Source: Lentisphaeria bacterium
Lineage (GTDB): Bacteria; Verrucomicrobiota; Lentisphaeria; Victivallales; Victivallaceae
Direction: 5' to 3'
Length of the DNA stretch: 34,072 nucleotides
NCBI GenBank assembly: GCA_017450705.1
Contig: JAFSTC010000078.1
Span: 1 to 34,072 of the forward strand
Shown: piece by piece, positions 1-34,072 of the stretch
How the letters are laid out: the number at the start of each line of letters is the position of its first letter
Numbering within the stretch: the first letter of the stretch is position 1
Translations under genes and position numbers: made by a program
Notes under the pieces: model-generated
Seen by the model: the letters and a program-made list of their open reading frames with translations, nothing else
Databases searched by the model: none
What the model was told of the DNA's origin: nothing

Positions 1-64
1 CAGTGGATAGAGCATCTGCCTTCTAAGCAGGTGGTCGCGGGTTCGATCCTCGCCCGGGCTACCA
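1..64 (+). tRNA. tRNA-Arg (UCU), 5' end cut by window edge
   Basis: The segment matches the complete minus-strand tRNA at 183-258 base for base over the last 64 positions, including anticodon loop CTTCTAA (anticodon UCU), the T-loop TTCGATC and encoded CCA at 62-64. By symmetry, the first 12 nucleotides lie outside the window. It converges on the other copy across the palindrome centre. Confidence 0.8.
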
Positions 65-246
65 TATTTTGGTCCCGATAAAGATTGGTGGATCCCCGGG
101 GGAAGGGAAAAACATTTTTTCACGTGAAAAAAAGTTTTTCCCTTCCCCCGGGGATCCACCAATCTTTATCGGGACCAAAAAATGGTAGCCCGGGCGAGGA
201 TCGAACCCGCGACCACCTGCTTAGAAGGCAGATGCTCTATCCACTG
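1..246. repeat. Near-perfect 246-bp inverted repeat containing two tRNA-Arg copies
   Basis: Arms 1-123 and 124-246 meet at a CACGTG centre (121-126) with no spacer. Pairing base i with base 247-i by eye gives only two mismatches, both A opposite A (66/181 and 114/133). Each arm holds a tRNA-Arg(UCU) gene, its encoded CCA and a shared 3' flank rich in G and C runs. The left arm is cut by the window start, so the full repeat is longer. It could be a real inverted duplication or an assembly chimera at a contig end; the two mismatches argue mildly against a simple read-through artefact. Confidence 0.9.
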
Positions 247-258
247 AGCTACCGGGCC
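183..258 (-). tRNA. tRNA-Arg (UCU)
   Basis: A 76-nt cloverleaf folds by eye. The acceptor stem is GGCCCGG with CCGGGCT, the D-stem GCTC/GAGC, the anticodon stem TCTGC/GCAGG with loop CTTCTAA (anticodon UCU, reading AGA/AGG), and the T-stem GCGGG/CTCGC with loop TTCGATC. The discriminator is A and the CCA end is encoded. A TTGACA -35 box lies just upstream on the minus strand. A T run follows the CCA immediately and then the large palindrome. Confidence 0.95.
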
Positions 259-272
259 ACGTTTGTGTCTGT

Positions 273-303
273 ATAATATTGCCGGGAAAAGGGGTTTTGT
301 CAA
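273..303 (-). promoter_or_regulatory. Sigma-70-type promoter of tRNA-Arg
   Basis: On the minus strand a perfect TTGACA (298-303) overlaps the yihY stop codon. An AT-rich -10 region (AATATT at 17-bp spacing, or TATTAT at 19 bp) lies at 273-280, and the predicted start falls a few bases before the tRNA. The bases after the -35 (AAAACC, C, CTTT) closely match the tRNA-Thr promoter at 3421-3449. Confidence 0.7.
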
Positions 304-1562
304 GGGCAAAGCTCGAAAATTTTCCGGTTTGCGGCGGTTTGCGCTTCCGCATCGGAAAAGTTTTCCAGCGTCTCCCGGGCGGCGAGGAGCACGTCCTTGT
401 CCTCCTCCCCGGTTTCCGCGCCCGACAGGTCCAGTTTCCGGCAGCAGTCGGCGGCGGTGGTGCTCTCCGGGGGCAGGGCGGGGACGTAAGCCTTTTCCTC
501 GTCTCCCTCGGCCCGGAGGATCAGACCCGCGTCCAGAAGCGCCCGCAGTTCCCCGGCAAGGCGCATGGGCGAGCAATGGAGCCCTTCGAGAAGCTCCTCT
601 TTTCCCGTTGCGCCGCGGCCCTCCACGAACTTTTTGTAGATCAGCGCGGTCACCGCCAGCTGGAGGATCCTGTGCCGCCGCAGGGGAAGCGCCGAACCCT
701 GGTCGTCGAAAAGCCCCGAGTCCAGATGCTGGGCCACGAAGCCGATCTCCGCGCCGAAGAGGGCGATCTGCCACGACCACTGCATCCACATGAGGAACAG
801 CGGCAGCGCGGCGAAGCTCCCGTAGATCCGGTTGTAGCGGTAGATGGATCCCTGCAGATAGACGAAACCGTCCTGCAGTATCTGAAAGGCCAGTCCCGCG
901 ATGACGCCGGCGAAGATCGCCGGGCCCAGGCGCACCTTGGTGTTCGGCGCGGCGAAGTAGATCGCCGAAAAGACGACGATCACCAGCAGCACGGGGATGA
1001 TCGTTCCCAGCAGGCTCAGCACGTAGGCCGGAGCACCGCCGAGGAAGTTCAGATTCCCCGCCAGGCGGTCGAAGAACATCCGCAGGAAAACTCCGGCGCT
1101 GCTCAGCACCACCAGCATGATCGGGATGAGGAGCATGATCGCCAGATAATCGCTGAATTTCCGCAGCAGATTTTTCCTCGGCGGAAGTCCCCAGACGGCG
1201 TTGAAGGCCGATTCTATGCTGTTGGCCAGCCACATGACGGTCCAGATCAGCGCGACGACGCCCACGCCCGCCACCAGGCCGCCGCTGGCCTGCCTCAGCG
1301 TCGTATCCGCGAACTGGTAGACGTATTCCAGAAGCTCCTTGTGCTGGGCCAGTTTTTCGTTCAGCACGAGCCGCAGTTTCTCATCCATGGAAAATCCCTT
1401 GGCGATGCCGAACATCAGCGCCGCGATCGGCACGATGGCGAAGAGCGTGTAAAACGTGAGCGCCACCGCCCGCTGTTTGTTCTGGTCCGCACCGTAGCGT
1501 TTTGCGCTCAAAATGATGACCCGCGCTCCGAAGCGGAGCGGTCTCAGGATGTCGTCGAACAT
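300..1562 (-). CDS. yihY: YihY/BrkB family integral membrane protein
   Basis: This 420-aa protein belongs to the YihY/virulence-factor BrkB family (UPF0761), inner-membrane proteins whose biochemical role is poorly settled. The family signature is visible: an early helix with ALTFYTLFAIVPIAALMFG (about 34-52), later membrane helices around 105-130 and 140-270, and the conserved stretch around SIESAFNAVWGLPPRK. The last ~120 residues are soluble and look like the winged-helix-type C-terminal extension found in longer BrkB proteins; E. coli YihY is about 290 aa. The start is preceded by an AGGGGGG ribosome site and lies 22 nt downstream of the glnS stop, so the two are probably co-transcribed. 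Confidence 0.9.
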   Translation of the reverse strand: MFDDILRPLRFGARVIILSAKRYGADQNKQRAVALTFYTLFAIVPIAALMFGIAKGFSMDEKLRLVLNEKLAQHKELLEYVYQFADTTLRQASGGLVAGVGVVALIWTVMWLANSIESAFNAVWGLPPRKNLLRKFSDYLAIMLLIPIMLVVLSSAGVFLRMFFDRLAGNLNFLGGAPAYVLSLLGTIIPVLLVIVVFSAIYFAAPNTKVRLGPAIFAGVIAGLAFQILQDGFVYLQGSIYRYNRIYGSFAALPLFLMWMQWSWQIALFGAEIGFVAQHLDSGLFDDQGSALPLRRHRILQLAVTALIYKKFVEGRGATGKEELLEGLHCSPMRLAGELRALLDAGLILRAEGDEEKAYVPALPPESTTAADCCRKLDLSGAETGEEDKDVLLAARETLENFSDAEAQTAANRKIFELCP

Positions 1563-1584
1563 GTTTTTCCCCCCTGCGGCCTTT

Positions 1585-3264
<1,680 letters not shown>

Positions 3265-3332
3265 GATATTTCCTCCTCCCCCCGGTTTCTCCCCCGGGAG
3301 GTGTTGTTTTCTTTTTTCGCGTCTTTGTTCTT

Positions 3333-3361
3333 AATATAGCGCGCCTTGCCCCTTTTTTCCA
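3333..3361 (-). promoter_or_regulatory. Promoter of glnS-yihY
   Basis: On the minus strand TGGAAA (3356-3361) and TATATT (3333-3338) are separated by exactly 17 bp, about 70 bp upstream of the glnS start codon. The same pair of hexamers is used at 4416-4444. Confidence 0.7.
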
Positions 3362-3420
3362 CCGACCGGAGCTCCCTTTTTCCTCCCCGACACCTGAAAA
3401 AATTTTTTTCTTTCCCCCCT

Positions 3421-3449
3421 TTGACAAAACCGCTTTCCGCGTATATATT
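3421..3449 (+). promoter_or_regulatory. Sigma-70-type promoter of tRNA-Thr
   Basis: Consensus TTGACA (3421-3426), 17-bp spacer and TATATT (3444-3449) place the predicted start about 9 nt before the mature tRNA 5' end. Confidence 0.88.
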
Positions 3450-3464
3450 ATTTGCCCGACGGAT

Positions 3465-3540
3465 GCCAACGTAGCTCAGTCGGTAGAGCAATTCACTCGT
3501 AATGAATAGGTCGTCGGTTCGATTCCGACCGTTGGCTCCA
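3465..3540 (+). tRNA. tRNA-Thr (CGU)
   Basis: A 76-nt cloverleaf: acceptor GCCAACG/CGTTGGC, D-stem GCTC/GAGC, anticodon stem ATTCA/TGAAT with loop CTCGTAA (anticodon CGU, reading ACG), T-stem GTCGG/CCGAC with loop TTCGATT, discriminator T and encoded CCA at 3538-3540. It is preceded by a consensus promoter and followed directly by a 13-bp hairpin. Confidence 0.96.
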
Positions 3541-3573
3541 CTTACTTTCTTTTCCCCGTGAAAAGAAAGTAAG
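3541..3573. terminator. 13-bp perfect hairpin directly after tRNA-Thr
   Basis: Arms CTTACTTTCTTTT and AAAAGAAAGTAAG pair perfectly around a 7-nt loop (CCCCGTG), starting one base after the tRNA CCA. No T run follows, so it may act as a processing or rho-independent stop signal, or simply belong to the repeat element that starts here. The role is uncertain. Confidence 0.5.
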
Positions 3574-3592
3574 CAAAGAAAAGCGAGATAGC

Positions 3593-3868
3593 GGGGCGAC
3601 GCTTCGCGTCTGCCGCCGCCAGAGGGGGAGGGCCCCCTCTGGACTCCCCCCAAGCCCCGCAGTTTACCTCGGTTTTGTTTTCTCCCCTGAAAAGGCTTTT
3701 GGGGCGACGCTGCGCGTCTGCCGCCGCCAGAGTGGGAGGGCCCCCTCTGGACTCCCCCCCCAAGCCCCGCAATTCACCTTGGTTTTGTTTTCTCCCCCGA
3801 AAAGGGTTTTTTGGCGGCGCTTCGCGTCTGCCGCCGCCAGAGAGGGAGGGCCCCCTCCGGGCCCTCCG
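3593..3868. repeat. Two and a half tandem copies of a ~108-110 bp GC-rich repeat
   Basis: Copies begin at 3593, 3701 and 3811, giving periods of 108 and 110 bp; the third is cut short near 3868. Each carries a GCGTCTGCCGCCGCCAGAG core, a G/C hairpin, a CCCCAAGCCCCGC segment and a GGTTTTGTTTTCTCCCC tail. In copy 1 the hairpin is a perfect 10-bp stem (3619-3628 with 3633-3642) around an AGGG loop; copies 2 and 3 carry one and two changes in the stem. No gene is visible in 3541-4084. Long open frames there are low-complexity shadows. Confidence 0.85.
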
Positions 3869-3893
3869 TGGATCGCTTCGGTCTTTTCCCCGC

Positions 3894-3929
3894 AGTATTC
3901 ATAGTATTCCCAGTATTCCCAGCATTCCC
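3894..3929. repeat. 9-bp tandem minisatellite, four units
   Basis: Units AGTATTCAT, AGTATTCCC, AGTATTCCC and AGCATTCCC follow one another exactly, then a partial fifth. Two other intergenic gaps in this window also carry 9-bp tandem units of a different sequence (8107-8133 and 9838-9864). Confidence 0.85.
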
Positions 3930-4027
3930 AGTTCCCCGTCTCCCCCGCTTCTCCCGCCCCGCGGTTTTTTCGCCCGGCGGCGGTATCCCCGGTTCCCGCC
4001 GCCGACATCACGCCCCGAGTTCAAGCC

Positions 4028-4052
4028 CGCACCTCCGTGGACCGGAGGTGCG
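4028..4052. repeat. 10-bp hairpin downstream of the 98-aa orphan gene
   Basis: CGCACCTCCG (4028-4037) pairs perfectly with CGGAGGTGCG (4043-4052) around a 5-nt loop. It lies 33 bp beyond the minus-strand stop codon at 4085 and lacks a T run on either strand. A short direct repeat (ATTGCAAG twice, about 4065-4083) sits between them. Confidence 0.5.
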
Positions 4053-4084
4053 GCCAAACGTCAATATTGCAAGTCGATTGCAAG

Positions 4085-4381
4085 CTAAAACGTCCGTAGC
4101 TGCGGGTATTTTGATTTCATATACTCCCAAATTATGTCGAGCCTTCTGCTTTTTTCATCATCGGGAAGATTGCTGAAAACGGCGGCGTATATCTTTTTGT
4201 GTATTTCTTTGTCGATCCTGTCATAATATTGCCCTGCAATGTACACGGCAGAATGCCGCCTGTAAAAGGGACGAATCTCAAAAAAACGATTGTCTTTGTT
4301 GAGCGCCCATCCTTGAATTTCAGAAAACTCCTCGTCAGACAATGTCGGCAACAGCTCGAAAGTCTCAATTTGATCGTTCAT
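4085..4381 (-). CDS. Hypothetical 98-aa protein
   Basis: I do not recognise this protein. It is small, soluble and charged, with an acidic N-terminal third (ETFELLPTLSDEEFSEIQGW) and a basic, aromatic second half ending in DIIWEYMKSKYPQLRTF. No membrane segment or metal motif is visible. The ATG at 4381 is chosen over the longer frame from 4450 because an AGGGAA ribosome site lies just upstream and the promoter at 4416-4444 predicts a transcript start near 4409, which would cut off the longer start. The gene is more AT-rich than its surroundings, which hints at separate ancestry. Confidence 0.7.
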   Translation of the reverse strand: MNDQIETFELLPTLSDEEFSEIQGWALNKDNRFFEIRPFYRRHSAVYIAGQYYDRIDKEIHKKIYAAVFSNLPDDEKSRRLDIIWEYMKSKYPQLRTF

Positions 4382-4415
4382 TTGATTTTCCCTGCGATCT
4401 GTGGCTATGTCCCCC

Positions 4416-4444
4416 AATATATCCGTCTCCGCGTCGAATTTCCA
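4416..4444 (-). promoter_or_regulatory. Promoter of the 98-aa gene
   Basis: Minus-strand TGGAAA (4439-4444) and TATATT (4416-4421) with a 17-bp spacer; these are the same hexamers and spacing as the glnS promoter. The predicted transcript start is about 28 nt before the ATG at 4381. Confidence 0.65.
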
Positions 4445-4520
4445 TCCCATTCAATGGAAAGCCTGAAATATTTCCTGCTGGGTCCTCCCCCGGGTGTCAC
4501 GGGCTCCGTCCTTTTCGGGG

Positions 4521-4549
4521 TTGATTTTTCCGTGAAGACGGAGTATATT
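4521..4549 (+). promoter_or_regulatory. Promoter of a candidate small RNA
   Basis: TTGATT (4521-4526), 17-bp spacer, TATATT (4544-4549). No start codon with a ribosome site follows before the terminator at 4596-4629. Confidence 0.65.
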
Positions 4550-4555
4550 CAGTTC

Positions 4556-4629
4556 CAGCCACGAGAGACTGGACTGCCCTCCGTCTTTGGCGACCGCTCC
4601 GGATGTTTGTCCCATCCGGAGCTTTTTTT
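4556..4629 (+). ncRNA. Candidate small RNA of about 73 nt
   Basis: A clear promoter (4521-4549) predicts transcription from about 4556, and a strong intrinsic terminator ends it at 4629, leaving about 40 nt of unique RNA before the terminator stem. No convincing ORF fits in that space. I recognise no known RNA family (not SRP RNA, tmRNA or 6S by their hallmark sequences). Alternatives are an attenuated leader of the gene now reduced to the GH2 fragment at 4643-4906, or a promoter and terminator brought together by deletion of a gene. Confidence 0.4.
4596..4629 (+). terminator. Strong intrinsic terminator
   Basis: GCTCCGGATG (4596-4605) pairs perfectly with CATCCGGAGC (4613-4622) around a 7-nt loop, followed by seven T residues (4623-4629). 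Confidence 0.9.
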
Positions 4630-4642
4630 GCCGATGCCCTGA

Positions 4643-4906
4643 GCCGCCCCGCTTCTCCCCGCCGCCGCCCAGTGGACGGAAGAGTTTCAGGCGGGATATC
4701 TCTCATGCGTCATCGACGCCGTGAAAGCCCGCCCCGAGATCGCGGGACTGCTCCTGTGGCAGCTCAACGACGCGAAAAGCTATCACAGGACGGGGGCGAA
4801 CATCCGCTGCAAGCCCCTGTCCCAGAATCTGGCCGGCGTCTACGATTCTTACCGCCGTCCCAAGCTGGCCGCGGCGGTCGTCCGGGAGAAATTCCGCGGG
4901 CTCTGA
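4643..4906 (+). pseudogene. C-terminal fragment of a glycoside hydrolase family 2 (beta-glucuronidase/galactosidase-like) gene
   Basis: After an in-frame TGA at 4640-4642 the frame reads on to a TGA at 4904-4906. The ~80 residues resemble the end of the GH2 catalytic barrel: QWTEEFQAGYL, a VIDAVKARPEIAGLLLWQL segment, then GVYDSYRRPKLAAAVVREKF, which matches the usual closing '...GV.D..RRPK.A...V' pattern of the family. The nucleophile and acid/base parts, normally several hundred residues upstream, are absent, and there is no start codon with a ribosome site. It lies 14 bp after a terminator and 16 bp from the convergent nucleotidase gene. I read it as a remnant left by deletion or rearrangement. 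Confidence 0.75.
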
Positions 4907-4922
4907 CGGGATCGGGCGGCGG

Positions 4923-5867
4923 TCACTCGGCGGCGTCTTTCCCTTTCGCCGCAATGCCGAAGGGGATGTGTACCGACGGCGTGAAGTTCTGCGCGGCGTC
5001 GAGATGGGGATGCTGCTGATCGTCGAAGAAAATGTGCGGCTTCAGCGTCTCAAGAATCCGTCCCTTGTCCATACCACCGAGAAAATGGGTTTCGTCGACA
5101 GTGATGTTCCAGCTCCGCAGCGTGTTGACCACCCGGCGGTGCGCCGGGGCGCTCCGGGCAGTGATGATGGCAGTCTTCAGAAAACGCCGATAGTTCGCAT
5201 CCAGTTCTTCCCGTTCGTCCTCAAGGATCCGCAAGTTTCCGAGTTTGCGGAAAAGATCGCCGAGCGGTCCCGGCGAAATCGCCGTCTCCGCATGGGCGGT
5301 CTCGGAATCGTAAAACGCCTTGATCCCTTCCGTCTGATAAATTTTCTCCGCGCTGTCGTCGGCAATCACGCCGTCGAAGTCGAAAGCGACCCGCAGTTCG
5401 GCGTCCGCCGCGTCATCATCGGCCGCGCTGGGCAGGACCAGCCCCGCCGGATAGCCGTTGCCGAGGGCTTCGGTCACGTCGGAGCTGTTGGCGGAGAGAA
5501 AGAGCGAAACATTGTAGGCCGGGATGTAGCGGAAGGGCGAATTGCCGCGGGTGAACGCCGCCCGGATGATCCCGAGGTTGTAGTGCTCGATGCTGTTGAA
5601 GACCCGCATCCCGGTGTCGGAATCGTTGCGCGAAAGCAGCACGACCTCGACCGGCTGGCGTTCGGGAAAAACGGCGTTGAGTTCCAGAAATCTCCGGACA
5701 AAGGGAAACGCGATCCCTGGTGCGAGAACATTGCTTTCATGTTCCCGCTGATACTTGCGGTAGGCGCGCACGCCCTCTTTACGGAAGACCGCGTCGGCCT
5801 CGTCCAGCGCAAAGAGCGCGCTGGAGGCGACTGCGATCACCAGTTTTTCTTCGATGGGATATGCCAT
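4923..5867 (-). CDS. 5'-nucleotidase, NT5C1-like (HAD-type)
   Basis: The 314-aa product resembles the cytosolic 5'-nucleotidase type I family (Pfam 5_nucleotid, PF06189), which removes phosphate from (deoxy)nucleoside monophosphates. Visible are PIEEKLVIAVASSALFALDE near the N-terminus (a typical family opening), VVLLSRNDSDTG (75-86), a central HAD-like AFDFDGVIADD (161-171) with the likely catalytic and metal-binding aspartates, and a C-terminal HIFFDDQ metal-site motif. It starts 3 nt after the stop of the 270-aa gene and is the last gene of a tightly packed minus-strand run. Family assignment is fairly sure; substrate is not. Confidence 0.85.
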   Translation of the reverse strand: MAYPIEEKLVIAVASSALFALDEADAVFRKEGVRAYRKYQREHESNVLAPGIAFPFVRRFLELNAVFPERQPVEVVLLSRNDSDTGMRVFNSIEHYNLGIIRAAFTRGNSPFRYIPAYNVSLFLSANSSDVTEALGNGYPAGLVLPSAADDDAADAELRVAFDFDGVIADDSAEKIYQTEGIKAFYDSETAHAETAISPGPLGDLFRKLGNLRILEDEREELDANYRRFLKTAIITARSAPAHRRVVNTLRSWNITVDETHFLGGMDKGRILETLKPHIFFDDQQHPHLDAAQNFTPSVHIPFGIAAKGKDAAE

Positions 5868-5870
5868 AAA

Positions 5871-6683
5871 CTATTTCCAATCTGATGCAACTCCCTTTGC
5901 CCACGCCAGCAAAGATTCAGGCGTAATTTGGATAATATGCGCTCGGTTTTGCAGATCATCAATTTTGTACGATATTCTGAAAACCTCTGCGGTAATCGGG
6001 TCGAATTTACCGCTGACCAATTTAAAACCATCTTTTCCCTTTTGATACACGTGTTTGCCGTAGGAAATATGCGGGTAACTCTTAATCTCGGTAATTTCAA
6101 TATTCTCCTGTTTGCATTTGCGTCTGGTATCTCTCAATTTTTCAGGAGAGCAAAAGAAAATAAAGCGCATGCAAAGGTTTTCTCCGGCGGATCTTTCGGT
6201 AAGCACCCGCAAATCGTGAAATATTTTGTTATTGTTATACGGGTTCTTTGCTGTAAAAATTTCACATAGTGCTTTTTGGTCCTGCATATATTTTCTATGA
6301 TCCAGCTTTCGCTTATCCGTAAAATGGTCTTCTAAAGTAAATAAATCACTCTTGCCCTTAAAAGACAGATCCACTCCGTTTTTATCTCCATCATTGATTG
6401 TAAAAGTACCATCACTTGAAGTATTGTTGAAATCCACAAGGTCAAAATAAAACCAATCTATGGCATAGCACGTCATCAGCATGGTCATACTTTGTTGGAT
6501 CTGTTCGCCCAAATCATCATCTTGATCGGGACTATCCCACTTGGTACCAAGAAAGCCGAATTTCCCTTTAAAAAGGAAATCCTCCGCACTCATATTTTGC
6601 AGTTTTTTACGAGTTTTGTCCGCAGAATCCAGGATCGTGCGGACCAGTGCGCTTACTTCAGTTTTGTTTTTTACGACTTTCAT
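5871..6683 (-). CDS. Hypothetical 270-aa protein, AT-rich
   Basis: I do not recognise this protein. It is soluble with no membrane helix, has an acidic middle (about 70-120, including NDGDKNGVDLSFKGKSDLFTLEDH) and a basic C-terminal half with KLRDTRRKCKQENIEITEIKSYPHISYGKHVY. Codon and base usage are clearly more AT-rich than most of the window, including the flanking nucleotidase, which suggests later acquisition. The ATG overlaps the stop of the upstream 127-aa gene (ATGA at 6680-6683) and has a GAGGTG ribosome site, so translation is probably coupled. Confidence 0.8.
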   Translation of the reverse strand: MKVVKNKTEVSALVRTILDSADKTRKKLQNMSAEDFLFKGKFGFLGTKWDSPDQDDDLGEQIQQSMTMLMTCYAIDWFYFDLVDFNNTSSDGTFTINDGDKNGVDLSFKGKSDLFTLEDHFTDKRKLDHRKYMQDQKALCEIFTAKNPYNNNKIFHDLRVLTERSAGENLCMRFIFFCSPEKLRDTRRKCKQENIEITEIKSYPHISYGKHVYQKGKDGFKLVSGKFDPITAEVFRISYKIDDLQNRAHIIQITPESLLAWAKGVASDWK

Positions 6684-7063
6684 TTCACACCTCTATCTTG
6701 TTTCCAATCTTTCCAGAGCGTTTCTCTTGCTTCCATGCCGTTGAAATTGACCATGCGCAGGAAGAGGAAATCACCGGCGGATAATATACACCATTTCCGG
6801 ATGAGTTCCAGCGGCTTGGTCCAATCCTCCGCATAAAATTCGAAGGTCACGCTCTCCCCGTGACAGCGCCAGCGCATGACCGGCACATGGCGGTAAACGA
6901 AGGGCAGCAGCGTATCGCGGTCTGCAAAATGCGGGAACTCGGCAATGACATCTTTTGGCACGCCGAGTTTCTCCGCGTTGTTCTCACGCCGCAGCCACCT
7001 TTCGTGTTCGTCGATCTGAAACCAGATCCCGATCTCATAATTTCCCCAGAAGCCTTCCTTCAT
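6680..7063 (-). CDS. Hypothetical 127-aa protein, paralogue of the 8358-8741 product
   Basis: This is a small soluble protein rich in tryptophan and charged residues. It aligns by eye with the product of 8358-8741 over most of its length. Shared features are an N-terminal FW.NY motif, then L-x-(V/I)-P-x-(D/E)-V-x-A-x-F (about 33-43), an RW pair (64-65) and an EF-(Y/C)-AED motif (75-80). I recognise no catalytic motif. ATGA overlaps on both sides (7060-7063 and 6680-6683) tie it to the 339-aa and 270-aa genes. Possible roles, such as an immunity or antitoxin-like partner, are only guesses. Confidence 0.8.
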   Translation of the reverse strand: MKEGFWGNYEIGIWFQIDEHERWLRRENNAEKLGVPKDVIAEFPHFADRDTLLPFVYRHVPVMRWRCHGESVTFEFYAEDWTKPLELIRKWCILSAGDFLFLRMVNFNGMEARETLWKDWKQDRGVK

Positions 7064-8079
7064 GATTCTTCTCCCGAATGCGGATCATTTTTGTCTTTGT
7101 GTGCCTTGTATTCCGCGTAACGGGCGTCGAACTTTTTTGCATTGTGGTCGACGCCCATCTTGCCGAACATATTTTTCCAGCAAAACAACTCAAGGCCCAG
7201 CGTTCTTGCCACCGCCAGACGACGGTCGCAGAGGGATTTGTCCCGCAGGAAAACGCGACCATCCCGATGATTGATGCACTGGGCGATATAGTGGAGAAAA
7301 CTGTTGCCCTGGACCACATGACTTTTTCCGCTTGCGAGATCGAGTTTTTCCGCTCCACTGCAATCTTTCCGTTTGAGCAGCAGCATCGGTGCTCCGGCGA
7401 TGCGGGCAAAATCGGCGACCTTCGCAAAAAAATCCGGATCGTCACTGATGTTGGCGACAATGGCCGCTCCGCCCGGAAGGTATCGGAACCCATAGCCGAT
7501 GCGAAGCAGTTTTGCCATGAGCGGAGCGAACATGCCCTCCGCGGTGTCCTCCACACGCCACAACAGCCAGTCGGGCACGAGGACGAATTCCATATGGAGG
7601 ATCTCCTCGTCGATCACGCGGTCGCAAAGGCGATCCCGGCGGGTTTTCAGTCTTTCGAGCACCTGTCGGAGCTTCTGCTGGCGTCTGGTCACGATGGGCA
7701 GGAAGCCCTGCGGAAGATAGGATTCGACCGCCGAAGCCATGCTGTCACTGCGGAGGATGACCCGCCCGGACTGCATGATGCGCGGCCTCGAAGAAAGCAG
7801 GAGGTACGGCGAAGCAAGCGTCTGATCCAGCTCGTTCTTGGCGAAGCCGGGATTGCCGTTGCGGTTTTCGGCGACGAAGATTTCCGTCCGGCTGCCGCGG
7901 CGGTCCATGCCGTCGAGTTTGTACAAGTTCACCCGAGGCGCGGTTTTCCACACCGGGTCGGCAATCAGGCAGACGCCTTCGCTGCTGCGGAAGCGTTCCT
8001 CCCAGAGCGCTTCCTGCGGCTCCACCATGTAAATATCGTCGTCCCGCTCAGAATTTTCTACGTGAAGGTCTGTCACCAT
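7060..8079 (-). CDS. Hypothetical 339-aa protein, N-terminal region shared with the 9903-10406 product
   Basis: I recognise no known family. The first ~130 residues align by eye with the 167-aa protein encoded at 9903-10406: LDQTLASPYLL (84-94) against LDQNLKSPFLF, and YLPQGFLPI (121-129) against YFPDGFIPE. The middle is basic and arginine-rich (KLRQVLERLKTRRDRLCDRV) and the rest has two short hydrophobic strands (VLVPDWLLWRV; APMLLLKRKD). No signal peptide or membrane helix is visible. AGGAG lies only three bases before the ATG, so the adjacent GTG codon could be used instead. The gene is first of a coupled run: 339 aa, 127 aa, 270 aa, nucleotidase. Confidence 0.8.
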   Translation of the reverse strand: MVTDLHVENSERDDDIYMVEPQEALWEERFRSSEGVCLIADPVWKTAPRVNLYKLDGMDRRGSRTEIFVAENRNGNPGFAKNELDQTLASPYLLLSSRPRIMQSGRVILRSDSMASAVESYLPQGFLPIVTRRQQKLRQVLERLKTRRDRLCDRVIDEEILHMEFVLVPDWLLWRVEDTAEGMFAPLMAKLLRIGYGFRYLPGGAAIVANISDDPDFFAKVADFARIAGAPMLLLKRKDCSGAEKLDLASGKSHVVQGNSFLHYIAQCINHRDGRVFLRDKSLCDRRLAVARTLGLELFCWKNMFGKMGVDHNAKKFDARYAEYKAHKDKNDPHSGEES

Positions 8080-8106
8080 TTGCTCCTGTGATTTTGAGGA
8101 AGAGGC

Positions 8107-8133
8107 CGGATAGACCCAATAGGCCCAATAGGC
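8107..8133. repeat. 9-bp tandem minisatellite, three units
   Basis: Units CGGATAGAC, CCAATAGGC and CCAATAGGC lie in the 60-bp gap before the 339-aa gene. The sequence family matches the repeat at 9838-9864 in the same cluster. Confidence 0.85.
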
Positions 8134-8139
8134 AAAGGG

Positions 8140-8361
8140 TTATTGCTTATTCGGCCTGTTCCTATGCTCCCGCGCCATATTTCCCCACATCCCGCCGGGC
8201 GGCGGGGGATAACGCAGGCATTGCGCAGTATAGCTCCACTTTTCCCACAGCCGGAGCGGTACTCCGATGAAGATCCACAGAAGCAGATAAAAGATCCCTT
8301 CCAGCGGCAGGACGATCAGTGCCAAAAGATAATACCCGATGGTCGTAAAAATCTCCTTCAT
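8140..8361 (-). CDS. Small membrane protein, 73 aa
   Basis: The product begins MKEIFTTIGYYLLALIVLPL and has one long hydrophobic stretch (about 7-35, probably one or two helices), then a short polar tail with PPPPGG and a basic end. No family is recognised. The ATG at 8361 overlaps the stop of the upstream 127-aa gene (ATGA at 8358-8361), which argues for a real, translationally coupled gene; the longer frame starting further upstream would run through that gene. Confidence 0.65.
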   Translation of the reverse strand: MKEIFTTIGYYLLALIVLPLEGIFYLLLWIFIGVPLRLWEKWSYTAQCLRYPPPPGGMWGNMAREHRNRPNKQ

Positions 8362-8741
8362 CGCACTTCTCCCGGAAAGTCGCGCCACCGGCAATGGCGT
8401 CGCTGAAGTTTGTAATCGTTGATGAGGTGAAGCATGAAGTCCGGCTCGAACTGTTCTTTCCGGGCAAACGTCGCCACGCACCGGAGAAACGGTGCGTCGT
8501 CTTCGGCGCAGAACTCCGCCCGCAGATCATACGGTCCCCACTGCCAGCGGCCGAGCGGCGTACTCAGGAAGAGAAGTTCACAGAGACCTCGGCTCCGAAG
8601 CGGCGTGTATTCCGCGAACTTCGCCTGCACTTCAGCGGGGATGTCCAGTTCGTCCGCATGAGCGCGCGCACCGTCCGCAAAATCTGTGACTTCGACCACT
8701 TTGCCTGTAACATAATTGCACCAGAACCGTCTGAAATCCAT
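8358..8741 (-). CDS. Hypothetical 127-aa protein, paralogue of the 6680-7063 product
   Basis: It has the same length and general pattern as its paralogue: FWCNY near the start, LDIPAEVQAKF (32-42), GRWQWG (64-69) and EFCAED (76-81). The C-terminus is basic. An AAAGGAG ribosome site lies 8 bases before the ATG. It is followed by the overlapping small membrane protein gene and preceded, 32 nt away, by the 323-aa gene. Function unknown. Confidence 0.78.
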   Translation of the reverse strand: MDFRRFWCNYVTGKVVEVTDFADGARAHADELDIPAEVQAKFAEYTPLRSRGLCELLFLSTPLGRWQWGPYDLRAEFCAEDDAPFLRCVATFARKEQFEPDFMLHLINDYKLQRRHCRWRDFPGEVR

Positions 8742-8773
8742 TTTCCCGACTCCTTTGTTGTTGTATTATCTTT

Positions 8774-9745
8774 TTACGCTTCTTCGGAAACCGGTTTCGG
8801 GGGCCGGGGATGCTTTCTGTACAAATGCCCAAGCCGGGCGGCGAAACTGCGGCGGATTTTTTTGTCGCAGATCTCGCAGGAACCGAAGCCGAAGAACTCA
8901 GAAGCGTAATCCGCAAGTGCCGGACCGATCAATTCCCCCGGCATGAACATCCCAGCGAAATCGGAATCAACCTTCATGCCGAGGATACGTTCCCACGAAG
9001 GACCGGTGCAGACCGGCCCGGTGAAAGGGCAGGCACTTGCCCCGTAATAGGAACATTCCAGCCACACCTGGTGGTCGGCATCATCCATGATCGGACGGAA
9101 AACCAGTTCCGCATCGGCGCTGGTATAGATCAGTTGAAATTCGTCCCGTTCCACATCGGCGGTCAGCGGGGCAAGGCGTTTCATGGCGTCATAGACCAGT
9201 TCCGCGAGCATGATCTCGTATTCGAACCCCCAGTCGTCGAAGAAGCAACGGGCGCGGTAGGAGTTGCGGACGTCCTCCCACTCGGTGGATTGCAAAAGTT
9301 GGTGGAACGTCCATTTTTCTCCCGGTTTGCCCCACTGCCGGACGCGGCCGCCCTTTTGAGCATACTTCCACGCCAAGTTTTTGTCCTGCAGCGCGACCGC
9401 AAAGCCAAGCATGGCGTCCCAGTGTTTTGAAAAACGCATGCATGATTCCATTTTTTGCAGTTCGGCGATAAAATTCGTCCGCTTTTGCACCTCATTGGAG
9501 TATGGGAAGTGATACCACGCATCGTGCAGCCAGTGTTCCGGCCGCCGCTTTTCATCGAAGTCCTTGAACACGCCCCAGTCCAGCACCTGATGCGCGGTCT
9601 TGAGGTCATTCGCTTCGACCGCCTCATAAAACAGCCAAATGCCGTCCACGCGCAGTTTTTGGCGCGCCTTCTCCGGGTCGGTCGTCTGCAGTTTCCGAAT
9701 GTGGTCGAAACAGCCCAGGTAAAAAGGTTTTTCGTTCTTGCCCAT
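8774..9745 (-). CDS. Hypothetical 323-aa protein with a C-terminal CxxC motif
   Basis: I do not recognise the family. The N-terminal ~110 residues look helical (FYEAVEANDLKTAHQVLDWGVF resembles a single ankyrin- or TPR-like helix pair, but no clear repeat series is present). A middle region is rich in aromatic residues. The C-terminus carries CEICDKKIRR, a possible half zinc site, followed by a basic HLYRKHPRPPKP segment. No signal peptide is visible. The start is secure: AAGGAGG lies five bases upstream, and the promoter at 9769-9797 is correctly placed. Confidence 0.82.
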   Translation of the reverse strand: MGKNEKPFYLGCFDHIRKLQTTDPEKARQKLRVDGIWLFYEAVEANDLKTAHQVLDWGVFKDFDEKRRPEHWLHDAWYHFPYSNEVQKRTNFIAELQKMESCMRFSKHWDAMLGFAVALQDKNLAWKYAQKGGRVRQWGKPGEKWTFHQLLQSTEWEDVRNSYRARCFFDDWGFEYEIMLAELVYDAMKRLAPLTADVERDEFQLIYTSADAELVFRPIMDDADHQVWLECSYYGASACPFTGPVCTGPSWERILGMKVDSDFAGMFMPGELIGPALADYASEFFGFGSCEICDKKIRRSFAARLGHLYRKHPRPPKPVSEEA

Positions 9746-9768
9746 CTTGTCCTCCTTGTTGGTTACTG

Positions 9769-9797
9769 TCTATAAAATATCCCCAATGGATGGACAA
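9769..9797 (-). promoter_or_regulatory. Promoter of the 323-aa gene
   Basis: Minus-strand TTGTCC (9792-9797) and TATAGA (9769-9774) with a 17-bp spacer. A second TTGTCC in the same context (10458-10463) lies before the 167-aa gene, but its -10 region is less clear. Confidence 0.6.
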
Positions 9798-9837
9798 AAG
9801 ATGTCTGCCGGTTGCAGAGCAGGGATTTTTCAGGCAA

Positions 9838-9864
9838 CGGATAGGCCGAATAGGCCGGATAGGC
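9838..9864. repeat. 9-bp tandem minisatellite, three units
   Basis: Units CGGATAGGC, CGAATAGGC and CGGATAGGC lie in the gap between the 323-aa and 167-aa genes. They are the same family as 8107-8133. Confidence 0.88.
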
Positions 9865-9902
9865 AGAGGGCACTTGGGGCAAAAGGCGTCCTGTGGGGAG
9901 GC

Positions 9903-10406
9903 CTATTCAATCCCGCCATCTCCGATTTCGAGTCCATCGGGGTCGAAAATGTCCTTGTTGTCCAAAGCCTTTTCTTCCAGGGAACATTCCGGGATGAAAC
10001 CATCGGGGAAATATGCCGCGAGCGCCGTCTCGAGGTCGGGAAAGCATGCGGTCGTCTGCTGTTCTTGGATCAGTCTGAATCCATGAGCTCCGCGTTTCCA
10101 AGCGGCAAAAAGGAAAGGCGATTTCAGATTTTGATCCAGTTTGTGCCGATAGTATCCCTGATCCTCCGGGCCGCAGATCCCCAGCAGAAGTTCATCCGGT
10201 TCGTCGTGGAGATTGTGTCCTCTGACCGTAATGAGCCGCACCCGCCCGCCAATGCGCTCCCGCTCCCGAAACTCCCGCCATTCCGGATCGTGGATGATGC
10301 AGAGAAAATGTCCGGGAAGCAGAAATTCGGCAAGCGATTTCACCCCGTGGATGTCGTAAATCTGCCGCAAAGAGCCAAGATCAAAATTTTCGGTAAAAGT
10401 GGCCAT
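9903..10406 (-). CDS. Hypothetical 167-aa protein, short paralogue of the 339-aa product
   Basis: It aligns by eye with the N-terminal region of the 339-aa protein (7060-8079): LDQNLKSPFLF (90-100) and YFPDGFIPE (132-140) are the clearest shared motifs, preceded in both by a hydrophobic strand ending in D-P-x-W. It is acidic at the C-terminus and has no membrane segment. A GGGAGGTG ribosome site precedes the ATG. The gap to the upstream DUF429 gene (74 nt) holds a TTGTCC box with a weak -10, so it may have its own promoter. Function unknown. Confidence 0.78.
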   Translation of the reverse strand: MATFTENFDLGSLRQIYDIHGVKSLAEFLLPGHFLCIIHDPEWREFRERERIGGRVRLITVRGHNLHDEPDELLLGICGPEDQGYYRHKLDQNLKSPFLFAAWKRGAHGFRLIQEQQTTACFPDLETALAAYFPDGFIPECSLEEKALDNKDIFDPDGLEIGDGGIE

Positions 10407-10480
10407 CGCTGCACCTCCCGTGGTTCGTGTTTATGGGATAATATAGGAGGTGCGGGTGGACAAAAGGCGACCGGGGTGTC

Positions 10481-11227
10481 TTACTCTGGTATCATAATGT
10501 ATGAAAATTCATCTCCGAATTTCCGAAACAGGCCGTTCTTGAACTTTATACCTACCCAAGCGCAGACCAAGGCATCTAAAGTATCTTCAAAACGCTTCAG
10601 CTGTGTAAACGAAGCATCTTTTTGTAGATTATATTCTTCGGGGAGGCGAATATGAGAACTTAATGCATTACGCAATCTTTGCAAATTCTCATACAGATTA
10701 TCACGTCTCTCTTCCGGAGTCGCTTCCGGCCAGTATCGCTTTCGTTTTCCGACCTTGTAAGGAAGTCTTTTATCCAGCTCAGGAATGAGTGACAAAATTG
10801 CAGGATGCGGATAGGTTTCAATGAGATTGGTATTCAAGATGTAACCACATTCTTTTGCCTTTAACACAAATTCGACGCCAAATTTTGATATCGCCGCGGT
10901 TGGTGTATGTGTAGCACACCATGCTTTGCCAAATTCTTCCGTTATGGCATTGTCCGCCTTTCGCCTTCCGAAAAACGGTTTTGCTGAAATCGGCATATCG
11001 ACAACTATGCAATCGACAGGACCACTTTTTTCGAGTGTTTTTTTTAGATCAAACCGCCCCCCAACGATTTTCCCCTGAAATCTTTCCTGAATGTTTTTGT
11101 CTGAATAAAACAAGTCGAAAGATGGTGCAATATCCTCAAGCTTCCAATCATTGCCTTCCTGCTCAATCAACGCAATTCCCGAAGGTTTCTCCCAAGTCCA
11201 TGCCGGATCAACACCTAATATTCTCAT
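10481..11227 (-). CDS. DUF429 family protein (predicted RNase H-like nuclease)
   Basis: The 248-aa product matches the DUF429 family, predicted to have an RNase H-like fold; its activity is not established. Visible are the first-strand motif GVDPAW...SGIALIE (5-23), the second acidic motif VDCIVVDMPIS (about 71-81), RRKADNAI, ETYPHPAIL and the C-terminal acidic helix EDTLDALVCAWVGI. The spacing of the three acidic motifs fits the family. The ATG overlaps the end of the WYL gene by 20 nt with an AGAGGAAA ribosome site inside it, so the two are co-transcribed and probably coupled. Base use is more AT-rich than in the WYL gene. Confidence 0.88.
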   Translation of the reverse strand: MRILGVDPAWTWEKPSGIALIEQEGNDWKLEDIAPSFDLFYSDKNIQERFQGKIVGGRFDLKKTLEKSGPVDCIVVDMPISAKPFFGRRKADNAITEEFGKAWCATHTPTAAISKFGVEFVLKAKECGYILNTNLIETYPHPAILSLIPELDKRLPYKVGKRKRYWPEATPEERRDNLYENLQRLRNALSSHIRLPEEYNLQKDASFTQLKRFEDTLDALVCAWVGIKFKNGLFRKFGDEFSYIMIPE

Positions 11228-12227
11228 TAATTTCCTCTTGCTTTTTAATCACCTTTTTTGCCTGCGCCGCCACCTTCTCCGCCAGTTCCGGCGGACTCAC
11301 CACCTGCACCGCGCCGCCTTCGTTCAGCACGAGGTTGACGATTTTGAAGTCGATGGCATCGTAAATCGTCACCAGAAGCGAGCCGTCGGGCTGCTCCTCG
11401 ATCTGCGATGGATCGTAATTCTCTTTCGCGTAAGGGATCGCGCAGTCCGTGAAGCGCAGCACCACTTCGTCGATGGTCGGGAAGTTGAACAATTTCCCCT
11501 CGTTGACCTCTTCGATCAGCCGCGGATCCGACTCGAAGCGCCCCGGGTAGATCGCGGCGGTCTTGAACCGGTTCAGTGCGAGGGTGCGGATCGTCCGCTC
11601 CGGCTGGGTTTCTCTGTCGCACGAAACGATGACCGCCTTCACATACCATAATCCGTCATAAAAGGAGAGCACCTGCGGTTCCAGCACATAATCCATGACC
11701 GCGCCGGTCATTCCCTTCTGGTATTTGACCGAGAGTCCGCGCCGGGTCTGCCACGCTTCGAAGACTTCGCGGAAGATCTCCGGTTTGACCGGGATCCTCG
11801 CGCCTTGCGCAACCAGCGCGATCAGCGCGGCGTTGGCATCCATCCCGGACGGATTGTCGCACAGAAGCGTTTCCGCCGCGCTCTGGATCTCCGAAGCGAC
11901 CGGCTCCGGCATGATGGTTTCGGCGAGGCGGGCGCCGAGGGTCACGGCGCGCATTTCGTCCGCTTCCAGCTGCGGGATCTCGAATCTCCAGTTTTGATCG
12001 GTCAGACGATACCCCCGGCGGCCGTTGTCGAAGACGATGGGGGCGCCGTAAACGTCGCGCAGATACTGCACGTCCCGCTGGATGGTCTTCTGCGAAACGG
12101 AATACGTACCGGTCAAGTCCAGGTTTTTCAGGGCCCGTTCCAGCTTCCGGTGGTTGGGATAACTGTTTTTCCGCAGCATCGCCACCAGTTTCATCAGCCG
12201 CGTCATTTTGGGAACATCGCCGGGCAT
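11208..12227 (-). CDS. WYL-domain transcriptional regulator (HTH + WYL)
   Basis: The 339-aa protein has an N-terminal winged helix (about 8-65, with YSVSQKTIQRDVQYLRDVYGAPI as the DNA-recognition part) and a central WYL domain (VLEPQVLSFYDGLWYVKAVI, roughly 175-195), then a C-terminal WCX-like region. WYL regulators bind nucleic-acid or nucleotide ligands in the characterised cases and often control phage-defence genes, for example BrxR/CapW-type proteins. The ATG at 12227 is preferred because GGAGGGG sits directly before it; the longer frame to 12242 begins upstream of that site. It heads the minus-strand accessory cluster and is transcribed from 12272-12300. Confidence 0.92.
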   Translation of the reverse strand: MPGDVPKMTRLMKLVAMLRKNSYPNHRKLERALKNLDLTGTYSVSQKTIQRDVQYLRDVYGAPIVFDNGRRGYRLTDQNWRFEIPQLEADEMRAVTLGARLAETIMPEPVASEIQSAAETLLCDNPSGMDANAALIALVAQGARIPVKPEIFREVFEAWQTRRGLSVKYQKGMTGAVMDYVLEPQVLSFYDGLWYVKAVIVSCDRETQPERTIRTLALNRFKTAAIYPGRFESDPRLIEEVNEGKLFNFPTIDEVVLRFTDCAIPYAKENYDPSQIEEQPDGSLLVTIYDAIDFKIVNLVLNEGGAVQVVSPPELAEKVAAQAKKVIKKQEEINENIRC

Positions 12228-12271
12228 GGTCCCCTCCAACAAACCTGTGATATCATAACGACCCGCCGGCT

Positions 12272-12300
12272 AATATAACATGCTGTCTCCGAAAAGGCAA
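12272..12300 (-). promoter_or_regulatory. Promoter of the WYL-DUF429 operon
   Basis: Minus-strand TTGCCT (12295-12300), 17-bp spacer, TATATT (12272-12277), about 45 bp before the WYL start codon. It is divergent from the plus-strand promoter at 12477-12505. Confidence 0.75.
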
Positions 12301-12349
12301 GTGCGGAAACGGCTTTGGGGGGCCTGTGCATCGGGAAAGTTCCGGATGT

Positions 12350-12435
12350 CCGCCGTCCCCGCGGGCGCGGACGGTCCGGGGCCTCTTGCTTTTCTTTTTT
12401 TCTAAATATACCGCCGTCCCCGCGGGCGCGGACGG
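12350..12435. repeat. Identical 25-bp direct repeat between two divergent promoters
   Basis: The same 25 bases occur at 12350-12374 and 12411-12435, 61 bp apart. Each copy contains an inverted pair CCGTCC...GGACGG and could form a hairpin or bind a dimeric protein. The repeats lie between the WYL promoter and the promoter of the plus-strand envelope genes. The sequence between them is T-rich (TTTTCTTTTTTTC). Confidence 0.85.
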
Positions 12436-12476
12436 CCCCCGGGCTTGAATAAAAGCAGATTTGGGCTGTATTTCAG

Positions 12477-12505
12477 TTGACTTTTCGTGCCGTCGGCGTT
12501 ATAGT
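12477..12505 (+). promoter_or_regulatory. Promoter of the LTA-synthase-like gene pair
   Basis: TTGACT (12477-12482), 17-bp spacer, TATAGT (12500-12505). The predicted transcript start near 12512 lies after the ATG codons at 12461 and 12506, which supports the TTG start at 12530. Confidence 0.78.
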
Positions 12506-12529
12506 ATGGATATTTCCCGGAGGTTTGAT

Positions 12530-14365
12530 TTGGCGAACGGACTTTGTCTGGAAGACAAACGCCGATCATGGTGTTTTTTTCTGCTGCTGACAGGGCTTTT
12601 TCTGCTGCCGTACCTGGCGGCGCTCCTGCGGCTCGGTTTCGACATGGTGGCCGACGATCCGGTTTTCTGGTGCGGCCGTCTGATCTTTCCGGTACCCGCG
12701 GCCGCACTGATCTGCGGACTTGTATCGCTTTTTCGCCGCCGGATCGCGCGGCGGATCGTCGCGGTCCTGCTGTGGCTGGGCGTCCAGAGCATCGTCCTGC
12801 TGGAGTGTTTCCTGTTGTGCTTCGCCGGAAAAACCCTTCCGGAGTCCCTGCACGATCACCTGGATCGGCGGGAAGCCGCACGGAGCGGCCGGCGCCCGCT
12901 GAGCGCGCAGTCCGTCTCCCTCTCCGGTTCCCGGAACGCGCCCGTGCTGCGGATCGGCGACATGACTTTGCCGCTGCTCCCGCTCAATCGATTTGACGTT
13001 GTCGGAGCCGAGGTCTCCCGACATGATCGTGACAGGAGTTCCTCGTTTTCATTTTCTTCCGACATGGCTTCGCTGTTTCAAACGTCGCGGCTGGATCCGG
13101 ACGCCGTTCGTTTCCTGGCGGCAAGGCCGGACAGCGTGCTCCATACCCTGCTGGGCGTCCCCGAACGGGACCGTTATCTTCTGTGCGTTCTGCGGTCCGG
13201 CTGGGTCCGCTGCGCAAGCGCCGCCTCGCTTGCCGGACTGCGCGTCGATTTCGCGGATCCCCCTCTCCCCCGCGCGGCGGAAGCCGAATGGGAGATGCGG
13301 GGAAAAATGTTCTTTTTGCGGGGAAACGGCTGGATGATGCCGCTGTTTGCCGCCAACGGCGCGGTCATGTCTTCCTGTGTGATTTTTCTGCCCCGTGCGG
13401 ACGGCGGGGAAAAGGTCCTCCGGATCGATATGAACGATCCCGGGGAAACACGGGAAATTCGGAACATGATGGCGTCCGATGAGTTCACTCTGCTTGCCCC
13501 GCCGGATTCTCCGGTGCATGAGATTCTGCAGATCGCTGCCGGCAACCGGTCCGCCGCCATGCGGGTCCGGGTGGATGCCAAAGGAAAGCGGAGCATGGAT
13601 TTCTTTCCGTTCCACGGCAGACGGGAGCCGGGCATCCTGCGCGATGACCGGCGGTATCTTTATCATGTTTTCGGGAAAACGCCTATCCTGCTGAAGGGGG
13701 AGGCTCCGGATGCCCAGTTCGCCAACGAGCTGGCCCATGTCGTCAAGATCGACGAAGCGACGGGAAGGATCCGGGACGGTTTCTCCTACGCGCGTCCGGA
13801 GTGGTCCCTCGATATGCTGAAGAACCGGTCGTCCGGATTGCGGACGCTGATCTTTTTCGGAAAAAAGGATCCGCTGCTGAAGAAATTCTATCCCGATCTG
13901 GCGATGCGGTCCGTCCTTTTCGTCATCTCTTCGAAAAACATCCGGCACGCCGTGCAGTACCGCAACGGGGATTTCCGGATCCCCAGGCCCGCCGATCCCA
14001 TCGACCCGGGCTGGCCGGTATCGGTCCGCAGGGCGGGGGAATATCTTGTGACCCGCTGGGGCGATGTTTCGTATATCGACCGTTTCGACAGTCTGCGGCC
14101 TTTGCTGGCGGGGGGGGCCGGTTACGTCATCAAGGTCTTCGGAAATGATCTGATCCCGCTGGCCGCGTTCGTTTCCCGGGATCCGGCCTGGGACCAGGAC
14201 ATCGCGACATCGGAAAAGGCGCATTTCGTCTACCTCGGCAGCGACCGGAGCAAGTTCCCCGCGTTGCTGGGACAGCCCGTGCTTGGTAAATATTTTCTGG
14301 CGGTCCGCCGTTACGGCGGCTGGCGTTTTTTCTGGAACGACGAACCGGAATTTTTCATTCCCTGA
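12530..14365 (+). CDS. Membrane protein related to the neighbouring LTA-synthase-like enzyme but lacking its catalytic domain
   Basis: With the TTG start at 12530 the product is 611 aa. This start has GGAGG six bases upstream, lies downstream of the promoter, and lines up exactly with the ATG context of the next gene (GGAGG, six bases, start, then GAACGG shared). Residues 14-97 form three membrane helices closely matching helices 1-3 of the 1045-aa neighbour. From about residue 124 to the end it matches the neighbour from about residue 555 to its end. The two membrane helices and the whole sulfatase-fold domain between (about 430 residues, with all metal ligands and the nucleophile) are missing. 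It therefore cannot be a transferase itself. It may be a partner, regulator or decaying duplicate, yet the frame is fully open. Confidence 0.85.
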   Translation: MANGLCLEDKRRSWCFFLLLTGLFLLPYLAALLRLGFDMVADDPVFWCGRLIFPVPAAALICGLVSLFRRRIARRIVAVLLWLGVQSIVLLECFLLCFAGKTLPESLHDHLDRREAARSGRRPLSAQSVSLSGSRNAPVLRIGDMTLPLLPLNRFDVVGAEVSRHDRDRSSSFSFSSDMASLFQTSRLDPDAVRFLAARPDSVLHTLLGVPERDRYLLCVLRSGWVRCASAASLAGLRVDFADPPLPRAAEAEWEMRGKMFFLRGNGWMMPLFAANGAVMSSCVIFLPRADGGEKVLRIDMNDPGETREIRNMMASDEFTLLAPPDSPVHEILQIAAGNRSAAMRVRVDAKGKRSMDFFPFHGRREPGILRDDRRYLYHVFGKTPILLKGEAPDAQFANELAHVVKIDEATGRIRDGFSYARPEWSLDMLKNRSSGLRTLIFFGKKDPLLKKFYPDLAMRSVLFVISSKNIRHAVQYRNGDFRIPRPADPIDPGWPVSVRRAGEYLVTRWGDVSYIDRFDSLRPLLAGGAGYVIKVFGNDLIPLAAFVSRDPAWDQDIATSEKAHFVYLGSDRSKFPALLGQPVLGKYFLAVRRYGGWRFFWNDEPEFFIP

Positions 14366-14381
14366 TCTTTGGAGGACGGAT

Positions 14382-17300
14382 ATGACGAACGGGGCGGCCC
14401 CGAATGCGACGGGAAACAAAAAGGACTGCGGGCGGCGATTTTTTCTGCTGCTGACGGCGCTTTTTCTGCTGCCCTATCTGCTGGCGGTGCTGCGCCTCGG
14501 GCTCGCGCCGCTGAAGGACGGGCCTCTTTTCTGGTGCGGCCGCGTGCTCTTTCCGCTGAGTGCCGCCGCGCTGATCTGCGGACTCGTATCGCTTTTCCGC
14601 CGCCGGACGGTCCGGCAGGTCGCCGCAGTCCTGCTGTGGCTGGGGGTCCAGGTCTTCATCCTTCTGGAGTGTTTCCAGTTGTGCTTTACCGGCAAATCCT
14701 TCAACGAAGCGTTTTTGATGCATTTTTCGCTGAAGGTCCTGACGGTGGGGCTCAAGTCCGATATGGGAGTATTTGCCGTGCCCGGCGTTCTTTTTCTGGC
14801 CGCGGCCGGATTTGCCGTATGGAAAGTCTCCGCGTCCTTGACCGTTCCGGAACGTGTCCTGAAAAACGCCCTGCTGGCGGCGGCGGGATTTGCGCTCTGG
14901 TTCGTGCCGCAGTCTCCGGTCGTCATCCTGATCTCGCTGATCTGGAACAACTGCCATGTCGTACCGGTCGGTCCGGCGGCCTGTTCGGACGAAGTTCTCC
15001 GGCAGAACGGCATCCATCCCTGCGCCGTCGGCATCCGCGACCTGAAAGCCGAACGGGGCAGGAATCTCGTGTTCATCATCGTCGAGTCCCTGGAGCAGAA
15101 TTATCTCGACCCCCAAAGGTTTCCCGGCCTGATGCCCTGTATGGAAAAGCTGCTGGGAAGCAAGGACGCGCTGTATTTCCAATCCATGCGCAGCGACTCG
15201 AGCAACACCTTCGACTTCCTTTACAAATCTCACATGGGAACGCACATGGAGAGCGTGTTTTCCCCGCAGGAAGCCGGCAAACTGCCGTCCCTGAGCCTGA
15301 TCCTCCAAAAAGCGGGATACCGGTCCAGTTTTCTGAAGGCCTGTTCGCTGGACTTTTCCAACACGAGGGGATTTCTCCGGCAGGTCCAATATCAGCGGAT
15401 GCTCGACTGTGACGCCCCGGAGATCCGGCAGACCGTCAAGGAGATCGGCGCGTGGGGATTTCGGGACTATGACCTGTTTGCCTTCGCGGAGAAGGAATTC
15501 GACCGGCTGGCCGCCGGCCGGGAGCCGTTCATCTTCACGGTGCTCACCGTGGACGGCCATGCGCCGAACGGCGTCCTCGGCAGGAGATCGCTGACCTACC
15601 GTCTGCCGGACGGACGGGAATTTCCTCTGCTTTCCGCCGTCCACACCACCGACGCGGCCATGGGCAAGTTCATCGAGCACATCCGGAACAGTCCGGCCGG
15701 CGCGGACACCGTCATCGCCGTGTCCGGCGACCATCTGGTCATGCAGAACCCCTTCGATGCCGGCGAAACCGTACAGAGTCTGCTCGCCCGCCGGAAGCGG
15801 AACAACGTACTGTGTTTCATGCTCAACGGCGCGCAAAGCGGGGTCGTGGAGCAGCCGTGCTGGACGGTGGACATTGCGCCGGTCCTGCTGGATCAGATGG
15901 GCGTCCGGCACAATTACGTCTTTCCCTCCGGCGTCAACATCCTGAAGGAAAAAGACGATTTTCCGCGCGGCGGCTTTTCCCGGGAACACCTGACTGTCTA
16001 TCTGCGCAGCAAACGGGACGGCAAGGCGCGGTATGCCGCTCCGCTGGACGCGCGCGACGCCGTCCTCGCGGGGAATCGGACCGCGCCCCGGCTGCAGCTG
16101 GGGGATCTGAGCGTCCCGCTTCTCGCGTTCGATCATCACAAAGGGACCATCGGCGTGGAGATCCCCCGCAAAAACAGGGAGAAGACTCTTGAATTTTCTT
16201 TCCGTGCCGATATGACGGCTTTTTTCCAAACCCCCTGGCGGGATCGCGACCTGATCCGCTTTCTGGCGGCGAAGCCGCACAGCATCCTCCACGCCATACT
16301 GGATATCCGCGGCCGGAGCCGGTATCTTCTGTGCGCCCTGCAGTCCGGCTGGGTCAAATCGGCGACCGCCCGGAAGCTCCGCAGACTGAAAATCAAAAAC
16401 TTCGATCTGCCGCCCCCGCGTGCCGCGGCGGCCGACATGGAGCTGAGCGGCGTCAACTTCCGTCTGCGGAAACGGGGCTGGACGCTGCCGCTTTTCTCCG
16501 TCAACGGCGCGTTTTTCCCGCTCCGGGCCGTTGCCTTCCGGCCTCATGCGGACGGGCGGGAGACGGTCTCCCGGCATGACCTCGGCGACAGGGAAGCCGT
16601 CAGGGAACTCCGGAACATGATCTCGTCCCCGGGATCCACGCTGATCGTTCCTCCCGATTCCCCGTTCCACGCGGAACTGGCGGCCGCCGAAGAGGACCGT
16701 TCCTCGGTCATGCGCATCCAGACGGACCGGAAGGGAAAGAGGACGGTGGATTTTTTCCCGTTCCACGGCGATCGCAGATCCTGTATCCTTCATCGCGACG
16801 GCCGGTATTTCTATTATTCTTCCCGCAGAAAGCCGCCGATCGAGCTGGCCGGCGAGGCTGTTTCCGCCGACTTCACGCAGGGAAGCGCCCATGCCGCGGT
16901 ACTGGATGCGGAGAGCGGAGACCTGCGGAGCAGTTTCTCCTTCACCGACCGCGGCCGAGTCGTCAGGATCCTTCTGGAGCGTCCGGCCGGACAGCGGACT
17001 TTGATGATCGTCGGCCGGGGGAATCCTCTGCTGAAAAACGGTTATCCGGATCTGATTTCGCAAAATGTTCTTTTTGCCGTTTCCCCGGACCGCATCCGGC
17101 ACGCCGTGCAGTACGGCAACCGGGATTTCCGTATTCCCCGTCCCGACGATCCGATCGATCCGGCTTGGCCGGTATCGGTCCGCAGGGCAGGTGATATTCT
17201 GGTGGTCCGGTGGGGCGATGTTTCGTATGTCCTGCCGTCCGACGGGCTGCTCCGGCAGTTGGATTCGGGGTTCGGGTGTGCCGTCAAAATTCCCGTCGAA

Positions 17301-17519
17301 AACCAGATCCCCGGGGCGGCTTTCATCTCCAATGATCCGGGCTGGGATCGTGATATCACCCATTCACAGGAAAATTATTACATCTACATCGGCAGCGACA
17401 AAAGCAAATTCCCCGCGCTGCTGGGACAGCCCGTGCTGGGGCAATATTTTCTGGCGGTCCGCCGTCACGACGGCTGGAAATTTTTCTGGAACGACAAGCT
17501 GGAATTTTCCGACCGCTGA
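14382..17519 (+). CDS. LTA-synthase/OpgB-like sulfatase-fold membrane transferase with a long unrecognised C-terminal region
   Basis: The 1045-aa product has five membrane helices (about 19-39, 50-72, 80-103, 129-147, 163-187) and a periplasmic alkaline-phosphatase-superfamily domain (about 225-525). Expected landmarks are GRNLVFIIVESLEQ with metal-ligand E235, the nucleophile candidate T276 in SDSSNTFDF, H393 in TVDGHAP and SGDH (448-451) with metal ligands D450/H451. Family members move glycerol-phosphate or phosphoethanolamine onto envelope glycans or lipids. Residues 555-1045 form a beta-rich-looking region I do not recognise, shared with the upstream gene. The ATG at 14382 has GGAGG seven bases upstream; the gap to the preceding gene is 16 nt, so the pair forms an operon. 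Confidence 0.88.
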   Translation: MTNGAAPNATGNKKDCGRRFFLLLTALFLLPYLLAVLRLGLAPLKDGPLFWCGRVLFPLSAAALICGLVSLFRRRTVRQVAAVLLWLGVQVFILLECFQLCFTGKSFNEAFLMHFSLKVLTVGLKSDMGVFAVPGVLFLAAAGFAVWKVSASLTVPERVLKNALLAAAGFALWFVPQSPVVILISLIWNNCHVVPVGPAACSDEVLRQNGIHPCAVGIRDLKAERGRNLVFIIVESLEQNYLDPQRFPGLMPCMEKLLGSKDALYFQSMRSDSSNTFDFLYKSHMGTHMESVFSPQEAGKLPSLSLILQKAGYRSSFLKACSLDFSNTRGFLRQVQYQRMLDCDAPEIRQTVKEIGAWGFRDYDLFAFAEKEFDRLAAGREPFIFTVLTVDGHAPNGVLGRRSLTYRLPDGREFPLLSAVHTTDAAMGKFIEHIRNSPAGADTVIAVSGDHLVMQNPFDAGETVQSLLARRKRNNVLCFMLNGAQSGVVEQPCWTVDIAPVLLDQMGVRHNYVFPSGVNILKEKDDFPRGGFSREHLTVYLRSKRDGKARYAAPLDARDAVLAGNRTAPRLQLGDLSVPLLAFDHHKGTIGVEIPRKNREKTLEFSFRADMTAFFQTPWRDRDLIRFLAAKPHSILHAILDIRGRSRYLLCALQSGWVKSATARKLRRLKIKNFDLPPPRAAAADMELSGVNFRLRKRGWTLPLFSVNGAFFPLRAVAFRPHADGRETVSRHDLGDREAVRELRNMISSPGSTLIVPPDSPFHAELAAAEEDRSSVMRIQTDRKGKRTVDFFPFHGDRRSCILHRDGRYFYYSSRRKPPIELAGEAVSADFTQGSAHAAVLDAESGDLRSSFSFTDRGRVVRILLERPAGQRTLMIVGRGNPLLKNGYPDLISQNVLFAVSPDRIRHAVQYGNRDFRIPRPDDPIDPAWPVSVRRAGDILVVRWGDVSYVLPSDGLLRQLDSGFGCAVKIPVENQIPGAAFISNDPGWDRDITHSQENYYIYIGSDKSKFPALLGQPVLGQYFLAVRRHDGWKFFWNDKLEFSDR

Positions 17520-17607
17520 TCTCCCGGGAAACGAAGGAACGTGCAGACCGCACTTACCGGTTTGTGTTCGGTCCGAGGCCCGTTTTGTGACCTCGGGAAA
17601 TTCTGCC

Positions 17608-17636
17608 TTGACAAACGGGTGAACCGCAATTACACT
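17608..17636 (+). promoter_or_regulatory. Promoter before the truncated M16C peptidase gene
   Basis: Consensus TTGACA (17608-17613), 17-bp spacer, TACACT (17631-17636). The predicted transcript start (about 17643) is some 43 nt before the first in-frame ATG of the peptidase. Confidence 0.72.
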
Positions 17637-17685
17637 AAAAAGATGCGGGGCAGATCGGGGCGGAACATGTTCACCCGCAGCCGGA

Positions 17686-20013
17686 ATGGGGAGCTCTCCC
17701 ATTTGCCGGGAAGTGACGGGCGCGCTTTACCCCGACACCGTCTACGGTCATGATTCGGGGGGCCGTCCCGGGAAGATCCCCGAACTGACCTACGGGAGAT
17801 TCAGAGACTTCCACAGGCGCTTCTATCACCCGTCCAACGCGCGGATCTTTCTCGACGGCAGCGTGAACATCGCCGATGTGCTCGGAAAGCTGGATGCGTT
17901 CCTCTCGCCCTTCGAGCGGCAGGAGAGCCGGGCGGAGATCGGACTGCAGGCGCCCCTGGAGACCCGCCTGCGGATCCCCTATGCTTCCGCCGCGGTGGAA
18001 GACAAGGCGATCCTGGCCTTCGGATGGTCTGCGGGAACGATGGAGGACGCATCGCACGCCCATGCCGTGGATATCCTCGCCGATTACCTTTGCGGGTCGA
18101 ACGAGGCCCCGCTCAAAAAAGCTCTGCTCGGGCAGGGGGTCTGCAAAGACGCCTCGATGGGCTGTTACGACTACCGGCAGATCCCGCTTTTCCTGGTCCT
18201 GAAGGACACGTCGGAGGAAAACTTCGGCGCGATCCGCAGGATCGTCTGTGAGACGCTCGAACAGATCTGCCGCAGCGGGGTCGACCGCCCGCGGATCTTG
18301 TCCCTCATAGACCGGGACGAGTTTGCCGCGCGCGAAATGAATTCGAGCCGTCCGGCGGGGCTTGCCTACTTCTCCCGCGTTCTTCGGCAGTGGCTCTACG
18401 GCGGGGAGCCTGCTGCCGCGCTGGATACGACCGGGATATACGGGCGGCTGCGTTCCGGCGCGGAAAGGGGACTTTTCGAGGGCATCATCCGCGAACGGAT
18501 CCTCGAAAACGGCCATCGCGCCGAGATCGGTTTCATTCCCGATCCGGCCCTCGCCGGGCGGATGGCCGCCGAGGACAGGGCCGAAATGGAGTCCCGGCGG
18601 CGGAAGTTGTCCCCGGACGAATTGCGTGCGATCGCCGGGGAGGTTTCGGCGCTGAAGGCCTGGCAGGGCAGGGACGATCTCCCGGAGGATATCGCAAAGA
18701 TCCCCGGGATCGATCCCGGGGATCTGTCCCCCGCGGGCTCGCCCGCGGAGGGGACCGTGGAGACGGCGGCCGGCGTGACGCGGATCGTATCCCGGCCGAC
18801 GGCGGCCGGGATTTTCTATCTGGAGCTTTACTTCCCCGTCGACGATCTCCCGGCCGGAGATCTTGTCGAGCTGCCGCTTTTCGCGCGGCTTCCCGGCAGG
18901 CTCGGGACATCCCGCCGTTCCGCCCTGGAGCTGCAGACGCTCATCGCGGCGAATACCGGGAGACTTGTCTGTTCGACGGTTTCCACGAAGCGGGGGCGGT
19001 ATTTCAAGGTCTCCGTCGCGGCGCTCGCCGGAAAGGCGGCGGCGGCTCTGGAACTGGTGAAGGAAGTGCTCTTCGAAACGCGGTTCGACGATGCCGGGGA
19101 GATCGAAAAGATTCTGCGCCAGAAGCAGATCTCCGCGGAGCGCGAAGTCTCGAACGACGGGCGGGCCCTGGCCCTGCGCGCGGCGCGGCGCGGGTTCGCC
19201 GAACGTTGGGCGGCGGCCGACATCCTGTACGGCGAACGGCAGCTGCGCTGGCTGCAGGCGCAGAAAACCGATGACGGGCTCATCGGCCGGTTCGGGGACA
19301 TGCCCGGCCGCCTCTTGAAACGGGAGGGGCTGATCGTCTCCCGGACGGAGAATCTCCCGGAGGGACTCCTCGATCCGCTGCTGGCGGCGCTGGATCCCGG
19401 GAAACGGGGCGCCCCGGTGCGCATCCCGGCGGCGGCCGACTGCCCGCGGGCTTTTCTGATCGACGGGGACACGGGATTTTCCGCCCGGGTCGTCCCGCTG
19501 CCCGGCGGCATGCCGGTGACCGGGGCGATGCACGTGGCGTCGCGGATCCTTTCCCTCGGGTATCTCCACCGCGAAATCCGTGAGATCGGGGGGGCTTACG
19601 GCGTGCACATGCGCGTGACCCCGAACGGGCTCGTCGAGTGCACGTCTTACCGGGATCCCCGCCCGTTCGGGAGTCTGGAGAAGATGGCCGGGATCGGTCC
19701 TGCGCTCCGCACGTTCGTCGGGTCGGGCGCAGACATTGACCGTTTCGTGGTGGCGACCGCGGCCTCTCTGGAACCGTATCGCCCGCCGGCTGACGCGGCC
19801 TTCCTTTTTGCCGATCTGTACATGGATGAACGGACCCCGGAGGATGAAGAACGCATCCGGCGCGAGGTCCTGGCCACGACGAAGGCGGATCTGCTGCGCT
19901 TCGCGGAACTGCTGGAGACGCTCCCGTCTTCCGCAACGGCCTGTGTCGTCGGAGGCGAAAGACAGCTTTCGGGCTGTGACGCCGCGCAGATCCGGCCGGT
20001 CGTCCGCAAGTAG
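17686..20013 (+). CDS. M16C (PreP-type) peptidase, missing the zinc-binding N-terminus
   Basis: The 775 residues match the presequence-protease branch of the pitrilysin/insulinase family: ALYPDTVYGHDSGG (13-26), LTYGRFRDFHRRFYHPSNARIFLDG just after, an M16C-associated middle linker, and a C-terminal GGAYGVHMRVTPNG. Full-length PreP proteins are roughly 970-1000 aa. Here the sequence begins where the family is normally about 200 residues in, so the HxxEH zinc site and its second glutamate are absent. No good ribosome site precedes the ATG at 17686, although a consensus promoter lies 50 bp upstream. The rest of the frame is intact. The simplest reading is a deletion joining the promoter to the middle of the gene; a non-catalytic surviving protein is possible. 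Confidence 0.75.
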   Translation: MGSSPICREVTGALYPDTVYGHDSGGRPGKIPELTYGRFRDFHRRFYHPSNARIFLDGSVNIADVLGKLDAFLSPFERQESRAEIGLQAPLETRLRIPYASAAVEDKAILAFGWSAGTMEDASHAHAVDILADYLCGSNEAPLKKALLGQGVCKDASMGCYDYRQIPLFLVLKDTSEENFGAIRRIVCETLEQICRSGVDRPRILSLIDRDEFAAREMNSSRPAGLAYFSRVLRQWLYGGEPAAALDTTGIYGRLRSGAERGLFEGIIRERILENGHRAEIGFIPDPALAGRMAAEDRAEMESRRRKLSPDELRAIAGEVSALKAWQGRDDLPEDIAKIPGIDPGDLSPAGSPAEGTVETAAGVTRIVSRPTAAGIFYLELYFPVDDLPAGDLVELPLFARLPGRLGTSRRSALELQTLIAANTGRLVCSTVSTKRGRYFKVSVAALAGKAAAALELVKEVLFETRFDDAGEIEKILRQKQISAEREVSNDGRALALRAARRGFAERWAAADILYGERQLRWLQAQKTDDGLIGRFGDMPGRLLKREGLIVSRTENLPEGLLDPLLAALDPGKRGAPVRIPAAADCPRAFLIDGDTGFSARVVPLPGGMPVTGAMHVASRILSLGYLHREIREIGGAYGVHMRVTPNGLVECTSYRDPRPFGSLEKMAGIGPALRTFVGSGADIDRFVVATAASLEPYRPPADAAFLFADLYMDERTPEDEERIRREVLATTKADLLRFAELLETLPSSATACVVGGERQLSGCDAAQIRPVVRK

Positions 20014-20126
20014 GTCCGGATATCCGGCCGCCCCCCGACGGCCGGGCGCGATCCCCGGGGAGGGCCGCTTTTCAAATCAAAAAGCCGATCGGCTGCCCGA
20101 TCTTCGGATCGCTCCTGCCGGTATCG

Positions 20127-23100
20127 TCAGGCGACGGCCGAGACGCGGATGAACGTATCCGCAAGTTCATCGATCTTCAACGGCTTGTTGATGTGTCCGT
20201 TCATGCCGGCCTTCAAGGACTTTTCCCTGTCTTCCGCGAAGGCGTTGGCGGAGAATGCGATGATCTTGAGTTTGTCTCCGCCGGGGAGTTTTCTGAGGAG
20301 CGCCGTCGCCTCGTAACCGTTCATCACAGGCATCTGCACATCCATCAGGATGAGATCGTAAGCGCCGACTCCCTGCTCACGGATCGTGTCGACGGCGATC
20401 TGGCCGTTCTGCGCGGTATCGACGATCATGCCCTGTTCCTGGAGCAGCAGCACGCCGATCTTGAGATTGAGTTTGCTGTCGTCGACCATCAGGACCTTTT
20501 TGCCCCTCAACGCGGAGAGCCGCTCCTCCCGGTCCGTCTGACCGGAATCCGCTTTCCCGAGGGACTGCAGGAGCACCTTTTTCAGATCCGACGGGAAGAA
20601 CGTGTCCGGGATCGTTCCCGTGGCGCCCGCCTCCCGGGCCTCTTCCCTGATGTCGTCGCCGCTCTGTTCGGTCAGGATGAAAACGGACGCATCCGGGCCG
20701 GCGCATTTGCGTATGCGGCGGGCCGTTTCGATCCCGTCGATATCCTCCAGCGGCCGGTCCACGACGTAGACTGCGAAGGGGTCGCCCTGCCGCAGGGCAT
20801 CCTCCGTGTAAGAGACGGCATCCTTGCACGAAACGCGCCATTCGCTGCGCAGACCGAGCTTCCGGAGCATGTCGGCGATGCGCTGACAGGCGTCGGCTTT
20901 GCCGTTCACGACCAGGGCGCGCACGCCCTTCAGTTCCGGGATCGCCGGATCGGAGGATTTTCCGGCAGGCAGCCGGAGATCCAGCGAAACGATGAATTCG
21001 CTCCCTTCACCCTTCTTCGTGACGACGGATATCCTGCCGCCCATCGTTTCCACGATGTTCTTGGTGATCGTCATTCCCAGTCCCGTGCCCTGGGTGTCGG
21101 AAACGGCCGCGTTCTCCTCCCGCGCGAAGGGATCGAAGACTCTCGCGGCAAACTCTTCGCTCATGCCGATGCCGTTGTCCTTCACCCTGAATTCGAACGC
21201 GCCGCGGCCCGGAGCTGCGGAGGGTTTCTGTTCGATCCGCACCGAGATCGTGCCGCCCTGGGGCGTGTATTTGACGGCGTTGGAGATCAAATTGAGCAGC
21301 ACCCTGTTCAGGTACAGTCTGTCGCAGTAGACGAGCTCGTCCCGGACGTTTGCCGCGTCGATGAGGAAATTCTGCCGTTTCGCCCGGACGTCCGCAAGGA
21401 CGATGTCCCGGATCCCGTGCAGGATGTCCGCCAGGGACTCGACTTTTTCGTTCAGCGTGATCTTGCCGGATTCGATGCGGCTCATGTCCAGCACGTCGTT
21501 GATCAGCGAAAGGAGGTGTTCCGAGGACTGTTTGATGGTTGCCAGACTGTCCTTGACCCGTTCCGTGTCGTCGATATGGTTTTCCGCGAGACCCGTGAAC
21601 CCGATGATCGCATTCATCGGCGTGCGGATGTCATGGGACATATTGCTCAGGAACATCGTTTTGGCCCGGTTGGCGGCCTGCGTCATCTGCAGGGCCTCCT
21701 CGAGTTCGTTCTGCTTCTTTTCCAGCTGCTCCCTCAGTTCGGACTCCTGCTGTCTCTGATTTTCGATGGTCCTGGTATACTCCACCAGCTGCCGGTTCGT
21801 TTCCTCAAGCCGGACGCCTGCGGCCTCTTTCTCGGCCATCCGGCGTCTCGTGCGCCTGGCATCCCTCACGAGGAGGGCGATGATGACGGCCGAGCCCGCG
21901 AGGAATACCGAAGAAAACAGACCCAGATGGTCGAAGAACACGTCCGTCAGCCGGTAGGAATACAGCATGTGCGTGTAGCGGTGCGACTTTTTCTGCACAT
22001 AGTCCCTTCCGATCACGCCGAGACCGCGGTTCAGAAGTTTCAGGAGACCTTTTTCACCGATCCCCACGCCGAAGCAGCGTTCGTCTTTCTGGGCAAGATG
22101 GTGCAGGGAGAGTGTGTCGTATTTTCTGTTTTTCAGGATATCGTGGGCGCGCAGGCCGTTCAAAATGGTGCAGGTGACTTCGCCTGCGAGCACCGCCTCG
22201 AGACAGGCTTCGATGGAGGGGTACTGCGTCACCTTGGCCTTCGGAAAGTTTTTGGCGACGAAGTAATACTGCATGCGGTTGTTTTTGTTGACCGCGAAAT
22301 GGCTTGCCGTCTTCTCCGAATAGGCGCCTTTATACACCAGTTCCGAGGCCATGGAGGTCACGGGGATCGATTGGTACAGCCCGTTTTTTTCCGAGAAATA
22401 CAATCCGCCGCCCACGGGGAACGCCACGTCGATCCGGCCCGCCGCCATGTCGGCGATCATAGTGTCGTAACTCTCGTAACCCGAGTAGATGACCTCCAGA
22501 CGCGAGATCGCCAGCTGGGCGAGGATCTCCCGGAGGATGTCCTTGACGACGCCCGTCACCTGGCCGTTCGGATCTTTCCCGCTGTAGGGCATGTAATTCT
22601 CCAGAAATCCGACCCTGAGGGTGCGGTGCGTCCTCAGCCATTGTTTTTCGCTCCGGGAGAGGGCGCGCGTCAGGATGCTCTTCGGATAATATTTCGTGTT
22701 CAGGCCGGGGATGAAACTCGGTTCCTCCACCGCCAGCACCGACTGGGCTTCGTTGAGCTTGGCCAGCAGATCGGGCCGCCTGATGTTGACGCAGACGAAA
22801 TAACTGGAACCGCCGAACGGCACGAGGACCTCGGTATTGCTGCGTCCGTAGGCGCCGTTGCCTTCGGCGGCCAGGACATCGAGTTTGCCCGAGTCGAACG
22901 CGGCGAAGAGCAGCGGGTAGTCCTTGAAGACCTCGACCTTGGCGGTGACGCGGTTTCTCGCCAGAAAGCGGTTCAGGGCGTCCAGCAGGGCGCTGTCCAG
23001 CACGCCGATGGTTTTTCCTTCCAGTGTCTCCGGATTGCCGGTGATGCTGTCGTCGCTGCTGTGTTTCACGAGGTTGTATGATTCGCTCCCCATGGGAGCC

Positions 23101-23555
23101 TCGGGGTATCCGATCAGGCCCAGACGTTCCGGTTTCTTCGCCAGACCGGCCAGCAGGTCGATCTTGCCGTCGAGGAGCATTTTGTACAACTTGGCGTATT
23201 CCCCGTAGACGTATTCGTATTTCCAGCCGGTGTACTCCGACAGTTTCTGGTAGTACTCATAGGCATACCCGCTTTTCATGGCGTCTTCACGGGCGCCCTC
23301 CTGAAAGATCTCGTTCTCGTAGTAGCCGACCCTGACGGTGTCCCGTCCGTCGGCGGAGACGGTCGCGGGGAGGATAAGGGCAACGGTCATGACCGCGCAC
23401 AAAAAGCCCGCGAGAGATTTGCGCAGACTTTTCGCGGCAGGGCGTTCCGGGCCGAAGCAGGACGGTATTGTGTGTGACAGCAAAATATTATTTTCCAAGA
23501 TGTTGCGCCTTTTTTTGCGGGATCCCGACAGCAGTTTCTTCACCATGGCGACCAT
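20127..23555 (-). CDS. Hybrid sensor histidine kinase with two periplasmic solute-binding domains and two receivers
   Basis: The 1142-aa protein has a long N-terminus with a signal-like hydrophobic segment (about 48-66), two tandem SBP_bac_3-type (amino-acid-binding-protein-like) sensor domains (about 73-300 and 315-540), one membrane helix (about 560-582) and a coiled coil (590-630). HisKA follows with phospho-acceptor H641 in FLSNMSHDIRTPMNAIIG, then an HATPase domain (NAVKYT, DNGIGM, GTGLGM) and two receivers. The second receiver is canonical (VDD, D1072 in LMDVQMP). The first keeps a candidate D933 in VVDRPLEDIDG, but the acidic pair is replaced (VVNGKAD). This is EvgS/BvgS-like architecture without PAS. 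The start at 23555 has AGGA three bases away; the ATG nine bases on is an alternative. Confidence 0.92.
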   Translation of the reverse strand: MVAMVKKLLSGSRKKRRNILENNILLSHTIPSCFGPERPAAKSLRKSLAGFLCAVMTVALILPATVSADGRDTVRVGYYENEIFQEGAREDAMKSGYAYEYYQKLSEYTGWKYEYVYGEYAKLYKMLLDGKIDLLAGLAKKPERLGLIGYPEAPMGSESYNLVKHSSDDSITGNPETLEGKTIGVLDSALLDALNRFLARNRVTAKVEVFKDYPLLFAAFDSGKLDVLAAEGNGAYGRSNTEVLVPFGGSSYFVCVNIRRPDLLAKLNEAQSVLAVEEPSFIPGLNTKYYPKSILTRALSRSEKQWLRTHRTLRVGFLENYMPYSGKDPNGQVTGVVKDILREILAQLAISRLEVIYSGYESYDTMIADMAAGRIDVAFPVGGGLYFSEKNGLYQSIPVTSMASELVYKGAYSEKTASHFAVNKNNRMQYYFVAKNFPKAKVTQYPSIEACLEAVLAGEVTCTILNGLRAHDILKNRKYDTLSLHHLAQKDERCFGVGIGEKGLLKLLNRGLGVIGRDYVQKKSHRYTHMLYSYRLTDVFFDHLGLFSSVFLAGSAVIIALLVRDARRTRRRMAEKEAAGVRLEETNRQLVEYTRTIENQRQQESELREQLEKKQNELEEALQMTQAANRAKTMFLSNMSHDIRTPMNAIIGFTGLAENHIDDTERVKDSLATIKQSSEHLLSLINDVLDMSRIESGKITLNEKVESLADILHGIRDIVLADVRAKRQNFLIDAANVRDELVYCDRLYLNRVLLNLISNAVKYTPQGGTISVRIEQKPSAAPGRGAFEFRVKDNGIGMSEEFAARVFDPFAREENAAVSDTQGTGLGMTITKNIVETMGGRISVVTKKGEGSEFIVSLDLRLPAGKSSDPAIPELKGVRALVVNGKADACQRIADMLRKLGLRSEWRVSCKDAVSYTEDALRQGDPFAVYVVDRPLEDIDGIETARRIRKCAGPDASVFILTEQSGDDIREEAREAGATGTIPDTFFPSDLKKVLLQSLGKADSGQTDREERLSALRGKKVLMVDDSKLNLKIGVLLLQEQGMIVDTAQNGQIAVDTIREQGVGAYDLILMDVQMPVMNGYEATALLRKLPGGDKLKIIAFSANAFAEDREKSLKAGMNGHINKPLKIDELADTFIRVSAVA

Positions 23556-23589
23556 CGATCCTATTGATTTTTACGAAGCGACACCGCAT

Positions 23590-23618
23590 ATTATACCTCA
23601 AACCATATCAAAAAGCAA
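23590..23618 (-). promoter_or_regulatory. Promoter of the minus-strand hybrid kinase
   Basis: Minus-strand TTGCTT (23613-23618), 17-bp spacer, consensus TATAAT (23590-23595), about 35 bp before the start codon. Together with 23706-23734 it fills the 332-bp divergent gap 23556-23887, in which I see no standard-size gene. Confidence 0.75.
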
Positions 23619-23705
23619 ACGCAAAATGAACTTCGGCGAAAGTTTTTCGGGAGGGCCGTTCGGAAAGCCGCGGAAAGGACACTTCGCGGGATCTCCGGTC
23701 CCGGT

Positions 23706-23734
23706 TTGCAAAAGACGGTGCGGACGGGTATATT
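23706..23734 (+). promoter_or_regulatory. Promoter of the AmpG-like transporter gene
   Basis: TTGCAA (23706-23711), 17-bp spacer, TATATT (23729-23734). The predicted leader is about 147 nt and contains the 15-codon ORF at 23807-23854. Confidence 0.75.
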
Positions 23735-23806
23735 ACGCCCGGGAGCGGTCGTCTGAAGCGGACCGTCCGCAGAAAAAAAACGTGCGGCGCCGCGGAGGAG
23801 GGACCG

Positions 23807-23854
23807 ATGGGTAAATTTGAAAAAATGGCGGCGGACTGCCGCTTGAGAAAATGA
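23807..23854 (+). CDS. Possible 15-aa leader peptide
   Basis: The reading frame MGKFEKMAADCRLRK is preceded by a strong GGAGGAGGG ribosome site and lies inside the leader of the transporter gene, ending 33 nt before its ATG. The strong ribosome site (GGAGGAGGGAC) and a later ACTCCTCCGTCCC (from about 23859) are largely complementary, so translation of this ORF could alter folding near the transporter start. It may also be chance. Confidence 0.35.
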   Translation: MGKFEKMAADCRLRK

Positions 23855-23887
23855 AAGGACTCCTCCGTCCCGAGGAAAAACAGCCTG

Positions 23888-25276
23888 ATGACGACCATGG
23901 AACGGCATCCCCGCGATTCCCGGAACGGCTGGTTCTGGGTGCCGACGCTCTACTTTGCCGAAGGGCTTCCCGCCGCGCTCATCACCACGGTTTCGCTGGT
24001 GGTGTTTTCCAGTCTCGCGCTCTCCGAACGTTTCGTCGACCGGATCTCTCCGGAACAGGTGCTCTTCTGGACCGGTCTCTTTTCGCTTCCGTGGATGCTC
24101 CGCCCGCTGTGGGTCCCGGTGATCGACCGGGTCGGCACGCCCCGCGGCTGGGCGGTCGCGCTGCAGATGGTGATGGGCGGTCTCTTCGCCGCAGCGGGCG
24201 CCGCCGTCGCCTTCGGCGCGTGGCTTCCCGCGATCGCCTGCTGTTTCCTTGCGGCCGCGGCCGCCTCCGCGACCCATGACGCCGCCGCCGACGGCTTCTA
24301 CATCATCGCCCTCGACGCGTCGGCTCAGGCGGGATTCTCCGGGATCCGCAGCGCAGTCTACAAGGCCGGGACCGTGGTCGGTCAGGGGCTCCTGACCATG
24401 CTCGGCGGCTGGCTCTGCACCGGACTCGGGCTCTCCGTCGAAAGCTCCTGGGGCTGGGTTTACGCCGCCGCCGGAGCGGGGATGGCGCTGCTCGCCTTCT
24501 ACCATCTGGCGATGATGCCGAAACCGCCCCGCCCCGCCGCCGGAGGGGAGGGATCCGCCGCGCGGAAAGGATCCCTGCTCGCCTTTTTCGCTCCCTACTG
24601 GCACGCGGTGCGCGCGCCGGGATTCGGAAGGGCGCTCGCCTTTCTGCTTCTCTTCCGTTTGGCGGAGTCCCAGCTGCGGGTCGCGGTCCCCTTTCTGCTG
24701 GCCAAACGGGCCGACGGCGGCATGGAGCTTGCCGTCGTGGAACAGGGCTTCCTCTACGGCACCTGCGGCGCGCTGGCGCTGATCGCGGGCGGGATCCTCT
24801 CCGGTTACGCCGTCTCGCGGCAGGGGATGCGCCGCTGGCTCTGGCCCATGGCACTGGCGATCAACGTGCCAGACCTCGTCTACGTCTACCTCGCCTGGGT
24901 GCGGCCCGCGTCGCTCTGGGTGATCGGCGGATGCGTTTTCATCGAGCAGTTCGGCTACGGATTCGGCTTCACGCTGCTGACCCTCGGCATGGTGCTGATG
25001 GCCCGGGGGGAGGGGGGCTGCGAAACGACCCGTTTCGCCCTCTTCACCGCGATCTCCCTCTTCGGCGTCATGGCCCCGGGGAGCGTCGCCGGATACCTGC
25101 TGAAAGTCCCCGCGCTGCTCTTCCCCGGACTCGACCGGCTGGCCTGTTACCGGATCTTCTTCCTCTGGGTGATGGTCTGCACGATCCCGTCGTTCCTCGT
25201 GACCGCGCTGATGGCGAGATCTCTCTGCGAGGGTTTCCCCCCGCCCGTGCCGGAGCCGCCCCGCGGGACCCCCTGA
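23888..25276 (+). CDS. AmpG-like MFS transporter
   Basis: The 462-aa product has about 12 hydrophobic helices and the marks of the AmpG/acetyl-CoA-transporter branch of the major facilitator superfamily. These are an opening FWVPTLYFAEGLPAALI (about 16-32), LPWMLRPLWVPVIDRVG (after helix 2) and SATHDAAADGFYIIAL in helix 5. AmpG imports anhydro-muropeptides from the periplasm for cell-wall recycling in E. coli; substrate here is inferred from family only. The ATG at 23888 has GAGGA upstream (11-base spacing); a second ATG three codons later is an alternative. It stands between two kinase loci and has its own promoter. Confidence 0.85.
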   Translation: MTTMERHPRDSRNGWFWVPTLYFAEGLPAALITTVSLVVFSSLALSERFVDRISPEQVLFWTGLFSLPWMLRPLWVPVIDRVGTPRGWAVALQMVMGGLFAAAGAAVAFGAWLPAIACCFLAAAAASATHDAAADGFYIIALDASAQAGFSGIRSAVYKAGTVVGQGLLTMLGGWLCTGLGLSVESSWGWVYAAAGAGMALLAFYHLAMMPKPPRPAAGGEGSAARKGSLLAFFAPYWHAVRAPGFGRALAFLLLFRLAESQLRVAVPFLLAKRADGGMELAVVEQGFLYGTCGALALIAGGILSGYAVSRQGMRRWLWPMALAINVPDLVYVYLAWVRPASLWVIGGCVFIEQFGYGFGFTLLTLGMVLMARGEGGCETTRFALFTAISLFGVMAPGSVAGYLLKVPALLFPGLDRLACYRIFFLWVMVCTIPSFLVTALMARSLCEGFPPPVPEPPRGTP

Positions 25277-25371
25277 AATGCGGCCGACCCGGCCGCCGGG
25301 AGACCGGGCATCTTTTCCCCTCAGGAACGATTTGTGCCGGACGTCGGACCTCGTGCATTTCCCGCCCCATA

Positions 25372-25399
25372 TTGAAAAATTGCCGGGAAGTGCTATATT
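25372..25399 (+). promoter_or_regulatory. Promoter of the plus-strand phosphorelay operon
   Basis: TTGAAA (25372-25377), 16-bp spacer, TATATT (25394-25399). The leader to the kinase ATG is about 200 nt. The stretch from the transporter stop (25276) to 25523 otherwise holds only a short GC hairpin (GCGGCC...GGCCGC, 25280-25296) that may be part of a terminator. Confidence 0.7.
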
Positions 25400-25523
25400 G
25401 TGCAGGGGTCGGGCTCCTCGCCGCATATCACGGGATACCCCGGCGATCCGAAGGGGGGAGCATATCCGATCGCAAGTCCGGCATTTCATTCCCGGACGGC
25501 AGAGAAGAGCAGGAACGGGGCAA

Positions 25524-25607
25524 ATGTTTGAAAAAGGCTTCGAATCGGACGAACGGACGCTTCCCTTGCCGGATTTTCTCCGGCGGAAAATGAGGGGTGC
25601 GGCATGA
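25524..25607 (+). CDS. Small upstream ORF (27 aa), overlapping the kinase start
   Basis: The frame opens with ATG at 25524, AGGA nine bases upstream, and encodes a charged peptide beginning MFEKGFESDERTLPLPDFL. Its TGA overlaps the ATG of the hybrid kinase (ATGA at 25604-25607), and the kinase ribosome site GAGGGG lies within it. This arrangement is typical of translational coupling or a regulatory upstream ORF. I recognise no homologue. Confidence 0.5.
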   Translation: MFEKGFESDERTLPLPDFLRRKMRGAA

Positions 25608-27946
25608 CTTACTCGATCATCGGGATACTGGCGGGGATCATTCTGGTCATCACGAATCGGGACGTCCTGTGGCTGACGGGAAGTTCCGGGTCTTCACAGA
25701 TCCTGCGAAAATACCGCAGTTTCCTCTTTGCCGTTCTGGCTTACTACATCACCGATGCCCTGTGGGGCATTCTGGATGCCCATCGCCTCACATCTCTTCA
25801 GTTTCTCGACACGACGCTGTATTTCGCGGCGATGGCGGTGCTGGTCCTGCTGTGGACGCGGTACGTCATAGCCTATCTGGAAGGCAACACCTCGTTCGAC
25901 ACCATGCTGTGGTACGGCGGATGGGCTTTTTTCGGATTCGAAATCATCGTCATCATATCGAATCTGTTTTACCCCGTCATGTTCTGGTTCGACGAATCGG
26001 GGACTTATCATACGGCGGTTTTGCGGCATACCACGCTCTACGTGCAGATACTGATGTTTCTGCTGACATCGCTGTACACGTTCGGCATAACCCGGAAGAC
26101 CAGGGGGAAAGTCTGGCGGAGGAATCTCGCCATCGGGTTGTTCGGCTCCTCGATGATCGCCCTGATCGTTCTCCAGCTCCTTTACCCGCTGTGGCCGTTT
26201 TACGCCATGGGATGCATGGTCGGGACTTGTCTGCTGCACAGTTTCGTCGTCGAAGACGAGAAGGAAGAATACCGCAATGAGCTGGAGGAATCGCTGCAGC
26301 GCGAACAGGGGCAGAAAGAGGAGCTGGCCCGGAACCGGGAAGTGCTGCAGACGGCGCTTGCCGCAGCGGAGTCCGCCAACAAGGCGAAAACCACCTTTCT
26401 CTCCAACATGAGCCACGAGATCCGCACGCCGATGAATGCGATCATCGGGCTGAACAGTCTGGCGCTGAGGGACGGAACGCTTTCGGAGACGACCCGCGGG
26501 TACCTGCAGCAGATCACCGGAAGCGCAAAGCATCTGCTGGGACTCATCAACGATATCCTCGACATGAGCCGCATCGAATCCGGGCGGCTGGTCCTGCGCA
26601 AGGAGCACTTTTCCCTCAACGGGCTCCTCGAGCAGATCAACACCCTGGTCGTGGCCCAGTGCCGCGAAAAGGGCCTCTCCTTCACCTGCCGCATCGACGG
26701 TCCGGTGGAAGACCGCTACATCGGCGACGACACGAAACTCAAACAGGTGCTGATCAACATCCTCTCGAACGCCATCAAATTCACCCAGGCGCCGGGGAGC
26801 GTCTCGCTGAACATCGAACAGGTCAACGTTTACGGGGATCAGGTCACGCTCCGGTTTTCGATCCGCGACACGGGCATCGGCATCGCCGAAGATTTCATTC
26901 CCAGGATCTTCGAACCGTTCACCCAGGAAGACAGCAACCGGAACAACAAGTACGGCAGCACCGGGCTCGGCATGGCCATCACGAAAAATATCGTCGAACT
27001 CATGAACGGCATGATCCAGGTCAAGTCCGAAAAGGGCGTCGGGTCCGAATTCATCGTGACTGTCACGCTGAAAAGAAGCGATGCGCCGGATGCCTCGCTT
27101 CATACCGTCAGCCCTGAAGACATGCACGTCCTGATCGTGGACAACGACCCCATCGTCTGCGAGCACGCTTCCATCGTCATGGATGAGGCCGGCATCCGCG
27201 CCGACACGGCGCTGTGCGGCAAAACGGCGCTGGACATGCTCGAAGTCCGGCATGCCAAGCACGATCCGTACAATCTCGTTCTGCTCGACTGGAAAATGCC
27301 GGAAATGGACGGCGTGGCCGTCGCAAAGGAGATCCGCAAGCGTTACAGCAGCGAGACGACAGTCATCATCCTCACCGCATACAATTGGGACGAGATCATG
27401 GACGAGGCGCTGCATGCCGGCATCGACAGTTTTCTCGCCAAGCCGCTGTCCGCAGCCAAGGTGATCGAGGAATTCACGAGGATCGCCAAGCGCAGCAGCA
27501 TGAAGGAGCTGTCCGAAAAGAAGCGCGCCGACCTCAAGGGCAGGCGCATCCTGCTGGCGGAGGATATCCTGATCAATGCGGAGATCGTCAAGGAGCTCAT
27601 CCATTCGCAGGGAGCGGAGATCGATCACGCCGAAAACGGCAGGCTTGTCACGGAAATGTTCGCCCGAAGCGAACCGGGGTACTACGATGCGATCCTCATG
27701 GATGTCCGCATGCCGGAAATGGATGGACTCGAGGCGACTTCCGCGATCCGCGGCATGGATCGTCCGGATGCCCGGACCGTTCCCGTCATCGCCATGACCG
27801 CGAATGCCTTCGACGAGGATGTGCAAAGTTCCCTTCAGGCAGGGATGAACGCTCATCTTTCCAAGCCGGTGGATCCGGAACATCTTTTCCGGACACTGGA
27901 GGAGATCATCTGGGAAAAAGAAAACAACACACTGAACGCACGGTGA
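25604..27946 (+). CDS. Multi-TM hybrid sensor histidine kinase with two receivers
   Basis: The 780-aa protein begins with about seven membrane helices (1-220) and no visible periplasmic or PAS sensor domain, then a coiled coil (220-260). HisKA follows with phospho-acceptor H271 in FLSNMSHEIRTPMNAIIG, and an HATPase domain with NILSNAIKFT, DTGIGIAE and GSTGLGMAI. Two receivers come last, with phospho-acceptor candidates D562 (LLDWKMPEMDG) and D700 (LMDVRMPEMDG). Receiver 1 keeps a VDND acidic patch; receiver 2 has AED. It lacks an Hpt domain, which the gene at 32129 could supply. The next kinase gene starts 6 nt after its stop. Confidence 0.93.
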   Translation: MTYSIIGILAGIILVITNRDVLWLTGSSGSSQILRKYRSFLFAVLAYYITDALWGILDAHRLTSLQFLDTTLYFAAMAVLVLLWTRYVIAYLEGNTSFDTMLWYGGWAFFGFEIIVIISNLFYPVMFWFDESGTYHTAVLRHTTLYVQILMFLLTSLYTFGITRKTRGKVWRRNLAIGLFGSSMIALIVLQLLYPLWPFYAMGCMVGTCLLHSFVVEDEKEEYRNELEESLQREQGQKEELARNREVLQTALAAAESANKAKTTFLSNMSHEIRTPMNAIIGLNSLALRDGTLSETTRGYLQQITGSAKHLLGLINDILDMSRIESGRLVLRKEHFSLNGLLEQINTLVVAQCREKGLSFTCRIDGPVEDRYIGDDTKLKQVLINILSNAIKFTQAPGSVSLNIEQVNVYGDQVTLRFSIRDTGIGIAEDFIPRIFEPFTQEDSNRNNKYGSTGLGMAITKNIVELMNGMIQVKSEKGVGSEFIVTVTLKRSDAPDASLHTVSPEDMHVLIVDNDPIVCEHASIVMDEAGIRADTALCGKTALDMLEVRHAKHDPYNLVLLDWKMPEMDGVAVAKEIRKRYSSETTVIILTAYNWDEIMDEALHAGIDSFLAKPLSAAKVIEEFTRIAKRSSMKELSEKKRADLKGRRILLAEDILINAEIVKELIHSQGAEIDHAENGRLVTEMFARSEPGYYDAILMDVRMPEMDGLEATSAIRGMDRPDARTVPVIAMTANAFDEDVQSSLQAGMNAHLSKPVDPEHLFRTLEEIIWEKENNTLNAR

Positions 27947-27952
27947 ATCATC

Positions 27953-30733
27953 ATGACGGAACAAAGGGACACAAAAGGGAAATCATTCTCTCCGCTCGAC
28001 GTTTGGGCGCTGGCCTTCGGCTGTATGGTCGGCTGGGGCGCATTCGTCATGCCCGGTTCGACCTTCCTGCCCGTGGCGGGACCGGCGGGGACCATCATCT
28101 CCATGGCGATCGGACTGGTCATCATGCTGATCGTCGGCTCCAGCGTCTCCTTCCTGATGACACATTCCCCGGGCGTCGGCGGGATTTATTCCTATACCCG
28201 GACCGCGCTGGGGCGGGATCATGCTTTCCTCTGTTCCTGGTTTCTCTGCCTTTCCTATCTGACGATCGTGTTCCTGAACGGGACCGCCCTGTTTCTCGTC
28301 GTCCAGGTGCTGCTGGGGGATGCCGTGCATCGGGGATATCATTACACCATCGCGGGCAAGCCGGTCTATCTTTACGAGGTGCTCCTTTCCATCGGCGCGC
28401 TGACCGGGGTCGGATCCCTTTTCCTGCTGATGAAGTCGGTGTTGAGGTGGCTCGCCACCGCGCTCGGCGTGCTTCTCCTTGCCGGACTGGCCGCCACGAC
28501 CGTCTTCTGCCTCCCGCATGTCGACTGGCACGACATCCTCTGCTCCTTCGGTTATCAGAACGTGAACAGGGGATTTGCCATTTTCAGTCTGGTCATCCTT
28601 GCTCCGTGGGCCTTCGTTGGATTCGAGGTGCCGTGCTTCGAAACGGCCAACTTCGGTTTCCCCCTGCGCAAGACGAAGCGGATCCTCTTCTGCGCCATCA
28701 CTGTTGCGGCCTTTGCGTATGCCGCCATGGCCGTCGTCAGCGTCTCCGCGATCCCGGACGGGTATGCCTCGTGGCCCGCATACATTGCCGACCTCGACAA
28801 CCTGAAGGGGATCATTTCCATGCCGACGTTTTATGCCGCCCGGAAAGCGATGGGGACATCCGGCCTCGTCATCATCTGCATAACCGCGTTTGCCGCCATT
28901 TTGACCGGCATCATCGGCGCATACCGTGCCATCGTGAATCTGCTCACGGCGATGGCGGAGGATAAAATCATCTCGGATAAATTTTCCAAGTCGGAGTACT
29001 GCATCTTCTTCATCATCATACTTTCCGTCCTCATCTCGCTTTTGGGCAGAAATACGCTCAACTGGTTTATCGATCTGACCGCTTTCGGCGCCATCGTCGC
29101 CTACGGCTACACATCCGCGGCATCTTACAAGATCGCCAAGACGGAAGCCGATTACAGGATCATGGCGACAGGTCTGATCGGCGTGGTGATATCCGTGTTG
29201 TTCGGGATCGCCCAGATCGTCCCGTGTCTGGTGGCGCTGGACGCCATGAACTGTGAAGCGTTCCTGCTCCTGTCCTGCTGGTGCCTGCTCGGATTCGTGT
29301 TCTACTGGCATACCGTCAAACGGAGTTCTCTGGCGGAATACAGCAGCATGGCCGTCTCCGGGTTCGTGCTGTTCGCGCTTCTCGTTTATACCGCGCTGAT
29401 GTGGCTCGGAAAGCTGCAGATGCGCCAGAAGAGCCTGGAAGACATGCGGGAGGCTCTGATCACGGGCGGTGTCGTTTCGGTCCTCATCATCTTCGTCGGG
29501 ATGATCGTCCTGCTGTATGTCCAGAATCTGGTGAGGAAAATGCACGAATCCGCGGAGCGGGAAAAGATCCGCATGGCGGAAAGCAGTCTTGTCAGAAGCC
29601 AGTTCCTGTTCAATATGTCTCACGACATACGCACGCCGATGAACGCCATCATCGGTTATACGACCCTCGCCCTCAAAGAACCGCCGGACATGCTGCGGAA
29701 TTATCTGATCAAAATCGAGAGATCCAGTCAGCAGCTGCTGGCGCTCATCAACGATATCCTGGAAATGAGCCGCCTTGAGAACGGTCAGCTGGAACTGGAA
29801 TACAATCCCACGGATCTGTGCCTGTGTCTCGAGGAGATGAATGAACTCTTTTCGACACAGATGGAACAGAAGCGGCTGAATTTTTCCGTGCACACCTCAC
29901 AGATCCGCAACCGGTATGTGTGGTGTGACAGAAAAAATCTCAACCGTGTCCTCCTGAATCTGATTTCCAACTCCTACAAATTCACGCCGGAGGGCGGGAC
30001 CGTCTCGGTTTCCGCCAGTGAAAAGGACAGCGGAGGAGACGGCTACGGGACATACGAGCTGCGTTTCAAGGATAACGGCATCGGCATGACAAAAGAGTTT
30101 GTCGATAAGATGTTCACCGCGTTCGAACGGGAACGGACCTCCACCGCCAGCGGCATGGAGGGCACCGGTCTCGGTCTTGCCATCACCAGGCGCATCGTCG
30201 ATCTGATGGGCGGAGACATCGAGGTGTTCACGTCGCAGGGCAAGGGCACGGAGATCGTTATCCGCGTCAGATTCCGGATCGCCAGCGCAAAGGACATGAA
30301 GCGGGAATTCGACAACGAGAGGGAGTTCGACAGCGGGATGTTCGACTTCTCCGGCAGACGCCTGCTGCTTGTGGAAGACAACGTCGTCAACCTCGAGATC
30401 GCGCAAATGCTCCTGGAGCAGATGGGACTTCAGGTCGAGACGGCGGAAAACGGCAGGGTCGCCGTGGAAAAGATCAGCGCTTCGCCCCCGGGGCACTACG
30501 ACGCCGTGCTGATGGATATCCAGATGCCCGTCATGGACGGATATGCGGCGACAAAAGAGATCCGTTCGCTGAAAGATCCGAAACGGGCAGCCGTTCCCAT
30601 TCTGGCGATGACCGCCAACGCTTTCCCCGAGGACATCAAGGCTGCCGAGGCGGCCGGGATGCAGGCGCATATCGCGAAACCGATCGATATAACCGTGTTG
30701 AAGCAGAAACTGGGAGCCGTCCTGATGAAATAG
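27953..30733 (+). CDS. APC-family permease fused to a histidine kinase and receiver
   Basis: The 926-aa protein starts with a complete-looking amino acid-polyamine-organocation (APC) permease region (about 1-515, roughly 12-14 helices). Its opening GCMVGWGAFVMPGSTFLPVAGP resembles the helix-1 GxG(A)xxxPG signature of that superfamily. A short linker (about 515-550) leads to HisKA with phospho-acceptor H557 in FLFNMSHDIRTPMNAIIG, an HATPase domain (NLISNSYKFT, DNGIGM, GTGLGLAI) and one canonical receiver (VEDN; D855 in LMDIQMP). CbrA-type kinases have a comparable design with a sodium-solute-symporter domain, so a transport-coupled sensor for an amino acid or amine is a fair inference. There is only a weak ribosome site; it is probably translated in train with the preceding kinase. 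Confidence 0.92.
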   Translation: MTEQRDTKGKSFSPLDVWALAFGCMVGWGAFVMPGSTFLPVAGPAGTIISMAIGLVIMLIVGSSVSFLMTHSPGVGGIYSYTRTALGRDHAFLCSWFLCLSYLTIVFLNGTALFLVVQVLLGDAVHRGYHYTIAGKPVYLYEVLLSIGALTGVGSLFLLMKSVLRWLATALGVLLLAGLAATTVFCLPHVDWHDILCSFGYQNVNRGFAIFSLVILAPWAFVGFEVPCFETANFGFPLRKTKRILFCAITVAAFAYAAMAVVSVSAIPDGYASWPAYIADLDNLKGIISMPTFYAARKAMGTSGLVIICITAFAAILTGIIGAYRAIVNLLTAMAEDKIISDKFSKSEYCIFFIIILSVLISLLGRNTLNWFIDLTAFGAIVAYGYTSAASYKIAKTEADYRIMATGLIGVVISVLFGIAQIVPCLVALDAMNCEAFLLLSCWCLLGFVFYWHTVKRSSLAEYSSMAVSGFVLFALLVYTALMWLGKLQMRQKSLEDMREALITGGVVSVLIIFVGMIVLLYVQNLVRKMHESAEREKIRMAESSLVRSQFLFNMSHDIRTPMNAIIGYTTLALKEPPDMLRNYLIKIERSSQQLLALINDILEMSRLENGQLELEYNPTDLCLCLEEMNELFSTQMEQKRLNFSVHTSQIRNRYVWCDRKNLNRVLLNLISNSYKFTPEGGTVSVSASEKDSGGDGYGTYELRFKDNGIGMTKEFVDKMFTAFERERTSTASGMEGTGLGLAITRRIVDLMGGDIEVFTSQGKGTEIVIRVRFRIASAKDMKREFDNEREFDSGMFDFSGRRLLLVEDNVVNLEIAQMLLEQMGLQVETAENGRVAVEKISASPPGHYDAVLMDIQMPVMDGYAATKEIRSLKDPKRAAVPILAMTANAFPEDIKAAEAAGMQAHIAKPIDITVLKQKLGAVLMK

Positions 30734-30805
30734 GGACGTGAGTGTTCCGGAATCGTTTTTCCCTTTGAAAATGAACCCCGATTTTCCGACAACGATTTTT
30801 GTTTG

Positions 30806-32011
30806 ATGAGTAACGTGTCAGATGATCGTCCCCGCGGGGACGGAATGCCCGGCAATAAAGCCGCAACAGCCACCGAGCGGACTGTCCTTCTTGCCAAGCC
30901 CCGCTCGTGGCCGTCGGGTGACCGGGTCCCGGGACGCGGCAATTGCGTTCCCGAACGCAGGAAGGACCTCGAAGATATTGTCCGGGGGGTGAATGTCAAT
31001 CCCTACATCGATCTGGAGCTTGACGTGTCCCCCGAACTGGAATCCGCGCTGGACGCCGTCGATGCCAGGTACCGCAGGCTGTCGGCGTTCGCCCGGGGAG
31101 GGACGGCGACGCTCTCCATCGCACGCGACCGGAATCTGAAGCGGCTCGTCGCCGTCAAGTCCCTGAAAATGGACTCGCCGAACATTGCGGAACTGCTGGA
31201 TGCGTTCGTGACCGAAGCGAAAGTGACGGCGCAGCTGGATCACCCCGGCGTCATTCCCATCTACGGGTTGTCCCGCGATGCCGACAACGGCATCCATCTG
31301 GTCATGAAATTGGTCAACGGGAAGACCCTGCGCGAATATCTGCGGAACACCGTGATGAACTACCGCATCCGGGGCATCGACGCATTCGATGAAAATATGC
31401 AGCTGAGAAAGCGGCTGGAGATATTTCTGCGGGTCTGCGACACGATCGGCTACGCCCACCACCGGGGGGTGATACACCGCGATTTGAAGCCGGAAAATAT
31501 CATGATCGGAGAATTCATGGAGGTCTTTGTGATGGACTGGGGGCTTGCCCGGGTGATCCGTCCGGGAGAAAATTGCCCCGCCGCCGGGAAGAAGGTCGCC
31601 GGGACGCCCCGTTATTTCCCGCCCGAGGTGCTGCTCGGCGAACCGCTCGACTTCCGGTCGGACATCTTTACCCTCGGTCTGATCCTCCAGGAGATCGCCA
31701 CGCTCCAATACGCCATTACCGGCGCCAATGAAAAAGATATCATCAACCGTTGTCTTGAGGCGGACATCGAACCGGTCGTGCACCGGTTCAAATGGAAAAT
31801 CGACAAAGCCCTCCGGCACATCATCCGCAAGGCGACCGCCTACAGGCCCGAAGACCGTTATCAGACTGCGGAGGCGCTTGCGGAAGATGTCCGCCGGTAC
31901 ATGGCCGGGTCGTCCCTCTCTGCGGGAAAGGAAAAACTTCTGGACAGATTTTTGCGCTTTGTCTTTGTGCGCATTCTGAAAATCGAAGACATGGGGCGTC
32001 CGTCGACCTGA
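30806..32011 (+). CDS. Hanks-type Ser/Thr protein kinase
   Basis: The 401-aa product is soluble, with a ~75-residue N-terminal extension and a full kinase domain. Visible are a glycine loop with an unusual ARGGTATLS, lysine K118 in VAVKSL, HRDLKPENIM with catalytic D226, DWG instead of DFG (D244 in VMDWGLAR), and GTPRYFPPE as the activation-segment end. No membrane helix or PASTA/extracellular sensor is present, and the tail ends in a hydrophobic-basic helix (LDRFLRFVFVRILKIED). DWG kinases are common in PVC-group bacteria. The ATG at 30806 lacks a ribosome site; ATG 30845, in frame, is an alternative. It sits 72 nt after the APC-kinase fusion and before the Hpt gene. Confidence 0.9.
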   Translation: MSNVSDDRPRGDGMPGNKAATATERTVLLAKPRSWPSGDRVPGRGNCVPERRKDLEDIVRGVNVNPYIDLELDVSPELESALDAVDARYRRLSAFARGGTATLSIARDRNLKRLVAVKSLKMDSPNIAELLDAFVTEAKVTAQLDHPGVIPIYGLSRDADNGIHLVMKLVNGKTLREYLRNTVMNYRIRGIDAFDENMQLRKRLEIFLRVCDTIGYAHHRGVIHRDLKPENIMIGEFMEVFVMDWGLARVIRPGENCPAAGKKVAGTPRYFPPEVLLGEPLDFRSDIFTLGLILQEIATLQYAITGANEKDIINRCLEADIEPVVHRFKWKIDKALRHIIRKATAYRPEDRYQTAEALAEDVRRYMAGSSLSAGKEKLLDRFLRFVFVRILKIEDMGRPST

Positions 32012-32128
32012 CCGGACGCGGCGCTTTTCTGCCATGACAAATCGGCATGAATTCATCGGTGATACGGACGGGAGCGGATGTCTCTGATCCGCTTCCCGGA
32101 AAAAATTGCGAAAGGAGAATGCAAAACC

Positions 32129-32470
32129 ATGACGATCGGCGATCTGATTGATTTCGGAGCGGACACGCAGGAAGGGTTGAAACGGTGTCTGAACAATGAG
32201 GATTTTTATCTCCGCATGGTGAAGAAGATGCCCGGAGATGCCAATTTTCAAAAACTTTACGATGCCATGAAAACGGGGGATCAGGACGCCGCTTTTGCCG
32301 CTGCCCATGCCCTCAAAGGCGCTTCGGGCAATCTGGCCCTGACTCCGATCTTTGCTCCCGTTGCCGAACTCACGGAGCTGCTGCGCGCACATACACGGCA
32401 GGACTGCACGGCGCTGGTGGAGACGATCCGCCGGGCGCAGGAGACGTTGAGCAGGATCTGCGCGGAGTGA
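32129..32470 (+). CDS. Stand-alone Hpt (histidine phosphotransfer) protein
   Basis: The 113-aa protein is one Hpt domain: phospho-acceptor H60 in AHALKGASGNLAL, preceded by an acidic helix (GDQDAAFAA) and followed by ELTELLRAH. Hpt proteins carry phosphate between a hybrid kinase's receiver and a final response regulator. None of the three hybrid kinases here has its own Hpt domain, so this gene fits as their shared relay. The ATG at 32129 is set by AAAGGAG 11 bases upstream; the longer frame from 32078 lacks such a site. Confidence 0.9.
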   Translation: MTIGDLIDFGADTQEGLKRCLNNEDFYLRMVKKMPGDANFQKLYDAMKTGDQDAAFAAAHALKGASGNLALTPIFAPVAELTELLRAHTRQDCTALVETIRRAQETLSRICAE

Positions 32471-32596
32471 AAGTGCGGCCGTCCGCAGAAAACATGGCGC
32501 TTCCGGGAAACTCCCGGACCCGCCGGATCCCTGTTTTTGCGCCGGCGTGTCCGACGGTTCTGTCATGAAACAATCAATCGGAAACGGAGAAAAAGG

Positions 32597-33622
32597 ATGA
32601 AGAAGATCGTTCCGGCATTGGCGGTGTTTGCCGCCGTGGTGCTCGGTCTCTCCGGCTGCGCCGGCGCACCGGCCGCCGCGGGGGCCGGGAGGGCGCCCGA
32701 CTATTCCCGAAGGGACTGCTGGTACAAGTTCCCGGAAATCACAAAGGATGTCGACACGTTCTACGTCTATTCGACGGCGTACTTCGAGTCGAGCTTCAAA
32801 AAGGGCGCCCCCGATCACGCGCCGCTCGACGATCCCGAGATGATTTCGGGCGTGCAGGGCGAATATGTGACCAATGCCGGCGTGTACGAGAGCGCCACCA
32901 ACGTGTTCGTGCCGTACTACCGTCAGGCCGGCATGCGGTACGCGGGGGAGATCCGGAGGAAGACCGGAAACATCGACGCGGCGATTTCCGGCATCCCCTA
33001 CGACGACGTACGCGCCGCGCTCGACTATTACTTCGAGAACTGCAACAAGGGCCGTCCCTTCATCATCGCGGGCCACAGCCAGGGGGCGTCCATGGTCAAG
33101 TACGTGCTGAAGCACTACTTCAAAGCGCATCCCGAATACTATCGGCGCATGGTGGCCGCCTACGTCATCGGCTTCTCCGTCACGAAGGACGACCTTGAGA
33201 AATACCCGCATCTCAAGTTCGCGGCCGGCGAGACCGACACGGGCGTCATCGTCAGCTGGAACACCGAGGGTCCCCGGAACGTGAAGGAGAACGCACCGAA
33301 CGCCGTGGTGCTGCCCGGCGCGATCAGCATCACCCCTCTCAACTGGAAACGTGACGAAACATACGCTCCGGCAAGCCGGAATCTGGGCTCGTTCATGCCG
33401 AACATGAAAGCCCGCCGCTACGAGATCACCGATATCGGCGCGGACGCCCAAGTCGTCCTTTCCCGCGGCGTGATCGTGACGAACGCCAGATGGGACCACC
33501 CCGCGGCCGCCGAATTCTTCGGACCGCAGAGCTTCCACGAAGACGACTACACGTTCTATTACAACAACATCAAGGATAACGTGGCAAAGCGCATCGCGGC
33601 ATACCGGAGCCGCACGAAGTAA
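32597..33622 (+). CDS. DUF3089 alpha/beta-hydrolase lipoprotein
   Basis: The 341-aa precursor has a lipoprotein signal peptide (MKKIVPALAVFAAVVLGLSGC, lipidated at C21) and a DUF3089 alpha/beta-hydrolase domain. Nucleophile S161 lies in IIAGHSQGAS, with an upstream DVDTFYVYST strand and a TNVFVPYYRQ segment typical of the family. Substrate is unknown; esterase-type activity at the cell envelope is inferred. The ATG at 32597 has GGAG seven bases upstream. It is separated from the Hpt gene by 126 bp with a short hairpin (TCCGGGA...TCCCGGA), so it may be a separate unit. A strong terminator lies 122 bp downstream. Confidence 0.88.
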   Translation: MKKIVPALAVFAAVVLGLSGCAGAPAAAGAGRAPDYSRRDCWYKFPEITKDVDTFYVYSTAYFESSFKKGAPDHAPLDDPEMISGVQGEYVTNAGVYESATNVFVPYYRQAGMRYAGEIRRKTGNIDAAISGIPYDDVRAALDYYFENCNKGRPFIIAGHSQGASMVKYVLKHYFKAHPEYYRRMVAAYVIGFSVTKDDLEKYPHLKFAAGETDTGVIVSWNTEGPRNVKENAPNAVVLPGAISITPLNWKRDETYAPASRNLGSFMPNMKARRYEITDIGADAQVVLSRGVIVTNARWDHPAAAEFFGPQSFHEDDYTFYYNNIKDNVAKRIAAYRSRTK

Positions 33623-33646
33623 GACGGCGGGCAGGCGGAATCATGA

Positions 33647-33727
33647 GTGAGACGAAAACGGACCGTGCAGCCAATCCCGGAGGACTGGAACGAGCAGCGG
33701 CGGCTCTACGGCTTCCCGGTGCGGTAA
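33647..33727 (+). pseudogene. Short ORF, possible 3' remnant of a gene
   Basis: After a TGA at 33644-33646 a frame opens with GTG and encodes 26 residues ending QPIPEDWNEQRRLYGFPVR, 16 bp before a perfect intrinsic terminator. The composition and placement look like the tail end of a protein whose body has been lost. No family is recognised, and the call is tentative. Confidence 0.3.
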
Positions 33728-33743
33728 CACCTCACCACGAACT

Positions 33744-33772
33744 GGCGGCAGGAGAAATCCTGCCGCCTTTTT
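33744..33772 (+). terminator. Perfect intrinsic terminator
   Basis: GGCGGCAGGA (33744-33753) pairs perfectly with TCCTGCCGCC (33758-33767) across a GAAA tetraloop, followed by TTTTT (33768-33772). It would end transcripts from the DUF3089 gene. Confidence 0.93.
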
Positions 33773-33817
33773 GCGTTTCTGTCGGTCTGTGGCAGACGCT
33801 TCTCTTTGTAAATCCCG

Positions 33818-34072
33818 TCACCACCGAAAGAGTTCGCGTTCCATGAAGATGTCCTGCTCGATGTCCTGACGGTTGCGCCGGTCAAGGTCCATATCCACAC
33901 GGTCCGCCGCCCCCGGAGGCACGACCCGGATCAGCGTCCAGTTCGCCTGCGGGATCTTTTTCATGGAGACACGCACCAGACGGCCCGCTTTTGTTCTCGC
34001 AATGAACTGCGGGAAATTGCCTGTCCGGAATTTCATGATCCATTCCGGGTAGGGGAACTTCTGCTTCAGGGA
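33818..34072 (-). CDS. Hypothetical protein, 5' end beyond the window
   Basis: The minus-strand frame is open from the window edge to a stop at 33818-33820, giving 84 residues. An internal ATG at 34036 exists, but the upstream codons (LKQKFPYPEWI) look like coding sequence, so the true start is probably outside. The tail is basic in the first half (RTKAGRLVRVSMKKIPQANW) and acidic near the end (DMDLDRRNRQDIEQDIFMERELF). No family is recognised. Confidence 0.6.
   Translation of the reverse strand, partial: SLKQKFPYPEWIMKFRTGNFPQFIARTKAGRLVRVSMKKIPQANWTLIRVVPPGAADRVDMDLDRRNRQDIEQDIFMERELFRW

Follow-up and report, generated by a model that had tools for sequence, protein, structure and literature searches.

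A candidate small-RNA gene of Victivallaceae, intrinsically terminated and with relatives on phage genomes

What, if anything, is transcribed when a promoter is followed within some 45 bp by a strong terminator? The question is raised by a site in a Lentisphaeria gut bacterium of the family Victivallaceae, which the original prediction had read as a short non-coding transcript with about 40 unique nucleotides, free of open reading frames and of known RNA families. The window analyzed here is the whole stretch of 34,072 nucleotides that holds this site, which is the entire contig C46 of an assembly of 3.97 Mb in 117 contigs (genome G000).

Promoter, terminator and predicted transcript

Both signals are present as predicted, and the terminator, with 7 G-C pairs among the 10 of its stem, is sound (Table 1). 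On generic scans of 10 kb alone, neither is remarkable, as 7 promoter-like sites were found against 3.7 expected and 16 terminator-like sites against 12.9 expected. The predicted promoter belongs, however, to a class (TTGA-N19-TATATT) with 186 sites (102 + 84) in the window's genome against 1 for the reversed control pattern, and this enrichment argues for a small-RNA gene with a promoter of its own. In an 838-kb sample of the same genome that included the window, a strong terminator was found at most 150 nt behind 3 of 40 class promoters; among 3,000 random 150-nt windows, the control for this pairing, 31 contained one. The stem in the window is the longest of the three (10 bp versus 7 and 7).

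Table 1. Positions of the predicted unit and its neighbors in the window
Feature	Position	Strand	Details
tRNA-Thr gene	3465-3540		upstream of the unit
110-bp repeat	3621-3840		two tandem copies, 81% alike, directly past tRNA-Thr
121-aa ORF	4085-4450	minus	upstream of the unit; no Pfam hit
Promoter	4521-4549	plus	-35 TTGATT 4521-4526; spacer 17; -10 TATATT 4544-4549
Inverted repeat	4535-4587	plus	AAGACGGAG 4535-4543 / CTCCGTCTT 4579-4587; spans the -10 box; would give an alternative stem in a transcript begun upstream
Predicted small RNA	about 4557-4629	plus	about 72-73 nt; start placed by reference to the -10 box and the base of hairpin 1
Hairpin 1	4558-4591	plus	GCCA/TGGC, GAGAC/GTCTT, GGA/TCC; loop CTGCCC 4574-4579
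Intrinsic terminator	4596-4629	plus	stem 4596-4605/4613-4622; loop TTTGTCC 4606-4612; T7 4623-4629
Gene remnant	matches near 4659-4700		immediately downstream of the terminator
5'-nucleotidase gene	4923-5867	minus	downstream

Similar promoters were also seen elsewhere. Two class promoters of the same genome, at G000:C39:50808-50836 (-) and G000:C17:17442-17470 (-), have a terminator within ~55 nt and, judged by their sequence, are candidates for further small RNAs or attenuators. Near-copies of the spacer and -10 box of the window (TTTTTCC..GAA...GGAGTATATT) precede open frames at ~1501-1540 (-) of locus L002 in G000:C62 and at 1511-1549 of L010 in genome G027, a likeness that possibly reflects a shared regulator site. 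In the same-genus genomes G028, G013 and G014 (L087 and L088, ~1501-1590 (-); L089, 44-133), a promoter precedes a short frame that is conserved among the three (MYTYGT...LLLLSLRLCGAAVSSC), maybe a leader peptide.

Within the predicted transcript, the plus strand holds only short frames opening with ATG, GTG or TTG, which are still open where the examined piece ends. The predicted product is a short transcript closed by an intrinsic terminator and encoding no protein, as expected of a small-RNA gene. Most of the 40 or so unique nucleotides between the signals form a hairpin of conserved shape (hairpin 1) that had been overlooked, as had the phage relatives reported below. Folding of positions 4556-4628 gave -32.0 kcal/mol (z = -4.73; 0 of 200 shuffles as good). 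Good folding was also predicted for a longer RNA that pairs the core with nucleotides preceding the -10 box, both in the window (z = -3.7) and in the same-genus genome G009 (z = -4.6), and an upstream transcription start is therefore possible. The element matched no Rfam family, either in a scan of the whole window at gathering score (release 15; three tRNA matches only) or in a permissive scan of five loci with E values up to 5. Acido-Lenti-1 RNA (RF01687), a structured RNA reported from Lentisphaerae in the available text of PMC2864571, was likewise not matched in these scans.

Relatives in chromosomes and phages

When the window DNA was searched against 100 genomes (E <= 0.001), 9 gave some match. 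Apart from the window's own genome, core and terminator were matched only by G009; in the other matching genomes, the similarity covered only the promoter or the gene remnant, or the tail in the case of G033. The G009 unit, a clear homologue, lies on a 13,496-base contig among other neighbor genes and consists of TTGACT-17-TATATT, the hairpin, CCTCCATCTTTTGCGACCG and the terminator, which differs from that of the window by two double changes that preserve the pairs. A model built from these two sequences only and holding terminator pairs only (R1) was run on 78 genomes of the family. Beyond its sources it found G000:C77:47694-47782 (E = 1.0e-6), a second copy and weaker relative in the window's own genome, and G054:C40:80021-80123 (E = 6.5e-6). 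This run returned 15 places, of which 4 were accepted; the rest, with E values of 0.0097 or worse, were dropped by eye as promoter only or chance. A second model (R2), run on 137 genomes, gave 18 places and the identical 4 accepted ones. The unit is rare, being known from four places in 3 of the 137 genomes of the order, plus the viral contig described below.

Pattern searches yielded further candidates that were rejected. A loose pattern matched 25 of 387 genomes of the phylum, and only the four known places were accepted, judged on the matched strings. A core pattern searched with at most 3 mismatches gave six places in 34 genomes of the genus, two real and four in apparent coding DNA, and a motif pattern gave six in the 137 genomes, three known and three unrelated. 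After a looser pattern, 46 genome-contig and 6 viral stretches were rescored with R1; the G009 contig alone was strong, and the other seven matches had E values of 0.085 or worse. Three further viral matches were judged unrelated. More copies in the family may be hidden by strict filters and divergence.

The G054 copy lies in a prophage of another genus, between the portal and terminase genes. A scan of ten proteins in this 19-kb stretch identified minor head, major head, scaffold, portal and the large subunit of terminase; the remaining ones had weak or no function assignment. Through the G054 terminase we fetched an IMG/VR phage contig (L131; terminase 81% identical), which was thus chosen independently of the unit. 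R1 found the unit at the same place in this contig (31.5 bits; E = 2.2e-7 in 29 kb). The unit overlaps, on the opposite strand, the start of a small ORF between terminase and portal in both phages, which makes a phage origin possible. A scan of 38 loci, among them 29 further terminase loci of the order and 5 additional ones from viruses, gave a convincing match in G054 alone, and a portal scan returned L131 again and nothing else. Of four viral stretches, L131 was real; the other three had no R1 match at E values up to 1.

Homologues of the G054 terminase (L102:10594-11871 (-)) occur in 65 of the 78 genomes of the family, and 56 of these 65 have just one match; the homologue in the window's genome is at G000:C68:160-1377. 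Over seven genomes, terminase identity did not track that of gltX (Spearman 0.23, 21 pairs). It did so without G022, a genome with two terminases that was dropped after the data had been seen (Spearman 0.57, 15 pairs). The widespread homologue is perhaps a domesticated prophage or a gene transfer agent.

To score the relatives by the sequence past the -10 box, we used a profile of the window and G009, which gave 12.5 bits for L131, 9.9 for G000:C77 and 6.1 for G054. None of 1,000 dinucleotide shuffles of each reached these values and most shuffles gave no score, a result that flatters G054 and G000:C77, as both had been picked from 78 genomes. The best score outside the family among 178 distinct TTG-N20-TATATT sites in the collected DNA was 1.6. 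When 843 kb of decoy-enriched loci were searched openly, L131 had an E value of 0.076, G000:C77 of 0.73 and G054 of 5.8, and a protein-coding decoy in G027 (E = 0.021) ranked above the weak relatives. The assignment of the latter depends on the combination of promoter, spacing, core and terminator.

A two-hairpin fold is common to four of the five copies. In the window, G009, L131 and G054, respectively, the outer stem of hairpin 1 is GCCA/UGGC, CGCA/UGCG, GUCG/CGAC and UCG/CGA, and the middle stem includes GAC/GUC, GGU/AUC, CCA/UGG and GA/UC. The stem letters vary and the pairing is preserved; this amounts to a kept structure with compensatory changes, as looked for in a small-RNA gene, with the helices of hairpin 1 matched by hand across few sequences. 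Four copies have the cap GGA-loop-UCC, and G009 has GGU with the third pair lost; the cap loops are CUGCCC, UUGACC, UUGACC and CUGACC in the same order, and CUUGACU in G000:C77. The terminator loop reads (C/U)UUGUCC in four of five copies. G000:C77 retains the cap and a terminator only, the latter a different one with 10 bp. The z scores of the predicted transcripts are strong in the window (-4.7), G009 (-5.0) and L131 (-5.8) and weak in G054 (-1.7) and G000:C77 (-0.5). L131 has a poor -10 box (TACATT) and a short T run, and the T run of G054 is poor. In four of five copies, hairpin 1 begins 7 to 9 nt past the -10 box, where transcription would be expected to start.

Readings of the unit

No accepted relative has a normal gene on the plus strand between promoter and terminator. 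As the unit recurs elsewhere with pair-keeping changes and without such a gene, a small non-coding transcript is its best reading, in keeping with the original prediction. Sequence comparison supplies the promoter class, the terminator, the repeated occurrence amid different neighbors, the pairing that survives stem changes and the kept loops, and on these grounds we consider it likely that the locus is a small-RNA gene of Victivallaceae, with its own promoter and an intrinsic terminator. It probably represents a new family of small RNAs whose general type is familiar, with a possible link to phages.

The surroundings could suggest a functionless relic, left when gene decay joined a promoter to a terminator, since a gene remnant follows the terminator immediately. 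We take this remnant to be the end of a glycoside hydrolase; Pfam gave no hit on 4603-4906. That the unit is found elsewhere with kept loops and pair-keeping changes makes a relic distinctly improbable. That the unit serves a downstream gene as leader or attenuator is scarcely plausible: a same-strand open frame begins ~140 nt past the terminator in G000:C77, but no such arrangement was read at the other four places.

On the minus strand, both phages encode a protein, in an ORF with an ATG. The window frame has one ATG, and no start codon was found in the G009 and G000:C77 frames within the pieces read. Four core differences between the window and G009 all fall in one codon position, which may hint at coding ancestry; no codon pattern is seen in the two remaining core comparisons, and the window-G009 differences in the terminator stem alter amino acids while preserving pairs. 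These observations leave a minus-strand protein gene in place of an RNA very improbable. Another reading is a phage-derived cis-antisense RNA that would block the small terminase-portal gene, with the chromosomal copies as captured relatives. The unit lies opposite the start of that gene in G054 and L131, phage genes surround the G054 copy, and the start-less G009 frame still resembles the L131 protein (KEG-R--GQ---AVAK), which is compatible with a phage origin. A 47-nt piece of tRNA-Arg in G009 is moreover repeated 1,031 bp on with 94% identity, ending ~85 bp upstream of the promoter, and tRNA genes are often used as sites of integration. Against it stands the scan of 38 loci with its single convincing case, and we regard a cis-antisense RNA of this kind as rather unlikely. 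In the window, the unit starts 980 bp from tRNA-Thr; this tRNA was not found in 29 same-genus gltX loci, several of which end at a contig edge.

A fuller version would have the phage antisense RNA, opposite a small gene near terminase, captured by chromosomes near tRNA genes, where the protein gene was lost and fold and loops were kept as a trans regulator, perhaps against related phages. Because the 38-locus scan produced no further phage copies, this capture is held less likely, and we think it unlikely overall.

Possible mode of action

Our preferred explanation, which we somewhat favor, is a terminated small RNA of ~72 nt that pairs in trans through two loops; that it works as a trans-acting antisense RNA at all is, taken by itself, a tentative proposal. 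Transcription would begin from its own promoter at the foot of hairpin 1. Hairpin 1 would expose (C/U)UG(A/C)CC with UCC after it, and the terminator hairpin (C/U)UUGUCC; we infer that these loops would make the first contact in pairing with mRNAs in trans. Conserved loops carried by stems that change freely suit a base-pairing and a protein-binding RNA alike; an RNA whose loops serve as a protein-binding site instead of contacting mRNA is quite unlikely, and no candidate protein is at hand.

Resemblance of the loops suggested an anti-Shine-Dalgarno mode, which we do not claim, as no enrichment was found. Over 444 predicted genes, the core bound ribosome-binding-site regions worse than gene bodies by 1.76 kcal/mol, a deficit within the range of 20 shuffled cores (mean, 2.08; SD, 0.49), and GGAGGTC was upstream of none of the 444.

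The nearest working analogue is LhrC of Listeria. According to the available text of PMC4132741, LhrC has two stem-loops, the second being the terminator, is present in more than one copy per genome, and acts through C-rich loops, the terminator loop included, with UCCC at three sites. The likeness lies in two stem-loops ending in a terminator and in multiple genome copies. The loops here differ, and the host is of another phylum; UCCC varies among the copies, the G009 terminator loop being CUUGUCC followed by U, and no homology is claimed. The small RNAs of phages and prophages covered in the available text of PMC12197685 are similar in that small-RNA units occur on phages of the same host group; they differ in that the copy in the window is on the chromosome, with no recognized prophage surrounding it. 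In the literature accessible to us on small RNAs in Lentisphaerae, Victivallaceae and Victivallis vadensis, we found no paper evidently on the subject.

With its predicted promoter, two kept loops and phage relatives, the candidate provides a concrete object to search for in RNA data, and it could connect a small RNA of the host to a phage locus.

Follow-up and report, generated by a model that had tools for sequence, protein, structure and literature searches.

A catalytic-domain-less paralogue of an OpgB-like enzyme in a Lentisphaeria bacterium, and its possible role as a membrane-anchored partner

Two adjacent genes of a gut Lentisphaeria bacterium encode proteins that resemble each other at both ends, and only one of them possesses the catalytic domain that lies in between. 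Is the shorter gene, here called P1, a maintained non-enzymatic partner of the full-length gene, P2, or the product of a recent deletion that has yet to decay? The window, the whole 34,072-nucleotide stretch analysed here, is one entire contig (JAFSTC010000078.1) of a draft metagenome-assembled genome of 117 contigs (GCA_017450705.1), and contains the following features around the start of the two genes.

11208-12242, - strand: gene for a WYL-type regulator, divergent from P1
12353-12374, unstranded: 22-nt palindrome CCGTCCCCGCGGGCGCGGACGG, copy 1, in the gap that separates P1 from the divergent WYL regulator; candidate operator
12414-12435, unstranded: second copy of the palindrome, 61 bp downstream from the first; candidate operator
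12477-12505, + strand: sigma-70-like promoter for P1-P2, TTGACT-17-TATAGT, 10/12 matches
12519-12523, + strand: P1 Shine-Dalgarno sequence GGAGG, 6 nt before TTG 12530
12530-14365, + strand: P1, TTG start, TGA stop, 611 aa; catalytic-domain-less paralogue with three TM helices and four FAM3-like modules
14371-14375, + strand: P2 Shine-Dalgarno sequence GGAGG, 6 nt after the P1 stop and six bases upstream of ATG 14382
14382-17519, + strand: P2, ATG start, 1045 aa; full-length OpgB/LtaS-like protein with five TM helices, a sulfatase-fold domain and four modules

The two genes are separated by 16 nt. The TTG codon at 12530 aligns with the ATG of P2 and the ribosome-binding sites are homologous; because both genes share a GGAGG six bases upstream as well as similar flanks, TTG 12530 is taken to be the correct start of P1. 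The first-pass annotation had placed P1 at these coordinates with this start, and had described its frame as intact; both descriptions hold, as the 611 codons contain neither a stop nor a frameshift. It had also credited P1 with the better promoter position, in agreement with the sigma-70-like promoter at 12477-12505, at whose expected transcription start an ATG (12506) is located, and with a search of the P1-P2 intergenic gap that found no promoter before P2. The 22-nt palindrome occurs as two exact copies, within the window only at this site, where shuffled sequences yield an expectation of 0.

Comparison of the two proteins defines what P1 has kept and what it lacks.

12557-12823, + strand: P1 membrane anchor TM1-3 (aa ~10-98), 64% identical to P2; helices in the model and by hydropathy
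12830-12895, + strand: P1 junction linker (aa ~101-122), where P1 lacks ~424 aa that are present in P2
14697-15971, + strand: P2 segment without P1 counterpart in the alignment (TM4-5 and catalytic domain)
15060-15905, + strand: P2 catalytic domain, PF00884, E 2.8e-14; conserved E235, T276, H393, D450 and H451
15972-17516, + strand: P2 linker and four-module C-terminus

The earlier description of P1, in which helices 1-3 and a C-terminal region of ~490 residues are retained and helices 4-5 and the catalytic region are missing, is borne out by protein alignment: TM1-3 are 64% identical and the C-termini 51% identical over 489 aa, with hardly any gaps, and P2 residues ~106-530, comprising TM4, TM5 and PF00884 at 227-508, have no P1 counterpart. 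P1 has no Pfam or NCBIfam match, and the sulfatase-fold domain with its E, T, D and H metal/nucleophile residues is absent. As in LtaS and OpgB, a homologous N-terminal TM bundle is present, but with three of the five helices only. Hydropathy yields five TM helices for P2 and three for P1, and the loop charge pattern is consistent with an N-in, C-out orientation; removal of two helices would therefore leave the C-terminal ectodomain of P1 periplasmic, as in P2. Within the junction region (12791-12925) the longest exact match to P2 is 13 nt, and neither a direct repeat nor near-identical flanks were seen. A search of the genome for further copies of P1 or P2 found none. P1 and P2 are tandem in-paralogues, P1 being a lineage-specific duplicate of a P2-type gene from which TM4-5 and the whole catalytic domain were removed in frame, at domain boundaries, after or along with the duplication. 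Gene conversion between the two was considered but is not claimed: identity is patchy across all sites (permutation p<0.001), but neither the longest runs (p 0.14) nor synonymous windows (p 0.12) depart significantly from expectation. The sole other PF00884 open frame of the genome (L025:5815-9456, - strand; 1214 codons including upstream in-frame sequence) encodes several hydrophobic stretches, and an ABC exporter/HlyD-like pair is located a few kb away.

To which family does the full-length enzyme belong? NCBIfam models of phosphoglycerol transferase I/OpgB match P2 at 2.4e-35 and 2.2e-28, versus 4.4e-11 for LtaS, and BLAST aligns P2 228-507 with residues 163-446 of E. coli OpgB (b4359) at 29% identity (E 4e-26). 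At 122 bits the OpgB match falls short of its equivalog cut-off of 572, as all NCBIfam matches of P2 fall below theirs, so that P2 shares the OpgB domain as a related domain and the score gives no orthologue call. The catalytic domain also aligns to the LtaS structure 4uoo (2.8e-10), and the conserved residues listed above form nucleophile- and metal-site motifs whose equivalents serve those sites in LtaS. The initial label of LTA-synthase-like is corrected here: by NCBIfam the P2 domain is nearer to OpgB/MdoB phosphoglycerol transferase I, and LTA synthase was dropped as the best label because OpgB-type models score higher. OpgB uses phosphatidylglycerol as the donor of the phosphoglycerol that it adds to periplasmic glucans (PMC3818809). 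A structure model of P2 was discarded for its low quality (pLDDT 53).

The C-terminus shared by the two proteins consists of four tandem modules of ~120 aa, an organization newly recognised here. The AlphaFold2 model of P1 (mean pLDDT 78) contains four consecutive units with a similar order of secondary structures.

12896-13267, + strand: P1 module 1, FAM3/POMGnT1-stem-like fold, Z 7.0 to 5ggj (model residues 125-245)
13268-13615, + strand: P1 module 2, carrying an invariant PPDSxxH
13616-14002, + strand: P1 module 3, FAM3-like fold, with an invariant HxxQxxNxxFRxP
14003-14362, + strand: P1 module 4, whose profile matches the single module of the G045 enzyme (E 1e-5)

A likeness of module 3 to FAM3/ILEI had been spotted from sequence ahead of any fold search. 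Structural alignment with VIA-align placed the POMGnT1 stem (Z 7.0), FAM3C (6.8) and TMEM2 (5.2) at the top, with unrelated structures at 4.9 or less; module 3 (residues 364-488) matched TMEM2 8c6i at Z 5.2 and FAM3C 5lc4 at Z 4.3. Modules 1 and 3 were thus matched independently to the beta-beta-alpha fold of the FAM3 type, a Z below 8 alone being no proof, and Foldseek assigned a probability of 0.99 to 5ggl. Searches of the modules gave no PF15711 or FAM3 match at E up to 10 and nothing pertinent among Pfam and PDB sequence profiles, and PF15711 had no match across the order. As a lead at the level of fold, the model points to FAM3/ILEI and the POMGnT1 stem as the nearest known fold of the modules. 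GlcNAc is among the sugars that FAM3-type domains bind, with R129, D179 and R207 named as GlcNAc-contact residues of POMGnT1, and the animal FAM3 proteins are module-only relatives of that enzyme (PMC9802357). The modules of P1 and P2 may likewise bind carbohydrate, a guess drawn from the modelled fold.

Four-module C-termini were found in just three genomes of the genus: the one studied here, G022 (Lentisphaerae MAG SIG90), which has two unlinked four-module genes, and G013 (RGIG5592, from sheep colon). The first-pass annotation had proposed a search for the same pair in relatives. None was found among 197 genomes of the class or in phage and plasmid records, and the three other four-module genes are solitary and full-length (1039-1053 aa). 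Seventeen further Lentisphaeria OpgB-like proteins (L026:1353-3401 and L057-L072) end in one module of ~110 aa that belongs to no Pfam family and is homologous to module 1 by hhalign (92.5%, E 5e-7), with a weaker alignment to module 4 (78%). These enzymes have the TM and catalytic plan in common with P2; unlike P1, they are encoded by solitary genes and retain the catalytic domain in 17/17 cases, and no P1-like gene was found in the neighbourhoods of 20 OpgB-like relatives. The single module is widespread, and the four-module tandem would be a local expansion; the form without a catalytic domain is so far unique to P1. The E. coli OpgB C-terminus was rejected as a homologue of the modules, since it gave just one weak match, to module 2. 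Because no relative has the pair, P1 could have been full-length until a recent loss of its catalytic domain.

The dN/dS check proposed in the first-pass annotation bears on this question, and it came out in favour of constraint. Between P1 and P2 the C-terminus has a pairwise omega of 0.32 (dS 1.3). On the P1 branch of a five-gene tree its codon omega is 0.34, neutrality (omega 1) is rejected (2dlnL 6.3), and there is no difference from the P2 branch (2dlnL 0.43). P1 and P2 together have an omega of 0.40 versus a background of 0.17, the latter being rough owing to saturation with the outgroups, and for TM1-3 alone (101 codons) neutrality is not rejected. Protein branch lengths for the C-terminus are 0.53 in P1 and 0.48 in P2, with individual modules similar; 109 C-terminal residues do not vary among the three other four-module genes, of which P1 has kept 62 residues and P2 64, and the corresponding figures for TM1-3 are 16/25 and 15/25. 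The P1 ectodomain is under purifying selection and evolves as slowly as that of P2. Under simulated neutral change the probability of a stop-free frame is 0.06 at 0.08 substitutions/site and 0.03 at 0.10; measured against the P1 branch length of ~0.7, these low values imply that any neutral phase probably occupied less than about 12% of the branch. In module 1 of P1, 5/11 invariant residues have changed versus 5/53 elsewhere (p 0.01, post hoc); relaxation of this module is not claimed, as two of the changes are K to R and its branch length is not raised.

A gene immediately downstream calls for caution in reading an intact frame as evidence of function.

17686-20013, + strand: M16C peptidase gene without the N-terminal zinc domain, breakpoint ~17706

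This gene misses its first ~190 codons, including HXXEH, and G005 and G025 have complete orthologues that are 79 and 78% identical to it. The G025 locus consists of a leader matching 17589-17712 of the window, followed by a TIR-like gene and then by the M16 gene. In the window this TIR-like gene has been lost, and its promoter and leader run directly into M16 codon ~193. A GCCGGGAA/CGGGAA microhomology marks the join, which, set against the G025 gene order, implies a deletion of ~4.8 kb. With omega on its branch still at 0.16, the remnant is under purifying selection, and thus either the deletion happened recently or the truncated gene still functions. Since the lineage forms deletions that leave open frames, the intact frame of P1 alone proves little. 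Farther along the window, an amino acid permease carries fused histidine kinase and receiver domains (27953-30733, + strand), adjoined by two more hybrid histidine kinases (20127-23555, - strand; 25604-27946, + strand), and a 67-bp stretch near the contig end (33662-33728), apparently a conserved C-terminal gene end, is 92.5% identical to G025.

We favour the reading, at a probability of roughly 0.5, that P1 has been maintained as a partner of the P2 transferase, anchored in the inner membrane and devoid of catalytic function. Its most serious competitor, which we regard as possible though the less likely of the two, is that P1 encoded another full-length transferase until not long ago and lost its catalytic domain in frame by chance, with decay pending. 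The recent cut in the adjoining M16C gene provides a local precedent, relatives have full-length genes only, and the equal rates of P1 and its full-length twin are what a young loss predicts; yet the loss in P1 preserves both the reading frame and the parity of TM helices and coincides with domain boundaries, the junction lacks a direct repeat or near-identical flanks, and the frame without stop or frameshift limits the neutral phase. The precision of the boundaries, the preserved topology, the shared operon and the normal constraint are the reasons for which the partner reading is preferred. Against it, the pair is seen in no other genome and is thus without comparative support for its function, and P1 could have passed most of its branch as a full-length enzyme. 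The earlier proposal that P1 is functional rather than debris passed every test run; given the absence of the pair from relatives and the possibility of a recent loss, it is partly supported.

Other explanations appear less probable. P1 could serve a function separate from P2, as a membrane-anchored glycan sensor or an adhesin-like periplasmic lectin; its modules are intact and conserved, it has its own promoter, and the module-only animal FAM3 proteins offer a parallel, but the 16-nt gap, the failure to find an internal promoter and the matching anchor helices suggest joint use, and we consider a separate role improbable. More improbable again is a dominant-negative or decoy role, in which mixed oligomers or competition for glycan would limit phosphoglycerol transfer by P2, although P1 does have the anchor and modules of P2 and is predicted to be made first from the same promoter. 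That P1 is an artefact of metagenome assembly is scarcely credible: the window is a single whole contig of a fragmented draft, but P1 has diverged from P2 on either side of the junction, no more than 13 nt are shared there and the frame is kept, so that misassembly is without support from the junction comparison.

The best form of the partner reading is that P1 is a glycan-binding or scaffold helper co-transcribed with P2. P2 would act like OpgB, with phosphatidylglycerol as the phosphoglycerol donor and a glycan of the periplasm or cell surface as the acceptor; the OpgB-like domain and FAM3-like fold of P2 suggest that its four modules would hold this acceptor. P1 would add four more modules at the same membrane site, perhaps pairing with P2 via the shared TM1-3 or the modules, and would capture, align or retain the acceptor. 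A split envelope-modification system, in which an OpgB-like enzyme and a partner with an excised catalytic domain form an eight-module acceptor platform, is a tentative extension of this model.

Known systems supply partial parallels. OpgB/MdoB, like P2, has few TM helices, a periplasmic sulfatase-fold domain and an additional C-terminal region, but it possesses the catalytic domain that P1 lacks, and the four-module C-terminus was not found in E. coli OpgB at the sequence level. LtaS/LtaP (lipoteichoic acid synthase/primase) share five TM helices, the catalytic fold and the metal/nucleophile motifs with P2, although LtaS matches P2 less well than OpgB does, P1 has no catalytic part, and LtaS is not known to have a four-module tail. 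PbgA/YejM, an inner-membrane relative of LtaS/EptA with a regulatory role, differs from P1 in retaining the sulfatase-fold domain. FAM3 and POMGnT1 stand to each other as a module alone to a TM-module-enzyme protein, parallel to P1 and P2; FAM3/ILEI, the POMGnT1 stem and TMEM2 nevertheless differ from the bacterial tandem of four, which has no sequence match to them and belongs with another enzyme class.

Stripped to an anchor and ectodomain modules and yet constrained by every rate measure, P1 amounts to a clean natural experiment on the role of the non-catalytic regions in LtaS/OpgB-type enzymes. The FAM3/POMGnT1-stem-like fold occurs in signalling proteins and a glycosyltransferase of animals; the modules themselves may represent its use as an accessory domain by bacterial phosphoglycerol transferases, which, if true, would link that fold to bacterial glycan handling.
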